A model generated the notes under the pieces. That model worked only from the letters and a program-made list of their open reading frames with translations. It was not told the origin of the DNA and ran no database searches. A DNA stretch of 64,000 nt from Aporhodopirellula aestuarii (GTDB taxonomy: Bacteria; Planctomycetota; Planctomycetia; Pirellulales; Pirellulaceae). The stretch spans positions 124,001 through 188,000 of the forward strand of contig NZ_JAMQBK010000024.1 of the NCBI RefSeq assembly GCF_023701485.1, written 5' to 3'. A program made the translations under genes and the position numbers. Of the stretch, positions 1 to 64,000 are shown one piece after another (within the stretch, counting starts at the first letter, position 1; every line of letters begins with the position of its first letter).

Positions 1-2
1 CC

Positions 3-1151
3 TTGGAATTGGAATCGCTACTGAAGCAAATTCCAACGGTCCAATCTTCAGCCGTCATCGCTGATCGCATCGTCGGCAAGCCGTACTTGGAGATCGACAT
101 CGACCGCGATGCGATCAAACGATACGGACTGCACATTCGCAGCGTGCAGGACGTGATCGAAGTCGCGATTGGCGGCCGGCAGATCACAACGACGGTTGAA
201 GGTCGTGAGCGCTTCCCAGTGCGAGTTCGTTACGCCCGCGAACTGCGGGACGATCTCGAATCGCTCGAACGGATTCTAGTCCCAACGCCAACCGGGTCGC
301 AAATCCCGCTCGGACAACTCGCCGACATTCGCTACACCCGAGGTCCGCAGGTCATCAAGAGCGAAGACACGTTCTTGCTGGGTTACGTGCTGTTCGACAA
401 GAAGGCCGGCGAAGCGGAAGTCGACGTCGTCGAAGAGGCTCAGGCATTTTTGCAATCGAAAATCGACTCGGGCGAGTTCACGTTACCGGCCGGAGTGACG
501 TACACGTTCGCGGGCAACTATGAGAATCAAATCCGATCGCAAAAAACGCTGGCAATCGTGTTGCCACTCGCACTCGGGATCATCTTCTTGATTCTGTACC
601 TGCAATTCCAATCAGCCATCACAACATCGCTAGTCTTCAGTGGCATCCTGATCGCGTGGGCGGGCGGTTTCATCATGCTGTGGTTGTACGGGACCGAATG
701 GTTCCTCGATTTCAGCTTACTCGGCACCAACATGCGTGAGCTGTTCCAAGTCAAAACGATCAACCTCAGTGTCGCCGTCTGGGTCGGCTTCTTGGCCCTG
801 TTCGGCATCGCCAGCGACGATGGCGTCGTGATCGCGTCGTACCTTGACGAAAGCTTCCGCAAGGATCGCATCGAGAACGCCCAGCACGCTCGCGAAGCCA
901 CCGTGACCGCCGGCATGAGACGCGTTCGCCCGTGCTTGATGACCACGGCGACGACAATCCTGGCATTGATTCCAATCCTGACATCGACCGGCCGTGGCAG
1001 CGACATCATGGTGCCGATGGCGATCCCCAGCTTCGGAGGCATGGTCATCGCAATCATCACGATGTTCATCGTGCCGGTTTTGTATTGCAGTGCGATGGAG
1101 TGGAAGTTGCGGCTGGGTATCCGAGACGAACGCTTTGCGAAGGACGCTTGA
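3..1151 (+). CDS. CusA/CzcA-family RND efflux pump, C-terminal part (5' truncated by window edge)
   Basis: This is the last 382 codons of an inner-membrane heavy-metal RND pump, which drives metal export by proton antiport. The frame is open to the left edge, so the true start lies outside the window. Visible are the end of the second periplasmic docking/porter domain (a VEGRERFPVRVRY segment typical of CusA proteins), a cluster of transmembrane helices from about residue 180, and the RPCLMTT segment near residue 305 that resembles the copper-type pump at 44099. An insertion after the helix ending near residue 230 (hydrophobic, around WFLDFSLLG) is not typical of E. coli CusA. Metal specificity (Cu/Ag) is inferred from similarity to the 44099 protein only. 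Confidence 0.9.
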   Translation: MELESLLKQIPTVQSSAVIADRIVGKPYLEIDIDRDAIKRYGLHIRSVQDVIEVAIGGRQITTTVEGRERFPVRVRYARELRDDLESLERILVPTPTGSQIPLGQLADIRYTRGPQVIKSEDTFLLGYVLFDKKAGEAEVDVVEEAQAFLQSKIDSGEFTLPAGVTYTFAGNYENQIRSQKTLAIVLPLALGIIFLILYLQFQSAITTSLVFSGILIAWAGGFIMLWLYGTEWFLDFSLLGTNMRELFQVKTINLSVAVWVGFLALFGIASDDGVVIASYLDESFRKDRIENAQHAREATVTAGMRRVRPCLMTTATTILALIPILTSTGRGSDIMVPMAIPSFGGMVIAIITMFIVPVLYCSAMEWKLRLGIRDERFAKDA

Positions 1152-1155
1152 GGGA

Positions 1156-1196
1156 AGATGGGGAGTGAAGCTGGGTTAATCAGACTCCCAAGTGGG
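1156..1196. repeat. Dispersed GATGGGGAGT repeat, copy 1, hairpin
   Basis: Just after the pump stop codon lies AAGATGGGGAGT followed by ACTCCC, giving a 6-bp stem (1161-1166 with 1184-1189). Similar AGATGGGGAGT-type sequences occur at 32765, 39199 and 52740 and inside the ATPase gene near 37174. The position directly downstream of a stop suggests a REP-like element or weak terminator. Confidence 0.5.
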
Positions 1197-1352
1197 CGTG
1201 TTGGTATGCTAATCGCCTGTTTTGCGGCTGGCTATGCGAGAATGACAGGACAAAGCGGGCAGCATTTGCCGATAAACTGGACTGGACGCAAGCCTAGCTT
1301 TGGCCTACAATTTGGCTAATTAACTCTAAATTAAGAAACACCAACTGACACG

Positions 1353-1751
1353 ATGTTTCGGCTGCTTTTCCTATCGTTTATCGCACTGCGAGTTGTCGCG
1401 TGCCCGGTCTGTTGCCAGGGTGCGTTTGACAATCGTTTTGTAAGCGATGTGGCAGTTGTGCATCATTCTTGCGGTTGTTCTGGTGAACAGAACGCGACTT
1501 GCGATGACGATGGCGTTCCACCAGCGAAATCACCCTGTCCTTGCGAGACGGGATGCGACTGTCAAGTCACGCCTGAGCTGAGCCATCGGACGATTGTCGA
1601 ATTTCAGCTCGCCGTGGATCTCGCTCCGCTGAGTTTGGAGACGCTTGATCTCTCCGAGGTCTTGGTTTCTCGATTCGAGCATCAACCTCGTCCATTGGAT
1701 CTTTTGACGGGTCGCTCGGTGCGCGTTGCGCACTCTTCTTGGCTGCTCTAA
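1353..1751 (+). CDS. Small secreted Cys-rich protein at head of RND operon
   Basis: A 132-residue protein I cannot name. It opens with a hydrophobic segment (MFRLLFLSFIALRVVA) that looks like a signal peptide, then carries about 12 cysteines in pairs and CxC arrangements (CPVCC, CGCSG, CPCETGCDC) up to residue 70. A Cys-free tail ends in SSWLL. It lies 170 bp upstream of the adaptor gene. Analogous Cys/His-rich leaders precede the adaptors at 23715 and 41964, so a metal-binding periplasmic role, or a sensory one, is inferred from position and composition. No clear ribosome-binding site decides the ATG. Confidence 0.65.
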   Translation: MFRLLFLSFIALRVVACPVCCQGAFDNRFVSDVAVVHHSCGCSGEQNATCDDDGVPPAKSPCPCETGCDCQVTPELSHRTIVEFQLAVDLAPLSLETLDLSEVLVSRFEHQPRPLDLLTGRSVRVAHSSWLL

Positions 1752-1921
1752 GCCGCGAGTAGGTCTCTTCGTCTGCTGACCGGCGAACTCGGTTTGTAAT
1801 TCCGGCTACGGATTTGCTTGCTCGGATTCTAGCTTTTGGTTGGCGGCGATTCTGGTCGTTGTATGCGCTCGCGGTTGTTGCGTGCGCTGTTTAAACCGTC
1901 TTTAGCCAGCAAGGTTTTCCA

Positions 1922-3613
1922 ATGAGTCATCCGCTTGCCGATGCGCCGAGAAAAAGTCCTCTGCAAGAACCCGTGGAGCCGTCCGTCAATGGACACAAGG
2001 TTCCCGCCGCCGAAACTGAAATCAATCAGGACGCCGAATCGAAACCTCGCGGTCCCACTCGCCGCGGCATCTCGTTGGTGCTAGGCAGTATCGGACCGAC
2101 CTTGGTTTTGGCCGGGTTCGCAGCAGTGTTTTATTACGGGCATCACAACGATTGGCGGATACCCAAATTCGCCGCACTGACCGGCGATGTCGAACCGGTT
2201 GTCGATGATTGGTGTGAAGAACATGCGGTGCCGGAGTCCATTTGTGTCGAGTGTGATCCGACGTTGATGGCCAAGGGGCCTGACTACGGCTGGTGCAGCG
2301 TCCACGGCGTCCACAACTGCACGCTCGACCATCCCGATGTTGCCCAACTCAAAGAATCACCCACTGTTCCGGTCGAAGATTTAGAACGTGCGGCTCGTGC
2401 GTTGGCGATTGCGCCTCGCAAAGAAAACAACAGTGCTTGCGAGGTCTACCAGTCACGAATTCAGTTTGCTTCGATCGAGTCGGTTCAACAGGCTGGCGTC
2501 GATGTTGAACTGGTCGAGCGTGCCCCGATCACCGAGTCGATCGTTGGTAACGGAGAAATTATCTACGATCCAACGCGACAGGCGAGCATGGCGTCGCGGG
2601 TGCCGGGGAGCGTTTGGAAGGTCACAAAGAACGTGGGCGATCCGGTGGAGGTTGGTGAAGTTCTGGCGGTGATTGACGCGGCGGGAGTTGGTGACATCAA
2701 AACGGACTTACTGCGGGCGTTGGCGGAACAAAAACTTCAACAGCAAAACGTTTCGCGATTGAGCAGCGCTCGCGCCGCGATTGCCGGTTCCCGAATTTTG
2801 GATGCGAACGCGGCGTTGGCGAAAGCTCAGGCGGACGTCTTGGCGGCGGAGCAATCGCTGCGGAATTTGGGACTGCCCGCCGAAGTCGGTGAGTTGCAGG
2901 GCTTATCAGAACAACAGGTGCTCGATCGCTTGCGATTGCTAGGAATTCCGGACGAGCTTCGTGCGCAGTTGAACAGTCGAACCGTCACGTCAAACCTGCT
3001 GCCGATTCGATCGCCAATCCAAGGTGTCGTGGTTCAGCGGAGTGTTTCCGCGGGCGAAGTCGTTGATCCGACGCGGATTCTCTTTCAGGTCGCCGACGTT
3101 CGACAAATGTGGCTGACGTTGAACATTCCGCTGGAAAGTTCAGAGCAGTTGGCAATCGGTCAGCCCGTTGAGTTTCGCGCCGACGGTAGCCGCGAAGTCG
3201 TCACCGGAACATTGGACTGGATTAGCACTTCGGCAGACAACACGACGCGGATGTTGCAGGTTCGAGCCGTGTTGGACAACTCGGACGGACGCCTCCGCAA
3301 CGAGACCTTTGGAATGGGCGAAGTGATCCTGCGGAAAGAGTCCGACGCGATCGTGATCCCAACCGGCTCCTCTCATTGGGAAGGTTGTTGCCAAGTCGTC
3401 TTTGTTCGCGACAAGGACTACTTCGCCAGCCCCGAAAGCTACAAGGTTTTCCATGTCCGCTCGGTTCGATTGGGAGCGGTCAATGGCGATGTGACAGAGA
3501 TCATTTCGGGTGTGTTACCGGGCGAAGTGATCGCGACCGACGGCAGCGACGTGCTGCGGGCACAACTTCTCAAGAACAACCTTGGTGCAGGCTGCGACTG
3601 CGTCGCCGAATAA
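1922..3613 (+). CDS. RND efflux periplasmic adaptor (HlyD/CusB-CzcB family) with Cys-motif extension
   Basis: The 563-residue membrane-fusion protein should link the inner-membrane pump at 3626 to an outer-membrane TolC channel. A cytoplasmic leader of about 45 residues is followed by one membrane helix (near residues 50-70). A Cys module at about 96-130 contains WC-x-EH-x-VPE-x3-C-x2-C and a second WC-x2-H unit. Next come the barrel-sandwich/lipoyl half motif, an alpha-helical hairpin rich in Ala, Gln and Glu (residues 255-330) and a C-terminal beta-barrel region. The Cys module recurs in the lipoprotein at 6896, so the two may hand over metal. The start has AAGG 8 bp upstream, and the stop is 12 bp before the pump gene, indicating an operon. 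Confidence 0.9.
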   Translation: MSHPLADAPRKSPLQEPVEPSVNGHKVPAAETEINQDAESKPRGPTRRGISLVLGSIGPTLVLAGFAAVFYYGHHNDWRIPKFAALTGDVEPVVDDWCEEHAVPESICVECDPTLMAKGPDYGWCSVHGVHNCTLDHPDVAQLKESPTVPVEDLERAARALAIAPRKENNSACEVYQSRIQFASIESVQQAGVDVELVERAPITESIVGNGEIIYDPTRQASMASRVPGSVWKVTKNVGDPVEVGEVLAVIDAAGVGDIKTDLLRALAEQKLQQQNVSRLSSARAAIAGSRILDANAALAKAQADVLAAEQSLRNLGLPAEVGELQGLSEQQVLDRLRLLGIPDELRAQLNSRTVTSNLLPIRSPIQGVVVQRSVSAGEVVDPTRILFQVADVRQMWLTLNIPLESSEQLAIGQPVEFRADGSREVVTGTLDWISTSADNTTRMLQVRAVLDNSDGRLRNETFGMGEVILRKESDAIVIPTGSSHWEGCCQVVFVRDKDYFASPESYKVFHVRSVRLGAVNGDVTEIISGVLPGEVIATDGSDVLRAQLLKNNLGAGCDCVAE

Positions 3614-3625
3614 AGGATTGCACGG

Positions 3626-6600
3626 ATGCTTAACTACCTCATTGATTTCTCGCTCAAGCACCGCGCCTTGGTCATCTTGACCGCGTTGTTGTTCGCTGGC
3701 GTTGGTGTGTTCTCGCTCCAGCAACTGGACATTGACGCGTTCCCGGACACGACTCCGGTTCAAATTCAAATCAACACGGTCGCCCCTTCGCTCGCGTCCG
3801 AAGAGATCGAGCGTCAGATTACGTTTCCGGTCGAGCAGGCGATCAGCGGGTTGCCGGGCCTGCATGAGTTGCGTTCGATTTCAAAGTTCGGCCTGTCTCA
3901 AGTCGTTGTGATCTTTGACGATGGCATCGACATCTACTTCGCCCGACAACTGATCAACGAACGGCTTTCCACCGTCGAGTTGCCCGACGGGATTCAGCGA
4001 CCGCAAATGGGGCCGGTTTCGACAGGGTTGGGCGAGGTCTTTCACTATGTGCTGGTTTACGAAGGTGTTGATTTCTCCAAGGTCGCACAACAAGAACGCA
4101 TCAAGCGGATGACGGAATTGCGTACGATCCACGACTGGGTGGTGAAGCCCCAGTTGCGTTCGGTTCGCGGCGTTGCGGAGGTCAATAGTTGGGGTGGTTA
4201 CGAGAAACAGTATCAGGTTCGACTGCAACCGGATTTGTTGGTGAAGTATGGATTGACGTTCGAGCAAGTTAGCGAAGCCATCGAAGCGAACAACGAGAAT
4301 GTAGGTGGTGGGACGGTTACCGACGGCAGCGAAATGTTGTTGGTCCACGGCGTCGGTCGAACGGTCAATCTGGAGGAGATCAAGGATGTTGTTATCACCG
4401 CCAAAGATGGCGTGCCAGTTCGCATTCGTGACGTGGCGGAGGTGGAAATCGGACACGAAATCCGACGCGGGGCGGTCACGGCGAATGGACGCGGCGAGGC
4501 GGTTTTGGGACTCGGGTTCATGCTGATGGGCGAGAACAGTCACGACGTGACGTGGTCCATCAAAAAAAAGATCGCCAGCATTCAAGAGACACTGCCAGCG
4601 GGCGTCAGAATTCAAACCGTCTATGACCGCACCGAATTGATCGACCACGTGATTCACACCGTTCAAAAAAATCTCTTTGAAGGTGGTCTGTTGGTGATCG
4701 CGGTGTTGTTCATCTTTCTGGGGAATCTGCGAGCAGGTTTGATCGTCGCGGCAGCGATCCCATTGTCGATGCTGTTTGCATTTTCAGGAATGTTGAAGTT
4801 TGGCATCGCCGCCAGTCTGCTGAGCCTGGGTGCGATCGACTTTGGGTTGGTCGTCGATAGCAGCGTCGTGATGATCGAGAACTGCGTGCGGCATTTGGCA
4901 CACAACCGGGACGGCAAAAGTCGACTGGAGATCATTCGCGAGGCGGCCATCGAGGTTCGCAAGCCGACGATGTTTGGCGAGCTAATCATCATGATTGTCT
5001 ATCTGCCGATCCTGACGCTCGAAGGGATCGAAGGCAAACTGTTTCGACCTATGGCGATCACCGTAATCATGGCCTTGGCCGGTTCGATGGTCCTATCGCT
5101 CACCCTGATGCCGGTTTTGGCCAGTCTGTTCTTGCCGAAGAACGTCCAAGAGAAAGAGCCGTTGTTGATCCGCGTGCTCAAGCGACTTTATGCACCGGTT
5201 CTTCGGTTCACGATGCACCACAAGACCTTTGTGATCGGTGCGGCACTATTGTTGTTGGTCAGCGTGTTTGGTTTGGTTGCACCGAACCTTGGCAGCGAGT
5301 TCGTACCGCGACTTTCCGAAGGTGCGATCACGATCAACGTCGTGCGGCTGGCGGGCACAACGCTAGAAGAATCCATGCGATACAACACGCAAATGGAGCA
5401 GGTTCTGCTGGATAAGTTTCCTGATGAGGTATCGCAGGTCTGGAGCCGCATCGGTACGGCGGAAGTTGCGACCGATCCGATGGGAACTGAATTGACCGAT
5501 TTGTTTTTGACCCTGCATCCACGCGAACAATGGACGAGGGCGGAGACGCAGGAAGAATTGGTCATCAAGGTTCAGGAAGAACTTCGAGACTTGCCCGGCC
5601 CTCGATTGGCGATGTCACAACCGATTGAGATGCGAATGAATGAAATGATTTCGGGCGTTCGGTCGGATGTCGCGGCAATCCTCTATGGCGATGACCTCGA
5701 TCTGATGGTCGAGAAGGCGAGCGAGATCGAACGGGCGCTCAATGCCATTCCCGGCAGCGAAGACGTCAAGGTCGAACAGGTGTCTGGTCAACCCGTTTTA
5801 CAGATTCGTGTCAAACAAGACGAGATCGCACGCTACGGGGTGTCGGCCAGCACGATCATGAATCTTGTGCGTTCGTTAGGCAGCCATCATGTCGGCGAAG
5901 TGTACGAAGGGCAATTGCGTTTCCCGCTGATCATTCGCTTGCCGGAAAAGGCGCGAGCTAACCCAGACGCGATCCGTCAAATTTTAGTAGCGACGCCTTC
6001 GGGTGAACGCATCCCTTTGTCTCGGTTAGCCACGATCGAGAAGGTCGAGGGGCCGAACACAATCAAGCGAGATTGGTACCAACGGCGAATCACGATCGAA
6101 GCGAATGTCCGTGGACGCGACTTGGGTAGTTTTGTCGCCGAAGCCCGACGCACGATTGACGAGAAGGTTCAACTGCCACCGGGACGCTACCGTGTCGAGT
6201 GGGGTGGCCAGTTTGAGAATTTGCAACGTGCCCAACTGCGGTTGATGATCGTTGTTCCCATCGCCCTGTTAATGATCCTGTCATTGCTCTACGCGACCTA
6301 TCGCAACTGGGTGGACTCGTTACGAGTGTTCACCGGCGTTCCCTTCGCTTGGATCGGCGGAGTGTTGGCACTATGGGTTCGCGACATGCCGTTTTCCATT
6401 TCGGCTGCCGTTGGATTCATCGCATTGTCCGGCGTTGCAGTGCTGGACGACATGTTGCTGGTTTCAACGATCCGACAACTCCGGCGGCGTGGTCGGTCAC
6501 TCGATGAAGCGGTCGAAGAAGCCGCGATGACGCGATTGCGTCCGATCCTAATGACGACGCTTGTCGCCAGCCTTGGTTTCGTGCCGATGGCGTTCAGTAC

Positions 6601-6862
6601 CGGCATGGGCGCCGAGGTGCAGCGACCGTTGGCAACGGTTGTGATCGGCGGCGTGTGTAGCGCAATGATCATGAGCTTGCTCGTTTTGCGAGTGCTCTAT
6701 GTGGTCTTCAACCTGCCGGTTGAAAAATTTGACGGAGATGGTGGAGATGATGATGGTCATCAACTCAAACCCAACGACCGGACCGACCCAGAGTCGGAGC
6801 AGCCTTCGGATTCCGACGAAACGTTTGAATCCCAGAAGCTGTCCGAGCGGCTGACGGTCTAA
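3626..6862 (+). CDS. CzcA-like heavy-metal RND efflux pump
   Basis: A complete 1078-residue inner-membrane RND transporter of the heavy-metal efflux family, the usual length for CzcA/CusA. The N-terminal helix begins at residue 15, two large periplasmic loops follow, and twelve helices can be placed. The fourth-helix signature DFGLVVDSSVVMIEN (about residues 405-419) keeps the two Asp and one Glu used for proton relay in CzcA. The DFG form is associated with divalent cations (Zn/Co/Cd/Ni) rather than with the Cu/Ag form. The C-terminal tail (from about 1045) is acidic and Asp/Glu/Ser-rich. AAAGGA lies ahead of the ATG. It is cotranscribed with the adaptor upstream and the lipoprotein downstream. 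Exact metal is not decidable here. Confidence 0.93.
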   Translation: MLNYLIDFSLKHRALVILTALLFAGVGVFSLQQLDIDAFPDTTPVQIQINTVAPSLASEEIERQITFPVEQAISGLPGLHELRSISKFGLSQVVVIFDDGIDIYFARQLINERLSTVELPDGIQRPQMGPVSTGLGEVFHYVLVYEGVDFSKVAQQERIKRMTELRTIHDWVVKPQLRSVRGVAEVNSWGGYEKQYQVRLQPDLLVKYGLTFEQVSEAIEANNENVGGGTVTDGSEMLLVHGVGRTVNLEEIKDVVITAKDGVPVRIRDVAEVEIGHEIRRGAVTANGRGEAVLGLGFMLMGENSHDVTWSIKKKIASIQETLPAGVRIQTVYDRTELIDHVIHTVQKNLFEGGLLVIAVLFIFLGNLRAGLIVAAAIPLSMLFAFSGMLKFGIAASLLSLGAIDFGLVVDSSVVMIENCVRHLAHNRDGKSRLEIIREAAIEVRKPTMFGELIIMIVYLPILTLEGIEGKLFRPMAITVIMALAGSMVLSLTLMPVLASLFLPKNVQEKEPLLIRVLKRLYAPVLRFTMHHKTFVIGAALLLLVSVFGLVAPNLGSEFVPRLSEGAITINVVRLAGTTLEESMRYNTQMEQVLLDKFPDEVSQVWSRIGTAEVATDPMGTELTDLFLTLHPREQWTRAETQEELVIKVQEELRDLPGPRLAMSQPIEMRMNEMISGVRSDVAAILYGDDLDLMVEKASEIERALNAIPGSEDVKVEQVSGQPVLQIRVKQDEIARYGVSASTIMNLVRSLGSHHVGEVYEGQLRFPLIIRLPEKARANPDAIRQILVATPSGERIPLSRLATIEKVEGPNTIKRDWYQRRITIEANVRGRDLGSFVAEARRTIDEKVQLPPGRYRVEWGGQFENLQRAQLRLMIVVPIALLMILSLLYATYRNWVDSLRVFTGVPFAWIGGVLALWVRDMPFSISAAVGFIALSGVAVLDDMLLVSTIRQLRRRGRSLDEAVEEAAMTRLRPILMTTLVASLGFVPMAFSTGMGAEVQRPLATVVIGGVCSAMIMSLLVLRVLYVVFNLPVEKFDGDGGDDDGHQLKPNDRTDPESEQPSDSDETFESQKLSERLTV

Positions 6863-6895
6863 CCCTTGATTCGGCCAAGCCGAAGGAGATTGATT

Positions 6896-7264
6896 GTGAA
6901 GATGAATTGGATCAAAGATTTTCGTGGACTGTCGCTGGCCGGATTGGCCGCTGCCGCCGTGGTGTTGGCCGGTTGCAGCAAGAGCGATGTCGTCACTGAA
7001 CCCGGTAGTTCCGAACCGGTGGCGGCAACGAATGTGGATCACAGCCACGGCGGTTGGTGGTGCGTCGAACACGGTGTTCCCGAAGGCGATTGCGCCCTGT
7101 GTGACAAAACGTTGGTGTCGAAGTTCAAAGAGGATGGCGATTGGTGTGATGAACACGACCGCCCCGAATCGCAGTGTTTCATTTGCAGCCCCAAGCGTTT
7201 CGATAAGTTCGCAGCGACTTACGAAGCCAAGACGGGTCACAAACCACCGCAACCAACAGAGTAG
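6896..7264 (+). CDS. Lipoprotein with two WC-EH-PE-C-C metal-binding-like units
   Basis: A 122-residue predicted lipoprotein. I chose the GTG at 6896 because AAGGAG sits 7 bp upstream; a longer TTG-started frame has no such site. The signal peptide ends in the lipobox LAGC (Cys near residue 25). The mature part has two copies of a unit, WC-x-EH-x2-PE-x2-C-x2-C, separated by a Lys-rich spacer and a WC pair. The same arrangement occurs in the N-terminal part of the adaptor at 1922. The gene directly follows the pump, with only a 33-bp gap. A periplasmic metal-donating or metal-trapping role in the same efflux system is inferred. Confidence 0.75.
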   Translation: MKMNWIKDFRGLSLAGLAAAAVVLAGCSKSDVVTEPGSSEPVAATNVDHSHGGWWCVEHGVPEGDCALCDKTLVSKFKEDGDWCDEHDRPESQCFICSPKRFDKFAATYEAKTGHKPPQPTE

Positions 7265-7266
7265 GC

Positions 7267-7515
7267 ATGTCAAGGCAATCGCCAAAAAGAAACGCCTGGA
7301 GTCGGGGATTGCGACGCGTCACGACCATGTCGTTCGCTACGTTTCTGCTCGTTCAGCCCGGCTGCATGTGTGGATGTTCTGTGCCCCACCGGACGGCTTG
7401 CATTTCGCAAGCCTGCTGCGATGGCGATTGTTTGAACGTTTCGCCGACAGAGAACAGTGAGGATTCAACCGTGCCCTTGGCGAAAGTTGAAACCTCGACC
7501 CATCCACGGCGATAG
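7267..7515 (+). CDS. Small Cys-rich hypothetical protein
   Basis: An 82-residue reading frame starting 2 bp after the preceding stop. A basic N-terminus leads into a short hydrophobic stretch (MSFATFLLV) and then a Cys-dense segment (PGCMCGCS, CISQACCDGDC), seven Cys in about 25 residues. It could be a lipoprotein or a membrane-anchored metal-binding peptide. I do not recognise the family. The tight spacing to the lipoprotein favours a real gene, but codon evidence is limited. Confidence 0.45.
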   Translation: MSRQSPKRNAWSRGLRRVTTMSFATFLLVQPGCMCGCSVPHRTACISQACCDGDCLNVSPTENSEDSTVPLAKVETSTHPRR

Positions 7516-7727
7516 CCATTTGATCGTAGTGGCTGGGGAGAAAACAGTAGCGCATTTGACCAGCCCGTTGAGTCGCTCGCCCTCAGCCACGTTTTTCAGT
7601 CTGACCTTATCCCCGTTTACCCACTTCGTCCTACAAACCAAAGGAGATAGCGATGTGACACCTAGACCCCATCCGAAAGGACCGACCAGATGAAAGTTTA
7701 TGTTTGTTACCTGAAAGGAATCTGAAA

Positions 7728-8084
7728 ATGTACCGTACCTCCCTTTGCCTTGCCCTGACGTTCGCCGCTACCCTTTGCATGACGGCTCAAAGCCGCATTG
7801 CCACTGCCGCCGATTTGGTTGGGGCTTCGACGAACAAAACCACCATCACCTTGAAGGTTCTCACCTGTGAGAGCTGTGCAAAGAAGGTGGCCGCGAAGTT
7901 GTCCGAAGTGTCCGGCGTCGGAGGCGTCAAGACCGACGTCAAGTCCAAGACCGCGATCGTCGTCCCCAAGAGCAGCGCGACGCTGTCGCCGCTCCAGTTG
8001 TGGGAAGCAATCGAAAAAGCTGGTAAGGAACCCGTGAAGCTCGAAGGCCCGAGCGGAACATACACGTCCAAACCGAAGAAGTAG
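7728..8084 (+). CDS. Secreted heavy-metal-associated (HMA) domain protein
   Basis: A 118-residue periplasmic protein made of a signal peptide (cleavage expected near ATAADLVG, about residue 28) and one HMA fold. The metal-binding loop reads LTCESCAKKVAAKL, giving the CxxC pair known to bind Cu(I), Zn(II) or similar soft metals. It is like MerP or CopZ in fold, and like MerP it is exported. A GAAAGGA site 8 bp before the ATG at 7728 selects this start over an upstream TTG. A strong hairpin terminator lies 25 bp after the stop, so this gene ends the first efflux operon or forms its own short unit. Confidence 0.85.
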   Translation: MYRTSLCLALTFAATLCMTAQSRIATAADLVGASTNKTTITLKVLTCESCAKKVAAKLSEVSGVGGVKTDVKSKTAIVVPKSSATLSPLQLWEAIEKAGKEPVKLEGPSGTYTSKPKK

Positions 8085-8109
8085 CCTTCGATTTGGATTG
8101 AAACTGTGT

Positions 8110-8150
8110 GGCCGCTGATGTTGTGGATACCGCAGCATCAGCGGCCTTTC
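8110..8150 (+). terminator. Intrinsic terminator after the HMA gene
   Basis: A perfect 11-bp inverted repeat, GGCCGCTGATG (8110-8120) and CATCAGCGGCC (8136-8146), with a 15-nt loop is followed by TTTCATT. It separates the RND operon from the next transcription unit. Confidence 0.8.
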
Positions 8151-8180
8151 ATTGAAGAACCGGGGGAACCAAATATCGAC

Positions 8181-8561
8181 ATGCGTTTAATCGTTCTAAT
8201 TCTTATTGCCTTTTGCGTGCATGGATCAACAGCCATGGCGATCGGCGGTTGCGCATGCCCCGAATGCTGTCATCCGTCCAGCTTCGACTCTCCTGCTGGT
8301 TGCGTTTCTTGCGAACAGTGCCCAGAGAAGTGTCCATGTCCATGCCGTTGCGATGTATTTGAGTCAGTTGTCTATTTCTGGAGTCATTCGGACAAAGTAC
8401 GACTCGATCTTGAAATGGGATCGTTCGCGTCAAAGCCGCTCTCATGGCAACCGATGGGATGTAGCAAACTTCGCAATCCCATGACGAGCATTTCGGAAGA
8501 TAACGTACGTTATGAGTCGGCAAAGGACGTCTGCTCTCGATTGTCGCGGTATCTGACTTGA
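8181..8561 (+). CDS. Small secreted Cys-rich protein
   Basis: A 126-residue protein whose N-terminus (MRLIVLILIAFCVHGSTAMA) is a good signal peptide. A dense run of cysteines between residues 22 and 60 follows (CACPECC, CVSCEQCPEKCPCPCRC). The Cys content suggests soft-metal binding outside the cytoplasm. An in-frame start at 8106 would add 25 residues overlapping the upstream terminator, so 8181 is preferred. The stop codon overlaps the ATG of the next gene, placing it first in the operon that ends with a Zn/Cd-type ATPase. The family is not recognised. Confidence 0.6.
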   Translation: MRLIVLILIAFCVHGSTAMAIGGCACPECCHPSSFDSPAGCVSCEQCPEKCPCPCRCDVFESVVYFWSHSDKVRLDLEMGSFASKPLSWQPMGCSKLRNPMTSISEDNVRYESAKDVCSRLSRYLT

Positions 8562-9052
8562 TGGCTTTCCTGAATCAGAAAGGGCATCTGTCATCATTTA
8601 CCAAACAAGAAAGCAGTTCAATGAAAACATTACCTCAACGAAGTTATCAATCACCCTCTTTAGTTTGCCCGGACAACGATAACCAAGTAGACGACCGAAA
8701 GTCCTTGCTACTCTGTGTCCAAGACGAAACACGCCGTGCCCAGTATGCATGTCAACTCATCGCGGCTGGCTATTTGGTCACCGAATCCGGCGACGGTGTG
8801 ACGTGCCTTGAGTATTTGCGAACCAACAAGTTCGCGGTCCTTGTGATCGAGATCCATTTGCCATGGGGACAGGGTGACGGCGTGATAGACGTCATGTTCA
8901 AGGACGATGTCATCGAGACCATTCCGACCGTTCTGCTGGATTTTCTGCAAGTTTCCTTTTCTGACGATGGTCAAGTCGGGCTTTCCAATCCGCTCAGTGG
9001 CGAGGAACTCGTTAGGGTCGTTCATCAACGATTGGCGGGGGTTCAAGGATGA
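8561..9052 (+). CDS. Degenerate response-regulator receiver domain protein
   Basis: A 163-residue stand-alone protein with a CheY-like receiver fold from about residue 46 onward. The usual landmarks are altered. The acidic pair after beta-1 reads VQDE (Q54, D55), the phospho-acceptor Asp is replaced by Glu (E97 in VIEIHLP), and the conserved Lys before the last helix is Asn (SNPLSGEEL). It therefore probably cannot be phosphorylated in the usual way and may be locked in one state. It overlaps the downstream SpoIIE-type phosphatase by ATGA, so a partner role is likely. The start could instead be the ATG at 8621. Confidence 0.65.
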   Translation: MAFLNQKGHLSSFTKQESSSMKTLPQRSYQSPSLVCPDNDNQVDDRKSLLLCVQDETRRAQYACQLIAAGYLVTESGDGVTCLEYLRTNKFAVLVIEIHLPWGQGDGVIDVMFKDDVIETIPTVLLDFLQVSFSDDGQVGLSNPLSGEELVRVVHQRLAGVQG

Positions 9053-10560
9053 AGACAACATCAAACCGTCCGAGGTGGTCCTGCTCAACCGGGACACTAT
9101 TGCTTGCCGCCGTCAACGTTCCGCTGGTACTGTTCGTGGCGGTACTTGCTGTACTGGACCATCGAATGGAGATGAAACGCGCTACCAGCGAACGGAGTGA
9201 GGCGCTCGACGAGCAAGCATCGCTGATCGGTAGCGCGCTGCTGGCGATGGATCAGCCGCCGAACTCGCAAACGATTCAGCGGTTGCTTGTCGGCAGCCGT
9301 TTAGATTCGTCACAACAGAATGGTTCGCCGCGATGGATCAACATTGGCTGGAACGAGCAAGACCTGCAGTACTATGCCGATACCAACGTGAATCTGTTGG
9401 CGGATTCGGAATCGGAACACGCGCGGAAATCTTGGGAGAATTCATATGAATTTGCGGTCGTCGGTCATTTCGCGGCTGGGCCGGTTCGCGTCGAGATTTC
9501 TGAAACAGCGGCCGATGTCCGCCGCGCGATTCGCAGGGAGATCATCATTCACGTGCTGAGTCAGCTTGGCCTTGCCACAATCGCAACCGTCCTGGTGAAC
9601 CTCGCCCTGGTTCGACTGATTGTTAAGCCAACACGTTTGCTGGTCAACGCCGTGCAGCGGGTCAGCGAAGATCGTTTGGCCGTTCCGAGAATTAAATGCC
9701 TCAGCCACGAGTTAAATACTCTTGGCCAATCCATTGCCGAAATGAGCGAATCGCTTGCGAACACGGAGCAAAGGCGGGCCTTGGACATGAGCCGGGCCGA
9801 GAGGATACAGAGACATCTTTTGCCGCAGTCGCCGACCGTTCCCGGACTGACAATTTCGACACACTATCAGCCCGCGGAGGACGTTGCTGGAGATATTTAC
9901 GGAGTCGTCGCAATGCCGGAGGATACCTGGCTGATTTACATCACCGATCTTGTTGGCCACGGCATTCCGGCAGCGATGAATGCCTCTATTTTGAAAATGC
10001 TATTCGACACGGCGTCGATGCGTGGTGGAAGTCCGGGCGAAGTGCTGCAGCGTGTCAATGTGATGTTGCCCGGCTACCTGATGGACAGTGAATTCGCCAC
10101 CGCCGCTGTACTGCGTTGGGACCCTGCGACTGGGCGTCTGCAACTCGCCAGCGCGGGACACGAACCCGTCACGTTGCTTTCAAAGGACGGCACCTCGTCA
10201 CTTGAGTCGACCGGTCTACCCTTGGGAATTGACACTGACTCACGATGGAAGACCACGGAACATTGGCTACAAAAAGGCGACCGGCTGTTGATGGCCACCG
10301 ATGGTGTGGCCGAGTCGCACAACGTGAATGAGCAACAGTTCGGACGAGGCAGGATCGCGGAGATATTCGCAGGGAGTGTGAATGAACCGCTCGACGATTC
10401 CCTAAACCGGCTGGTCGGCGAACTTGGGCAGCATGCAGGTAACCTACCGCCGGATGACGATGTAACGATCCTGGCTTTGGAGTGTAATTCGGTCGGTGGA
10501 CAGCGATTAGAGGTTTCTCATCCGAATCACCTACGGATTGTGCGTGAGGCGGTCGCGTGA
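9049..10560 (+). CDS. Membrane SpoIIE/RsbU-type PP2C serine phosphatase with HAMP region
   Basis: A 503-residue sensor-type phosphatase. One membrane helix at about residues 17-36 is followed by an extracytoplasmic region to about 170, a second helix (about 175-190), a HAMP-like linker, and a C-terminal PP2C/SpoIIE domain from about 255. Metal-binding acidic motifs are visible: AGDIYG, DLVGHGIPAAM, ATDGVAES and DDDVTILAL. Such enzymes typically dephosphorylate anti-sigma-factor antagonists, but no STAS or kinase gene is near. It overlaps the receiver protein (ATGA) and the BON gene (GTGA), so the three are translationally coupled. A related phosphatase is at 50202. Confidence 0.88.
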   Translation: MKTTSNRPRWSCSTGTLLLAAVNVPLVLFVAVLAVLDHRMEMKRATSERSEALDEQASLIGSALLAMDQPPNSQTIQRLLVGSRLDSSQQNGSPRWINIGWNEQDLQYYADTNVNLLADSESEHARKSWENSYEFAVVGHFAAGPVRVEISETAADVRRAIRREIIIHVLSQLGLATIATVLVNLALVRLIVKPTRLLVNAVQRVSEDRLAVPRIKCLSHELNTLGQSIAEMSESLANTEQRRALDMSRAERIQRHLLPQSPTVPGLTISTHYQPAEDVAGDIYGVVAMPEDTWLIYITDLVGHGIPAAMNASILKMLFDTASMRGGSPGEVLQRVNVMLPGYLMDSEFATAAVLRWDPATGRLQLASAGHEPVTLLSKDGTSSLESTGLPLGIDTDSRWKTTEHWLQKGDRLLMATDGVAESHNVNEQQFGRGRIAEIFAGSVNEPLDDSLNRLVGELGQHAGNLPPDDDVTILALECNSVGGQRLEVSHPNHLRIVREAVA

Positions 10561-10802
10561 GGTGCCAATTGGCGGAGAGAGTCGAGAAAGCGTTGGTCAA
10601 GTTTGGTTTTTCGGAGGTCAAGGCGTCATGTGATTGCACTGGCGACGTTGAAATAACCGGAACCGTGGCAAATCCGAACGACCGCGCGCTTGCATGTGCG
10701 GTCGTTCGTACAACACCCGGTGTCCGCACTTTCTCGGCCAAGATCACAGTGTCGGAAAGTGAGTTCGTTCGAGCTAAGGAAGGCAATCATCGAGTTTCGT
10801 GA
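10557..10802 (+). CDS. Small BON-domain protein
   Basis: An 81-residue protein that is essentially one BON domain (alpha-beta fold with the GTV...N-x2-DRALA...TTPGV pattern). There is no signal peptide, so it is predicted to be cytoplasmic or membrane-associated. BON domains often bind phospholipids, but this small stand-alone type has no settled role. Its start GTG overlaps the phosphatase stop, and its own stop overlaps the thioredoxin start. A paralogue at 33713 shares about 27 of 57 aligned residues by eye and also sits in an operon that ends with a P1B-ATPase. Confidence 0.8.
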   Translation: MRCQLAERVEKALVKFGFSEVKASCDCTGDVEITGTVANPNDRALACAVVRTTPGVRTFSAKITVSESEFVRAKEGNHRVS

Positions 10803-11272
10803 ACCAAATACGAATTAGAAACATGCGAAAAATCTGCCTATTAACGTTTGGCGTCTTGTCGGTTGCGATGTTCGGTTGCGACCGTAGCGAGTCGCCGTCG
10901 GCGAACGAGAAAGTTCGACGGAACGGAGTTACCCCCGCCCAGTTGACCGACGCCAACTTTCAACGCGAAGTCATCGAGTCCGAGCTTCCCGTCTTGGTCG
11001 ACATGTGGGCACCGTGGTGCCAGCCCTGCATCGCCATGAAACCGACGATTCGTGAACTCGCGGCGGAATTATCCGGTGAAGCCAAAGTCGCGGAAGTGAA
11101 TATCGAGGAAAACCCCTTCATCAAGGAAAAGTACAACATCGACAAATACCCGATGCTGCTGATTTTTGTGGATGGAAAAGAAGCAGAACGTCTGGTCGGG
11201 TTGAAATCGAAAAAATATTTGAACGATGCGCTCCAGGTCTACATCCGCGATCAAACGAGAGCCGAGCGATGA
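10799..11272 (+). CDS. Thioredoxin-fold lipoprotein
   Basis: A 157-residue exported thioredoxin. The signal segment KICLLTFGVLSVAMFGC ends in a lipobox-like Cys near residue 27, followed by a charged linker and a thioredoxin domain from about residue 45. The active site is WAPWCQPC (C74 and C77), and a cis-Pro is found in KYPMLL. It would act as a disulfide reductase or oxidase at the membrane, perhaps protecting Cys-rich metal proteins. The GTG at 10799 overlaps the BON stop (GTGA). The ATG at 10823 is an equally possible start that still keeps the signal peptide. Confidence 0.88.
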   Translation: MNQIRIRNMRKICLLTFGVLSVAMFGCDRSESPSANEKVRRNGVTPAQLTDANFQREVIESELPVLVDMWAPWCQPCIAMKPTIRELAAELSGEAKVAEVNIEENPFIKEKYNIDKYPMLLIFVDGKEAERLVGLKSKKYLNDALQVYIRDQTRAER

Positions 11273-11901
11273 GCAACGTCGAGAAGCGTCAAGACGATCA
11301 CGAAGACGGAGATGAGCGTCGAACGCTCATTTGGGTGCTGCTCATTAATTTCTCTCAGGCATTACTGGCGGGGGTCGTCGGCTTCATCGCTCAGTCAACA
11401 GGATTGTTAGGCGCGGGGCTGGATAACCTCGGCGACTCGTTTGTCTATTTCGCTAGTCTGTACGCGGTAGGCCGTTCAGCGACTGCAAAATCACGAGTCG
11501 CCAAACTATCGGGCGTTCTACTGGTTGCCATGGCCATCGGCTTAGTGGTCGACGTGATACGCCGCTTCGTTTCCGGCTCTGAACCTGTCGGCTGGGCAAT
11601 GATCGTCGTAGCAATCATCAACGCTGCGACCAACCTAGTGTGCCTACGACTGCTTCGCTCATATCGAGATGAGGGGGTTCATCTCAATGCCTCATGGATT
11701 TTCACAACTAATGACATGATCGCCAACCTTGGCATCGTGCTATCCGGTATTGCCGTCATTTTCTTTCAGTCACAAGTTCCCGATTTGGTGATCGGAGGGA
11801 TTGTCGCCGGAATTGTAGTCAAGGGTGGTTTTGAGATTTTGTCCAACGCAAAAGAGGCCAAGCAAAGCGATTCGGCGGAATCGGCAGCGACGGAAAAGTG
11901 A
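11269..11901 (+). CDS. Cation diffusion facilitator (CDF) transporter, short type
   Basis: A 210-residue CDF-family membrane protein with six predicted helices and no C-terminal cytoplasmic metal domain. The metal-site residues in helices 2 and 5 are suggested by GLDNLGDS (about 46-53) and by SWIFTTNDMIANLG (about 142-155). Family members exchange Zn2+, Cd2+, Co2+ or similar for protons. It overlaps the thioredoxin gene by ATGA. A second CDF gene lies two genes downstream; the two could form a heterodimer, since CDFs work as dimers. That pairing is inference. Confidence 0.88.
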   Translation: MSNVEKRQDDHEDGDERRTLIWVLLINFSQALLAGVVGFIAQSTGLLGAGLDNLGDSFVYFASLYAVGRSATAKSRVAKLSGVLLVAMAIGLVVDVIRRFVSGSEPVGWAMIVVAIINAATNLVCLRLLRSYRDEGVHLNASWIFTTNDMIANLGIVLSGIAVIFFQSQVPDLVIGGIVAGIVVKGGFEILSNAKEAKQSDSAESAATEK

Positions 11902-11966
11902 TTTCAACTGCAAGCAAGTGAACGAACGAACACAAGTGAAGCCTATTGACACATCGAGGACGAAAC

Positions 11967-13226
11967 ATGACCCAAATCCCCAACAATACTTTTTTCGACG
12001 ACACGTTTGCTCTTGCCCGCGATCCCTATCGTTTTATCTCCAAGCATTGTGAACGACACGGCTCGGATGCGTTCGAGACTCGTTTGCTTTTGCAAAAGGT
12101 AATCTGCTTGCGAGGCGAGGAAGCCGCTAAGGCGTTTTACGACACCTCGCGTTTCTCCCGCGTCAGTGTCGCTCCGTCGCGAATCGCCAAGACTTTGTTC
12201 GGACGCGGCGGGGTACAGGGCATGGACGGCAAGGCCCATCGTCATCGCAAGATGATGTTCATGTCGTTGCTGACCGAAGACAAAATTGGCGGACTGACGA
12301 GGCTTGCTCGTGACATTTGGAACCGTCGAATTCTGCAATGGTCACGCATGGATCAGGTCGTGCTTTACCGACAGGCTCAAGAGGTTCTAACCGAAGCGGT
12401 TTGTCAGTGGGCGGGCGTGCCGCTTGATCCGGCCGATGTGGATCGAAGGACCAGTGAGCTGGCAGCCCTTTTCGACTATGCGGGCAGCATCGGTCCAAAG
12501 CATTGGTGGGCAAGGATCGCACGCAAACGCAACGAAGCTTGGTTGCGAGGAATTGTCAAACAAATTCGTGCTGGAAACTATCAACCTCCCGAAGACACCG
12601 CCGCGTTCATCGTCGCTAATCATCGTGATCTCGATGGATATTTGTTGGACGTTCAAGTCGCGGCGGTCGAGCTAAACAATATCCTGCGTCCAACGGTCGC
12701 CGTGTCGGCTTACATCGTTCAGTGTGCTCACGCCCTGCACGAACATCCCGTGATTCGCGAACAACTTCGCGATGACTCCCAGGATGATTTGCATTGCTTT
12801 GTGCAGGAGGTCCGGCGTTACTATCCATTCTTTCCGTTTGCCGGAGCAAAGGTGAAAGAATCATTCGAGTGGCAGGGTTACCACTTTCCGAGCGGCCGCA
12901 AGGTGCTGCTGGATTTATACGGTACCAACCACGATCCACGTCTTTGGGACCAGCCGGAAACGTTCAGGCCATCTCGTTTTCACGATTGGGACGGGAATCC
13001 ATTCACCTTGATTCCTCAAGGCGGCGGCGATCACTACCATAACCACCGCTGCCCCGGCGAATGGATCGCGATCGAGCAGATGAAGGCGGCCACCGACGTG
13101 CTCGTCAACGGATGCAGCTACGAGATCCCGGAACAGGATTTGCAAATTGCAATGGATCGACTTCCCGCCATTCCCGCTGACCACTTTGCCATGACGAACA
13201 TTCAACTACTAAGAGAAGTGCGATGA
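11967..13226 (+). CDS. CYP152-family cytochrome P450 (fatty-acid peroxygenase type)
   Basis: A 419-residue P450. The heme-ligand loop reads PQGGGDHYHNHRCPGEWI with Cys at 362. The I-helix carries NNILRPTVAVS, with Arg-Pro (R241, P242) replacing the acid-alcohol pair, which is the hallmark of H2O2-using CYP152 enzymes (Bacillus CypC, OleT). The stretches VQEVRRYYPF and LDLYGTNHDPRLWD also match that family. Predicted activity is H2O2-driven alpha/beta hydroxylation or decarboxylation of fatty acids in the cytoplasm. The ATG at 11967 has GAGGA 6 bp upstream, better than the TTG at 11946. The gene lies between two CDF exporters and overlaps the second (ATGA), an unexpected setting. Confidence 0.93.
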   Translation: MTQIPNNTFFDDTFALARDPYRFISKHCERHGSDAFETRLLLQKVICLRGEEAAKAFYDTSRFSRVSVAPSRIAKTLFGRGGVQGMDGKAHRHRKMMFMSLLTEDKIGGLTRLARDIWNRRILQWSRMDQVVLYRQAQEVLTEAVCQWAGVPLDPADVDRRTSELAALFDYAGSIGPKHWWARIARKRNEAWLRGIVKQIRAGNYQPPEDTAAFIVANHRDLDGYLLDVQVAAVELNNILRPTVAVSAYIVQCAHALHEHPVIREQLRDDSQDDLHCFVQEVRRYYPFFPFAGAKVKESFEWQGYHFPSGRKVLLDLYGTNHDPRLWDQPETFRPSRFHDWDGNPFTLIPQGGGDHYHNHRCPGEWIAIEQMKAATDVLVNGCSYEIPEQDLQIAMDRLPAIPADHFAMTNIQLLREVR

Positions 13227-13870
13227 GCGAGGAACGAGCAAAATTGATACGCCGGGGTCGCAATGTCGAAATTGCCAGCCTGATCTACAACATCACCGAA
13301 GTGACCATTTCGCTAACGGCCGGATTCATGACGGGCAGTTCGGCGCTGATCAGTTGGGGCGTCGATAGCATCGTCGAAGCGAACTCCGCCGCGTTCATGA
13401 TCTGGCAGTTGAACGGCGAAGCCAAAGGTATCAACGAGCGAGACAAGCGGAAGAGAAAGAAGATCGCGTTAGGGGTTCTCTCGGGTGCCTTCACGATTGC
13501 TGTCTTATTCATCTGTTACGAGGCGATCAGCAAGTTCATCAGCCAAGAAACCGCGTCGATGTCGTGGTGGGGCATTGGCATCTTGCTGGTGTCGCTGGTC
13601 GTCAACCCGATGCTGGCATGGGGCAAGTATCGCTATGGCAAGAAGACCGATTCGGCGACTCTGAAATACGATGCCATTGACACGATGATCTGCGAGTACC
13701 AAACCGTTGTCGTGCTGATCGGCATCGGTCTGGTGCAGTGGCAAGGTTGGTGGTGGGCCGATCCGGTGGCTGCACTGTTGATCGTTCCCTATGTGGCTTG
13801 GGAAGCCTACGAGTCTGGACGCGACGCATGGCAAGTTCAAATCGACGAGGATGACAACGATGAGCGATGA
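13223..13870 (+). CDS. Cation diffusion facilitator (CDF) transporter, second copy
   Basis: A 215-residue CDF-like transporter with about six helices. Helix 2 has SWGVDSIVEANS (about 45-56), and helix 5 has LKYDAIDTMICEYQT (about 148-162), whose acidic residues probably coordinate metal. It lacks the long cytoplasmic tail of ZitB/CzcD-type proteins. The ATG overlaps the P450 stop, and the 3' end overlaps the ATPase start by 11 bp. This chain of overlaps indicates one polycistronic message for two CDF exporters, the P450 and the ATPase. Confidence 0.88.
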   Translation: MSEERAKLIRRGRNVEIASLIYNITEVTISLTAGFMTGSSALISWGVDSIVEANSAAFMIWQLNGEAKGINERDKRKRKKIALGVLSGAFTIAVLFICYEAISKFISQETASMSWWGIGILLVSLVVNPMLAWGKYRYGKKTDSATLKYDAIDTMICEYQTVVVLIGIGLVQWQGWWWADPVAALLIVPYVAWEAYESGRDAWQVQIDEDDNDER

Positions 13871-15998
13871 AAACAAGATGGAACTGAAAATCCTCGGCAT
13901 GGATTGTGCCGAGGAAGTTGCGCTGATCAAACGTGAATTAGTGCCGCTGCTCGGTGGTGATGAGCGTTTGGGTTTCGACTTGCTTAATGGGCGACTGACC
14001 GTTGATCTTGATGGCGTCGATGTTACCGCCGCGGATGTGCTGGCCGCGATCGAGCGGACGGGGTTGAAGGCCGAGACATGGGAGAACTCTCAACAGTCAT
14101 CTGACAGACGATCGTTCTGGGCAAGCCATCAACGCGCGATCATGACCGCGATCAGCGGTGCTTTCGGCGGGATCGGGCTGGTGATTCATTTGCTCTCGGG
14201 CGGCTTCGATGAGGCCGTCGCAACGCCCGCGATCGTTTGCTACCTGATCGGAATTCTGGCCGGGATGTATTTGGTGCTACCGAAAGCTTGGCGAGCACTG
14301 GTCACCTTGCGGCCTGACATGAATTTGCTGATGTCGGTCGCGGTGATCGGAGCGATCACGATCGGCGAGTGGTTTGAGGGAGCGGCGGTCGCATTCTTAT
14401 TCTCGCTGTCGTTGCTGTTGGAATCATGGAGTATCGGCCGGGCGAGACGGGCAATCGCTTCATTGATGGACCTGACGCCTCCGGTCGCTCACTTACGAGA
14501 CGACTCCGGCGAAGTCCGCGACGTGGTGCCAGCCGAAGTGCCGGTTGGATCGAAGCTCGTGATTCGGCCGGGCGAAAAGATACCGCTCGATGGCGAAGTC
14601 ATCGTCGGCAACAGCGATGTTAACCAGGCCCCGATCACCGGCGAGAGCGTGCCGGTCGAAAAGCTGGTCGGTAGTGAAGTGTTCGCTGGAACGATCAACG
14701 GCGATGGCTTGCTGGAAATGCGAAGCACCAAGGCGGCGGAGGACACGACGCTGGCCCGCATCATTCAAATGGTTGGCGATGCCGGATCGAAGCGGGCACC
14801 GTCAGAAAAGTGGGTCGAGAAGTTTGCTGCGGCGTACACACCGGTGGTGATGGCGGTCGCGTTGTTGATGCTGTTGATTCCGACTTTGCTGCTCGGACAA
14901 CCATGGTCGGTTTGGATCTATCGGTCGCTGGTGTTGCTGGTCATCGCCTGCCCATGTGCATTGGTGATCTCAACACCGGTGTCGGTCGTCGCATCGCTGG
15001 CCGCCGCTGCACGCAATGGCGTGTTGGTTAAAGGGGGCGTGTTCATCGAGCTACCTGGTAAGCTGGTCGCGATCGCGATGGATAAGACCGGGACGCTAAC
15101 AAAGGGTGCTCCCGAAGTCATCGACGTCGTTCCGATGAACGGCCACGACGAAGAAGAATTGCTGACGCGTGCCGGAGCATTGGAACTCAATAGCAACCAT
15201 CCGCTCGCACGAGCCATTGTTGATGAGACCAAGAAACGTGGCATGACCATGCCGCCAGCCGAATCGTTCGAGACGATTCAAGGTAAAGGGGCAACCGGAG
15301 TCATTGACGGAAAAACCTATTGGCTCGGTTCGCATCGTTATCTTGAACAACGCGGACAGGAAACCCTGGAAGTTCGTCAGCAGCTCGAAGCGATGCAGGA
15401 GGCCGGACGAACCGTGGTTGTGATCGGCAATGACGAGCACGTCTGTGGTTTCATCACGCTAGCCGACGCCATCCGAGACGAGACCCGCGAGGCAATCAAG
15501 ACGTTGCACCAAGTCGGCATCAAGCGGATCGTCATGCTGACCGGCGACAACGAGGGCACCGCCAAAGCGATCGGCAAAGAGTCCGGTATCGACGAAGTCC
15601 ATGCGGAGTTGTTACCTGAAGACAAAGTCGCGGAGGTCGAAGAACTCGTTTCGCGATACAAGCATGTTGCGATGATCGGCGATGGCGTGAATGACGCACC
15701 CGCACTAGCCCGGGCTTCATTAGGACTCGCGATGGGAGCGGCGGGAAGCGACGCCGCGATTGAAACAGCCGACATTGCCCTCATGTCCGACGACCTGTCG
15801 AAGCTGCCTTGGCTGATCGAACACTCGCGACGAACGCTGTCCGTCATTCGCCAGAATATCTGGTTCTCTTTGGCAATCAAAGCTTTGTTCGTCGTGCTGA
15901 CCTTGGCGGGAGTGGCATCGCTGTGGGCCGCAATCGCCGCTGACATGGGAGCCTCCCTGCTGGTGATCGCCAATGGATTGCGGCTTCTGCGCAGTTGA
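13860..15998 (+). CDS. Zn/Cd/Pb-type P1B-ATPase (ZntA/CadA-like)
   Basis: A 712-residue metal-exporting P-type ATPase. A short N-terminal HMA-like domain keeps only one Cys (GMDCAEE, C16). The core contains TGES, the intramembrane CPC motif (364-366), DKTGT with catalytic D408, HP in SNHPLA, and GDGVND. A late-helix Asp in AAIAADMG (D695) is the residue that, with CPC, marks the P1B-2 (Zn2+/Cd2+/Pb2+) class. The start at 13860 has GAGG 9 bp upstream and overlaps the CDF gene; the longer frame from 13791 has no such site. It is the last gene of the operon begun at 8181. Confidence 0.93.
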   Translation: MSDENKMELKILGMDCAEEVALIKRELVPLLGGDERLGFDLLNGRLTVDLDGVDVTAADVLAAIERTGLKAETWENSQQSSDRRSFWASHQRAIMTAISGAFGGIGLVIHLLSGGFDEAVATPAIVCYLIGILAGMYLVLPKAWRALVTLRPDMNLLMSVAVIGAITIGEWFEGAAVAFLFSLSLLLESWSIGRARRAIASLMDLTPPVAHLRDDSGEVRDVVPAEVPVGSKLVIRPGEKIPLDGEVIVGNSDVNQAPITGESVPVEKLVGSEVFAGTINGDGLLEMRSTKAAEDTTLARIIQMVGDAGSKRAPSEKWVEKFAAAYTPVVMAVALLMLLIPTLLLGQPWSVWIYRSLVLLVIACPCALVISTPVSVVASLAAAARNGVLVKGGVFIELPGKLVAIAMDKTGTLTKGAPEVIDVVPMNGHDEEELLTRAGALELNSNHPLARAIVDETKKRGMTMPPAESFETIQGKGATGVIDGKTYWLGSHRYLEQRGQETLEVRQQLEAMQEAGRTVVVIGNDEHVCGFITLADAIRDETREAIKTLHQVGIKRIVMLTGDNEGTAKAIGKESGIDEVHAELLPEDKVAEVEELVSRYKHVAMIGDGVNDAPALARASLGLAMGAAGSDAAIETADIALMSDDLSKLPWLIEHSRRTLSVIRQNIWFSLAIKALFVVLTLAGVASLWAAIAADMGASLLVIANGLRLLRS

Positions 15999-16079
15999 AT
16001 CGGAATGATCACTGCAGCGGTTGTCCTCAGAGACGGGGGGAAGATTCTTGGCGAGGCTGTATCAAGGACAATACGAAAA

Positions 16080-17120
16080 CTATTGGACCGTCGGTGGCGG
16101 AGGAGAATTGCCTAACGGTGCTGCCGTTGCTGCTGGGCTTCCTTGAGGCGAGTAGTTTTGAGCAGGCGCTCTTTGTGGCGCGTAACCCTGACGCGCTCCC
16201 TGTTGCGGTGCGTAGCCTTGTTGTGCAGCAGGCGGCGGGGGCGCTTGCTCCACAAGCGGTGCTGGCGCAGCCCCTGGTTGTGGAGCCTGAGCTGACTCTG
16301 ACACGCCAACATCGTTCATCAAGTGATGCAACGTTGCTTCGGCCAAGTCCATCTTTGACACGATTCCGAGCGAACCAATTTGGCGGTGATGAATTCGTGT
16401 CCAACCTCGCACATCGTCCTGGATGTGATGAAACAGCTGGTCCGTTCCCAGAAGTTTGGAACGCATGGCTTCGCGATCGTTGTTGTGCTCTGCGGCGTGA
16501 ATGAACTTTGCCACGCCTAGTAGTTGATAGGCTTCACGGTAGGTTTCCGCGAAACCACGATTGTGCGAGTAGTTGCAATGCAGGTCGAGCAGAATCTCAT
16601 TGACGAGCGTTTCCAATCGACCGGAAAGATCGCTGTACTGGGTGAATCCGCCGAACGGCAACATCACTGGTCTCGCGGTAACGTGCTGGCTTGAAACCTG
16701 CGGCGAGTAGTAATACTGACCTCCGCGCACGTAGTACTGTCCGGTTGCATAACCATGAATGGTGTTGGGGACAATGTGCGACCAGTCGTTGTGTACCACG
16801 TCGTGGTGCTGCGTCCCGATCACATGTCCGTGGCGGTCGCGGACGATGTGGTCGTGGTGATCAATATGTGTACCACCGATGGAAGGGACAACGCCATGGG
16901 TACCTCCGTGAATCACATCGTGGTGTTGAATCCCTCGAACGTGACCATGAGAATCCCGGATCACGTGGTCGTGATGATCAATGTGTGGCTGAACGATTCC
17001 ACCGTGGCCATGTGAGTTGTGACCGTTTCCAATTTGGATTCTAAACTGTGCCGAAGCCGTGCTTGCTACTACACAAAGGCATACGGCGGGGAAAACAGCG
17101 GTTAGTAGGCGATGACGCAT
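16080..17120 (-). CDS. Secreted His-rich protein with Pro/Gln-rich tail
   Basis: A 346-residue exported protein of unknown family. A signal peptide (about 1-24, ending STASAQ) is followed by a His-dense region (25-125) with two near-repeats of HIDHHDH-x5-HGHV-x-G-x-QHHDV. A Tyr/Gly segment comes next, then a helical region (about 170-275) with conserved-looking Leu/His spacing, and a low-complexity Ala/Pro/Gln tail. GGAGGT lies 6 bp before the ATG. The His clusters suggest binding of Zn, Cu or Ni in the periplasm. It is convergent with the ATPase at 13860 and heads no obvious operon. Confidence 0.75.
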   Translation of the reverse strand: MRHRLLTAVFPAVCLCVVASTASAQFRIQIGNGHNSHGHGGIVQPHIDHHDHVIRDSHGHVRGIQHHDVIHGGTHGVVPSIGGTHIDHHDHIVRDRHGHVIGTQHHDVVHNDWSHIVPNTIHGYATGQYYVRGGQYYYSPQVSSQHVTARPVMLPFGGFTQYSDLSGRLETLVNEILLDLHCNYSHNRGFAETYREAYQLLGVAKFIHAAEHNNDREAMRSKLLGTDQLFHHIQDDVRGWTRIHHRQIGSLGIVSKMDLAEATLHHLMNDVGVSESAQAPQPGAAPAPLVEQAPPPPAAQQGYAPQQGARQGYAPQRAPAQNYSPQGSPAATAAPLGNSPPPPTVQ

Positions 17121-17306
17121 CGGGAACCTCCGAGGATATTGGGTGCTTCCGATGTCATCGAAACGTCAGTAGCAACAGGATTGGACTATTGTTGAGTGTA
17201 AGCTGTCAGGACCAACGCGAGTGCTCGATCACGCACTGAAAGGTCGACTTTAGTCATCGTTTTTTGCATTGAAGTGGCAGTGCGGTTCGCAACGATTGCA
17301 AGACCA

Positions 17307-17332
17307 ACCCGACCGACAAATGTCGGCCGGGT
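17307..17332 (-). terminator. Hairpin terminator after the first His-rich duplicate
   Basis: ACCCG-A-CCGAC (17307-17317) pairs with GTCGG-C-CGGGT (17322-17332), 11 bp with one mismatch and a 4-nt loop. It lies just downstream of the minus-strand stop at 17351. On that strand it is followed by a moderately T-rich stretch. Confidence 0.6.
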
Positions 17333-17350
17333 CAAATGTTCACCTCAGGC

Positions 17351-17671
17351 TTAGTGGTGCCAGTGGCCGCTGCGATGCACGTCGTAGTGCCCTGGTTGCA
17401 CGTGGAGGTGATTCCCGTGCCGACGGATTTGGGGGGCGTGGTAGTCGAGATGCGTCGTGTTGTGATACGTCGGTTGACGCCAGCCGAAGCTCGGATAGTG
17501 CGACTGATGGTGTCCATGGCCCCAATGCGATTGAGTCACAGGTTGATAGACGTGACCTTGGTGACCATGTCCCCATCCATGACCGTGCTGGGCTTTTGCT
17601 TCGCCGCCGAGGGCGAAGGTGAACACGGCAGCAAGAGCGACAACGGGAAGGAGTTTTTTGACGATTGACAT
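17351..17671 (-). CDS. Small secreted His-rich protein, duplicate A
   Basis: A 106-residue protein: signal peptide to about residue 28 (GGEAKAQ), then a mature part in which roughly every third residue is His, with blocks such as HGHGWGHGH, HWGHGHHQSHY and RRHGNHLHVQPGH. There are no Cys residues. Such composition fits periplasmic buffering of Ni, Zn, Co or Cu. It differs at only 13 of 106 positions from the neighbour at 17821, so the pair is a recent tandem duplication. The HGNHLH motif also occurs in the 20219 product. AAAGG precedes the ATG. Confidence 0.75.
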   Translation of the reverse strand: MSIVKKLLPVVALAAVFTFALGGEAKAQHGHGWGHGHQGHVYQPVTQSHWGHGHHQSHYPSFGWRQPTYHNTTHLDYHAPQIRRHGNHLHVQPGHYDVHRSGHWHH

Positions 17672-17820
17672 GACGAAACCTTTGTTGAGTGAGATGTTTT
17701 TTTGCTCGAAGTGAGCTGGGTACAGAAGGACTTGCGTGAACTCAGGCCAAATCCCTTAACCAATTCCAAAAAGTTTTCTGGAACGAACTTGGGGCATGTT
17801 GACCACAAAATTCATGTTCC

Positions 17821-18141
17821 TTAGCGGTGCCAGTGGCCTGTGTTGTGGACGTCGTAATGACCGGGCTGTACGTGGAAGTGATTCCCGTGCCGACGGATTT
17901 GCGGTGCGTGGTAGTCGAGGTGCGTCGTGTTGTGGAATGTTGGTTGACGCCAGCCGAAGCTCGGATAGTGCGACTGATGGTGTCCATGGCCCCAATGCGA
18001 TTGAGTCACAGGTTGATAGACGTGACCGTGGTGACCGCGTCCCCAGCCATGACCATGCTGAGCTTTTGCTTCACCCCCAAGGGCGAAGGTGACTGCGGCA
18101 GCAAGTGCGATAACGGGAAGGAGCTTTTTCGTGGTCAACAT
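17821..18141 (-). CDS. Small secreted His-rich protein, duplicate B
   Basis: A 106-residue duplicate of the 17351 product with the same signal peptide plan and the same His blocks (HGHGWGRGHHGH, HWGHGHHQSHY, RRHGNHFHVQPGH). I place the start at 18141, where AAAGG precedes the ATG and the N-terminus matches duplicate A. The longer open frame to 18228 would hide the signal peptide. The unit spacing is 470 bp, and both copies run in the same direction. Confidence 0.75.
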   Translation of the reverse strand: MLTTKKLLPVIALAAAVTFALGGEAKAQHGHGWGRGHHGHVYQPVTQSHWGHGHHQSHYPSFGWRQPTFHNTTHLDYHAPQIRRHGNHFHVQPGHYDVHNTGHWHR

Positions 18142-18339
18142 GACTGAGGCCTTTCTTGTTGGGGTTGTTTCAGAGAAACGGAAGGTGGGAAACTTCCTGT
18201 GAAACAACGCAGCGTTTGTGCCAAACATGCAAAATTGCGTTTTCCCCCGTCTTTCACGCTGATTCGTGACGCAAGCCGTTCGACAGGCGAATCATATTGA
18301 CGACAAAACGAGTCCAATTGAATACGCTGATTACGTTCG

Positions 18340-18700
18340 ATGACCCCAGCAACAGCCCATTCGATCCAGCTCAATGACGTCGAGTTGCGAGCACGCGATG
18401 GCTGGGCACGCCTGACCTAACGATCAGAAATCAGACCAGCTTGCAAATCTGCACCAAGGAGATTGGCCGCGCCAGCCCGGTGCGATCCCGAACACAGACG
18501 AATATCCCAAGGTCGAATTCTTGACGCCGATCTCAAATCGAAGCCGCAAGATGATAACTGAGGCTCGACTAATGGATTATTACAACGATGTGCTCGCTCG
18601 ACTGGATGTCGATGCGGTTGACTTCGACCTCGAGGAAGCAACGCCAGCGGCAAAGCGTAACCGACGCCAATTTCAACGATTCTTAATGTTTGGAAAGTAA
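18340..18700 (+). pseudogene. Probable gene relic with a frame break
   Basis: This 660-bp stretch between annotated genes has no intact gene of good size. Two adjacent plus-strand fragments nevertheless read like protein. Frame 1 from the ATG at 18340 to the stop at 18418-18420 ends DVELRARDGWARLT. The next frame is open from 18416 to the stop at 18698, and includes a stretch MITEARLMDYYNDVLARLD from the ATG at 18551. A strong hairpin starts 2 bp after that stop, as expected for a gene end. I read it as a decayed gene with a frameshift; it could instead be a 49-residue gene at 18551. No family is recognised. Confidence 0.35.
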
Positions 18701-18701
18701 A

Positions 18702-18734
18702 AAGGACCTGCGAGCCAAAAGCTCGCAGGTCCTT
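18702..18734. terminator. Strong bidirectional terminator hairpin
   Basis: A perfect 14-bp stem, AAGGACCTGCGAGC (18702-18715) with GCTCGCAGGTCCTT (18721-18734), and a 5-nt CAAAA loop. On the minus strand it is followed by TTTACTTT, suiting the gene ending at 18801. On the plus strand it directly follows the relic stop codon. Confidence 0.85.
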
Positions 18735-18800
18735 GTCGTTTCCAAGGCAGTCGCAATTCACAGATTGCCGTGTCGTCGGTAGTCGATATGCGTTTTCGTG

Positions 18801-19427
18801 TTAAAGAGCTGGTGGAGGGCCGTCCATTTTTATGGAGGAGTCTGAGTCTTGGATGGGGGCCGACTGCTGAGATGGTTGACCTTGACGCGAGCGCGAATCG
18901 AAACTCGGCGGTGGCGATGGTTGGCGACGATCGCTGGGGGAAAGCGATGGTGGAGCGATGTATCCAGCATCGGGCGAACGTAACGGTGCCGCGTGCGAAT
19001 GTCCGTCGTGATCGTGAACATGGCCCGAATGATCGTGACCCGCGTGATTGTGAGGCTGAATAGGATTCCGTTCGTCGTATGCCGGTGCGTTGTTGAAAGG
19101 AATGTTCTGATAAGTTCTGTCTTCTAGATAGGGCGTTCCAATTGCGGCTTGCGGTTGATACTGCAATGGACAGACGCTAGTCGCTGGGCAGTACGCATCA
19201 AGCCCGCCATGTCCCAAGTAGTAGTTGTCTTGGTAGTGAGCATGATCGCCGTAATCCTGATAGTGACCTGAGTGGTAATCAAAGCCGTGATGGTAGTCGT
19301 GAGCGCGCCCGTAAACGCCGCGATGGTGGAACCCGTGATCGTGGTGATATTGAGCAGCGACAGGCTCGGCGAAATTGACTATGAAAAGAAACGCAGCGGC
19401 AGCTGTGGCAATGAATTGCGTCGGCAT
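18801..19427 (-). CDS. Secreted His/Tyr-rich protein
   Basis: A 208-residue exported protein of unknown family. The signal peptide ends near EPVAAQ (residue 26). It is followed by a His/Tyr/Asp-rich region (HHDHGFHHRG, YHHGFDYHSGHYQDYGDHAHY), a short part with two Cys (DAYCPATSVCPLQ), a second His block (HNHAGHDHSGHVHDHDGHSH), and a Ser/Pro/Gln tail. Metal buffering outside the cytoplasm is inferred from composition and from its neighbours. I use the ATG at 19427 (AAAGAG about 10 bp upstream) rather than the TTG at 19436. The strong hairpin at 18702 terminates it. Confidence 0.7.
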   Translation of the reverse strand: MPTQFIATAAAAFLFIVNFAEPVAAQYHHDHGFHHRGVYGRAHDYHHGFDYHSGHYQDYGDHAHYQDNYYLGHGGLDAYCPATSVCPLQYQPQAAIGTPYLEDRTYQNIPFNNAPAYDERNPIQPHNHAGHDHSGHVHDHDGHSHAAPLRSPDAGYIAPPSLSPSDRRQPSPPPSFDSRSRQGQPSQQSAPIQDSDSSIKMDGPPPAL

Positions 19428-19513
19428 GTTTTTCAAACTCTTTGTAAATGTTTCATCGAAATCGTTCAGCCGCTTACCCTGCGGGCCGCGTCTATGAGTG
19501 CTTCTTCACACGA

Positions 19514-19539
19514 ACCGCGTGAGACGAATCTCACGCGGT
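19514..19539. terminator. Hairpin downstream of the 19575 gene
   Basis: ACCGCGTGAGA (19514-19524) and TCTCACGCGGT (19529-19539) form a perfect 11-bp stem with a 4-nt CGAA loop. It lies just after the minus-strand stop at 19575 and has no clear T-run, so it may stabilise the mRNA 3' end rather than terminate alone. Confidence 0.55.
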
Positions 19540-19574
19540 CATACAAAATTCGTTGGTTACTCGGTGGTAGCCGC

Positions 19575-19922
19575 TTAGTGGTGGTGTCCGCCGACACCTA
19601 GAACATGGAAGCGTCCAATGTCGATGTGCAACCCGCCGTGCTGTCGGCTCGACGGAGCACGATACGCCGGTGCATACTGTTGCTGGTATCGTGGTTGATA
19701 GGTTTGGCCGTATCCATAACCGCCGTAGTTCGATTGGTATCCGTAACTGGGGTACGTTTGAATGGGCGGGTGACTGAAACCGCCGTGGTGATAGCTAGCA
19801 TGATGCCCGCCGCCGAATCCATGGTGTCCGCCGTGAAAGTAATCTGCCGCCGTGGTGTCGGTGGTTCCGGCGAAGGCAAACAGTCCTGCCGTGAGAGCGG
19901 CGATGGCGAGAAAGCGTTTCAT
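19575..19922 (-). CDS. Small secreted His/Gly/Tyr-rich protein
   Basis: A 115-residue exported protein. The signal peptide (1-26, about TTAADY) is followed by His-Gly repeats (FHGGHHGFGGGHHASYHHGG), a Tyr/Gln/Gly-rich middle (YGYQSNYGGYGYGQTYQ) and a C-terminus ending in GVGGHHH. There are no Cys and no catalytic motif. It is likely a metal-binding or surface-associated low-complexity protein, like its neighbours. It is divergent from the gene at 20219 across a 296-bp region in which I see no clear operator. Confidence 0.7.
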   Translation of the reverse strand: MKRFLAIAALTAGLFAFAGTTDTTAADYFHGGHHGFGGGHHASYHHGGFSHPPIQTYPSYGYQSNYGGYGYGQTYQPRYQQQYAPAYRAPSSRQHGGLHIDIGRFHVLGVGGHHH

Positions 19923-20218
19923 ACTGATTCATCCTGACATTTCGGGGGGAGGTTTACGGCAAGTGCCGTTGAACTCCAACCAACGCAGTTAGTGTGCCAA
20001 ACCAGAAAACCAACGATTTACGAAGGTTCCGCGAACGCCTGTGTCGTCCCCATGATGACTGAGTGCTTCGTTTAGATGACAAAAAGAGAATCAGTCGGAA
20101 GATGCGGTTAGTTGTCACCCCTCGCGTGGCTGGGTAAGATTAACTTTGTGGGTGATTTGAATGATCCGACGGATTGTGATTGCCCCGCAAAAATCCCCCC
20201 CGTAAGGAGTTTGGTTCG

Positions 20219-20845
20219 ATGAAGATTCTTCTCTCAACAGCCGTTGCCGTCATGGCGTTGGCGACTACCGCTCAAGCCCAGTGGAGCGTGCCACACACCA
20301 CCACGCACTTCGACAATGTGCCGCACACGACGACACACACTGATTACGTCCAGCATGGCAATCATGTCGATGCCGTGCCTCACACAACAACTCACGTTGA
20401 TAGCGTTCCACACACGACGACGCATTTCGATCAAGTCTCGCCTTACGGCAATCAGCAGGTGTACACACAGCAATATCAGCAACCCTATCGCTCGGCTCGT
20501 CCTGTGATTCAGGGGCAGGTGGTGCAGGGACAGTACATTCAGGGTCAGACCTATCCGCAACAGACCTACCCGCAACAGGGGCGAGTGATCTATCAAAACG
20601 GCGTTCAACAAAGCGGATACGTTCAGCCGTACCAGTCGTACCGTCCGTCCTACCAGCACGGTGGTTTGCCATCGACTCACCAACCGCATTTGCACACGCA
20701 AACGCACACCGATTACGTTCCCCACACGACCACGCATATCGACTACCAACGGCATGGCAATCATTTGCATGCCGTTCCCCACACCACGACTCACGTCGAC
20801 GCGGTTCCTCATACGACAACCCACGTTCACGGTGGTCACCACTAA
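20219..20845 (+). CDS. Secreted His-rich repeat protein (PHTTTH repeats)
   Basis: A 208-residue exported protein. The signal peptide (MKILLSTAVAVMALATTAQA) is followed by four copies of VPHTTTH-x-D, with an intervening QHGNHVD segment. A Gln/Tyr-rich spacer (about 80-150) and three further PHTTTH copies come next, with RHGNHLH, ending in HVHGGHH. Seven PHTTTH units in all present regularly spaced His pairs, which suits multi-site metal binding. TAAGGAG lies about 11 bp before the ATG at 20219 and excludes the longer frame. It precedes the TolC-like gene at 21069. Confidence 0.75.
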   Translation: MKILLSTAVAVMALATTAQAQWSVPHTTTHFDNVPHTTTHTDYVQHGNHVDAVPHTTTHVDSVPHTTTHFDQVSPYGNQQVYTQQYQQPYRSARPVIQGQVVQGQYIQGQTYPQQTYPQQGRVIYQNGVQQSGYVQPYQSYRPSYQHGGLPSTHQPHLHTQTHTDYVPHTTTHIDYQRHGNHLHAVPHTTTHVDAVPHTTTHVHGGHH

Positions 20846-21068
20846 GACTGGCCGAGAAGCGTCAGCAACCAATTGCCTCCGTCGGAATGGAATCCGACGC
20901 CTGATGGCTGAGTTTCAGCATCTTCCGCGGGCTTCTTCCGCACAACCGTTACCACCGGACTTGGATTAGGCGGGATGAGAGCGAATATTTCGATTCGATT
21001 CGATGTTTCGCTTGTACGAAACCGATGGAAAACACCGGCTGGTCTATTTTTTCACGGAGGAAAATGCG

Positions 21069-22715
21069 GTGATCGCATCCCAACCGACCAGCAATCGTTC
21101 TCGTCAATCGCGACGCCGGCGATTGCGTGCGGTCTTGAACATGATCCTTATCACAAGCTCGGCGGCGAGTTTCACGACAGGCTGTCAAAGTGTTGGCAGT
21201 CACGTTGCGAAAGTGACTCCAACGTCTGCGCAAATTAACTCGACCCCAGCGGACGAAATGCCCAGTTTATTCCAAGGCGTCGTGGATGCCCCGGTAATGA
21301 CCGTCGCGTTTGACGACGAAGTGGATGTTGGCGCGGATGAGAAGAAGTCCAGCGAAAAGTCCGCCGCGAAAGCCAGGCGAGAGGACGATGATGCGAGTTC
21401 GTTGGCGGACATCATGGCGTTGGATTCGCCAGACCAGGCAGTTGCCGACTTTGTGCAACCATTCTCCACGAGCAACGATTACTACCTTAGCGAACAACCG
21501 GCCGGACTCACTCTCGAAGCGATTGAGTCGATCGCGCTTGCCAATAATCCAACGATCGCTGAGCTTGTCGCAACAACTCAGAAGGCGGCTGGTTTCAAAA
21601 CCCAGGTTGGCCTGCGAGCAAACCCGACCGTCGGTTATCAGGCGACACAATTGGCCGACCGAGGTACCGACCAGCACACCGTTTTCATTTCGCAGACGAT
21701 TATCACCGCCGACAAACTGGCTCTCAATCGCAGCGTGCTGAACGAGGCTCTTCGTGCCCAGTTGATGCAACTCGAAGCTCAAAAGTATCGTATCGCGACT
21801 GATATTCGTGTGGCGTTTTACGACGCGTTGGCGGCTCAACAACGCGTAAACTTGATCCAAGAATTCCAGTCGGTTGCCGACACGGGAGTCGAACTTGCCG
21901 AGCAACTCAAGGAGGCTCAGGAAGGATCGCAACTGGAGGTCGTTCAAGCGAAAGTGCAACAGAACGAGATTCGTTTGGCACTGCGTCAAGCTCAAGTACA
22001 ATTTGACGCGACATGGCGAGAACTTTCGGCATTGGCGGGCAATCCCGACATGACACCGGTGCCGCTACAGGGCACATTGCCCAGTGCGGAAATCAATCTT
22101 GATTGGCCCAGCGTCGCGTCTACGATGATCGCGTCGAGTCCTGAAGTGCGCGCGGCTCATGCTCGCATCAATCAAGCTCGTGCAAACATCAGTCGCCAAG
22201 AAGTGCAGCCGATTCCAAACCTTGACGTACAATTCGCCGCCGGTGTGGACAACAGCACCGAAAACGGTTTGATCAACCTGCAGATTGGCGCACCGATTCC
22301 CGTCTTCAATAAAAACCAGGGAAACATCTGCGCCGCCCGCGCCGAGTACGCTCGGGCATCACGAGAACTCGATCGGATTCAAAACTCGATCAAGGCCCGT
22401 TTGGCTGCCGCATCACGAGCCTACGATTCGTCGCTAGTCGCTGTCGAGCAATACACGAGCGACATTCTGCCAAACGCCGAGGAAGGTCTCAAGCTAGCGG
22501 AACTCGCCTACAAAGCGGGAGAGACCAGCTTCGTGCAAGTCCTCATCGCACGACGCACGTACTTTGACACGAACTTGCAGTTCATTGTTTCTCAACAGCA
22601 ACTCGCCCAGGCTCGCGCCCGAGTCGATGGTTTTGTGCTGACCGGAGCGTTGGATGCGGTCGTAGATAACAGCGGCGACGATAGCCTTCGCGGCCTGACG
22701 CTGAGCCAGCAGTAG
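21069..22715 (+). CDS. TolC-family outer-membrane efflux lipoprotein
   Basis: A 548-residue outer-membrane channel protein of the TolC/CusC type. I chose GTG at 21069 because GGAGG sits 8 bp upstream. The N-terminus is then basic (RQSRRRRLRAVLN) with a signal ending in the lipobox-like TTGC (about residue 38), as in CusC. A charged linker (about 75-125) precedes two repeats of long coiled-coil helices that form the periplasmic tunnel, with the usual NPT, RAAHARI and KAGETSF-type sequences. It would complete the tripartite pump with the adaptor at 23715 and the RND protein at 25229. Confidence 0.88.
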   Translation: MIASQPTSNRSRQSRRRRLRAVLNMILITSSAASFTTGCQSVGSHVAKVTPTSAQINSTPADEMPSLFQGVVDAPVMTVAFDDEVDVGADEKKSSEKSAAKARREDDDASSLADIMALDSPDQAVADFVQPFSTSNDYYLSEQPAGLTLEAIESIALANNPTIAELVATTQKAAGFKTQVGLRANPTVGYQATQLADRGTDQHTVFISQTIITADKLALNRSVLNEALRAQLMQLEAQKYRIATDIRVAFYDALAAQQRVNLIQEFQSVADTGVELAEQLKEAQEGSQLEVVQAKVQQNEIRLALRQAQVQFDATWRELSALAGNPDMTPVPLQGTLPSAEINLDWPSVASTMIASSPEVRAAHARINQARANISRQEVQPIPNLDVQFAAGVDNSTENGLINLQIGAPIPVFNKNQGNICAARAEYARASRELDRIQNSIKARLAAASRAYDSSLVAVEQYTSDILPNAEEGLKLAELAYKAGETSFVQVLIARRTYFDTNLQFIVSQQQLAQARARVDGFVLTGALDAVVDNSGDDSLRGLTLSQQ

Positions 22716-22840
22716 CTACCGCCAGCAGCCGAAAACTGTCGCAAGACGCGACACTGTCGCGGTCAGGTTGACGACAAGTTGAAGATTTGTTGAGAACTGA
22801 TTTTGCGGCTTTTCCCAATGATTTGCCGTTAGATCACGAT

Positions 22841-22855
22841 TGGTACGGCTTGTGC
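22841..22855 (+). promoter_or_regulatory. Candidate sigma-54 promoter
   Basis: TGGTACGGCTTGTGC has GG and GC separated by exactly 10 nt and matches the -24/-12 consensus TGGCACG-N4-TTGC at all but two positions. It lies about 110 bp upstream of the leader gene at 22966. No enhancer-binding protein is encoded in the window. Confidence 0.4.
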
Positions 22856-22965
22856 GTTGCCCTTTCTTCGTAGTTTCACTGTAGACCCATCACTCAAAAT
22901 TCGATAGTAATACTGCGACGATTCGTCCTATTGTGCCGTTCGTCCGGGCATTTTTCAAAGCGACC

Positions 22966-23466
22966 ATGTTTCACAAGTTCCTCACCTATTCGACGATGAC
23001 CGCCGTAGTGCTTCACGCACTGCTGGGTTGTTGCGTGCATCACGCTCACGCGGGTCACACGCACAGTCACGATGTTGACCAGGTGATGGTGGACGTTCCC
23101 CACGTGGTTGGACTTAACGAAGCTGGCCACGATCACGACGGGCATTCCCACGATGGCCATCAGGCTCCGTGCTCTGATGGTGACGCGAATGAAGTTGATT
23201 CCGAACAGCCTTGTTCGCAATCGCCTTGTTCGGGTTCACATGGACCGCACGAATCCTGCGACGAAGCTGATTGCAATATCGTTGCCGATCAACGAGACAC
23301 CGACCTTTCGCAGATGTTGACCGTCGATTGGTCTCCCTTGCTGACGTATTGCTTGTCGTTGTCGTCGCAAGAATTGCTCGCACTACGGACGGAGTACGGT
23401 TCGCCCCCCGATCCGCACTGCGTGCAGTCGCCCCTCCGCCTCCAGACTCAAGTCTGGCGTCTGTAA
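22966..23466 (+). CDS. Secreted His/Cys-rich leader protein of RND operon
   Basis: A 166-residue protein. A hydrophobic N-terminus (FLTYSTMTAVVLHALLGCCVHH) suggests a signal peptide or lipoprotein signal. It is followed by His-Asp-Gly blocks (HAHAGHTHSHD, GHDHDGHSHDGHQ), then a Cys-containing acidic part (CSQSPCSGSHGPHESCDEADC), and a C-terminal tail ending QVWRL. A GTG at 22933 would add 11 residues; neither start has a clear ribosome-binding site. It sits 248 bp ahead of the adaptor gene, like the leaders at 1353 and 41118. A metal-binding role is likely; a regulatory one is possible. Confidence 0.6.
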   Translation: MFHKFLTYSTMTAVVLHALLGCCVHHAHAGHTHSHDVDQVMVDVPHVVGLNEAGHDHDGHSHDGHQAPCSDGDANEVDSEQPCSQSPCSGSHGPHESCDEADCNIVADQRDTDLSQMLTVDWSPLLTYCLSLSSQELLALRTEYGSPPDPHCVQSPLRLQTQVWRL

Positions 23467-23714
23467 TGGTCCGCTCTCGTCCGTGATTGGATGAGAGTGT
23501 TCGTGCCTCCATGCCGATGCGGAAGTCGTCAAGACTTTCGATCCTCGTGCATCAGCTCCGACACCCTTGGCGAAATCCGCTAGCGCTGATCTGTACGTCT
23601 AGCATTCGCCGATCATCTGCCACGGACGCTTCTTCGCGTTGACCTTTCTCTGATCCACACGAATCCGAATCGTGGATCGGTTTCTCCGGCAGTTGTTCCG
23701 TTGGTTTCGTTACC

Positions 23715-25217
23715 ATGAAAATCCATATGCCCAAAGTCCCCATGAAGTGGGTTTGGTTAGTCGCCACACTGATCGTTTTGATCGTCGGTGGTATTTCCTG
23801 GCAGCATTGGTTCCCGGCCACCAAGGCGTGGGTTGATCGAACCGCGGTTTCGTTCCGAGGTGGCGGCGGCGAATCGCACGAGGGTGAGGCGACTGGCGAG
23901 GCTGATCCTCATGCCGGTCACGATCATGCGGCGCATGCGGGCCACGACGACGCGACGTCGCTCGAATTGTCAAAGCAGGCGATCCGTAACATTGGCTTGT
24001 CCGACGAAACGATCCGCCCGATCAAGCTGGAGACCTTCCGCCGATCCATCACTGTTCCCGCCGTCGTCGTCGAGCGCCCTGGTCGTTCGCGAGTTCAAGT
24101 TGCCACGCCAATGACCGGCGTCGTCACACATGTTCACGCGGTACAAGGCGAAGCGGTCGAGCCGGGAAGCCTGCTGTTTCAAATTCGTTTGACGCACGAA
24201 GACCTCGTCAACGCACAAACTGATTTCGTTCGCACGCTCGGTGAACTGGACGTCGAGAATCGCGAGATCGCTCGTTTAGAGCAAGTCACCAGAAGTGGTG
24301 CGGTCGCGGGCAAGGTTCTGTTGGAGCGGCAATACTCCCGCGACAAGCTGAACGCGAATCTCGGCGCTCAGCGGGAAGCATTGCGCCTGCATGGACTGTC
24401 GGACGATCAAGTGAATCAGATCGAACGCGAGCGACGGCTGCTGCGTGAGTTGCAAATCTTCACACCAAGCGTGGACAGTCACGGTGAAGCCGAGTTGCGA
24501 TTGACCCAGCATGTCGTCCAGGCGAGCTTCGTTCAAGAAAACAAGCCTCAGCACACTGACTCTCAGCACACTGGCCCGCTGATCCTGCAAGAATTGGCCG
24601 TACACAAAGGGCAATCCGTCAACGCGGGCGAAACGCTCTGCATCCTGACCGACTATGACGAGTTGTTCATCGAAGGTCTCGCATTCGAGCAAGATATTCG
24701 GCAGCTTCGAGGTGCCTCCCAAAACGGATGGACGGTCGATGCGATCATAGAACAACCAGGTTCCGAATCCCGCGTGATCGAAGGCTTGGAAATCGCGTAT
24801 CTGGCCAACCAAGTCGATGCAACGTCGCGCACATTGAACTTCTACGTTCGGCTTCCAAACGAAGTTGCGAAGGATCGTCGTAGCGACGGCAACCGCTATG
24901 TCGAATGGCGATACATCCCTGGTCAGCGGATGCAGTTGCGAGTGCCGGTCGAAGAAATGCCGGAGCAAATCGTGGTTCCCGTCGAGGCGGTGGCGAGCGA
25001 AGGAGCGGAGACATTCGTGTTCCAGCAGAACGGCAGTCACTTCGATCGCGTGCCGGTTCATGTGAAGTACCGCGATCAGTATTCCGCTGTGATCGACAAC
25101 GACGGTTCGTTGTTCCCCGGTGACGTCATCGCCATGCGTGGTGCTCATCAAATGCAAATGGCTCTCAAAAACAAGTCTGGCGGTGGAGTTGATCCACACG
25201 CAGGCCACAACCACTAA
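23715..25217 (+). CDS. RND efflux periplasmic adaptor (CzcB/CusB-like) with His-rich segments
   Basis: A 500-residue membrane-fusion protein. One N-terminal helix (about residues 12-29) is followed by a His/Asp-rich linker (DPHAGHDHAAHAGHDD, about 65-80), a barrel-sandwich domain with TPMTGVVTHVHAVQGE (about 131-146), a helical hairpin (about 160-235) and beta-barrel/membrane-proximal domains. The C-terminus is again His-rich (DPHAGHNH). It couples the pump at 25229, which starts 11 bp downstream behind an AAGGAG site, to a TolC protein such as that at 21069. The His-rich ends probably deliver metal to the pump. Confidence 0.9.
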   Translation: MKIHMPKVPMKWVWLVATLIVLIVGGISWQHWFPATKAWVDRTAVSFRGGGGESHEGEATGEADPHAGHDHAAHAGHDDATSLELSKQAIRNIGLSDETIRPIKLETFRRSITVPAVVVERPGRSRVQVATPMTGVVTHVHAVQGEAVEPGSLLFQIRLTHEDLVNAQTDFVRTLGELDVENREIARLEQVTRSGAVAGKVLLERQYSRDKLNANLGAQREALRLHGLSDDQVNQIERERRLLRELQIFTPSVDSHGEAELRLTQHVVQASFVQENKPQHTDSQHTGPLILQELAVHKGQSVNAGETLCILTDYDELFIEGLAFEQDIRQLRGASQNGWTVDAIIEQPGSESRVIEGLEIAYLANQVDATSRTLNFYVRLPNEVAKDRRSDGNRYVEWRYIPGQRMQLRVPVEEMPEQIVVPVEAVASEGAETFVFQQNGSHFDRVPVHVKYRDQYSAVIDNDGSLFPGDVIAMRGAHQMQMALKNKSGGGVDPHAGHNH

Positions 25218-25228
25218 GGAGCCAAGCC

Positions 25229-28200
25229 ATGCTTAATTCAATCATCCGATTCGCGTTAAAACAACGCTTGCTCGTCATCGCCGTTGCCTTGTTCCTGGTG
25301 GGATTCGGGACTTGGCAAGCGATGCAGGCTCCCATCGACGTCTTCCCCGACCTCAACCGGCCTCGCGTGGTCATCATGACTGAGGCACCGGGGTTGGCGC
25401 CAGAGGAAGTCGAAACGCTCGTGACTTTCCCCATCGAAACAGCGGTCAACGGAGCCAACGGCGTGCAGGCGGTTCGCAGTGCGTCGGGCGTCGGCATCTC
25501 GGTCATCTACGTTGAGTTCGATTGGAACACGGACATCTACAACGACCGCCAAATTGTCGCCGAGCGGTTGCAACTCGTCCAAGAACGGATGCCCAAAGGA
25601 GTCAAGCCGACACTAGCACCAGTCTCGTCCATCATGGGCCAGATTTTGATGCTGGGGATGTGGAGCAACGATGGTGCAACGGAACCGCTGGAATTAAGGA
25701 CGCTCGGCGACTGGGTCGTACGCCAACGATTGCTGACGATCCCTGGTGTGTCGCAAGTATTCACAATGGGTGGCGGTCGCAAGCAGTTTCAAGTGTTGGT
25801 CGATCCTGACGCGATGTTGCGATTCGGAATTGCGTTGCATGAAGTCAAGAAAGCCGTTCAAGACAGCAACCAGAACGCGACTGGCGGATACTTGGACGAA
25901 CAGGGGCCAAACGAGTTACTCGTTCGTGGTCTGGGTCGTGTCCAGAGCATCGAAGACCTGCAAAAGGTCGTCGTCACGATGAAGGAAGGCCGACCGATCT
26001 CGCTGGGCCAGATCGCTCGCGTCATCGAAGGCCCTCAGGTCAAACGAGGCGATAGTTCGGCCTGGGTACGAAACGAAGAAGGTGAGTTTTCAGGTGGCCC
26101 TGCCGTCATTCTCACGATCAACAAGCAACCTGGCGCTGACACGCGGCGCGTCACCGAGGACGTGATGGCTGCGATTGATGAGTTGCGGCCTTCCTTGCCT
26201 GGTGATCTCCGCATCGAACCGCTTTACACGCAAAAGTCGTTCATTGACCGAGCGATTGAGAACGTCGTTGAGGCGTTGCGTGACGGCGGCATCCTGGTCG
26301 TCATCATTCTGTTCTTGTTCTTGATGAACGTTCGCACGACGTTCATCACGCTGACGGCGATTCCGTTGTCGTTGGTAATGACAGCGATCGTGTTCTCGAT
26401 CTTCGGACTCTCGATCAACACGATGACGCTGGGCGGTTTGGCTGTTGCGATCGGCGAATTGGTCGATGATGCGATCGTGGATGTCGAGAACATCTATCGA
26501 CGACTCAAAGAGAACCGGGGGAGCGATAACCCGAAGCATCCTCTGTTGGTGGTATTCCGTGCGAGTATTGAGATTCGCAACTCAATTGTGTTCGGAACGA
26601 TGATCGTCATCCTTGTCTTTCTACCGCTGTTCGCACTCTCTGGCATGGAAGGACGCCTGTTCGCTCCACTCGGTGTCGCGTACATCGTTTCGATTCTGTC
26701 GTCGCTGTTGGTTTCCCTAACCGTAACTCCCGTGCTGTCGTACTGGTTGCTTGGTAAACAGAAGCTCAAGGGGCATGAAAAAGACGGTTTCGTCCTGCGA
26801 GGTATTAAGTGGATCGGCGACAAAGTCATCCGCTTCAGTCTGACTGTGCCGCGATTTAACTTAGCGGTTACAGCGATTCTGGTCGCTCTATCAGGGATGT
26901 TTCTGATGAGTCTGGAACGCGATTTTCTGCCTCCGTTCAATGAAGGTGCCGTACAACTCAACGTCGTCTTGCCACCGGGAACTTCACTGGCGACTTCCAA
27001 CGACATTTCCAGCCGCGTCGAAACGCGATTGCGAGAGATTGAAGACATCGAAGGATTCATTCGACGTACTGGTCGTGCCGAACTGGATGAACACGCCGAG
27101 GGCGTGAACATGAGCGAGTTTATTTTGGAACTCGATCCCGAGTCACCGCGATCCCGCGAAGAACAGCTCGAAGAGATTCGCGAAGCGATGGCGGATATTC
27201 CTGGCATCGTCACGGCGGTCGAGCAACCCATCGCTCACTTGATCTCGCACATGATTTCAGGAGTGAAGGCGCAAATCGGCATCAAAATTTACGGTGACGA
27301 TCTCGACCTACTTAGACGTAAGGCGGGCGAGATGGAAGCGGCGATGAAGGCGGTGCCGGGAACGAAAGATGTGCTGGTCGAACCGCAGGTCATCATCCCA
27401 CAACTTCGGATTGAACTCGACCGCGACAAGCTGTTGCTTTACGGACTCAGTGCCGTCGAAGTCAATGAGTTCATCGAAACGGCGCTTAACGGACAAGTCG
27501 TTTCCGAAATCCTGATCGGCCAACGCACGTTCGATTTGATGCTGCGTCTGGATGAGGATTACCGCGAGAACCTGCAAACACTGCGTCGTTTGACGATTGA
27601 TCTTGCCGACGGCGGCAAGCTGCCACTGGAATCGGTCGCCAATATCTACGAATCAGGCGGCCCGAACACAATCAATCGCGAAGACGTTCGACGGCGGATC
27701 GTGTTGCAATGCAATGTGTCCGATCGCGGTGTGGTCGATGTGGTGCAAGACGTTCAAAAGAAGGTCCAACCCATCGTCGAGTCGCTGCCGCCGGGCTACT
27801 TCGTTCAATACAGCGGTCAGTTTGAAAGCCAACAGTCGGCCTCGCGAGTGATCGGCGTTCTATTTGCCGTCTCGCTCGTCGGCGTGTTCTTGGTGCTCTA
27901 CACGATGTTCCGCAGCGTCAATCTTTCGCTGCAAGTGATGATGGCCTTGCCGATGGCGTTCATCGGTTCGGTGGCCGCGTTGGTCATCACCGGCCAAACG
28001 CTGACGGTCGCCGCCATGGTTGGATTCATTTCGCTAGCCGGGATCGCGTCGCGCAACGGCATCCTGTTGCTGAACCACTACCTGCATCTCGTGCAGCACG
28101 AAGGCGAAGACTGGACGAAAGAAATGATCGTTCGCGCGGGACTCGAACGTCTCGCTCCCGTGTTGATGACTGCACTGACTTCCGGCATCGGCTTGGTCCC

Positions 28201-28480
28201 GTTGGTCATGGCGGCGGGCGAACCCGGCAAGGAAATCCTGTATCCAGTCGCGACAGTGATCCTCGGCGGCCTAATCAGCTCGACGCTGCTCGACTTCTTC
28301 GTTCACCCGGCATTGTTCTGGTTGATCGGCCTGAAATCGGCTGAGCGAGTTGTCAACGAATCCAGAACCGACATTCCTCTGTTTGAAGAATCCGAAGACG
28401 AGGAATCTCACCAACGAAACAACCCTTCTCCGTCACGGACGACCGAGACCTCCCAGCCCCTTTCCGAACCCGCGACCTAA
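25229..28480 (+). CDS. CusA/CzcA-family RND efflux pump
   Basis: A complete 1083-residue heavy-metal RND pump. The first helix starts near residue 12. The fourth-helix proton-relay segment reads GELVDDAIVDVEN (about 409-421), with several acidic residues and unlike the DFG form of the 3626 pump, so substrate class differs. Two large periplasmic loops, a LERLAPVLMTALTS segment near the C-terminus and twelve helices are as expected. A hydrophilic Ser/Pro/Thr tail follows. It belongs to the adaptor operon and is followed by two His-rich periplasmic proteins. I cannot assign the metal; a mono- or divalent cation is possible. Confidence 0.92.
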   Translation: MLNSIIRFALKQRLLVIAVALFLVGFGTWQAMQAPIDVFPDLNRPRVVIMTEAPGLAPEEVETLVTFPIETAVNGANGVQAVRSASGVGISVIYVEFDWNTDIYNDRQIVAERLQLVQERMPKGVKPTLAPVSSIMGQILMLGMWSNDGATEPLELRTLGDWVVRQRLLTIPGVSQVFTMGGGRKQFQVLVDPDAMLRFGIALHEVKKAVQDSNQNATGGYLDEQGPNELLVRGLGRVQSIEDLQKVVVTMKEGRPISLGQIARVIEGPQVKRGDSSAWVRNEEGEFSGGPAVILTINKQPGADTRRVTEDVMAAIDELRPSLPGDLRIEPLYTQKSFIDRAIENVVEALRDGGILVVIILFLFLMNVRTTFITLTAIPLSLVMTAIVFSIFGLSINTMTLGGLAVAIGELVDDAIVDVENIYRRLKENRGSDNPKHPLLVVFRASIEIRNSIVFGTMIVILVFLPLFALSGMEGRLFAPLGVAYIVSILSSLLVSLTVTPVLSYWLLGKQKLKGHEKDGFVLRGIKWIGDKVIRFSLTVPRFNLAVTAILVALSGMFLMSLERDFLPPFNEGAVQLNVVLPPGTSLATSNDISSRVETRLREIEDIEGFIRRTGRAELDEHAEGVNMSEFILELDPESPRSREEQLEEIREAMADIPGIVTAVEQPIAHLISHMISGVKAQIGIKIYGDDLDLLRRKAGEMEAAMKAVPGTKDVLVEPQVIIPQLRIELDRDKLLLYGLSAVEVNEFIETALNGQVVSEILIGQRTFDLMLRLDEDYRENLQTLRRLTIDLADGGKLPLESVANIYESGGPNTINREDVRRRIVLQCNVSDRGVVDVVQDVQKKVQPIVESLPPGYFVQYSGQFESQQSASRVIGVLFAVSLVGVFLVLYTMFRSVNLSLQVMMALPMAFIGSVAALVITGQTLTVAAMVGFISLAGIASRNGILLLNHYLHLVQHEGEDWTKEMIVRAGLERLAPVLMTALTSGIGLVPLVMAAGEPGKEILYPVATVILGGLISSTLLDFFVHPALFWLIGLKSAERVVNESRTDIPLFEESEDEESHQRNNPSPSRTTETSQPLSEPAT

Positions 28481-28521
28481 GACAGGAAGCGAACGGATCA
28501 TTTCCCATAAAGGAAAGTTCG

Positions 28522-29184
28522 ATGTTGAAACGAATTTCAAAACTGCTGTGCTTCGTCGCACTCGCATCGGTTGGCAGTCTTGCCAGTGCCGAAGAGTCGA
28601 TCGCATTCTGCTTGCCCCAGTGGAAAGAGATGCACTTCGACGATTCCGCCAAGGCGCAGCAGCACCTTGCTGCTGTACAAAAACTAGGCTGTGAAGCCAA
28701 GATCGACAGCCACGGTGGACACACCGATGTGGTATATCGCTCGCCAAAATGGAAGAGCATGGAAGTCGCCAACGACCAACTGGCTCACCAGTGGGAATCG
28801 TGGCTAAAGAAGGCGGGATTCGAGACCCTGCACGGTCACGCGGCGGATCACGGTGGCAATGATCATGCCGGGCATGAAGGTCACGACCATGCGGCACACG
28901 ATCACGCCGGACACAGTCACGCGGCAGGCCAAGTCGAAGAGGTCAACTACCGCATCACCGACTGGAAAACGATACACATTGAAAATCAAGAACAGCTCGC
29001 GGAGCTGACCGCAATGTTGAAGGGACTTGGATGCGAGCTGAAAAGCTCACAGCATTCCGGCCACGCCGACTTGAGTTTCCGCTGTCCGCAATGGAAACAC
29101 ATCGAAGTGGGTTCCCATGAAGTCGCGACGACCTGGGAGCAGTGGCTCGCGAAAACCGGCTTCGAGGTCAAACACAGTCACTAA
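28522..29184 (+). CDS. Secreted two-domain protein with His-rich linker
   Basis: A 220-residue exported protein. After the signal peptide (about 1-23) come two homologous domains of about 75 residues, each with a W-K-x-[MI]-[HE] opening, an LGCE core, a GH-[TA]-D pair, a second PxWK and a final W-x2-WL-x-K-[AT]-GFE. They are joined by a His-rich linker (about 105-137; GHEGHDHAAHDHAGHSH). I do not recognise the domain by name. It follows the pump by 41 bp with AAAGGA before the ATG, so it probably traps metal in the periplasm for the same system. Confidence 0.75.
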   Translation: MLKRISKLLCFVALASVGSLASAEESIAFCLPQWKEMHFDDSAKAQQHLAAVQKLGCEAKIDSHGGHTDVVYRSPKWKSMEVANDQLAHQWESWLKKAGFETLHGHAADHGGNDHAGHEGHDHAAHDHAGHSHAAGQVEEVNYRITDWKTIHIENQEQLAELTAMLKGLGCELKSSQHSGHADLSFRCPQWKHIEVGSHEVATTWEQWLAKTGFEVKHSH

Positions 29185-29232
29185 ACAGAGTCCAAATTTC
29201 AATCTCCAATCTTCCATCAACAATCTCCAACG
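29183..29232. repeat. AATCTCCAATCT-type intergenic repeat, copy 1
   Basis: This stretch contains TTTCAATCTCCAATCTTCC and AACAATCTCC. It matches the A/T-rich CAATCT motif seen at 29773, 30692 and 31963 between genes of the same cluster. Confidence 0.45.
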
Positions 29233-29241
29233 GAAAAACCA

Positions 29242-29772
29242 ATGAAACTTTCAAGCAAACTCTTCACGCTCGTTCTAGCATCGGCAACCTTCGGCTTCGT
29301 CGGCTGCAAAGAATCCGGCACCACCGTTGAAACGAATGCCCCGCCCGCCACCGTTGATACACATGACGATCACGCTGGTCACGCTCATCCCACAGAAGGA
29401 CCGCACCACGGCGGATTGATCGAACTGGGTAACGAGGAATACCACGCCGAACTCGTTCACGACGAAGACACCGGCTCGGTGACCATCTACGTGCTCAACG
29501 CCGCCGCGACGGAACAAGTTCCGATCGAATCGACCGAAGTGACGATCAACGTCAAACATGACGGCAAGCCAGAACAATTCAAGCTGGCCGCTTCGCCTGA
29601 TGCAAACGATCCCCAAGGCAAATCGTCACGCTTTGTTTCAACCGACGCCGAACTCGGCGAACACCTGGATGAAGAAGGAGCCGATCCCAAACTCGTCCTG
29701 ACGATCAACGGAAAATCGTTCCGAGGAACGATCGCGCACGACCATGACCACGAAGGTCACGACCACGAGTGA
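29242..29772 (+). CDS. His-rich lipoprotein
   Basis: A 176-residue predicted lipoprotein. The signal peptide ends in the lipobox FVGC (Cys near residue 22). It is followed by a His cluster (HDDHAGHAHPTEGPHHGG, about 41-58), then a beta-rich domain beginning LIELGNEEYHAELVHDED, and a His/Asp tail (AHDHDHEGHDHE). The GPHHGG-x-LIELG...YHAEL pattern is typical of proteins found beside CusB-like adaptors, and a diverged GPHGG version occurs in the 47730 product. Role inferred: periplasmic metal binding next to the 25229 pump. Confidence 0.75.
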   Translation: MKLSSKLFTLVLASATFGFVGCKESGTTVETNAPPATVDTHDDHAGHAHPTEGPHHGGLIELGNEEYHAELVHDEDTGSVTIYVLNAAATEQVPIESTEVTINVKHDGKPEQFKLAASPDANDPQGKSSRFVSTDAELGEHLDEEGADPKLVLTINGKSFRGTIAHDHDHEGHDHE

Positions 29773-29788
29773 TTGAAGATGGATGATT

Positions 29789-29834
29789 GCAGATTGGAGA
29801 TTGAAAAGCATCACTCTCCAATCTGCTTTGGTCT
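29789..29834 (+). terminator. Terminator-like hairpin within the second repeat copy
   Basis: GCAGATTGGAGA (29789-29800) and TCTCCAATCTGC (29815-29826) form a perfect 12-bp stem with a 14-nt loop. The T-rich stretch TTTGGTCTTTTTT follows. The hairpin is built from the dispersed CAATCT-type repeat and may end transcription after the lipoprotein gene. Confidence 0.65.
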
Positions 29835-29890
29835 TTTTTCAATCCGCTCTCTCGAATCTCAAATCTCCAATTACTAAAGGAATGACTACG

Positions 29891-30673
29891 ATGAAACGGA
29901 CTTTCAATCAAACGGCAATCGCACTGACGATGACGCTGGTAACTGCTTGCTTCGCGATGACTCAAACCGCTCGCGCGGCGAGCCCTGCCGAGCAAGCGAT
30001 ACAAGCTGCGTCGGCCAATAACCAGTTTGCGTTCGTGATGTTCTATCGCGGCAACGACGCGGCGACACAAAAGATGCACGGCACGTTGCGATCGTCTTTG
30101 TCCAGTCGGCAAGACGCAGTGATTGTGCCGGTGCAAATCGGTGACGTTTCCGAGCAAGCATTGGTCAAGCAATTTGATGCTACTCGGATGCCGATGCCCG
30201 CGACCGCTACGGTTGCTCCCAACGGTGCGGTGTGCAGCGTTTTCCCACGCCGGGTAACCGAGCAGCAACTTGCCGCCGCGATCGTTTCGCCTGGACAGAC
30301 ACAAATCCTCAAGGCTTTGCAAGACCGCAAGCTCGTGTTGCTGTGTGCTCAGCCTACCGCCGGTGCCCCGGTTCCCGTCGGAGTTCAACAGTTTCAGGCT
30401 GACAAACTTTATAGCAACCGAACCGAAGTCGTCACCGTGTTGGCAAACGATCCGGCCGAAGCTGAATTCTTGACCAAGATCGGAGTGAAGCCCGGCCAAC
30501 CGACACCCGTTGTCGCGTTCATGGCACCTCCGGGCGTCATGGTCGGCACGTTCAACGCTAACGTCAGTTTCGATGTCTTGGCGGAGAAGTTGGCTGCCGC
30601 TGGAAAATGCTGTGACGACGAAAACTGCAAACATCACCAGTCGGCTAGCTCAAAACAGCCATCGAGACGATAG
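29891..30673 (+). CDS. Secreted thioredoxin-fold-like protein without CxxC
   Basis: A 260-residue exported protein. The signal peptide ends near TARAASP (about residue 33). The next 110 residues ([10 protein letters not shown] ... [13 protein letters not shown]) follow the order of a thioredoxin fold, with a possible cis-Pro loop, but no active-site CxxC is present. A second region (about 140-230) looks like a partial repeat of the same fold. The C-terminus has [10 protein letters not shown], a possible metal site. AAAGGA 9 bp before the ATG at 29891 decides the start. It precedes the ABC permease gene. Function unknown. Confidence 0.65.
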
Positions 30674-30691
30674 CGGTCGAGTCCGGCTGTA

Positions 30692-30728
30692 CCAATCTTC
30701 AATCCCAATTCAACAATCATCAATCGAC
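30692..30728. repeat. AATCTTCAATC-type intergenic repeat, copy 3
   Basis: CAATCTTCAATCCC and CAATCATCAATC lie between the thioredoxin-like gene and the ABC permease gene and match the repeats at 29183, 29773 and 31963. Confidence 0.4.
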
Positions 30729-30740
30729 GGAACGGATTCT

Positions 30741-31967
30741 ATGAAACTTCGACACATGATATGGAAAGAACTCTGGCAGCGGCCCACTCCGATGCTGACT
30801 AGTTTGCTGGCCGTCACGCTTGGCGTCACAGCACTCGTTGCGATTCAAAACATCACGGTGTTTACGGAACGCAAGATCGCTGGTGACATGGAGTCGCTCG
30901 GTGCGAACGTCTTGGTTTTGCCGCCCAGCGTCACGCTGCAAGACTACTACGGCGCCGATATGCACGGGCAGACGATGCCCGAAGAATACGTCACTCGGCT
31001 TGCATTCGCTCGGTTGCCCGGCGTCGAAAACTTGGCTCCAAAATTGTGCGTTGAGGCGGACGTCGACACGATTCCCGTCACGCTGACTGGTATCCTGCCC
31101 CGCAGCGAGTTTCAAGCCAAAGCAGCTTGGCAGGGCCTCGGGATGTTGGGCAATGCGGTCGGTAGCGATGCCGGTTGCTGTGCCACTGCGGCTGATACCG
31201 GTGCGGGGGATGACGATCCGAACTCACTGGCGACAACTCGCACGATCGCAGAGTTGGGCGACCGCGATGTGATCCTTGGACGTGATCTCGCCAGCCAACT
31301 GGGAGCGAAAACCGGCGATTCGTTGTCGCTACTCGGTGATGACTTTACGGTCCTCACGGTGCTGCCCGCGACTGGGACGATTGACGACGGACGCATGTTC
31401 GCTCACTTGCACAGCGTCCAAGACCTATCGGGTGCCGGACCAGTGGTGAATGTTATCGAGATCATGGCGTGCTGCGAAGATTCAGCGGGCGACTTAATCA
31501 CGAACCTGTCCGCCGAACTTCCCGAGACGCGAATCGTCACGATCGCCCAAGTGGTGCAAACGCAAATCGCCGTCAACGGACTGATGTCACGTTTGTCGTG
31601 GGTGTTCCTGTCGATCCTGCTGCTGGTCGGTGCCACGAGCATCGCCAGCGTGATGTACGCCAACGTGACCGAACGACGCAAGGAAATCGGCACGCTGATG
31701 GCGATCGGAGCCAGTCGCAACTTTGTCACACAAATGTTCCTTGGCAAAGCTGCGGTCTTGGGACTCGTCGGTGGAGCAGCGGGCTTTGTTGTTGGCACCA
31801 TCGTCGCCGCAGTGCTTGGACCGCAGTTGTTGGGCATTCACGTACAACCGATGCCGATGCTACTGGGCGTGGGGATGGGTACGGCAACGATCGTCGCGGT
31901 CGCCGCTAGCCTACTACCCGCCCGCCGCGCCGCTGGTCTCGACCCATGCCTCGTGTTTAACGATTGA
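30741..31967 (+). CDS. ABC transporter permease (MacB/LolC/FtsX type)
   Basis: A 408-residue inner-membrane permease. One N-terminal helix (about residues 20-40) is followed by a large periplasmic domain (about 41-275) and three C-terminal helices (from about 285) with [19 protein letters not shown], the typical FtsX-family coupling sequence. The periplasmic domain has an unusual insertion with two adjacent Cys ([12 protein letters not shown], about 150-160) and a second CC (MACCED), possibly metal-responsive. The ATG at 30741 starts the conserved N-terminus; the longer upstream frame overlaps the previous gene. It partners the ATPase at 32080. Confidence 0.88.
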
Positions 31968-32077
31968 AGATTGATGATTGCAGGTTGGAGATTGAAAAGA
32001 AATCATGCTCCATTTCTGCCGTCATCTTCAATTCATCCACTAAATCTAAAATCTTCAATCTCAAATCTACAATTTCC
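31963..32077. repeat. CAATCT-type intergenic repeat, copy 4, palindromic
   Basis: The gap between the two ABC genes is almost filled by A/T-rich repeats. ATTGAAGAT (31963-31971) pairs with ATCTTCAAT (32024-32032). The stretch AAATCTTCAATCTCAAATCT follows near the 3' end. It resembles the copies at 29183, 29773 and 30692 and is probably REP-like. Confidence 0.5.
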
Positions 32078-32079
32078 CC

Positions 32080-32763
32080 ATGTATCAACTCAAAGCTGTC
32101 ACCCAGACCTACGAACGTCGAGGCCAAATCGTCACGGCACTCGACAACTCCGACCTCACGATTCCCGACAACGATTTCATTGCGATCGTTGGGCCGAGCG
32201 GAAGCGGCAAGACAACACTGCTATCTGTTCTCGGCGGCATGCTCGCGCCGTCCACTGGCGACGTGATGCTCGATGGCGAATCCTTGTACGACCTGTCGGT
32301 GGAAGAACGCACCGCATTACGAGGCCGCAAGATCGGCTTCGTGTTTCAATCGTTCAACTTGATCTCGTGGCTGACTGCCCGCGAAAACGTGCAAATCCCA
32401 CTCATGTTGTCTGGCAAAACCGCCAAACAACAAGAAGAGCGTGCGATGGAGATGCTCGACCGCGTTGGGTTGTCTGATCGAACCGATCACCGTCCGTCCG
32501 AAATGAGCCAAGGCCAGCAACAACGAGTCGCTTTGGCACGGACGCTCGCCAACGACCCACAAATCATCTTGGCCGATGAACCGACCGGAAACCTCGATTC
32601 AGAAACTCGCCAACAGGTAATGAGCTATCTGAATGAATTTCACCAAGACGGACGTACGATCGTCATGGTCACCCACGACGCCGACACCGCCGCGTTCGCG
32701 CACCGCACCATTCGCTTAGTCGCCGGAGTCACCCACGAGGTCGCCGTTGCAAAAGCCGCATGA
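32080..32763 (+). CDS. ABC transporter ATP-binding protein (MacB/LolD type)
   Basis: A 227-residue ATPase with Walker A GPSGSGKT (38-45), the Q-loop in FVFQSFNLI, the signature MSQGQQQR in place of LSGGQ, Walker B ILADEP with the TGNLD D-loop, and the switch His in VTHD. It energises the permease at 30741. With an FtsX-type permease it would drive a mechanotransmission step such as lipoprotein release or tripartite export, rather than classic transport through the membrane. The cluster position beside metal-binding secreted proteins suggests handling of these, which is inference. Confidence 0.93.
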
Positions 32764-32764
32764 G

Positions 32765-32842
32765 AAAAAGATGGGGAGTTGGGAGAGGGGGAGCCAGGGA
32801 GAAATCGTACTCCTTGTCTCCGTGTCTCCCAGACTCCCAACT
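32765..32842. repeat. Dispersed GATGGGGAGT repeat, copy 2, nested hairpin
   Basis: It begins AAAAAGATGGGGAGTTGGG just after the ATPase stop. AGTTGGGAG (32777-32785) pairs with CTCCCAACT (32834-32842), and inside it GGGAGA (32797-32802) pairs with TCTCCC (32825-32830). The first 15 bases are identical to the copy at 52740. Confidence 0.6.
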
Positions 32843-32954
32843 AGAAAACTGATGGCTGCCCTTCAGCCGTTAGCTAGGTTCCCGGACCGCGTCACTCACC
32901 AGCCGACGCGCCGGGAGCCGTTTTTCACCTCCCAACCCGAAAACAGAAATCCCT

Positions 32955-33716
32955 ATGGCCCTCATTGAAGAATTTGAACGCACTGGATCGTGGCTGTTCC
33001 GCTGGCGCAGCTATCTGCCGTTCGTGATCTTACCGTTGATCGTGACCGCCGTGCTGCGATATCCCGTGATTGAATTGCATCCCAATTTGCATTTCATTTG
33101 GAGCATCATCAGTCTCGGCGTTTCGCTAGTGGGATTGGCGGTTCGCTTTCACACAGTTGGCCACGCCGCTGACGGAACATCGGGTCGCAACACGAAAACG
33201 CAAGTTGCCGAAACACTCAACACAACCGGCTTCTATTCCATCGTCCGGCATCCACTGTACCTCGGCAATTTCCTGATTGCCCTCGGCATTGTGTTGCACT
33301 CCGCGGCTCCCTGGTTGGTTGTGGTCTACCTGATGGCATTCGCGTTGTATTACGAACGCATCATGTTCACCGAGGAAGCGTTCTTGCGAAAAACGTTTGG
33401 CAGTGTGTTCACCGATTGGTCCAATCGCACGCCCGCGTTCGCACCAAGACTTCGGCAATGGAAGTCAGCGGAACTCCCGTTAGACATCCCGAAAGTCATT
33501 CGAGCCGAGTCTGCTGCCGTCGCGGTCATCGCATTGACCTTCCCGGCATTGGAATTGGCGATGCACGAAGCTCAGCAAGGCAATGTCGCCATCGAAACAT
33601 CGTGGTACATCCTGCTCGGCAGCGGCATTCTTCTCTACATCATCGCTCGGGTTATGAAACGGCAACTCCGACGCTGGCTCAAGTACGAGCGAATCTTGTA
33701 CGAGGCTGCAAAGTGA
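32955..33716 (+). CDS. ICMT-like membrane methyltransferase-family protein
   Basis: A 253-residue integral membrane protein with five or six helices. The C-terminal half carries the isoprenylcysteine-methyltransferase/PEMT signature: GFYSIVRHPLYLGNFLIALG (about 92-111) and YYERIMFTEEAFL (about 134-146), the SAM-binding region of that superfamily. Bacterial members have unknown substrates. Its stop overlaps the BON gene start (GTGA), and the operon continues to an HtrA protease and a P1B-4 ATPase. Envelope lipid or lipoprotein methylation under metal stress is a guess. Confidence 0.8.
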   Translation: MALIEEFERTGSWLFRWRSYLPFVILPLIVTAVLRYPVIELHPNLHFIWSIISLGVSLVGLAVRFHTVGHAADGTSGRNTKTQVAETLNTTGFYSIVRHPLYLGNFLIALGIVLHSAAPWLVVVYLMAFALYYERIMFTEEAFLRKTFGSVFTDWSNRTPAFAPRLRQWKSAELPLDIPKVIRAESAAVAVIALTFPALELAMHEAQQGNVAIETSWYILLGSGILLYIIARVMKRQLRRWLKYERILYEAAK

Positions 33717-33955
33717 GATCGCAAAGCTCCAAGCACCCTCCTGCGAATCCTGAGACACTCAGCGTTAGAGTCGAACGCATCATCAAGCGATATGGTTTTG
33801 ACGAAGTGCAAGTCTCCAGCGATAAGTCCTGGCACGTCACTCTCACCGGCACCGTTGATGATGTCAACGACCGTGCGTTGGTCGTCGCGATCGCCCGAAC
33901 CACTCCGGGTGTCAACTTGGTCGGCAGTGAAATCACCCTAACCAAGCAGAACTAA
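33713..33955 (+). CDS. Small BON-domain protein, paralogue
   Basis: An 80-residue single BON domain without signal peptide (VERIIKRYGFDEV ... LTGTVDDVNDRAL ... ARTTPGV), related to the 10557 product. GTG at 33713 overlaps the stop of the ICMT-like gene. It sits 32 bp before the protease gene. Both BON genes in the window lie in operons that end with a P1B-ATPase gene. Confidence 0.78.
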   Translation: MRSQSSKHPPANPETLSVRVERIIKRYGFDEVQVSSDKSWHVTLTGTVDDVNDRALVVAIARTTPGVNLVGSEITLTKQN

Positions 33956-33987
33956 ACGGATTCACCTCTCGAACGGAAACATCTCCC

Positions 33988-35463
33988 ATGAAGTTTGATT
34001 GCAGAACCATTGCTTGCACTTTGTTTGCGTCGATGATCGCGACGATCGCCATTTCGGCGGAACCAGTTTCAACTGAATCTCATGCGGACGTTGCATCGGC
34101 GAACGATCTGTCGAACCTTGTCCGCAAAGTTGCGGATCAGGTTTCGCCCGGAATCGTCACTGTCTACGCTTTGCGTGGGCCAAGAATGACACTTCCTATG
34201 CGGTTGCGTGAAAGAGCGATTCACGGTCATCAATCTGGGCCATCGACATATCGGCCAACCACAACGTCGCCACCTGACTCTCCCGACGACCAGGGCTCGG
34301 GGGTCGTCATCGACCGTGACGGCTGGGTGCTCACTTGCAGCCACGTCGTTGAAAATGCCAACGCGGTGTTTGTGCGAACGGCGGACGGGCAAAAGTTCCA
34401 TGCCAGCGAAGTCGTTTGCGATCCTATCTCCGACTTGGCGATCATCAAACTCAAAGACGCTGCCGACCTGCAAGAGGTTAAATTGGCGGACTCCGACAGC
34501 CTGGGTGTTGGCGATTGGGTCATATCGCTCGCTTCTCCCTATGATCTTCAACGTTCTGTCAGTGCAGGGATCATCAGTTCGACGCAGCGATGGGTTCCGA
34601 GTTCACCCTATCCGCTAATTCAGAATGACGCCTGCACCAATCCCGGCAGTTCCGGCGGAGCGTTGCTGAACCTGCATGGCGAAGTCGTTGGAATCATCGA
34701 AGGAGCCGTCACGACGACTGGCGAGTTTCAAGGCATCGGATTAGCAACGCCCATCAATGTTGTTAAAGATGTCACTGAGCAACTTCGCATGAACGGCTAC
34801 GTCGAGCGATGCCGTTTTGGTTTTGAAACCCAACCGCTGACTCCCGACATGGCCAGGCTGTTGGAGCCATCGCTTCCGGCTGGTCTGTATGTGAAGGCCG
34901 TCATGCCACGTTCGCCAGCCAGCCTCGCGGGTTTGCGGGAGGGTGATGTGATTACCGAATTTGACGGTAAACTTGTGACGCAATCTTTTGACCCGGACTC
35001 AATCAACGCGAACGCGGCAACTGTCAAATCACAGGCGATGAAAGTGCTTCGCGACCACGAGGTCGTTGATTTACAGATTTTGCTGAAGCACGCATCGCAC
35101 TCTAACGCAACACCGACAATTCCCCAGACGCCGCCAACGGATTCATTCGAGCACTACGATTCGCTCAACGGCCTGGGACTCGCGACGCTGACTCCGTCGC
35201 TGGTTCGTGAGCTTGACCTTCCACTGGATGCACACGGCCCGTTGATTACGCATGTTTCTTACGATAGTGAAGCGTATCGCGAGGGCATAGCGGCTGGCAT
35301 GGTAATTGCTCGCATCAACGATCGGCGAATTGAAAACCTAGCCCAGTACGCAGAGATCATTAAAGAGCTGGAGCCTGGTAAGCCAGTGCTCTTTCTGTTG
35401 CAGTCCGATCAAGGCTCGCATTTGGTGATGTTGGAAACACATAGGCGAAAAGGTGACGACTAA
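33988..35463 (+). CDS. HtrA/Deg-family serine protease with two PDZ domains
   Basis: A 491-residue periplasmic quality-control protease. The signal peptide is about residues 1-24. The trypsin-like domain has the full triad: H119 in LTCSHVV, D149 in SDLAIIKL and S222 in NPGSSGGALL. Two PDZ domains follow (about 270-355 and 390-480). A Ser/Thr/Pro-rich loop near residues 82-100 corresponds to the LA loop. It should degrade or refold envelope proteins damaged by metal. The ATPase gene overlaps its 3' end by 11 bp. Confidence 0.92.
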   Translation: MKFDCRTIACTLFASMIATIAISAEPVSTESHADVASANDLSNLVRKVADQVSPGIVTVYALRGPRMTLPMRLRERAIHGHQSGPSTYRPTTTSPPDSPDDQGSGVVIDRDGWVLTCSHVVENANAVFVRTADGQKFHASEVVCDPISDLAIIKLKDAADLQEVKLADSDSLGVGDWVISLASPYDLQRSVSAGIISSTQRWVPSSPYPLIQNDACTNPGSSGGALLNLHGEVVGIIEGAVTTTGEFQGIGLATPINVVKDVTEQLRMNGYVERCRFGFETQPLTPDMARLLEPSLPAGLYVKAVMPRSPASLAGLREGDVITEFDGKLVTQSFDPDSINANAATVKSQAMKVLRDHEVVDLQILLKHASHSNATPTIPQTPPTDSFEHYDSLNGLGLATLTPSLVRELDLPLDAHGPLITHVSYDSEAYREGIAAGMVIARINDRRIENLAQYAEIIKELEPGKPVLFLLQSDQGSHLVMLETHRRKGDD

Positions 35464-37960
35464 CCCAAATGAGATCGACATACGCATGAGAAAAGAAAAG
35501 ATTGAACTCAACCTGCTTCTACCCACGGTCAAAGATGCGGACGATTCGTGCGTCAGGCGGCTGGCGGAATTGCTGCAAAGCAAAGCAGGAATCGACGCCG
35601 CACATTCGCTTAAGCTAAGCGATGAAAGCCCTGGCCAAATCTGCGTGCACTATGACCCGAATGTGGTATCGACGGGAGAGGTTCGCGAAATGGCACGGCG
35701 TGCCGGCACGCAGCTTGACCAGCGATACGGGCATTGGCATAAGCGAGTTGAGCCGATGCACGCACGCCGAGCGTCCGCCATCGAGTCGCGTCTGGCTCGC
35801 ATCGACGGAGTTATCGAATCGGTTGTTTCCCCGGACGGAGCCGTTCGAGTCGAATTCGATCGTCAAACAACCGACGCTTCGACGATCGCAAGGGCACTGG
35901 ATGATTGGTCATCGTCTGACCTGAAAGATCGCGACGAGCATGAGGGCCATCGGCAAGACGATGAAGGTCACGAAGACGATCACGATCATGCTGGTCATGA
36001 CCATGCTCACGGTGGCATCTTCGGACCGAAGTCGGAGTTGATCTTTGCGATTCTCTGCGGCCTGTTTCTGTTAGTCGGTTGGCTGCTCGAAACATTCGCC
36101 GACCTGAACCATTGGATTCCGCTGGGGTGCTACATCGCCGCTTACCTTTTCGGCGGCTACTACACCGTTACCGAAGCGATCGAGAAAATCCGAGCCGGCA
36201 AGTTTGAGATCGACTTCCTGATGATTGTGGCTGCCGCAGGTGCCGCGTCGTTGGGAGCGTGGGCCGAAGGCGCGTTGCTGTTGTTCCTGTTCAGCATCGG
36301 TCACGCTTTGGAAGGCTACGCGATGGGGCGAGCCAAACGTGCCATCGAAGCGTTGTCCGATCTGGCACCGAAAACTGCACGGGTTCGACGCGATGGCAAC
36401 GAATCAGAAATTCCCGTCGAAGACCTGATCGTCGGCGAAAGCGTCATCATCAAACCCGACGAACGAGTCCCGGCGGACGGTTTCGTGACCGCCGGCGAGT
36501 CCAGTATCAACCAAGCACCGATCACAGGCGAAAGCGTGCCTGTCGACAAACGCCCCGTTGATGACGCTACCGCTGCCGCATCCGATCCCGAGTCGCTTCC
36601 GCCAGAGCATCGTGCATTCGCGGGAACGATCAATCAATCGGGGTCGCTCGAAATCCAAGTCACCAAGCTCGCATCTGAAAACACACTGGCCCGTGTCGTC
36701 ACGATGGTCAGCGAAGCAGAAACACGGGTGTCGCCAACGCAAAAGTTTACCAAGAAGTTCGAGCGATACTTTGTCCCGTCGGTCATTGCCGGTGTCGTAC
36801 TGTTGATGTTCGCACCGTTCGTCATCGACGAAACCTTCAGCGAATCGTTCTATCGAGCGATGGCGGTTCTGGTCGCCGCAAGCCCGTGCGCGTTGGCGAT
36901 CGCAACGCCCAGTGCGGTGCTCAGCGGCGTCGCCCGAGCCGCCCGCGGCGGAATTCTAGTCAAAGGCGGCGGACCGTTGGAAAGCCTCGGCAGTCTCGAC
37001 GCGATTGCGTTTGACAAAACCGGAACGCTCACTGAGGGCGAACCCAAAGTCACCGACGTTCGCACCGCTGACGGTGTCGATGAGACCGAACTGTTACGAA
37101 CCGCTATCGCAGTCGAGGACCTCAGCAAACATCCGCTTGCCAAAGCCGTTGTTCGCGACGGAAAGAAACGATTGGGAGACGGGGAGTCTGGGAGTGGCGG
37201 AGAGATTCCTGATGCGACTGATTTGCAGAGTATCACCGGTCGCGGCATTCAAGCGACGGTCGATGGAGACATTGTTCACATTGGCAAAGACGATCTGTTC
37301 GCCGAAGTCGACGGGCCACCGCTGTCAGACAGCGTACGCGAGATTGTCGAATCGCTCGAAGAGAACGGACGCACAACGATGATCGTCCGGCGCGGTGATC
37401 GTTACCTCGGCGTGATCGGTTTGATGGACACACCCCGTGAAGCCTCCAAGCGAACGATCTCGCGGCTTCGCGAGCTCGGCATCGTGCGGATGATTATGAT
37501 TTCGGGCGACAACCAGAAAGTCGCCAACGCGGTCGCGAAGGAAGTGGGTCTCGACGAAGCCCGCGGCGACTTGATGCCTGAAGACAAGGTCAACGAAATC
37601 AAGAAGCTACAAAGTGAAGGCGGCGTCGCCATGGTTGGCGACGGAGTCAACGACGCGCCGGCCATGGCATCCGCCTCCGTCGGTATTGCAATGGGAGCCG
37701 CCGGTAGCGACGTCGCCCTCGAAACCGCTGATGTCGCCTTAATGGCAGACAACCTCGACCACTTGCCGCTCGCCATCGGACTCAGCCGCGCAACCCGCCG
37801 CATCATCCGTCAAAACCTCTGGATGAGTCTCGGCATGGTAGCGTTTCTCGTCCCCGCCACGATCCTCGGCCTCAACATCGGCCCCGCAGTTGCATTGCAC
37901 GAAGGCAGCACGCTGGTCGTCGTTTTCAACGCATTGCGACTATTGGCATACAAACAATAG
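35453..37960 (+). CDS. P1B-4-type metal ATPase (CzcP/CoaT-like) with His-rich N-terminus
   Basis: An 835-residue metal-exporting P-type ATPase. The N-terminus has two HMA-like folds without CxxC (about 15-80 and 95-150), then a His/Asp-rich stretch (HEGHRQDDEGHEDDHDHAGH, about 163-182). The core has TGES, the SPC motif (477-479) instead of CPC, DKTGT with D521, and HEGST (from H816); SPC plus HEG-[GS]-T defines the P1B-4 class that exports Co, Zn, Cd, Ni or Fe. A Gly/Ser/Glu insertion in the nucleotide-binding domain (about 575-585) coincides with a dispersed DNA repeat. GTG at 35453 overlaps the protease gene; ATG at 35486 is an alternative start. Confidence 0.9.
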   Translation: MTTNPNEIDIRMRKEKIELNLLLPTVKDADDSCVRRLAELLQSKAGIDAAHSLKLSDESPGQICVHYDPNVVSTGEVREMARRAGTQLDQRYGHWHKRVEPMHARRASAIESRLARIDGVIESVVSPDGAVRVEFDRQTTDASTIARALDDWSSSDLKDRDEHEGHRQDDEGHEDDHDHAGHDHAHGGIFGPKSELIFAILCGLFLLVGWLLETFADLNHWIPLGCYIAAYLFGGYYTVTEAIEKIRAGKFEIDFLMIVAAAGAASLGAWAEGALLLFLFSIGHALEGYAMGRAKRAIEALSDLAPKTARVRRDGNESEIPVEDLIVGESVIIKPDERVPADGFVTAGESSINQAPITGESVPVDKRPVDDATAAASDPESLPPEHRAFAGTINQSGSLEIQVTKLASENTLARVVTMVSEAETRVSPTQKFTKKFERYFVPSVIAGVVLLMFAPFVIDETFSESFYRAMAVLVAASPCALAIATPSAVLSGVARAARGGILVKGGGPLESLGSLDAIAFDKTGTLTEGEPKVTDVRTADGVDETELLRTAIAVEDLSKHPLAKAVVRDGKKRLGDGESGSGGEIPDATDLQSITGRGIQATVDGDIVHIGKDDLFAEVDGPPLSDSVREIVESLEENGRTTMIVRRGDRYLGVIGLMDTPREASKRTISRLRELGIVRMIMISGDNQKVANAVAKEVGLDEARGDLMPEDKVNEIKKLQSEGGVAMVGDGVNDAPAMASASVGIAMGAAGSDVALETADVALMADNLDHLPLAIGLSRATRRIIRQNLWMSLGMVAFLVPATILGLNIGPAVALHEGSTLVVVFNALRLLAYKQ
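37174..37205 (+). repeat. GGGGAGTCTGGGAG repeat inside the ATPase gene
   Basis: Within the P1B-4 ATPase coding region the DNA reads GGGAGACGGGGAGTCTGGGA and continues in the same G-rich style. It matches the intergenic repeats at 32765 and 52740 (GGGGAGTCTGG). It is read in frame as a Gly/Ser/Glu-rich insertion. Confidence 0.5.
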
Positions 37961-37974
37961 AGGTCATTCGCGAG

Positions 37975-38451
37975 TCAATGTTTCAATGCCAATGCATTCG
38001 TTTCTTCGTTTTCCAAGTCCGCAATCAGTCGTTGCATCTCCGCGATCTCCTTCTTTTGGGTTTGGATGATTTGGTCGGCCAGTTCGCGGACTCGAGGGTC
38101 GGTGATTTCGGCTCGTTCGCTGGTCAGGATCGCGATCGAGTGGTGTGGGATCATGGCTTTCATCCACGAAACATCTTCAACGGTCTCCTGGCTGCGTACG
38201 AGGTACAGCGACCCAGCGAAGACGGCGATGCTGGTAGCGAAAATGGCCACGTTGGTCTTCGTACTCTTATACATGCCGAGCATGAACGACAACATAATCA
38301 TTGCCATCGTCGCTCCCATGACGAGTGCCATGTAGAAGCGAGTCTCACTCCAGTAGACGTGGTCGATCGCGTAGGTGTTCAGATACATCACCAACAGCAT
38401 GACTGCGGTCGAAGTGGCGATCATCGCTCCAAAAAGTCGGTAGTTGGTCAT
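37975..38451 (-). CDS. DUF305 membrane protein
   Basis: A 158-residue protein with about three membrane helices in the first 95 residues (MIATSTAVMLLVMYLNTYA, MALVMGATMAMIMLSF, IFATSIAVFAGSLYLV). A C-terminal DUF305 helix pair follows: MKAMIPHHSIAILTSERAEI and VRELADQIIQTQKKEIAEMQ. DUF305 proteins belong to a ferritin-like helical class, often found with copper-resistance genes, and bind metal through the HH and acidic residues. I place the start at 38451 (AAGGAAA 6 bp upstream); the longer frame adds a non-conserved N-terminus. It is divergent from the sigma-factor gene, with a CsoR-like operator between them. Confidence 0.85.
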   Translation of the reverse strand: MTNYRLFGAMIATSTAVMLLVMYLNTYAIDHVYWSETRFYMALVMGATMAMIMLSFMLGMYKSTKTNVAIFATSIAVFAGSLYLVRSQETVEDVSWMKAMIPHHSIAILTSERAEITDPRVRELADQIIQTQKKEIAEMQRLIADLENEETNALALKH

Positions 38452-38629
38452 GTCGTTTTCCTTGGTTTGTTTGTGATTCGAGTTCCCAAACGAATTCGCA
38501 AATACGGTGCCGAGGTATCCGAATGCCAGGAGAAATCTCAAATTCCAACGCGAAGTCGCGATGGCCTGTGTGATGCGCGACCGCATTGGTCGGTAATCGC
38601 CACGGCACGCCGAACCCAAAGGCCGCTAG

Positions 38630-38644
38630 TACCCCCCTTGGGTA
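38630..38644. promoter_or_regulatory. CsoR-like operator upstream of the ECF sigma gene
   Basis: TACCC-CCCTT-GGGTA, a perfect 5-bp inverted repeat spaced by 5 nt, has the same arms and spacing as the Cu(I)-sensor CsoR operator described for Bacillus subtilis copZA. It ends 17 bp before the sigma gene and lies in a divergent promoter region shared with the DUF305 gene. Confidence 0.55.
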
Positions 38645-38661
38645 TCGGTACAATCTGACAA

Positions 38662-39216
38662 ATGGAGCATCGCAGTGAGAGCAATGTCAAAGAGCCAATC
38701 GACGACGCAACGGTTAAGGCCGGTGCCGGCGGCGATCGCGCTGCGCTCCGCCAGATTTACGAGGCCACCGCGGATCGCGTCTTCCGCTTAATGGTGCGGA
38801 TGGTCGGTCAGCAGGACGCCGACGACTTAACGCAGCAAACTTTCGTTCGGGCGTTTACGAAGCTCGAGCAGTTCAGCGGCGAGTCGAAGTTTGAAACGTG
38901 GCTGTATCGACTGGCCACCAACGAAGCTCTGCAGCATCTACGCCGCGAGAAACATCGGCGGACCAAAGAACTGGTGGTCGAGCCGACCGGTGGCCAAACC
39001 GACCACGTCGAGCAAGACGAACGAGTCGCGATGGTACGCCAGGCACTCGATCAACTCGATCCGGAATTGCGGGCGATCTTCACGCTCAAAGAAGAGAGCG
39101 GTTTGTCGTACCAAGAGATCGCCCAGACGCTAGACATCCCCGAAGGTACGGTTGGATCGAGGTTGAACCGGGCACGGCGTGAATTGCGGAGGTTGATAGA
39201 TGGGAGTCCGGAGTGA
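38662..39216 (+). CDS. ECF-type RNA polymerase sigma factor
   Basis: A 184-residue sigma-70-family extracytoplasmic-function sigma factor. Region 2 (about 28-95) contains DADDLTQQTFVRAF and FETWLYRLATNEALQHLRR. Region 4 (about 125-178) has LDPELRAIFTLKEESGLSYQ and IPEGTVGSRLNRARRELRR as the helix-turn-helix. No anti-sigma gene is next to it, which is unusual. The upstream CsoR-like site suggests that copper controls its synthesis. A hairpin terminator overlaps its stop codon. Confidence 0.92.
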   Translation: MEHRSESNVKEPIDDATVKAGAGGDRAALRQIYEATADRVFRLMVRMVGQQDADDLTQQTFVRAFTKLEQFSGESKFETWLYRLATNEALQHLRREKHRRTKELVVEPTGGQTDHVEQDERVAMVRQALDQLDPELRAIFTLKEESGLSYQEIAQTLDIPEGTVGSRLNRARRELRRLIDGSPE

Positions 39217-39251
39217 AGGAGGAGGGAGCTGTGTTCTCCCGTCTCCTTCAC
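39213..39251. terminator. Convergent-gene terminator built from the G-rich repeat
   Basis: GTGAAGGAG (39213-39221) pairs with CTCCTTCAC (39243-39251), and GGGAG (39224-39228) with CTCCC (39236-39240), separated by a 2-nt mismatch. The stem includes the sigma-factor stop codon. It lies between the sigma gene and the convergent TolC gene ending at 39272, so it may serve both. It resembles the GATGGGGAGT repeats. Confidence 0.7.
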
Positions 39252-39271
39252 CCCCCAACACCCCCTACTTC

Positions 39272-40984
39272 TTATTGAGGGCAACCTACCGTGCGATCCA
39301 ACTGGGCGATCGTGCCGGCCAGTGTGGCGTCGATGCGGGCGAGTTGGGTCTCAAACATTAGTAGCTCGCGGTAGGTTTCGATCAAGGTGAAGAAGTCCGT
39401 CCGTTTGCCACGGTAGTCGGCGATCGAAAGTTTGAGTGTGTCTTCTGTTCGCGGGATGATACGATCTTCGTAGATGTCGCGTTGCTCGACCAGGGCGTCG
39501 GCTTGAACAATCAGGCGGCGAATCTTGCCGTACAGTTCGTCGCGTTCGGCTTCCAGTCGGCGAGTGGTGCTGCTGCGACGGTGAGCTGCTTCGCGGACTC
39601 CGGCGTTGATCTTCTCTCGCCAAATTGGCAATGTTGTACCGAAGCTGACGCTGAGTTGATCGTTTCCGTTGGCCACTGGGCTAAGAACGTCATGGTTATC
39701 GCTGACCAATCCCCAATTCAATCCGACGCTGAAGTCTGGATACTGCTGCAAGCAGGCCAAGCGTTCTTTGTCGCGGTCGCGTTGAATTTCCCATGCGAGG
39801 CCGCGTAGCTTCGGATTACACTGTTCGGCCAACGCGATCAATTCTTCGATTTGCTGGGGCGTGTCAGTGATGCTCAGTTCATCCGTCGCTTCGGGAAGAA
39901 TCCCGACGGGTTGCTGTAGCAGCGTAGCGAGGTCGGCTTGGGCAACCAGCTTTTGTCTTGCAAGCGTGATGAGTTGTTCGTCAAGTCGGTCGGTTTCGAG
40001 TTGGGCACGCAACACGTCTTGTTGTGAACCGCCACTGCGATAACGCGCCTCGGCAACGTCAGTCAGGTCGGCAACGAGGTCCTTGGTTTCTTCGATGATG
40101 TCGATCGCGCGGGTTGCGAACCAAACTTCGTAGTAGGCGAGACGAACGGACTCGGTGATCTCGCGAGCAATCGCGTCAACTTCCGTTTGAGCAATTTGCA
40201 CTTCGCGGCTGGCGATGACCGCTTTGGTTTTCAGCTTGTCGGGAAACGGGACCATTTGGTTGACCGACATCTGATTGGCGACTCGGCCGGCCGCGGTTTG
40301 GATGGCGTTGTCGTGCAAAGGCCAGAAGGTGTTGTTGAATGTCGGGTCGGGCAAGGCTTTGGCTTGCGGGATGACATTGGATGCCGCAGCGACACGTTGC
40401 CTAGCAGCGAGGATTTTAGGGTGACGTGCGAGTGCAGTGCCTACGAAATACTCGACGGGCTGGCCATTGGGCGCAGGCGTCGCGATCGGCTCGGCAGTGC
40501 GATCGGCCTCAGCATCTTTGGAGTCTTCCTTTTCGTCGGACTCCCGATCCTTGGAGTCTTTACCTTCGGTGTTCTTGTCGTCACCCTTTTCCTTCATGTC
40601 CGGTTCATCACCATCCTTCTCCTCACCTTCCTTGCTCTCGTTGTCCCCATCTTCCTTGGGCGGATCGAGTTGCAGGAAGTCTCCGAAACTTCGTTTTCCG
40701 TCGTCCTGGGGCGGTTGAGCGAAGACGGCGGGCGATGCGATCACCACTCCGTCGTTGTAGCCGACGGGCTGTACGGAAGCAGTTTCCGGCTCGCTAAGGA
40801 CTTGCTGCCAGTCGACGTCGCTATTCGTGACCGATGTCGGGCTCGACACGGGGGCCGAAGTGGTAGATTTTGCGACCTGAACACCACGCTGGGAGGCACA
40901 ACCAGACGTCGACGCGGCAACCAATGCTGCTAGCAGCAATCGTTTGGCGTGGGTCGTTCTGAGTCTCAAAGAATGCCGATCCAT
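39272..40984 (-). CDS. TolC-family outer-membrane efflux lipoprotein with acidic insert
   Basis: A 570-residue TolC/CusC-like protein. A signal with lipobox STSGC places the lipidated Cys near residue 29. A long low-complexity acidic/Lys segment (about 100-165; KEGEEKDGDEPDMKEKGDD) precedes the channel domain, which has two halves of coiled-coil helices (about 180-560). It is divergent from the Cys-rich leader of the CusBA operon at 41118, and a CsoR-like operator lies between them. It is thus the likely outer-membrane partner of the 44099 pump. Confidence 0.88.
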   Translation of the reverse strand: MDRHSLRLRTTHAKRLLLAALVAASTSGCASQRGVQVAKSTTSAPVSSPTSVTNSDVDWQQVLSEPETASVQPVGYNDGVVIASPAVFAQPPQDDGKRSFGDFLQLDPPKEDGDNESKEGEEKDGDEPDMKEKGDDKNTEGKDSKDRESDEKEDSKDAEADRTAEPIATPAPNGQPVEYFVGTALARHPKILAARQRVAAASNVIPQAKALPDPTFNNTFWPLHDNAIQTAAGRVANQMSVNQMVPFPDKLKTKAVIASREVQIAQTEVDAIAREITESVRLAYYEVWFATRAIDIIEETKDLVADLTDVAEARYRSGGSQQDVLRAQLETDRLDEQLITLARQKLVAQADLATLLQQPVGILPEATDELSITDTPQQIEELIALAEQCNPKLRGLAWEIQRDRDKERLACLQQYPDFSVGLNWGLVSDNHDVLSPVANGNDQLSVSFGTTLPIWREKINAGVREAAHRRSSTTRRLEAERDELYGKIRRLIVQADALVEQRDIYEDRIIPRTEDTLKLSIADYRGKRTDFFTLIETYRELLMFETQLARIDATLAGTIAQLDRTVGCPQ

Positions 40985-41082
40985 GGCGTTCAGGTCCTAA
41001 TGAGCTATAATTGAGCAGTCAAAGTTTGCCTAACCGGGTAATTCCTATTGAACTCTTCGGCAAAATTTCCGATACAGTTCAT

Positions 41083-41099
41083 ATACCGGGCATGGGTAT
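41083..41099. promoter_or_regulatory. CsoR-like operator in the TolC/CusBA divergent region
   Basis: ATACC-GGGCATG-GGTAT (17 bp, arms ATACC/GGTAT) has the same geometry as the sites at 38630 and 55707. It ends 18 bp before the GTG at 41118. A TATAAT hexamer is seen upstream at 41006-41011. Confidence 0.5.
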
Positions 41100-41117
41100 C
41101 CTTTTCGGAAGGTCACA

Positions 41118-41672
41118 GTGAGCAACTCCCCCCTAATTCGCACCGCCGTTAATCTTTGTCTGATCGCTGCAATGGTGATTCAGCCGATGACGCTGGTGGC
41201 TGCGCAGGGAACATGTGCTCAAGGTCAGTGCTGCGGGGCCGAAACGGTCTGCCACGCTTGCAAATGCTGTGAAGTGAAAACGGACGGCGAACTGTGCGGT
41301 TGCTGTAACGGCAACGACGAAGACGCCGGAACTTGCTGTGCGAAGAAACGCAAACAACCAAAGCATGACGACCTGTTCGGTGAAATCTCCGATGTCGTGC
41401 CCGAGCCACCGAAATCCGACGACGAGAAATTGGTTCAAGACCAAGTTGCGTTGTCATCGTGCATGTGTGGCATTCGATCAGAACCGCTAGCACCGGCACC
41501 ACATCGCGTACCTGTTCCTCAGGTTCGTGAATTGGTCGTGATTACGTACTTGGATCACGTTGCATCCGAGGCTGGACTTTCAATTCGTCCAGATCAACTG
41601 ATGTCACGATTGCCGATCGGCGATCACTCACCGCATTTCTCTCAGCGGTTCCTTTGCATCTGGCGCATCTAG
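41118..41672 (+). CDS. Secreted Cys-rich leader protein of the CusBA operon
   Basis: A 184-residue protein. The signal peptide is about residues 1-30 (ends TLVAAQG), followed by a Cys-dense module (about 31-78, roughly 14 Cys: CAQGQCCGAE, CHACKCCEVK, CGCCNG, CCAKK). An acidic linker, a short CMC pair, and a C-terminal tail ending FLCIWRI complete it. GTG is used, with GGAAGG about 8 bp upstream. Its layout matches the leaders at 1353 and 22966. Cu(I) binding is likely given the operator and neighbouring genes. Confidence 0.7.
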   Translation: MSNSPLIRTAVNLCLIAAMVIQPMTLVAAQGTCAQGQCCGAETVCHACKCCEVKTDGELCGCCNGNDEDAGTCCAKKRKQPKHDDLFGEISDVVPEPPKSDDEKLVQDQVALSSCMCGIRSEPLAPAPHRVPVPQVRELVVITYLDHVASEAGLSIRPDQLMSRLPIGDHSPHFSQRFLCIWRI

Positions 41673-41817
41673 CGTCGTCTCGATAGGAGAGCTGCGCGCT
41701 CGTAGCTTCTCGTTTTCAAGTTGGCTTTCATGCGAATGATGCTGCGCGCTCGTTCCGTGTGAAGTCTATCCAGATGCAATCCCCACGCGATCCAATTCGC
41801 GTCACCAAAACAATGAG

Positions 41818-41910
41818 CCGGTCATAGCCTGGAGGCAATGACCGGTCGGCGATGTTGATTCACGAAGTGCCCCTCGTGACCAACCGCGTCGGCCGGTCGC
41901 CTCAGGGGCA
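41818..41910 (+). promoter_or_regulatory. Structured intercistronic region (possible attenuator)
   Basis: CCGGTCAT-A-GCC (41818-41829) pairs with GGC-A-ATGACCGG (41834-41845), forming a strong short-loop hairpin. Further on, TGCCCCT (41868-41874) pairs with AGGGGCA (41904-41910). Both lie in the 291-bp gap between the leader and the adaptor genes. No T-run follows. An mRNA-processing or attenuation role is inferred. Confidence 0.4.
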
Positions 41911-41963
41911 ATCGCCCGTGGATGGAAACATACTTTGTGCCGGAAAACGCCGCGAGAACTGTC

Positions 41964-44087
41964 ATGAATCAGGACGAACCAATCGAACCTAACGAAGCCG
42001 AAGTTGACGACCAAGTCAGCGGCGCGGATGCGGATGCGCCGACTGATAGCGAGCCAGTGGAAACGGTTGCCGAAGAAACGCCCTCGCCAATTGAAGCCAA
42101 ACCGACCGCACCGAAAAGTGGTGGCGGGATGAAGTGGCTGGTGCGCACGGGTGTGCAAGCCGCAACGGTAGTCGTCGTTGCTGGTCTTGTGTTTTTCTTA
42201 CTCGGGGTCGCCCAGCGGACTGCGTGGTTGACTGCCGATGGTTTCTCGGGCGGCCAAGGCGATTCCCTCGCGGAAGCCGGCGGTGGCGAAGACAAACGAT
42301 ACATCTGCCCGATGATGTGTACGCCACCGTCGACCGAACCCGGACGATGCCCGGTGTGTGCGATGGAATTGGTCGAAGCGACCGGCGGCGGAGGCGGCGA
42401 TGGTATCTCGGTCACCATCGAACCATCCGCCCGGCGATTGGTCGGTATTCAAACCGCGATGTCGAAGATGGGCGAAGTCAATCGAACGATCCGCACCATC
42501 GGCTCGATCGACTTCGACGAAAGCCAACTTTCGACCATCAGCGCATACATCGACGGCCGCTTGGAAAAGATGTACGCGAACTACGCTGGCGTGAAAGTCA
42601 ATGATGGCGACGACCTGGCGTTGATCTACAGCCCACAGCTCTACACCGCACAAACCGAGTTCATCACCAGCATGAACAGCGATGGCAAGATCGGTCGCTT
42701 TCAAATCTCTGGCGGCGATCTGAACAAGATGGCGCGGGAGAATTTGACGGAACTGGGCATGACGGAAAGTCAGATCGAGCAGTTGGGGAAGTCGGGTAAA
42801 CCAATGTCGCGCATTCGCATCAAGTCACCGCAGAGAGGAACCGTTATCGAAAAGTCAGCGGTTGAGGGCGACTATGTGAAAACGGGAGACAAGCTTTACC
42901 GTGTAGCCGACCTAAGCAGTGTTTGGTTGATGCTTGACCTGTTCCCCGACGACGCATCGGCTGTTCGTTTCGGCCAACAAGTCGAAGCGGAAATACAGTC
43001 GATGCCGGGCGAAGTATTCACGGGCCGCGTCGCTTTCATTGACCCAACCGTGAACCCCAAGACTCGAACGGTACGCGTGCGAGTCGAGATCATGAACTTT
43101 GACGGCAAACTGCGACCGGGCGACTACGCGACCGCTCGGGTGACCGTGCCGGCGATCCCAATGGACCAAGTTTACGATCCGGCACTGGCGAACAAATACA
43201 TCAGCCCGATGCACCCGCAAGTTATCCGCGACGAACCCGGTAAGTGTCCGCTTTGTGACATGGATTTGGTGCCGACGTCGCAGCTTGGGTTCGCATCAGA
43301 ACCCTTGCCGATGCAGCAAGTCGTAACTGTGCCGCGCGACGCCGTGCTTCTTGCTGGTGAAAACAGTGTGATCTACGTCGAAACCGAACCCGGACGTTTT
43401 GAGATTCGCCGAGTGACGATCGGTCCCATGAATCGCAAAGAAGCGGTGATTGTGGAAGGACTGTCGGCTGGTGAGACGGTTGCGACAGCCGGCAATTTCC
43501 TGATCGACTCACAAATGCAGCTCGCCGGCAATCCTTCGTTGATGGACCCGACGAAAGCACCGAGCTATTCGCCGGGACCGCTTGAGCTCCCTAATACAAC
43601 TCCTGTCATGCTGGCCAGCGACGCTGGCAATACGCTTGATCGAACCTACGACGCGTACTTTGAAATCCAGTGTGCGATGGCGGCCGACCAAACGCCTCCG
43701 CCCGTTGCGTTGAACACACTGATCGAAGGTCTCCGCGAACTGGAAATGTTGGCCAATGTTCCCGATGAAGCTCAACGGCGGTTCGCAACCGCTCGCCGCG
43801 CGGCGTCACGCTTGGACGGTTCGTTAGAAACGGCTCGCGAGGCCTATCGCGGTGTCAGTCACGCAATGTTGCGAGCGGCCACGGTGGCTCGCGGGCCGAA
43901 GACGGCTGTGAAGTTGACGCACTATTACTGCCCGATGGTTCCCGGCGGCGGTGGCGACTGGATGCAGCCCGGCGGCGACTTGCAGAACCCATATTGGGGC
44001 AGCGAGATGCTGACATGCGGCGAAGTAGTTCGTGATATGGCAATGCCCGCGGGCATGGTTCCCTCAATCGCGCGCACGGTGCAATAA
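41964..44087 (+). CDS. CusB-like RND adaptor with heavy-metal-binding domains
   Basis: A 707-residue periplasmic adaptor. An acidic cytoplasmic leader and one helix (about residues 68-88) are followed by a first heavy-metal-binding domain (YICPMMC ... CPVCAMEL, about 112-134). Then come the barrel-sandwich, hairpin and beta-barrel domains of CusB. A second such domain interrupts the C-terminal half (YISPMHP ... CPLCDMDL, about 412-434). A third related Cys-Pro-Met segment (YYCPMVPGGGG) lies near the C-terminus. These CPM-x-CP-x-C-x-M sites bind Cu(I)/Ag(I). ATG at 41964 is preferred over 41922, but neither has a strong ribosome site. The pump gene follows after 11 bp. Confidence 0.9.
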   Translation: MNQDEPIEPNEAEVDDQVSGADADAPTDSEPVETVAEETPSPIEAKPTAPKSGGGMKWLVRTGVQAATVVVVAGLVFFLLGVAQRTAWLTADGFSGGQGDSLAEAGGGEDKRYICPMMCTPPSTEPGRCPVCAMELVEATGGGGGDGISVTIEPSARRLVGIQTAMSKMGEVNRTIRTIGSIDFDESQLSTISAYIDGRLEKMYANYAGVKVNDGDDLALIYSPQLYTAQTEFITSMNSDGKIGRFQISGGDLNKMARENLTELGMTESQIEQLGKSGKPMSRIRIKSPQRGTVIEKSAVEGDYVKTGDKLYRVADLSSVWLMLDLFPDDASAVRFGQQVEAEIQSMPGEVFTGRVAFIDPTVNPKTRTVRVRVEIMNFDGKLRPGDYATARVTVPAIPMDQVYDPALANKYISPMHPQVIRDEPGKCPLCDMDLVPTSQLGFASEPLPMQQVVTVPRDAVLLAGENSVIYVETEPGRFEIRRVTIGPMNRKEAVIVEGLSAGETVATAGNFLIDSQMQLAGNPSLMDPTKAPSYSPGPLELPNTTPVMLASDAGNTLDRTYDAYFEIQCAMAADQTPPPVALNTLIEGLRELEMLANVPDEAQRRFATARRAASRLDGSLETAREAYRGVSHAMLRAATVARGPKTAVKLTHYYCPMVPGGGGDWMQPGGDLQNPYWGSEMLTCGEVVRDMAMPAGMVPSIARTVQ

Positions 44088-44098
44088 GGAGACGAACC

Positions 44099-47000
44099 AT
44101 GCTTAATCTAATCATTCGCTTCTGCGTTAAAGAACCTTGGCTGGTGGTATTGCTGACCATTGGTCTAAGCGTCGCTGGCTGGATCAGTTTTAAGTCGATT
44201 CCGATCGACGCGATTCCCAACATTGGCGAGAACCAAGTCATCGTGTTGACGCCTTGGCCGGGTCGCTCGCCAAAGGACATCGAAGACCAGGTCACCTATC
44301 CGCTGAGCGTTTCGTTGCTCGCTGTTCCCGGTGCGGAATCGGTGCGTGGCAAGAGCATGTTCGGCTACAGCTTCGTGCAGGTCACGTTCAAGGACGAAAT
44401 TGACTTTTATTGGGCACGCAGTCGAGTTTCTGAGCAACTCGGCAGTGCCGCGTCACAGTTGCCCGATGGCGTCGTGCCACAACTTGGCCCGGACGCGACC
44501 GGATTGGGGCAGGTCTACTACTACACGTTACAACCACCCGACGAAGGCATGGGGCTCGCAGAACTTCGCAGCATGCAAGACTTCGTTGTGAAGTACGAGT
44601 TGCAGGCGGTCGAAGGGGTCAGCGAGGTCGCGTCGATCGGCGGTTACGTTCGCCAGTATCAAATCGAAGTCGATCCTGACAAGCTTCGCTTTCACAACGT
44701 ATCGCTCGACAAGTTGGCGATGGCGATCAAGGGATCGAACTTGGACGTCGGTGCTAAGACAGTCGAAACGACCGGCATGGAGTTCATCGTCCGCAGCAAG
44801 GGGTTCCTCGGCTCTGGCGGTGACAAAGACAAAGCGGTCGAGGACATCGAGGACACCGTCATCATGCAGCGTGACGGAGTTCCCGTTCGCGTCCGCGACA
44901 TTGCCAATGTGCAGATTGGCCCTGATTTTCGTCGCGGTGCATTGGATTACAACGGAGCCGAAGCGGTTGGCGGCGTGGTCGTGATGCGATACGGCGAGAA
45001 TCCTCGAGTCGTCATCGACCGCATGAAAGCCAAGATTGCCGCGATAACGCCATCGCTGCAAGGAGTGACCATCAACGGCGTCTACGATCGCAGCGGACTG
45101 ATCGACGAAACGATGGCGACGCTGACGCATGCGTTACGCGACGAGATCATCATCACGGCGATCATCATCCTCTTGTTTCTATTGCACATCCGCAGCAGTT
45201 TCGTCGTGGCGATCTGTTTGCCGGCAGCAGTGCTGATGTCGTTCATTGCGATGCGTGTGGTCGGCGTCGGAGCGAACATCATGTCGCTAGCCGGAATCGC
45301 GATCGCGATCGGCACGATGGTCGACATGGCGATCATCGTTTCAGAGAATATTTACCAGCATCTTTCGGATTGGGAGGCTGGCAGTGAAGAGGAGAGAATC
45401 AAGCAACCTCGCACGGAAGTCGTCTACGAAGCCACGGTCGAAGTCGCACCGGCCGTCGTGACCGCCGTGGCGACAACCATTGTCAGTTTCTTGCCGGTCT
45501 TCTTTTTGACCGGTCGCGATTACAAGCTGTTTTCTCCGCTGGCTTACACCAAGACATTCGCGATTGCTGCAGCGATGATCGCGGCCGTCACGATTGTGCC
45601 CGCTTTGTGCCGATTGATGTTGCGGAGCAGCGTGCGTCGAAAATCGACCGCGATGGTTGCCGCGTTGTCTCTCTCGGGATTGATCGGTGCCGCGTCCCAT
45701 TTCTTGTGGGGGTCACGACTCGCAGAGCGATTCGGCTTGGAAACCTGGATCGTGACCACCGTCGCCGCAGTGATCGGATTCATTGCCGGTTGGCAATTGC
45801 TGCGAGAGCGGATTCGGCCAATCGAAGAAATCCCGTCTAGTCGCTTCGTTCGCTGGATTTACGCAGCCCGATTGCGACACGCCCTGAACCACAAAGCATT
45901 CGCGCTTTCGTTTCCGTTGATGCTGTTGATCATCGGCGTGGGTGCCTACGTCGGAATGCCAACCGTGCTTCGTCCGGTCGAAAAGTTCGCGAACCTGTTC
46001 GGTGCCGATCTGAATGACTTTCCCGGCTACGTCGATGCCAAGCATGTGTTTACGGGGTTGCAGAGCGACGACTGGATCGCGCTCGACGAAGGAAGCTGGT
46101 TCTACATGCCGACGCTGTACCCGGCAGCCAGTTTTTCGCAAGCGATGCAAGTGTTGCAGACGCAAGATGTTTTGATCGGCCAAATTCCCGAAGTCAAAGA
46201 TGTTCTCGGCAAAATCGGTCGCGTCGAATCGGCACTCGACCCCGCGCCGGCCGCGATGGTCGAAACCTATGTGATGCTCAAACCCGAAAGCGAGTGGCGA
46301 GAAGGCGTCACGGCTCGCGACGTGTGGGACGAAATCAACCGCGTCGCCACGTTGCCCGGTGTCACGCCCGCGTCGGCGTTACAACCGATCGAGGGCCGAG
46401 TCGTGATGTTGCAGTCTGGCATCAAGGCACCGATGGCAATTCGAGTTTACGGCAACGAACTCGACGAGTTGGCTGACGCGGCCATGAATGTCTCCGCTGA
46501 GCTGAAGAAGTCGCCGCTGATCAACGCCGGCACCGTCAACCCCGATATCGTGCTTGGCAAACCCTACGTCGAGTTCACCGTCGATCGTGAGGCGGCATCG
46601 CGGTACGGGATGAGTTCGTCGATGGTGAACCAAGTCATCGAGACCGCACTCGGCGGGATGAACTTAATCAAGACCGTTGAAGGACGTGAGCGTTATCCAG
46701 TGCGGCTCCGTTACAACCGTGACTTGCGCGAACAGATCGACGGGCTGAAACGCTTGCCGGTCGTCACACATTCGGGGGCGGTCGTACCGCTCGAAGAACT
46801 CGCGACGCTGGAAACGACTTGGGGGCCGGGTGCAATCAACAGCGAAAACGGTCGACTCGTCGCTCACGTTTCTCTCATGACCAATGGCAGCAAGGGCGAT
46901 TTGGAATCGGTCTCCGCGATCGAAGAACAGCTCCGCGCGGCACAGTCGCTGCTTCCGTCCGACCCGAATCGGTTGTCATTGCCAGCCGGCTATTCCCTCG

Positions 47001-47614
47001 AAGCCGTCGGTAGCTTCCGAAATCAGATCGAAGCCAACCGGCGTCTGATGTGGATCATTCCGATGGTGATCTGCATCAATCTGATGTTGCTTTACATGGA
47101 GTTCCGAAACCTCTCGATTTCGCTTGCCGTGTTCTCCGGTATCCCAGTCGCCTTCGCTGGCGGCATGATTGCAGTGGCAACGATGGGCGTCGAACTCAAT
47201 ACGGCAGTCTGGGTTGGCTTCATCGCTTTGTTCGGTCTCGCGGTCGACGATGGCGTGGTAATGGCGACCTACATCCATCAACTGCTCAAGAAACGCAAAA
47301 TCGAATCGGTCGAAGACATTCGCAACGTGGTTTACGAAGCCGGGCTCAAACGCATTCGGCCTTGCATGATGACCACGGTGACGACGCTTGCCGCGTTGAT
47401 TCCGGTGTTGATCGCGACAGGCCGTGGTGCTGACGTTGCCCGAGCGATGGCGATTCCCGTGTTCGGTGGCATGTTAGCTGAACCGTTCACGTCGTTTATT
47501 GTGCCGACGCTCTATTGCGGCTACCAGGAATTGAAAATGCGTTTCGGATTTCAAGACGAGCTTTGGGAAGGCACCGAAGCGATGCCGGAGGAGGAACTCA
47601 TGAAAGCGGCATAA
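44099..47614 (+). CDS. CusA-like RND copper/silver efflux pump with extra helices
   Basis: A 1171-residue RND pump. Helix 4 carries GTMVDMAIIVSEN (about 404-416), the CusA-type (Cu/Ag) form with a single Asp and Glu. The C-terminus has KRIRPCMMTTVTT. It is about 120 residues longer than E. coli CusA. An insertion between helices 6 and 7 (about 507-579) contains two added hydrophobic segments (SLSGLIGAASHFLWG, VTTVAAVIGFIAGWQLL). AAGGAG precedes the ATG. It forms an operon with the adaptor and the four-domain Cys protein. Resemblance to the truncated pump at 3 suggests a paralogue. Confidence 0.92.
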   Translation: MLNLIIRFCVKEPWLVVLLTIGLSVAGWISFKSIPIDAIPNIGENQVIVLTPWPGRSPKDIEDQVTYPLSVSLLAVPGAESVRGKSMFGYSFVQVTFKDEIDFYWARSRVSEQLGSAASQLPDGVVPQLGPDATGLGQVYYYTLQPPDEGMGLAELRSMQDFVVKYELQAVEGVSEVASIGGYVRQYQIEVDPDKLRFHNVSLDKLAMAIKGSNLDVGAKTVETTGMEFIVRSKGFLGSGGDKDKAVEDIEDTVIMQRDGVPVRVRDIANVQIGPDFRRGALDYNGAEAVGGVVVMRYGENPRVVIDRMKAKIAAITPSLQGVTINGVYDRSGLIDETMATLTHALRDEIIITAIIILLFLLHIRSSFVVAICLPAAVLMSFIAMRVVGVGANIMSLAGIAIAIGTMVDMAIIVSENIYQHLSDWEAGSEEERIKQPRTEVVYEATVEVAPAVVTAVATTIVSFLPVFFLTGRDYKLFSPLAYTKTFAIAAAMIAAVTIVPALCRLMLRSSVRRKSTAMVAALSLSGLIGAASHFLWGSRLAERFGLETWIVTTVAAVIGFIAGWQLLRERIRPIEEIPSSRFVRWIYAARLRHALNHKAFALSFPLMLLIIGVGAYVGMPTVLRPVEKFANLFGADLNDFPGYVDAKHVFTGLQSDDWIALDEGSWFYMPTLYPAASFSQAMQVLQTQDVLIGQIPEVKDVLGKIGRVESALDPAPAAMVETYVMLKPESEWREGVTARDVWDEINRVATLPGVTPASALQPIEGRVVMLQSGIKAPMAIRVYGNELDELADAAMNVSAELKKSPLINAGTVNPDIVLGKPYVEFTVDREAASRYGMSSSMVNQVIETALGGMNLIKTVEGRERYPVRLRYNRDLREQIDGLKRLPVVTHSGAVVPLEELATLETTWGPGAINSENGRLVAHVSLMTNGSKGDLESVSAIEEQLRAAQSLLPSDPNRLSLPAGYSLEAVGSFRNQIEANRRLMWIIPMVICINLMLLYMEFRNLSISLAVFSGIPVAFAGGMIAVATMGVELNTAVWVGFIALFGLAVDDGVVMATYIHQLLKKRKIESVEDIRNVVYEAGLKRIRPCMMTTVTTLAALIPVLIATGRGADVARAMAIPVFGGMLAEPFTSFIVPTLYCGYQELKMRFGFQDELWEGTEAMPEEELMKAA

Positions 47615-47729
47615 AACTTTTCGTTTGACCGTGAAGGAATTCACGACTCAGGCATCCAATCAACCAACCTCACCAAGATCGACGGACCCAACGGATGGAG
47701 TCCTGAAACTTTTACAACGGAGTTCTCCC

Positions 47730-49109
47730 ATGAAACGAACACTCATCATCACCGCTTTCTCACTCGCGATGTCCGCATCGAGCGTGTTTGGGCAGACGAT
47801 TCAATCGCAGCACAATCACGCTGGACACAACCACGTGATGCCCGGCATGACGCAGGCTCGCGAAGCGACGCAAGCAGGGCCGCATGGCGGCAGTTTGAAA
47901 CAATCCGGCAACCTGCAAATCGAAACGATTGTTTCACAAGGCGGGCTGAAAATGTTCGTCTACGACCGCGCTGGTCAGCCGGTTTCGGTTGACCGGGGAC
48001 GCGGTGCCGTTTCGGTACGAGTCGAAGGCAATGCGAAACGCTATCGCTACGACTTGTTGCCCGATGGCAAAGGAGCGTTGACGGCTCCTGTGAACTTGTC
48101 GCAAATCGCTGGTCGACAGATTGACGTCGATGTGCAATTGGTCGGTATTGCGGCCAGCACAATCTCTTTCAATGAAGTCGCCACCGTTCCGGCCAGCGAG
48201 CAACAACTGGCAGCCGCGGCGATCGCACGACAAAAAATCTGCCCCGTCAGCGGAAAGCCGCTCGGCAGCATGGGTGATCCTGTCTCCGTCGATGTCAACG
48301 GACAGAAGCTTTACGTTTGCTGTGCAGGCTGTGTGAACGCGGTCAAGTCGGACCCGGCTAAGTATGCCGCCGGTCGCCCGCAGATCACGGTCACCACCGC
48401 GACCCAATCCGATGCAGCAGCCATTGCCACCCAGAAGGTTTGTCCCGTGATGGATGAACCGCTCGGTGGTATGGGGACACCGATCAAGGTGATGGTTGGT
48501 GACAAGCCGATCTATCTGTGCTGCAAGGGATGCATCAAAAAGATTCAAGCCGAGCCAGCGAAGTATTTGGCGATGGTTTATGGCAACGGCACGCAAGCCA
48601 GTGCCCAGCCTGCTGCCACGACGACGGCAAAGATCACTGTCTCGACCTCAACCCAAGCCGACGCAGCGGCCATCGCGGCCCAGAAGACCTGTCCCGTCAT
48701 GGATGAACCTCTCGGTGGCATGGGTACGCCGATCAAGGTGATGGTTGGCGACAAACCGATCTACCTGTGCTGCAAAGGCTGCATCAAGAAGATTCAGGCA
48801 GAGCCAGCGAAGTATTTGGCAATAGTTCACGGCAGCGGTAATCAAGCGTCAGTTCCCGCAGGTACCGAACAGGTTCGTGAAGGCATTTTCAAGGTGGTTT
48901 CTGCCGATGCACCTTTCATTGCGGCCCAAAAGAAGTGTCCTGTGATGGACGAGCCGCTTGATGCGATGGGTGGACCGTACAAAGTCAATGCGGATGGCAA
49001 AGCAATCTACATCTGTTGCCCTGGATGCGCGAAGAAGATTGCGGCCGAGCCGCAAAAGTGGTTGGCTGTTCTGAAGTCTCAAGGAGTCGATGCTCCATTG
49101 ATTCGTTAA
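47730..49109 (+). CDS. Secreted protein with four tandem CPVM...CC-x-GC metal-binding domains
   Basis: A 459-residue exported protein. Signal peptide (about 1-22), a His patch (HNHAGHNHVMPGM), and a beta-domain beginning AGPHGGSLKQSG, like the lipoprotein at 29242, come first. Four tandem units of about 80 residues follow. Each runs CPV-[SM]-x-[KE]-PL-x2-MG ... Y-[VLI]-CC-x-GC-x3-[KV] ... EPAKYLA, four Cys per unit, resembling YHS/TRASH-type domains. Units two and three are nearly identical, 249 bp apart. GGAG 7 bp before the ATG at 47730 decides the start. It is a likely high-capacity copper buffer for the CusBA system. Confidence 0.85.
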   Translation: MKRTLIITAFSLAMSASSVFGQTIQSQHNHAGHNHVMPGMTQAREATQAGPHGGSLKQSGNLQIETIVSQGGLKMFVYDRAGQPVSVDRGRGAVSVRVEGNAKRYRYDLLPDGKGALTAPVNLSQIAGRQIDVDVQLVGIAASTISFNEVATVPASEQQLAAAAIARQKICPVSGKPLGSMGDPVSVDVNGQKLYVCCAGCVNAVKSDPAKYAAGRPQITVTTATQSDAAAIATQKVCPVMDEPLGGMGTPIKVMVGDKPIYLCCKGCIKKIQAEPAKYLAMVYGNGTQASAQPAATTTAKITVSTSTQADAAAIAAQKTCPVMDEPLGGMGTPIKVMVGDKPIYLCCKGCIKKIQAEPAKYLAIVHGSGNQASVPAGTEQVREGIFKVVSADAPFIAAQKKCPVMDEPLDAMGGPYKVNADGKAIYICCPGCAKKIAAEPQKWLAVLKSQGVDAPLIR

Positions 49110-49243
49110 CTAAGTCGGGAGCGAGAACTGCTCGCTTCCGATCTGACTCACGCGGGGGCGGTGTCGCGGCTGAATCACGCAAGTGATGACGTCACCACGC
49201 CGTCCCTGCCTTTTTGTTTTCAACTTACGACAAGGACGTCGTC

Positions 49244-49519
49244 ATGAAATCGCTATGGAAATATTGCGCAACCGCAGCGCTCGTTTTGCCCCTCTCGCTA
49301 TCCGCCGGATGCCATTCGCTGCCCTGGGTGGGCAATCGAAAAGACGAACCGGCAGTGACCGCTCAGCAGTACGCCGAGCAAGCTGCCGCCAACATTCAAT
49401 ACGACACGGCGATTGATTTCGACACTGACTACCAACCGCCCGCAGCAAATGCGTTCACAACCGGTCCCACTTCAGTTTCGCAGCGTCCCTCATCAGGCGG
49501 CGAAAGCTGTTGCCACTAA
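49244..49519 (+). CDS. Small lipoprotein
   Basis: A 91-residue predicted lipoprotein. The signal peptide MKSLWKYCATAALVLPLSLS leads to the lipobox LSAGC (Cys near residue 23). The mature part is hydrophilic (QQYAEQAAANIQYDTAIDFD) and ends GGESCCH, a possible metal-binding end. AAGGA lies 7 bp before the ATG at 49244. It lies 134 bp after the four-domain protein and may be the last gene of that operon. Family not recognised. Confidence 0.6.
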   Translation: MKSLWKYCATAALVLPLSLSAGCHSLPWVGNRKDEPAVTAQQYAEQAAANIQYDTAIDFDTDYQPPAANAFTTGPTSVSQRPSSGGESCCH

Positions 49520-49538
49520 CGCGGGAGCGCGCTCTACC

Positions 49539-50210
49539 ATGAAGTCTAACTCCACACGCTCGATACGTTGGTTGGCGTATCGAGTAGTACGGCGTTTTGC
49601 GATCGCGAACGTCAGTCACTTCTATCAGTCGCCGATCGACACGATGCCGCGAACGCCAACGCCGAGCGAATACGAAATCTGTTCGTGTTCATCCAAGCGT
49701 CTACGCGAACACACATCCGAACTGGACTACGTGATCCCAGAGAGGGACTTGGAAATGCTGGACGCCGGCGCAGCCAAATGCTTTGCAGCCTTTCAAGCCG
49801 AGTCACTCGCCGGGTTCGCTTGGGTCGCCTTTGGAAACATACCCGGTGAAATGAACCACGACGGCAAACCCGAAACTGGTCTGCCAATCCAACTTTCCGA
49901 CGATGCCGCTTTCGTATTCCAAGTCTTGGTGCTTCCTGCCTACCGAGGGCGACGACTGTACGCGGCGATCTTGAGCAGGATGGCCGACGAATTGCAACGC
50001 GCCGGCATCCGACACCTGGTGCTGACTACCGAAGGATCGAACCACAACGCCCTGCGAGCGGTCGAACGAATGCAATTCCAAAAAGTTGGTCAAGCATCTT
50101 TCTTTCGCATCGGACCACTCAGTCGAGCAACCTACCCGACGCTTTCAAAAGATGTTGGATTCACAATCGGACGATATCTCGGCGACGATACCGCAGCCCA
50201 TTCAAGTTAA
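49539..50210 (+). CDS. GNAT-family acetyltransferase
   Basis: A 223-residue protein. The C-terminal half has the GNAT acetyl-CoA-binding motif A (VFQVLVLPAYRGRRLYAAIL, about 127-146) and motif B (LRAVERMQFQKVG). The N-terminal 60 residues are not conserved in an obvious way. Substrate unknown. GGGAG lies 11 bp before the ATG. It starts 19 bp after the lipoprotein stop, so it may be cotranscribed, and it ends overlapping the convergent phosphatase gene by 9 bp. Confidence 0.8.
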   Translation: MKSNSTRSIRWLAYRVVRRFAIANVSHFYQSPIDTMPRTPTPSEYEICSCSSKRLREHTSELDYVIPERDLEMLDAGAAKCFAAFQAESLAGFAWVAFGNIPGEMNHDGKPETGLPIQLSDDAAFVFQVLVLPAYRGRRLYAAILSRMADELQRAGIRHLVLTTEGSNHNALRAVERMQFQKVGQASFFRIGPLSRATYPTLSKDVGFTIGRYLGDDTAAHSS

Positions 50211-51650
50211 CTGAGCCACCAACAGCGTGGTGTCATCGAACGCCTTGCGCCCCTTGCGGAAAGTTTCGATGGACGACTCAAACGCTTCAACCAGTTCCCG
50301 AGCGTTGCAGCGTTTGACCGTGTTCATCAACTGCTCAATTCGCTCGGTTCCGTACTGTTCTTCACTCGGGTCAAACGCTTCAGTCACTCCGTCGCTAACA
50401 AGGACTAAGCGGGCCGTATCGCCGAGCTGGATTGTTTCTTCGCTGTAGCGGGTATCCTCCTCGACGCCCAAGATCAGGTCGCCCACATTCAATCGCACCG
50501 GTGCTTCGCGTCCAATCTGCAAGAACGGAAATTCATGGCCTGCATTGGCGTAGGTCAGTCGTCTCCTATTCGGGTCAACGACCAGTAGCGTCATCGTCGC
50601 AAAGTGTCCCATCATCACGTATTCGCAGTATCGTTCGTTGACATCTGTCAGAATCTGGGCAGGGCTGGACGATTTCTTTGCCGCTTCCGACACAAACGCC
50701 TTCAACAACGTCGCCGCCATCGCGGCCGGCACGCCGTGTCCCGATACGTCCGCGACGCACAGTAGATATTGCCCATCGGACAATGGAATCACGTCGTAGT
50801 AGTCACCGCCAACATCGTCGGCCGGCTCGAACAACTCGGCGACGTCGATTCCAACCAATCCATTCACCGTCGGTCGTAAGTTCTGTTGAATTTGACGTGC
50901 CTTTTCCATGTGAACGCGATGGTCGCGCTGAGCGTGATCCAAAGCCTCGGTCATCGAATTGATTTGATCGGCGAGATAACTCAGTTCTCGACAGCTTCGC
51001 GTGCGTGCAATCACGCTCAGGTCGCCGGCGGCAACACTCCGCAGCGCCGAAACGAAACCTTGGATTGGTTTGGCGATCAATTGCCGTAATACCGCGCTGA
51101 CCACGAAGGCAGTAATCCCTCCCAGCAATAGGACTCCGAACATTTGGATCAACAACGAGCGGCGTGTTGCACCCACAACGGCTGAACGTTTCTCTGAAAT
51201 GTAGACCGTGCCCGCTGATCCAGTGAAAGACCCGACAACGAGCGCGCCGGTAGCGTTTGATCTGGCGAGGGTTGAATCAGCAGCCGACCGCATTGCCAGG
51301 AGCATTTCGTCGGAAGCATGCCCATGCGAGACAGCTTGGTACGGAAGCCCTCGCCAATCCGCAGCAATATGGTGACCGGGCGAATCGTCGGTATTCATTC
51401 GAGCGCAGACGTTGTCGACCAGATTTTGAATCGCCTCGCCGCCGTGAGGTTCAGCGACCAACAGCGATTCGTACATCGTTTTGGCTTCTTCGGTCAACGC
51501 GATCTGCTTCTCGTTCAAATGCCGATCCATCCGCACTCGGTAGTCAACGACAAGAAACAGAACGACGAACCCAAAGAGAATTGCATTGACGAGGACAAGC
51601 AGTTGCCGGCTGATCGGCAACTGATGCCATCGGTATTTGAACGCTTCCAT
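50202..51650 (-). CDS. Membrane SpoIIE/RsbU-type PP2C phosphatase with HAMP domain
   Basis: A 482-residue sensor phosphatase with the same plan as the 9049 product. Helix one (about 17-40) is followed by an extracytoplasmic region (41-165), helix two (about 172-193), HAMP (to about 245) and a C-terminal PP2C/SpoIIE domain. Acidic motifs are VGGDYYDVI, DVSGHGVPAAMAA, SDGVTEAFD and DDTTLLVAQ. It would act on an anti-sigma antagonist or a similar Ser-phosphoprotein, but no partner is encoded nearby. ATG at 51650 is preferred to GTG at 51653. Confidence 0.9.
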   Translation of the reverse strand: MEAFKYRWHQLPISRQLLVLVNAILFGFVVLFLVVDYRVRMDRHLNEKQIALTEEAKTMYESLLVAEPHGGEAIQNLVDNVCARMNTDDSPGHHIAADWRGLPYQAVSHGHASDEMLLAMRSAADSTLARSNATGALVVGSFTGSAGTVYISEKRSAVVGATRRSLLIQMFGVLLLGGITAFVVSAVLRQLIAKPIQGFVSALRSVAAGDLSVIARTRSCRELSYLADQINSMTEALDHAQRDHRVHMEKARQIQQNLRPTVNGLVGIDVAELFEPADDVGGDYYDVIPLSDGQYLLCVADVSGHGVPAAMAATLLKAFVSEAAKKSSSPAQILTDVNERYCEYVMMGHFATMTLLVVDPNRRRLTYANAGHEFPFLQIGREAPVRLNVGDLILGVEEDTRYSEETIQLGDTARLVLVSDGVTEAFDPSEEQYGTERIEQLMNTVKRCNARELVEAFESSIETFRKGRKAFDDTTLLVAQLT

Positions 51651-51731
51651 CACGGCAACCTAACAGAGAAAAGCCGGGCGAGTTTTTTAGGCTCGTCCGG
51701 CCGATATGGGATCGAACGGAATCAGACGCGA

Positions 51732-52142
51732 TTAGCTGAGTTCAGCCGATTTTGCTTCCGTTGCACTTGCCGATCCTTTTCCGCAGCAGTCCGCACCGAC
51801 GCTACAGCAGTACGCTCGCTTTGCACAACAGGTTGGTTTCCCTGTTGAACTGGCGATGTCGCTGGTTGCAGCTTTCGATTCAGCGTGCTTCCCACAGCAT
51901 CGTGCGTTTACCGAGCAGCAATAGGCACGCTTGGCACAACAGGTCGGTTGAGAAGTTGGGCCGGCCACTTCGACAGTGGTTGCTGTCGTTTCCGCTTGCT
52001 TGCCACAGCACGCCGCTTGGACGGTGCAGCAGTATGCATGCTTGGCACAACACGTCGGCCGAGCCGATGCGACGGTGTCAACATTGCCAGCGGGGACGAA
52101 GGAAACGGCGAACAGAACAGCAGAGAATACAGTCGCTAACAT
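51732..52142 (-). CDS. Secreted Cys-rich protein with three CCAK-x-AYCC repeats
   Basis: A 136-residue exported protein. The signal peptide (about 1-25) precedes three repeats of PTCCAK-[HR]-AYCC-[TS]-V-x-A-x-CCGK, each with six Cys in three CC pairs, joined by Ala/Thr/Ser linkers. Paired Cys suit Cu(I) thiolate clusters, metallothionein-like in principle. The start at 52142 has GGAG 9 bp upstream; the longer frame to 52283 overlaps the next gene. It is the last gene in the minus-strand run copA, csoR, 52259, this gene. Confidence 0.78.
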   Translation of the reverse strand: MLATVFSAVLFAVSFVPAGNVDTVASARPTCCAKHAYCCTVQAACCGKQAETTATTVEVAGPTSQPTCCAKRAYCCSVNARCCGKHAESKAATSDIASSTGKPTCCAKRAYCCSVGADCCGKGSASATEAKSAELS

Positions 52143-52258
52143 TTTGGAAACTCCAGGATTGATGGCGCGGCCGACATCGACATGCACCGATTGGGAAACA
52201 GAAACATCTTCGTTTTTTGAATTGGGTCTGGCTTCGCAGGTCGAAGCAGAGCCAACCG

Positions 52259-52639
52259 CTAAATCTGAAGACGAACGTGCCAATCAATCAGAGAGTTGGG
52301 ACGGACAAAAGAATCCGGCCGACCAAAGGCGACCGATTCGGTCTTCCAACTGATCCGCGAGAAGTCGCTGCGATCCAAGCCGCGAGGCGACGGATCGTCG
52401 CCAGAAGTTCGCGGCGGCAACCAGACTGTCGTCTCACACGAAGCCATTGCAGGGCATTCGTGCAAAGGATCACTGTCACAGCAGCCGTGCCCGACCGGCT
52501 GCGGCTGGCAGCACGCATGAGGGCAAGGCTTCGCGTCGTGTGATCCTGCCCGAGCGGCCGGCGAGGACGCCAACAGCACCGCGATTACTGCAAAAGCAGC
52601 AAACAATCGAGCGGCAGCGTTGGTGTGACGACGGTTCAT
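52259..52639 (-). CDS. Secreted Cys/His-containing protein of the copper cluster
   Basis: A 126-residue exported protein. The signal peptide is about 1-31 (ending PAARAGS). A Cys/His patch follows (CPHACCQP, GHGCCDSDPLHECPAMASC), with eight Cys between about residues 38 and 68. The C-terminal half lacks Cys and is Arg/Ser/Asp-rich with no known motif. The ATG at 52639 is used rather than the in-frame upstream Met. It lies between csoR and the CCAK-repeat gene, so a periplasmic copper-binding role is inferred. Confidence 0.65.
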   Translation of the reverse strand: MNRRHTNAAARLFAAFAVIAVLLASSPAARAGSHDAKPCPHACCQPQPVGHGCCDSDPLHECPAMASCETTVWLPPRTSGDDPSPRGLDRSDFSRISWKTESVAFGRPDSFVRPNSLIDWHVRLQI

Positions 52640-52739
52640 GGCGGACAGTTCCAAAAGCTTTCAAACGACTCCCACTGAGGGAATCTCTTCTTTGATGCTC
52701 TTTGGATGCACGGCCCCGACGTTTCTTCACGACTTTCTG

Positions 52740-52771
52740 AAAAAAGATGGGGAGTCTGGAAGGTGGGAGCC
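52740..52771 (+). repeat. Dispersed GATGGGGAGT repeat, copy 3
   Basis: AAAAAGATGGGGAGTCTGG and the following GTGGGAGCC match the copy at 32765 (first 15 bases identical). It lies in the gap between csoR and the next minus-strand gene. Confidence 0.6.
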
Positions 52772-52825
52772 TAAACAAGGATGCGTCGCTTCTTCACTGA
52801 CACCTCCGCCACGCCCAGCTTTCCC

Positions 52826-53104
52826 TCACTCGCCGTACTTCCGAAAGACTGTCATCAGCTCTTCGATCTTCTCGTCGCGGTCCTTGGCACTGCCACTCTT
52901 GATCGCCTCGCTGACGCAGGATCGGATGTGCTGCTCCAAGACGATTTGGCCGACTTTGTTAAGTGCTCCCGTCGCGGCGGACAACTGCATCAGGATATCC
53001 ACGCAGTATTCCTCATCCTCGATCATACGACCAACCGCTTCGACTTGTCCGATGACACGTCGAAGTCGGTTGTTGAGCTTCTTTTTCTCGTCGTCGGACA
53101 GCAT
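52826..53104 (-). CDS. csoR: CsoR-family Cu(I)-sensing repressor
   Basis: A 92-residue all-helical repressor of the CsoR/RcnR/FrmR family. The Cu(I)-ligand trio is intact: C34 in EYCVDIL, H59 and C63 in EQHIRSC, the C-H-C pattern that separates CsoR from RcnR and FrmR. The N-terminal LNNRLRRVIGQVEAVGRMIE is the conserved DNA-contact helix. Copper binding is expected to release it from operators. It follows copA by 119 bp. The ATG at 53104 is used; a TTG at 53137 would add 11 residues. Predicted targets are the sites at 38630, 41083 and 55707. Confidence 0.9.
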   Translation of the reverse strand: MLSDDEKKKLNNRLRRVIGQVEAVGRMIEDEEYCVDILMQLSAATGALNKVGQIVLEQHIRSCVSEAIKSGSAKDRDEKIEELMTVFRKYGE

Positions 53105-53223
53105 TCGTGGAGACTTTTGGATAGGCTGGCTTTTCAAGAAGCCAGATTTTAGCGTGATAGGTCGATCGTCGTTAGATGGGTATTGATCGGCTCCTATCGA
53201 GCGAAAGCCCGCTTTGTCACAGG

Positions 53224-55671
53224 CTAGGTGAGTTTAGCGGCACGCAATCTCAACGCATTCGCGATCACCGACACACTGCTGAAACTCATCGCTGCTGCTG
53301 CAATCATGGGACTGAGCAACACGCCGAAGATCGGATACAGCAACCCAGCTGCGACCGGAATTCCCAGGGTGTTGTAGATGAAAGCGAAAAACAAGTTCTG
53401 ACGAATGTTGCTCATCGTTTTGCGACTCAAGTTTGCCGCCGCAGCCACACCGCGAAGATCGCCACGGACGAGCGTGACACCAGCAGACTCAATCGCAACG
53501 CCCGTCCCCGTGCCCATGGCGATGCCAACGTTCGCTTCGGCAAGTGCAGGAGCGTCGTTGATTCCATCGCCACACATCGCAATTGTCTTGCCTTCCTTCT
53601 TCAGCTTGCGAACGAAATCATGCTTTTCCTCGGGCGAAACCCCAGCATGAAATTCGTCGATGCCCAGTTTCGCCGCGACGGCTTTCGCGGTCGGTTCGGC
53701 ATCGCCGGTCAACATCACCACTCTCAACCCCAGTTCATGCAACGTCTTTAGCGCCGCCGGAGTGCTTTGCTTGATCGGGTCAGTGATGGCGAGAATTGCT
53801 GCCAGCTTGTTGTCGATCGCCACGAACACAACCGTCGCACCTTCGGCCTGATGCGATCCCGCTTTGTCTCGCCCCGCATCGACGCCCTCGATGCCTTGTT
53901 CGTCCAACAAGTCAGCCTTGCCAATCAACACATCATGATCATCGACGCGAGCGTGAACGCCACCACCGGTGATACTGTTGAACTCACTCGCCTCCACTAG
54001 CTGCAACTCATCCGCCTTCGCTCGGCGAACGACCGCCTGAGCCAACGGATGCTCGCTCTGTGCTTCGACCGCCGCAGCCAACGTCAACACATCGTTCTCA
54101 TTCCAGTCAGCAAACGTCTCGACACCCGTCACTTCCGGTCGTCCCTGCGTCAGCGTGCCTGTCTTGTCGACGACAATCGTGTCAACCTTCTCCATGACTT
54201 CGAGGACTTCAGCATTCTTGATCAGCACGCCTTCCTTCGCTCCTCGGCCAACACCCACCATCACGGACATCGGCGTCGCCAGCCCCAACGCACACGGGCA
54301 AGCAATGATCAACACCGCAACGGCCGCTACGAACGCATGTGCAAGCTGCGGCTCCGGACCAAACACAGCCCAGCCGATGAACGCGAGAATCGAACAAACG
54401 ATCACCGCTGGCACAAAGTAACGCGCGACCACATCGACCAGTTTTTGAATCGGCGCGCGACTTCGCTGAGCCTCGGCAACCATTTGCACGATGCGGTTCA
54501 GAACCGTGTCACCGCCAACACCGACGGCTTCCATCACGAGCGCACCGGTCTGGTTCAACGTTCCGCCCGTGATTTCGTCACCTTCCACCTTCTTCACCGG
54601 CATCGGCTCGCCCGTCAACATCGACTCGTCGACGCTGCTCGACCCGCTGAGAACTTTCCCATCGACCGGAACTTTCTCGCCAGGACGTACTCGCAGCCGA
54701 TCACCCTTGTGGACTGAATCGAGCGAAACATCTTCCTCGCCATCGTCCGTGATTCGGTGTGCCGTATCGGGAGCAAGCTTCATGAGTTCACGAATCGCTC
54801 CGCCCGTCTGCTGTCGTGCTCGCAATTCCAATACCTGCCCGAGCAACACCAAGGTGATGATCACCGCCGCGGCTTCAAAATAGAGAGGTGGAACACCGTT
54901 CTCGAAGAAGGCTTCTGGGATCACACCGGGAAGCAACACGACGACCAAGCTAAAGAGATACGCCGCCAATGTTCCCACGGCGATCAACGAGAACATGTTC
55001 AAGTTCATCGTGCGAAACGACTTGGCTCCGCGAACCAGCAAGGGCCATCCGCACCAGAACACTACTGGCGTCGCCAGAGCCAACTGCAACCAACCAAACA
55101 CCGTCTGGCTCATCCAATCCGCGACCCGCAATCCGACCATCGGCCCCATCGCGATAACGAGCAATGGCACCGACAACGCAACGCCAACCCAAAAGCGACG
55201 TTTCATGTTGGCGTACTGCTTATCTTCACCCTCGTCATCCAACGAGACGACCTTCGGCTCCAAGTCCATCCCACAAATCGGGCAGTCGCCGGGGCCGACC
55301 TGCTCGATTTCAGGGTGCATAGGGCAGGTGTAGATCGCCGTCGGGTCTGCGGGCGCATCGCTCGCCTTGGTCGATGAGTGACCACTGCAGCACGAAGACG
55401 TGTCCGAGGTTTCCTCGATCTGTACCGCTGCGCCGCCACCGCAACAAGACGAACCGCTTGATGCCTCTTTCTGTGATCGCTTCGCCAGCACCCCCGCAGG
55501 ATCATCTTGGAACTTTTTCAAGCATCCGTCGCTGCAAAAAACGTAGTTCTTGCCACCGAACTCAGCCGATCGTGGACTATCCGCCGAAACGGTCATTCCA
55601 CAAACCGGGTCGATCTGCGTTGACGGATCGGCGACCGGCAAGGACGTCTCGTGTTTCTTATCGTGGTCCAT
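53224..55671 (-). CDS. copA: Copper-exporting P1B-ATPase (CopA-like) with YHS and HMBD N-terminus
   Basis: An 815-residue Cu-type P-type ATPase. Instead of HMA domains the N-terminus has a YHS/TRASH domain (DPVCGMTV ... [12 protein letters not shown], about 22-60), two Cys pairs (SSCCGGG, SSCCSGH) and a heavy-metal-binding domain ([20 protein letters not shown], about 114-133). The core has TGEP, CPC (458-460), DKTGT with D502, [14 protein letters not shown], and the Cu-class residues YN (FAFIYNTLG) and MSFSSVSV in the last helices. It is divergent from the Csp-like gene, with a CsoR-like operator close to its promoter. Confidence 0.93.
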
Positions 55672-55706
55672 GATTTCTCCTGGCTGTCAAAAAGTCATTC
55701 TCCAAT

Positions 55707-55723
55707 ATACCCCGTAGTGGTAT
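55707..55723. promoter_or_regulatory. CsoR-like operator between copA and the Csp-like gene
   Basis: ATACCCCGTAGTGGTAT is a pseudo-palindrome with arms ATACC/GGTAT and the 15-bp core spacing of a CsoR site. On the copA strand it overlaps a TATATT hexamer, so binding could block a -10 element. Confidence 0.6.
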
Positions 55724-55737
55724 GCAAGTTGCATACC
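55719..55737. promoter_or_regulatory. Perfect 19-bp palindrome beside the CsoR site
   Basis: GGTATGCAA-G-TTGCATACC is a perfect 9-bp inverted repeat with a 1-nt centre. It overlaps the last 5 bp of the CsoR-like site in the copA/Csp divergent region, and it does not match the CueR consensus. It is probably a second operator. Confidence 0.5.
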
Positions 55738-55788
55738 GCTAATGCAGCGGCAACGGGGCCGCAACAACAATTTCTAAAGGAGAAACGA

Positions 55789-56121
55789 ATGAGTACCGCA
55801 ACCGCATCCATGAAAGAGTGCATCGAAAACTGCCAAGAGTGCCAAACGACCTGTGCTGACATGCTGACCAGTCATTGCCTGTCCGAAGGCGGCAACCACG
55901 TCGAGCAAACGCACGTCAAGCTGATGCTCGACTGCATCGCGGCCTGTGCTGCCTGCGTCGACTTCATGAGCCGCAATAGCGATCACCATGCGCACTACTG
56001 CAAAGCTTGCGCAGCGATTTGCAAGGCCTGCGCCGACAGCTGTGAGAAGGTCGGTAACATGGACAATTGCGTCGAATGCTGCCGCAAGTGCCACGAAAGC
56101 TGTTCGTCGATGGCATCGTAG
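55789..56121 (+). CDS. DUF326 / Csp-like four-helix copper-storage protein
   Basis: A 110-residue Cys-rich helical protein (18 Cys) with the spaced pattern C-x3-C-x2-C along each helix (MKECIENCQECQTTC, MLDCIAACAACVDF, CKACAAICKACADSCEKV, CVECCRKCHESC). This is the plan of the four-helix-bundle copper-storage family, whose tetramers hold many Cu(I) ions inside the bundle. No signal peptide is seen, so it should be cytosolic like Csp3. AAAGGAG lies 7 bp before the ATG. It is divergent from copA, and a terminator follows the stop. Confidence 0.9.
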   Translation: MSTATASMKECIENCQECQTTCADMLTSHCLSEGGNHVEQTHVKLMLDCIAACAACVDFMSRNSDHHAHYCKACAAICKACADSCEKVGNMDNCVECCRKCHESCSSMAS

Positions 56122-56147
56122 CACCAGCCGAAATCCCAAAACGCAAA

Positions 56148-56190
56148 AACGCCGACGCCCCGATGTGGGACGCCGGCGTTTTGTTTATTG
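56148..56190 (+). terminator. Intrinsic terminator after the Csp-like gene
   Basis: AACGCCGACGCCCC (56148-56161) pairs with GGGACGCCGGCGTT (56167-56180), 14 bp with two mismatches and a 5-nt loop. TTGTTTATTG follows. Confidence 0.85.
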
Positions 56191-56233
56191 CCTTGGTAGA
56201 GTAACGCTATTCGTTTTCGTCAACGGTCGGCGG

Positions 56234-56689
56234 TCACTCGTCGAGGATGCCTGGATAGCTCGGCCAATCGTCGCCCCAGTCTCCGGGATGAACGACGGGA
56301 TAATCGGGCATTCCGGGATAGGCTTCGCCAGGGTGGCCCGGCGGAAGATTGTCGGGCGCAGAGTAGCCGGGCGGAACGTGATAGGGATGATCCGGCGGCA
56401 GTCGCGGCCAGACGTGAATCGGCGGCGGTGACTCGATCACGACGGGTTCTTCAGGTGGCGGCGGCCAAGGGTAATCATCAGGCCACCAAGGCGGACGCGG
56501 GCCGGGATCGGGAGTGCCTGGCGGATAGTCGTCGGGCCACACTGGCGGAGGCGGCAACGGCGGCGGAGTGAGAATGATTGGACCGTCGTCGTCTTCTTCG
56601 GGATCGTAGGGCGGTTCGCTGCCGGGCGGATCAAACGGCGGGACAAAGGGATACGGCGGCATCTCGGGATAGCCGGAAGGATACGTCAT
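56234..56689 (-). CDS. Pro-rich low-complexity protein
   Basis: A 151-residue protein dominated by Pro, Asp, Tyr, Gly and Trp (for example PPPLPPPPVWPDDYPPG and PPWWPDDYPWPPPPEEP), with no signal peptide and no catalytic motif. Its ATG at 56689 overlaps the stop of the radical SAM gene (ATGA), so I use this start instead of the longer frame to 56758. As the last gene of the operon running from 63993 it may be a small structural or substrate protein. Unusual composition makes any family guess unsafe. Confidence 0.6.
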   Translation of the reverse strand: MTYPSGYPEMPPYPFVPPFDPPGSEPPYDPEEDDDGPIILTPPPLPPPPVWPDDYPPGTPDPGPRPPWWPDDYPWPPPPEEPVVIESPPPIHVWPRLPPDHPYHVPPGYSAPDNLPPGHPGEAYPGMPDYPVVHPGDWGDDWPSYPGILDE

Positions 56690-57495
56690 TGCAGGGCACT
56701 CCGTTGCAGAGGATTGGGATGGGAGAACGCGGTGCGTTTGCTGGGGCACAAGCCGCACTGCGGAATGGATTTGGTTTCGATGAAGGCTTGCAGTTCTTCA
56801 TCCGTGGCGTCTTGTGAACACGCTTGGTAGTCGCGGAAGATTTGCCACTGTGGCAAATCTTGCAGTCGCAGTTTGAATTCGAGCTTGGCGAAATAGGCCA
56901 ATGCGGGGCATTTCCAAAGTTTGCCTTCGTAAAGCTGCGTGCAGGTTTTCTGCATACAGACTTTGAATGCGGCGTCGGGCTGGGAGTTGAACGGCATTGG
57001 TTTGCCATTCGCCACCTTGTATTGACGCATCCAACCGCGGTGCGATTGTCGAATCTTGATGCGAATGCCGGGAAACTGTTCTCGCCAGCGCCAAACGAGG
57101 TGTTTCACTTCGCGTAATCGTTTGACGTATTCGTTGTGCGTTCCGTGCTGGCTGACTTCGAGTCGACAATTCGTATCGACGAGTACTTTTGGAAGTTCGG
57201 GATACCGATGTAGGAAGAATCCGTTGGTGACGAGCATCAAGTCGCTGTCCCAATGCTGCCTAGCAAGTTTAATGTGTCCCAGAATCGCTGGGTTCAGCAG
57301 TGGCTCGCCACCAAGCAACGCGAACCGAGCCGGCTTCAGACGATGCGACCATTTCTGGTAGTCGAAATCGGCTTGTTCGATCGTGGGCATCGCGCCGGGC
57401 AAATGATGGTCGCTGTAGTGGCTGCATTGCTGGCAAGACAGATTGCAACCGTGGGCCACGTGATACTCAAGTGCCGGCAAGTTGTGGCGTTGCAT
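56686..57495 (-). CDS. Radical SAM protein
   Basis: A 269-residue radical S-adenosylmethionine enzyme. The [4Fe-4S]-binding CxxxCxxC is HGCNLSCQQCSHYS (C17, C21, C24), followed by a GGEPLLN motif typical for SAM binding. The C-terminal part has further Cys (VCMQKTCTQLYEGKLWKCPA and QCGLCPS), which suggests a twitch/SPASM-like auxiliary cluster. AAGGAGG 7 bp before the ATG at 57495 fixes the start. Substrate unknown; peptide or sugar modification is possible given the glycosyltransferase neighbours. Confidence 0.88.
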   Translation of the reverse strand: MQRHNLPALEYHVAHGCNLSCQQCSHYSDHHLPGAMPTIEQADFDYQKWSHRLKPARFALLGGEPLLNPAILGHIKLARQHWDSDLMLVTNGFFLHRYPELPKVLVDTNCRLEVSQHGTHNEYVKRLREVKHLVWRWREQFPGIRIKIRQSHRGWMRQYKVANGKPMPFNSQPDAAFKVCMQKTCTQLYEGKLWKCPALAYFAKLEFKLRLQDLPQWQIFRDYQACSQDATDEELQAFIETKSIPQCGLCPSKRTAFSHPNPLQRSALQ

Positions 57496-58492
57496 TGGCG
57501 TCCTCCTTAACGCGAATTCGGAATCGTCGAGCGTTGACGCCAAGCTGCAACAGAAAGCGGGTTAGCACCAAATGTGACGAACCGGTCTCGGTGTGACTGA
57601 GCATTCGTCGATCCAATTGGTGTGGTTCGTCTGACCATTGGCCTGTGACAATCAAATCTGGATAGATGGCCAGCAGGTTCGCGGCGAGTTGTGGAGTGAA
57701 GATCGGCCCGATGTCATATTCAGCCGGTGGATCATTTCCCCATCGTTGAATCAGCTCTTGCGTTTCAGCATTGCCAGGAAATGGCATCTCCGGTGGATCC
57801 CGCCGTTGCCACCGACAGTCATCAATGTGAGCCTTTGATCGCCCAACAAAATGGTAGACGTAAGATTGCATGACCGGATTGATGGCCCAGGCGGGCGAAT
57901 AGACCATGCTGACGTTGAAATCGGGCGGCAAGAATTTGATGTAGCCCGGATGGTCATTAAACAGCTGATTGACGATCAACGACTCGTCGGTGGCCTGATC
58001 GCTGGCACCCCACGTCGGAATCAAATGCCGAATGATGCGAGCAAACATTGGCCCATACATTTCTGAGCCATACAGATAGAGTCCGCCATTGGGATGCAGC
58101 CAAGTCGGTGCCGGCCGCACACTGCATCGCTTCGCCCAAATCTCTTGTGCCCGCTGCTGCCAACCTCCATTGTCGATGCGATTACTGGCTGACTGACGCT
58201 CGGCAACCATTCCGAACTGCAGTGGCGTCAGCAAATCAAACGGCGAAGGGCAGTCCGATCGAATCAGCATGTCGTTGTCGAGTTGCAGCACGTGCGCCGG
58301 CCCGACCTTTGAATGCACGTGATCGCAGACAAACATCTTCTGCCAGAATGGATGCACCGGTTGAAGGTGCTCGTCAATCCAAAGCAACTCCGCATCCCAT
58401 CGTTTCGCGGCAGCCTCAAAGCTTTCACGCACGTTCTGCGATGCACGCCGTGGTGGCAAGTCGAGGACCGCGATCACTCGTTTCATTTCCAT
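57467..58492 (-). CDS. Glycosyltransferase-like protein with DxD motif
   Basis: A 341-residue protein without signal peptide. It opens MKRVIAVLDLP, and VLQLDNDMLIRSD (about 68-80) resembles the DxD nucleotide-sugar site of GT-A-fold enzymes. HPNGGLYLYGSEM (about 133-145) is like the substrate loop of GT8-type enzymes. The last 60 residues are less ordered. GGAG 8 bp before the ATG supports this start. It overlaps the upstream glycosyltransferase by 10 bp and the radical SAM gene by 29 bp. Donor and acceptor are unknown. Confidence 0.65.
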   Translation of the reverse strand: MEMKRVIAVLDLPPRRASQNVRESFEAAAKRWDAELLWIDEHLQPVHPFWQKMFVCDHVHSKVGPAHVLQLDNDMLIRSDCPSPFDLLTPLQFGMVAERQSASNRIDNGGWQQRAQEIWAKRCSVRPAPTWLHPNGGLYLYGSEMYGPMFARIIRHLIPTWGASDQATDESLIVNQLFNDHPGYIKFLPPDFNVSMVYSPAWAINPVMQSYVYHFVGRSKAHIDDCRWQRRDPPEMPFPGNAETQELIQRWGNDPPAEYDIGPIFTPQLAANLLAIYPDLIVTGQWSDEPHQLDRRMLSHTETGSSHLVLTRFLLQLGVNARRFRIRVKEDANATPQLAGT

Positions 58493-59196
58493 ATAACTTT
58501 CTCCAGTCCGTGTTTGTCCAAGCCAGCTTTTAGGAATTCCGGCCGCCGACGCTGATAGCCGGGTGGGTCAACGTGCTCATGTTTGAATGAGTGATTCAGA
58601 TCGACCGCGACGTTCATTCCGGCGATTCTTGCTCGCCAGAAGAAGTCCCAGTGCTCTTCGACTTTGAGCGTTTCGTCCCAGCGGATCGCTTGCAGGATGT
58701 CGCGATAGGCAACAAAGCAGTTGCCGACGTAATGGCACCAGCGAATCGAACGCCGCTGCCGGTAGCTTCCGAAGGCGATCCGCAGCGTTCTGCCATCGAC
58801 ACGCAACATGCGAGGACGTTCCTCGTTGTTGCTAAGCGCCGCAAGCAAATCGAGGTCGTGATGTTTGTTGAGCGTCCCGATCAACTCAGGAAGACGCGTT
58901 TGATTCGTCACGAGATGATCGTCATCGGCGAAGATGACGATCGGTGTGTCGCCAGAATCAAGCAGTCTGTTGCGACCAGCGGAGAGACCAATGTCGTACT
59001 CGGTCTCAATCAGTCGATCGACCATCGCGGCTTCGTCTGGACAAACGGCCGAGAATCGCAGTTCCGGTTTGCCGTCATCGAGGACGTGGATTAGCGGACG
59101 CTTGTCGCCATAGTGGTCGTGGATGCTGCGAACGAGTGCGGCACAGCAATTCGGGCGATGGATCGTCTTAATGCAGAAAGTGGCTTGATTACGCAC
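58483..59196 (-). CDS. GT2-like glycosyltransferase, copy B
   Basis: A 237-residue GT-A-fold protein. FCIKTIHRPNCCAALVRSI forms the first strand-helix unit, VLDDGKPELRFSA the second, and IVIFADDDHLVT carries the acidic DxD-like metal site. RWCHYVGNCFVA and LKVEEHWDFFWRA follow. I start it at GTG 59196 because AGGAGG is upstream, the TAA of copy A is overlapped (GTGCGTAA), and its conserved domain begins there; the open frame to 59307 runs into copy A. It is homologous to copy A at 59189, so the pair arose by duplication. Confidence 0.78.
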   Translation of the reverse strand: MRNQATFCIKTIHRPNCCAALVRSIHDHYGDKRPLIHVLDDGKPELRFSAVCPDEAAMVDRLIETEYDIGLSAGRNRLLDSGDTPIVIFADDDHLVTNQTRLPELIGTLNKHHDLDLLAALSNNEERPRMLRVDGRTLRIAFGSYRQRRSIRWCHYVGNCFVAYRDILQAIRWDETLKVEEHWDFFWRARIAGMNVAVDLNHSFKHEHVDPPGYQRRRPEFLKAGLDKHGLEKVIWK

Positions 59197-59953
59197 GGAC
59201 GATTTGACCTCCTGGATAACGCATCGAATGGAAACCGTGTTTACGAAGTCCCATCGCACGGAACTTCGATCGCCCACGCAGATCGCGGTATCCAGTGCCG
59301 GCAACATGGGCGTGGACGACGGAACAATCGGTCGCGACCGCGATTTGCAGATTGGCGAGGTGACTTGCGCGGTAGAAGAACTCCCAATGCTCGTAGGTTT
59401 TCAGGGCTTCGTCCCAGCGGAGTTTTGCGATCGTTTCCTTGCGAGCGAGGAATGCGTTGCTGACCATGTCGCACCAGGCAACAGTGCCAACACGTTTCTT
59501 TTCACCGCGATGCATCCAGATGCGTTTGCCGTTCATCAGCGGCGAAAGCATCGTCGGTCGACCGCCTCCTCCTTGCCGGACGGCGAGAATGTCGAGTTCG
59601 TGCGCCGTGAAGTACTCGCAAACGCGGTCGATGTGCAAATCCGCGGTGATAACGTGATCGTCGTCGAGCAGAAAGATGTGCTCGGTCTGCGCCGCGTCGA
59701 TCGCTGCGTTGCGTCCAACGCCAACGCCCACATCGTGCCGGTCTAGATTGATGACGGTGCAGTGCTTGGCGGACTCGGGATACTTCGCACTGAAGCGAAG
59801 TTCCGGCCGACCGTCGTCGACAACAACAATGGCTGGGTCGGCGATGTGTTCGCGCAGCGACTGGACCAACCGATGGCAGGACCACGGGCGGTGGATCGTC
59901 TTGATGCAGAACGTGATGTCTGCGGTTGAAATTCTTTTCGCCATGTCGCTCAC
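59189..59953 (-). CDS. GT2-like glycosyltransferase, copy A
   Basis: A 254-residue GT-A-fold glycosyltransferase-like protein. TFCIKTIHRPWSCHRLVQSL, VVDDGRPELRFSA, DVGVGVGRNAAID and IFLLDDDHVIT (nucleotide-sugar/metal site) are visible, then AWCDMVSNAFLA and LKTYEHWEFFYRA as the acceptor side. GTG at 59953 overlaps the stop of the GT25-sulfotransferase gene (GTGA); ATG at 59944 is an alternative. It is cytoplasmic by sequence. Confidence 0.82.
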   Translation of the reverse strand: MSDMAKRISTADITFCIKTIHRPWSCHRLVQSLREHIADPAIVVVDDGRPELRFSAKYPESAKHCTVINLDRHDVGVGVGRNAAIDAAQTEHIFLLDDDHVITADLHIDRVCEYFTAHELDILAVRQGGGGRPTMLSPLMNGKRIWMHRGEKKRVGTVAWCDMVSNAFLARKETIAKLRWDEALKTYEHWEFFYRASHLANLQIAVATDCSVVHAHVAGTGYRDLRGRSKFRAMGLRKHGFHSMRYPGGQIVRA

Positions 59954-61425
59954 CCAAACTTCCGGAGATCAGGATTGACGTGCTCAATCGCCGACTGGAT
60001 TTCATCCTGCGTCGGCGCGATGCCGAGAAACTCGACCAGATTTCCGATCACTTCCTCGGGATACGTCACCAACTCGGAGAACTCGATCCGGAACACCGGC
60101 ACATCGGGATGCTCGGCGATGAAGTTATCTCGGTGGTCGCGGAGACTGCGCTGCAGAACTTCGCACTCCTCGTCGTTTGCCGCGAACCATTGGCCACGAT
60201 GTTTCTCGCTACGGTTCTGCAGCGAGCGAATCGAGGCCTCGATGTCTCTTTCGACGGAGACGATTCGCAGTGAATCGCCCAACCCGGCGTGAAGGTGATT
60301 CACGAAGCGACACAGGTGCGGATACTTCGCTCCAGCGACCGTCTTGTCGCGGTTCGCTTCCGATTTGCGACTGATGATCCAGGACTTGAGCATCTGAGTC
60401 AGTTGGTCGTCGCTGACATTCGGGTCCGTCGCCGGGAAACGCATCACCTTTTCGCAAAGCTGTGCCAGACCGACTGCCTCGCCACCTCCGGTCGCTTCGT
60501 AGCCACCGAGTTGGTTACCCATGTGAACGCCCAGGTGATGCATCACCATTGCGACACACGACGTGCCGGCGCGGTGCGGGCCAAGCACTGCAAAGAACGG
60601 TGCGTCCGAATGGTCAGCGTTCTTGGCGTCATTGAAGAACCGAGTTTGACTCCACTTCCGTCCGCAGATGTTTGATTTGGTCGGTAGTTGTCCAACGAGC
60701 CAGCGATCGGGCGTGTAAACCGCGATGGATTCTTTTTGAATATTCTTGCCTTGCACGAGTGCTTGGTAGCGTCGCTGGATCAAACGACCGAGGTGGTGGT
60801 CGATGTGATGTTTGGTGTGCCAGTCGTTCCAAGTCAAATGGCGATAGAGTGTTTTCATCGCCTCGCGCCCTCGCACCATGAACGCGTGCGTGCGATTCAC
60901 GTTGTAAGGTCGGTAGACGTGTTCGCTGACCTTGTGCGGCGGGTTCTTGCCGGCGTAAAGGTGTTGGCCGCCGAGATACGCCATTCCCCAATCGGCCGGC
61001 AACTCGGCGATGAATTCCTGCAGCCGTTCGCAGAAGTCGTCGCCGAAACCGGCGTCGTCTTCAAAGACGACATACGAGTCGATGTGTTCGAGCAGGCACT
61101 TTTCGAGAATTAGCAAGTGTGATCGGTAGCACCCCCACGCTCCGTTCCCAGCCCGCCACTGCGGAGGCGTGGCCACGCGCCGGCCGTCGATCGCGGCAAA
61201 TCGTTCGGGTTCGGGGAAAGGCCACGGATCGGGAAGCTGCCGCATCCAGTCACGCAGCCGATCATCGCGTCGATCGAGGTTCATCAAGAAGCAACGTTCA
61301 ACGATCGAATTCGTCCTCCGGATCGTCTTGGTCTGGTTCGGGTGCCCCTTCGGGGAACTTTCGCTCGTACTTGCGGATGGCAGTGCTGACGAGACTGCGG
61401 GCGACTGTTGCGGTAAACCTTCCAT
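59950..61425 (-). CDS. Fusion of GT25-like glycosyltransferase and sulfotransferase domain
   Basis: A protein of about 491 residues with two enzyme-like halves. The N-terminal half resembles GT25 (LOS/procollagen galactosyltransferase-like) enzymes: CFLMNLDRRDDRLRDWM, AWGCYRSHLLILE and SYVVFEDDAGFGDDF. From about residue 275, FFAVLGPHRAGTSCVAMVMH looks like a PAPS-binding 5'-phosphosulfate loop, and ERDIEASIRSLQNR like the 3'-phosphate loop of sulfotransferases. The start is uncertain: ATG 61425 has GAGGAC upstream but overlaps the next gene by 128 bp, while ATG 61282 would remove the first strand. Confidence 0.75.
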   Translation of the reverse strand: MEGLPQQSPAVSSALPSASTSESSPKGHPNQTKTIRRTNSIVERCFLMNLDRRDDRLRDWMRQLPDPWPFPEPERFAAIDGRRVATPPQWRAGNGAWGCYRSHLLILEKCLLEHIDSYVVFEDDAGFGDDFCERLQEFIAELPADWGMAYLGGQHLYAGKNPPHKVSEHVYRPYNVNRTHAFMVRGREAMKTLYRHLTWNDWHTKHHIDHHLGRLIQRRYQALVQGKNIQKESIAVYTPDRWLVGQLPTKSNICGRKWSQTRFFNDAKNADHSDAPFFAVLGPHRAGTSCVAMVMHHLGVHMGNQLGGYEATGGGEAVGLAQLCEKVMRFPATDPNVSDDQLTQMLKSWIISRKSEANRDKTVAGAKYPHLCRFVNHLHAGLGDSLRIVSVERDIEASIRSLQNRSEKHRGQWFAANDEECEVLQRSLRDHRDNFIAEHPDVPVFRIEFSELVTYPEEVIGNLVEFLGIAPTQDEIQSAIEHVNPDLRKFG

Positions 61426-61870
61426 GCGGGAGTCCTCTTGCTTGGGCTTCTTCGAGTAACCAATCGACGATCGTGTCAATGTTTCGGCGGCAACCTTCGG
61501 CACCCCAGTCGTTCATCGTGTCGACACGGGTTTCGCAGTTGCACGTTTCGCTCGGCTTTGCAAACCAAGCGATCATCTTTTTGAGTTCGTTGCCGGGGCC
61601 GGGCCGGTAGCTGCTGATCTTCAGCGTCGCCGGCATCGGGTCTTCGTCCGGCATGTAGTTGCGAAGCAGTGCTTCCAACTCGGTGATGTCCTGTTTGCGT
61701 CGCTTCTTGTTGACCAATGCCATGCCGATCGTGACGATGTTGATCGCGCACGGGTTGTCGTTGGTCTGGCACGCGTTGCACGCGGTTGGCGTGGTTTGAA
61801 CGCGACAGCCGGCGAGTTGGCATGCCACTTCGCATTGGTTGTCGGGCGTTAGGTGTGGGCAATGCATCAT
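61298..61870 (-). CDS. Cys-rich hypothetical protein of the Ser-rich operon
   Basis: A 190-residue protein with no signal peptide. The N-terminal 45 residues contain nine Cys with His (MMHCPHLTPDNQCEVACQ, CNACQTNDNPC), possibly a metal- or Fe-S-binding module. The rest is helical, with two further Cys pairs (ETCNCE, EGCRR) and an acidic C-terminus (PEPDQDDPEDEFDR). It overlaps the Ser-rich gene by ATGA. I do not recognise the family; the strict overlap suggests a partner of the Ser-rich protein. Confidence 0.65.
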   Translation of the reverse strand: MMHCPHLTPDNQCEVACQLAGCRVQTTPTACNACQTNDNPCAINIVTIGMALVNKKRRKQDITELEALLRNYMPDEDPMPATLKISSYRPGPGNELKKMIAWFAKPSETCNCETRVDTMNDWGAEGCRRNIDTIVDWLLEEAQARGLPHGRFTATVARSLVSTAIRKYERKFPEGAPEPDQDDPEDEFDR

Positions 61871-63993
61871 GCTGTCATCCCCACGACTGCTCCATCGAAT
61901 GAACCAGACGAACTGGGAGGATCGCCAGGGTCTTCACAATCACTGCTCACTAACTCCCAGCCGCACGACCAAATCCATGTGCTGTTGCAAGGTTCACTCG
62001 ATCCGCTGCTGTCTTCGGAAGGTTCCTCGGTTGAATCGCTTTCGCTCGGCCGATCGGAGCCGTCGCTGCTATCGGATGCACTTTCGCTGGGGCGGTCGGA
62101 ACCGTCGCTTGGTGGTTCTGAGTTGGATGTCGAGTCGTTGCTTTCGGATGGTTGATCGCTGTCGCTACCCGATGAATCGCCGACGCTCGGATCGTCGCTT
62201 TCGCTGGGCCGATCACTGTCAGAACCTTCCGATCCCGAGTCGCTAGTCGACCGCGAGGTCGAATTGGAACCCGAACCACTTGATGAAACGGGTACGCTGG
62301 TAGAGTCATCACTTCGCGAATCACTGCCAGAATCCGATGTGCTCGTTGATCGTGAATCGGATCCCGATCCGCTGCCGCTATCTGATTCGGATGCACTTGT
62401 GCTGCCTGAATCTGATCCGCTTCCTGATGCAGAGCCACTTTGGCTCCCGCTGCCGGAGGCACTGTCCGAGTACGATTCCGAAGCACTCGCTGAGTAGCTT
62501 TGTGAGTCCGAACTGCGGTCGATGCTTGATTCGCTTTGGGAATCGCTGCCCGACTCGCTAGTTGATTGGGACGCCGATTCAGATTGCGACTGGGATTCTG
62601 ATTCGGACTCACTCGATATGGAATTGCTTTCGCTGCTTGCTGATGAATTCCAACTGTACGAAGGCACGCTCTCCGAGTCTGACTCGCTTCGTGATTCACT
62701 TTCGGATGTGCTCGATTCAGACTGGCTGGATTCAGATGTCGATGATTCGCTGGTTGATGATTCACTCTCGGACGCCGATGACTGCGAACTGCTGACGGAC
62801 GGACTGCTGGTTGATTCGCTTGATTGCGAGGTGGACGAATCGCTCGACGAACCGGAATCGCTTGATTGCGAGTTGCTCGACGACGAATTGCTCGCCGATG
62901 AACTGGATCCAGACACGCTTGGCAGACTGATCGACGTACTGGAATCACTCGATTCGCTTGTCGATGAGTCGCCGGACTGGGAATCGGACGAACTATCTGA
63001 CGATTCACTCGATGCGGACGACGACCCGTCGGAGCTTGATGAAACACTGATGCTGGGCAGACTGGTCGAGTCACTCGAGTCACTTGACTCGCTGTTGGAT
63101 GAATCGCTTGATTGAGAATTCGACGAACTGTTGGACGAACCGCTCGATGCCGACGAGGAACCGTCCGAGCTGGATGAACTGCTCAGGCTCGGCAAACTAG
63201 TCGATGTGCTCGAATCGCTGCTGTCCGACGAATCACTTGATTGACTACTGCTGTCGCTGCTTGATGAAGACGCTGAACTGTCGCTTGAATCGCTGCTGCT
63301 GGATGCGGACGAACTAAGGGAGGAATCGCTGCTGTCGGATGACGACGAGTCTGAGGATGATTGACTACTCGACGATGACTTTGATGACGACGACGAACTG
63401 CCGGAACTGCTGCTCGATGAGGGGCTGCTCGATGACGAACCACTGCTTGATGACGACGAAGACGACGGGCTGCCGGACGACGAGGAGGATGATCCGCTGC
63501 TCGACGAACTCGAACCTGATGAACTGCTGGAAGCCGACAGAGAACTGCTAGAGCTCGACGACATGCTCGATGAGCTTGAGCTGCTCATGCTCGAACTACT
63601 CGACGAGCCACTGCTGCTTGACGAGCTCCCCGATGACGAGGATGAAGATGACGAAGGCGACGACGATGAACTGTTGGATGAGGAATCGCTGCTAGAACTG
63701 CTGCTGGAGCCTGAACTCGAGGAACTGCTGGAGCTTGATGAACTGCTCGAACTACTGCTGCCATCACAGCAACGGCAACCGATGGTTAAATATGCCGATG
63801 TGTCTTCGTGGAAGTGGCAGACGATCTGTTGGCTGGCCAGCAATGCATAGTCGCAAACGTTGTAAACTGAGACAGCAGGGCCAATCGGTTTCCATCCGCC
63901 ATCAAAACGTAGCTCGCGAGCCGTTCCCCACGACTTTGCTTTGATGCGTTTCGCCGGCTTGCATAGCAGCGTTTGTTTCGGCGGGTCGATCAC
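61867..63993 (-). CDS. Giant Ser-rich low-complexity protein (mucin-like)
   Basis: A 708-residue protein. An ordered N-terminal domain of about 78 residues (YNVCDYALLASQQIVCHFHE, ending CRCCDG) is followed by about 580 residues that are mostly Ser, interrupted first by Gly, Pro and Asp and later by Glu, Gln, Asn, Asp and Arg. A short C-terminal Cys/Trp module (CNSTWIWSCGWELVSSDCED) closes it. There is no signal peptide or sortase motif. All Ser codon types are mixed, so it is not a simple DNA repeat. GTG at 63993 fits the GTGA overlaps of this operon, but the window edge is 7 bp away and the gene could extend further. Glycosyltransferases downstream suggest O-glycosylation of Ser. Confidence 0.7.
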   Translation of the reverse strand: MIDPPKQTLLCKPAKRIKAKSWGTARELRFDGGWKPIGPAVSVYNVCDYALLASQQIVCHFHEDTSAYLTIGCRCCDGSSSSSSSSSSSSSSSSGSSSSSSSDSSSNSSSSSPSSSSSSSSGSSSSSSGSSSSSSMSSSSSSSMSSSSSSSLSASSSSSGSSSSSSGSSSSSSGSPSSSSSSSSGSSSSSPSSSSSSGSSSSSSKSSSSSQSSSDSSSSDSSDSSLSSSASSSSDSSDSSASSSSSDSSSQSSDSSDSSDSSTSTSLPSLSSSSSSDGSSSASSGSSNSSSNSQSSDSSNSESSDSSDSTSLPSISVSSSSDGSSSASSESSDSSSDSQSGDSSTSESSDSSTSISLPSVSGSSSSASNSSSSNSQSSDSGSSSDSSTSQSSESTSSPSVSSSQSSASESESSTSESSTSESSQSESSTSESESRSESDSESVPSYSWNSSASSESNSISSESESESQSQSESASQSTSESGSDSQSESSIDRSSDSQSYSASASESYSDSASGSGSQSGSASGSGSDSGSTSASESDSGSGSGSDSRSTSTSDSGSDSRSDDSTSVPVSSSGSGSNSTSRSTSDSGSEGSDSDRPSESDDPSVGDSSGSDSDQPSESNDSTSNSEPPSDGSDRPSESASDSSDGSDRPSESDSTEEPSEDSSGSSEPCNSTWIWSCGWELVSSDCEDPGDPPSSSGSFDGAVVGMTA

Positions 63994-64000
63994 CCAAGAT

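Follow-up and report, generated by a model that had tools for sequence, protein, structure and literature searches.

Some phages glycosylate their own particles. According to Freeman et al. 2023, as reported in passages of PMC12363180, the mycobacteriophages Che8, Corndog, and Myrna encode glycosyltransferases that act on their own capsid and tail tube. Among open-licence PMC papers, in the passages concerned, this was the case of phage enzymes glycosylating a virion that we found described; the same literature yielded no paper on a serine-rich phage tail protein in planctomycetes, and a narrow search of it on phage O-glycosylation gave none. Outside phages, the serine-rich repeat adhesins of Gram-positive bacteria combine a long Ser-rich polypeptide and dedicated glycosyltransferases in one operon. 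A third related arrangement lies in the 244-kb genome of the Synechococcus cyanophage S-SCSM2R (PQ898602), where a radical SAM protein stands in an annotated run of glycosyltransferases (GT25, GT, aminotransferase-like, radical SAM, GT2).

The locus described here lies at the right end of the window, by which we mean the whole 64,000-nucleotide stretch of Aporhodopirellula aestuarii DNA that was analysed, and continues beyond it. Our best reading, which we hold at a probability of roughly 0.68, is a phage-encoded, mucin-like glycosylated virion appendage, whose glycosylation, sulfation, position on the virion, and benefit we infer. As in the mycobacteriophages described in those passages, phage-borne glycosyltransferases would act on the phage's own virion proteins, but the protein region presumed to be modified is a Ser-tract extension encoded beside tail genes, and the enzymes comprise several glycosyltransferase families accompanied by a sulfotransferase, a radical SAM protein, and a Cys-rich protein. 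The locus shares with the adhesins a Ser-rich protein and its own glycosyltransferases in one operon; unlike them, it has no signal or anchor segment and stands among phage genes, and no SecA2/SecY2 or GtfA/GtfB partner is among the proteins named in the cassette. Its radical SAM protein is 30% identical over 92% to that of S-SCSM2R, but in the 12.8 kb viewed that phage has no annotated Ser-rich protein, and it carries additional 2OG oxygenase and amidinotransferase genes.

The locus consists of eight ORFs, all on the minus strand, and the frames of neighbours overlap by 4 to 206 nt, which confirms the tight coupling proposed in an earlier sequence-only reading. The overlaps are real, but some of the long ones arise because the first possible start was taken for each ORF. 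The leading gene (61867..64782) encodes the putative Ser-rich virion protein; its ORF had been placed from 63993, but the real start is the ATG at 64782, past the window end at 64000. The 971-aa product contains a 341-aa N-domain, a CRCCDG junction, the Ser tract, and a short Cys/Trp C-terminus. A 4-nt overlap joins this gene to that of a conserved Cys-rich protein (61298..61870, 190 aa) without a family match. It is followed by the GT25-sulfotransferase fusion (59950..61503), whose 517-aa ORF would shorten to 491 aa from the ATG at 61425, ORFs of 490-494 aa being present in several, though not all, relatives. Two paralogous GT2 glycosyltransferases, a (59189..59953) and b (58483..59307), a DxD protein (57467..58492), and a radical SAM protein with a CxxxCxxC motif (56686..57543, first ATG at 57495) come next. 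The last gene encodes a Pro-rich protein (56234..56758) with a possible start at ATG 56689, from which it overlaps the radical SAM gene by 4 nt.

Beyond the window end, family searches identified tape measure, tail, capsid, portal, terminase, and replication genes, which bears out the prophage origin that had been offered only as an alternative. The tape measure matches PF10145 (8.3e-47) and phrog_28 (3.9e-80), the capsid PF25209, the portal PF05136, the terminase PF20454, the major tail protein phrog_41 (4.7e-7), and the neck protein phrog_5 (2e-5); Prim-Pol and RusA genes were also matched. The portal, large terminase, capsid, major tail, and tape measure genes stand in order and adjoin the cassette, and homology to two other genomes (G011 and G023) stops on the right near 98160. 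Judged from its gene content, the prophage is siphovirus-like and ~42 kb long (56234 to about 98158, counted in window numbering), and the locus lies at the distal end of its late structural operon. A scan of part of the prophage genes revealed no recognisable integrase. A second copy of the prophage (copy B) lies 123 kb off, with aligned blocks of 67-82% nucleotide identity.

The sequence-only reading had favoured a bacterial cell-surface or structural product and had named phage structural genes directly upstream as the observation that would speak against it. We reject a mucin-like surface or matrix glycoprotein system of the bacterium because such genes do lie directly upstream and because the Ser-rich protein has no hydrophobic signal-like or anchor segment (19-residue maximum 1.02, by simple hydropathy only). 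Relatives of the tape measure and of a 263-aa upstream protein precede the cassette at several other loci, and IMG/VR contigs carry it. The pairing of a Ser-rich protein with glycosyltransferases would suit such a system, and in one genome (G004, locus L124) no phage structural genes were recognised in the examined DNA upstream of the cassette; that locus looks like a prophage remnant. We therefore regard a bacterial surface system as very improbable.

The Ser tract, previously put at 580 residues, is present and measures 593, of which 60% are Ser, with frequent Asp/Glu spacers. All six Ser codons are in use, and the TCN and AGY classes are intermixed, with 71 class switches per 173 Ser-Ser pairs; because of this mixture, and given the conservation of the serines, a simple DNA repeat is ruled out. 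Compared with the relative L052, the Ser codons show 76 synonymous to 2 nonsynonymous changes and the other codons of the tract 45 to 55. Across six near-identical copies, serine is preserved at the Ser codons and the spacer codons drift, and changes from spacer to Ser (23/295) match the chance expectation. The counts for L132 equal those for L053, which is taken as the same prophage, so they are not quoted. The serines are thus conserved individually. The coupling of the Ser-rich protein to dedicated glycosyltransferases that had been proposed is supported. The serines could instead be conserved for a different modification or for physical reasons. Direct phosphorylation or sulfation of the serines, with the glycosyltransferases acting elsewhere, would accord with the common Asp/Glu spacers and with the sulfotransferases that recur adjoining the tract; nevertheless, the recurrent neighbours are glycosyltransferases of several families, the matches listed (for one scan, 25 of 38 families) include no protein kinase family, and we consider such a modification improbable.

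A structure model of the N-domain was built from the L132 relative, which is 98% identical. At E <= 1e-3, its fold search returned 17 matches to viral proteins, two of them named as structural and most uncharacterized, and the modelled fold resembles those of phage virion proteins. Against the PDB, the best Foldseek E-value was 0.04, which is not significant, and TM-scores were low. The prominent matches include gp8.5, the head-fibre base of phi29 (probability 0.91), and capsid chains of T1 and FCWL1 (probability up to 0.97), but all have E-values of 0.04 and above. Because these matches mix head-fibre, capsid, and non-phage chains, a location on the head rather than the tail is possible; on the other hand, the Ser-rich gene follows that of the tape measure, and in copy B a PF09956 cement protein is encoded separately, close to the capsid gene. 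Neither the N-domain, the Cys-rich protein, nor the 263-aa upstream protein matched any of 50,697 phage records, and the fold search with the 263-aa protein gave no usable match.

Most of the enzyme assignments made from the sequence held. The fusion protein matches PF01755 (1.3e-9), PF13469 (2e-6), and PF00685 (2e-5), and its EDD and GxxRxGTS motifs are each kept in 20/20 cases. Both GT2 proteins match PF00535 (4.9e-11 for a, 1e-6 for b), and the [DE]DD[HQ] motif is retained throughout the family (35/35); we take EDD and [DE]DD[HQ] to be glycosyltransferase catalytic motifs. The DxD protein, which had been called glycosyltransferase-like, has no Pfam match of its own, but a distant relative (L127) matches GT8 (PF01501, 6.7e-6), which makes it a probable GT8-like enzyme. 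The radical SAM protein matches PF04055 (4.9e-9), and among solved chains its best match is 7wzv (3.5e-9, residues 13-134), presumably the sugar decarboxylase BlsE; against NCBIfam, every match fell far below the cut-off. The phage records contain one weak partial match to the fusion protein and two to the radical SAM protein. Relatives of the fusion (35-48%) occur also without a Ser-rich gene in the flanking DNA examined. Glycosylation of phage DNA, as a hypermodification, in place of protein is suggested by a weak match of GT2a to the TET-associated glycosyltransferase family PF20691 and by a ParB-methylase fusion in the prophage. That match reaches 22.4 bits where the cut-off is 27.5, compared with 43.3 for PF00535, and DNA modification offers no obvious role for the sulfotransferase or the Ser tract; a Tet_JBP match is absent from the genome, but is absent from control genomes too. 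We regard this as the least probable explanation of all.

The co-occurrence of the cassette genes elsewhere, proposed as a check, was found at 32 loci in planctomycete prophages and viral contigs with gene order kept, a count based on profiles built partly from the same loci. Of these loci 31 are distinct, and L052 and L225 are 99.8% identical. Rhodopirellula rubra CECT 8075 alone has four loci belonging to this type of phage. The Cys-rich protein, the GT25-sulfotransferase, and GT2 are each present at all 32, the radical SAM protein at 29/32, the Pro-rich protein at 27/32, and the DxD protein, an optional member, at 17/32. Outside the 32, L222 has the N-domain, Ser tract, Cys-rich protein, and GT25-sulfotransferase, but the DNA searched there gave no match to the GT2, DxD, or radical SAM proteins. 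L067 lacks the cassette and keeps only residues 1-63 of the N-domain, and L224 and L228 have a relative of the 263-aa protein with no N-domain, Ser tract, or cassette match within 9 kb.

In distant relatives, glycosyltransferases of other families accompany the Ser tract at 22/23 loci and are found at 0/12 loci without it (Fisher 1.6e-8), although these loci are related to one another and those without the tract often have shorter downstream DNA. L184, for example, has a Ser tract and a GT4 protein. Three further loci with the tract (L185, L188, and L191) have <=2.4 kb downstream and no glycosyltransferase seen; counting them as misses gives 22/26 (6.7e-7), loci with even less downstream DNA being left out, and using only the 7 longer distinct loci without the tract gives 7.7e-5. 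This repeated pairing bears on whether the glycosyltransferases alter the host surface, in lysogenic conversion or superinfection exclusion, beside an unmodified fibre. Matched phage glycosyltransferases are indeed classed as moron/host-takeover in PHROGs, and the extra genes differ from copy to copy, copy B for instance having GT11 and a sulfotransferase. However, glycosyltransferase presence tracks the Ser tract, whose Ser positions are individually conserved, and the enzyme genes are overlap-coupled to a gene placed after the tail genes. The seven cassette proteins have no membrane-like segment, which also speaks against serotype conversion of the Gtr type with its membrane flippase and membrane-bound glycosyltransferase. 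Alteration of the host surface is therefore unlikely. The absence of such a segment from all cassette proteins (top 19-residue Kyte-Doolittle mean 1.34) fits cytosolic action on a phage protein.

For a glycosylated virion appendage, the N-domain would anchor the Ser-rich protein in the particle, at the tail tip or another surface, and the Ser tract would extend outward as a flexible brush. The products of the coupled genes would coat this brush inside the infected cell, either as particles assemble or earlier. Short O-linked glycans may be attached to the conserved serines by the GT25-sulfotransferase, the two GT2 enzymes, and, where present, the GT8-like enzyme; these glycans may then be sulfated by the sulfotransferase domain, and a sugar is probably modified by the radical SAM enzyme. 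The result would be a mucin-like, charged coat with which the phage adsorbs to the surface polymers of planctomycetes or escapes from them. More tentatively, and as less likely than not, we propose that planctomycete temperate phages in general bear a mucin on the virion in the form of a Ser brush (~100 to 690 residues) with a lineage-swapped, phage-encoded glycosylation cassette, here sulfated and radical-SAM-modified, that mimics or binds the sulfated polysaccharides of their hosts.

If this is true, the finding would add a possibly sulfated phage glycoprotein and new radical SAM sugar chemistry, and it would offer a handle on how phages make contact with planctomycete surfaces. Ser brushes with varied sets of glycosyltransferases across many planctomycete phages would then suggest that phage glycan coats are common and evolve by enzyme swapping.

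The eight minus-strand reading frames of the cassette (64782 to 56234) proposed in the sequence-only reading are all present, and the frames of neighbors overlap by 4, 206, 4, 119, 10, 77, and 73 nt when each is taken from its first possible start; three of these overlaps shrink with the later starts ATG 61425, 57495, and 56689. The Ser-rich frame described there is real but was truncated by the end of the window, and the full gene spans 61867-64782 and encodes 971 aa. The family names used here are profile matches. Pfam confirmed a fused GT25 and sulfotransferase (GT25-ST) in one protein, GT2 domains in two others, and a radical SAM domain in a fourth, and at E 0.1 gave zero matches for the Pro-rich, DxD, Cys-rich, and Ser-rich proteins. 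Among profile members, the following motifs are conserved: EDD of GT25 (20/20), GxxRxGTS of the sulfotransferase (20/20; its second motif 18/20), [DE]DD[HQ] of GT2 (35/35), the DxD-type motif (11/12), and CxxxCxxC of radical SAM (19/19).

The element carrying the cassette is a siphovirus-like prophage. Directly upstream of the cassette lies the gene of a 263-aa protein, and the same-strand genes that come before it encode a tape measure of 1072 aa (PF10145 at 8.3e-47 and phrog_28 at 3.9e-80), the major tail protein and a neck protein, a fusion of capsid and protease (PF25209 at 3e-46), a portal (PF05136, 9.1e-58), a terminase (PF20454), and a ParB-methylase, Prim-Pol primase, helicase, and RusA; a peptidase of the IrrE type and a regulator with an HTH lie beyond RusA. 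Nucleotide homology to two other genomes (G011 and G023) ends at ~98160 on the right side, except for one 460-base G023 match further out. A diverged second prophage (copy B) is located 123 kb from the window prophage (copy A) in the same contig; its cassette is that of copy A plus a GT11 gene and a sulfotransferase gene, and the DxD protein has no match in it. Between its portal and terminase genes, copy B contains a 1652-aa reading frame that copy A lacks (G000:C83:78811-83769, on the contig where the window occupies 124001-188000), which we take to be CheB-like.

A metal-efflux block at 38731-55671 (OEP, CusB-like, AcrB-like, YHS/TRASH protein, and E1-E2 ATPase) adjoins the prophage. This block shares 85-96% nucleotide identity with G011 and with G023, which belongs to a different genus, whereas the next matching DNA to its left reaches merely ~69-72%; hence, the block may have been transferred jointly with the prophage. 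In four loci (L005, L042, L124, and L270), the gene after the cassette encodes a small MAKKK protein rich in Lys, and two more common genes come next in L005, L053, and L124; these shared genes perhaps mark a common integration site. At L124 (G004:C1:6222000-6241500), the Ser-rich frame and the glycosylation cassette are kept at 91-97% identity, and the N-domain (the 341-aa N-terminal part of the Ser-rich protein), 263-aa, and tape measure proteins are unmatched upstream.

We counted the cassette in 32 window-type loci with at least 5.4 kb downstream, picked for N-domain plus Ser tract and deduplicated by contig, although one pair is still 99.8% identical. All 32 carry the Cys protein, GT25-ST, and one or more GT2 genes, and the radical SAM, Pro-rich, and DxD proteins were found in 29, 27, and 17, respectively, with profiles derived from a part of the same loci and some contigs stopping early; relatedness among loci inflates such counts. 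A 33rd locus outside this set (L222) has, besides N-domain and Ser tract, only the Cys protein and GT25-ST in the DNA searched.

The association of Ser tract and glycosyltransferase (GT) extends to N-domain loci outside the window type with usable downstream DNA. For 22 loci with a Ser tract, the 76 downstream ORFs gave matches to GT2 (12), GT4 (9), Mannosyl_trans3 (6), GT64 (6), FkbM methyltransferase (8), Sulfotransfer_4 (3), and Sulfotransfer_3 (1). A GT was identified in 21 of the 22, either with a profile or through a BLAST hit to a GT that a profile had confirmed; in the remaining locus, L079, a Stealth_CR2 match below threshold is all there is. Among 37 ORFs of 14 loci initially classed as lacking the tract, there was one GT4 protein, in L184; L184 and L191 both turned out to encode a Ser tract in a different frame and were reclassified. 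GTs thus occur in 22/23 loci with the tract versus 0/12 without it (Fisher 1.6e-8), in 22/26 when three short-DNA loci with the tract are scored as misses (6.7e-7), and at 7.7e-5 when the loci without it are restricted to 7 longer distinct ones, all three values being overstated because the loci are related. Since the GT families vary by lineage, we infer that the pairing either arose more than once or was retained through enzyme swaps. In six Phycisphaerales loci (L255, L259, L267, L281, L235, and L241), an N-domain without a Ser tract is followed by a methyltransferase (as checked in L259), one more protein, and then a Ser-rich one, in which a Hint-like domain (matches below cut-off) is flanked by two Ser-rich parts and which may be a self-processing virion protein.

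The Ser tract comprises 593 residues, 60% Ser with Asp/Gly/Glu/Thr spacers, and uses all six Ser codons, AGY intermixed with TCN. In nucleotide alignments with six near-identical copies, synonymous:nonsynonymous changes at Ser codons versus other tract codons were 60:4 versus 32:42 (L051), 76:2 versus 45:55 (L052), 109:5 versus 51:48 (L053), 81:6 versus 47:53 (L054), 87:4 versus 46:55 (L136), and 71:5 versus 43:42 (L135). The serines are therefore retained while the spacers drift, as would be expected if serines were modified one by one. Changes from spacer to Ser (23/295) occur at the chance rate (765/10262 possible single changes). Just before the tract (~63760 in the window), many relatives, including distant ones but not all, have a CC or CCC motif, such as CRCCDG, GEGCCD, and TCCCD.

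AlphaFold2 was run on viral-contig sequences, and the modeled N-domain, that of L132, is 98% identical to that of the window. The model is fair (mean pLDDT 72), with 17 of 21 ten-residue blocks in residues 51-260 at pLDDT of at least 80 and the stretch ahead of the Ser tract below 50. BFVD gave 17 matches to E 1e-3, mostly uncharacterized, two of them carrying a structural or virion structural name; just short of that threshold are entries named Mtd N-terminal or tail fiber-like. In the PDB, the list is led by capsid chains of phages and by the head-fibre base of phi29, interspersed with unrelated proteins, and none is significant. We read the modeled N-domain as a putative virion-anchoring base, which would sit on the tail by synteny or on the head by fold.

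The N-domain was found in 24 of the 98 genomes searched, the own genome counted, with 17 places of at least 72% identity, the Cys protein in 16, and GT25-ST in 23. GT25-ST matches of 35-48% at L116, L117, and L119-L122 have no Ser-rich neighbor in the stretch examined; judged by these, the enzyme occurs in other contexts too. In IMG/VR, the Cys protein and the N-domain retrieved 9 and 74 loci, respectively. The 263-aa protein has 193 relatives in named genomes, and titles among the best 80 include Stieleria, Rhodopirellula, Rubripirellula, Pirellula, Roseiconus, and many Phycisphaerales bins. Among 50,697 phage records, the N-domain, Cys protein, and 263-aa protein had no match, GT25-ST had a single match that is weak and partial, and for the radical SAM protein there were two. 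The N-domain copy in G023, of another genus, is 99% identical, which points to recent spread.

A relative of the window radical SAM enzyme also lies among phage GTs in a cyanophage GT25/GT2/radical SAM cluster. The proposed glycosylation of a virion protein by the planctomycete prophage would resemble, in how it works, the virion glycosylation described for mycobacteriophages (PMC12363180), but with a different target, different enzymes, and a different phage lineage.
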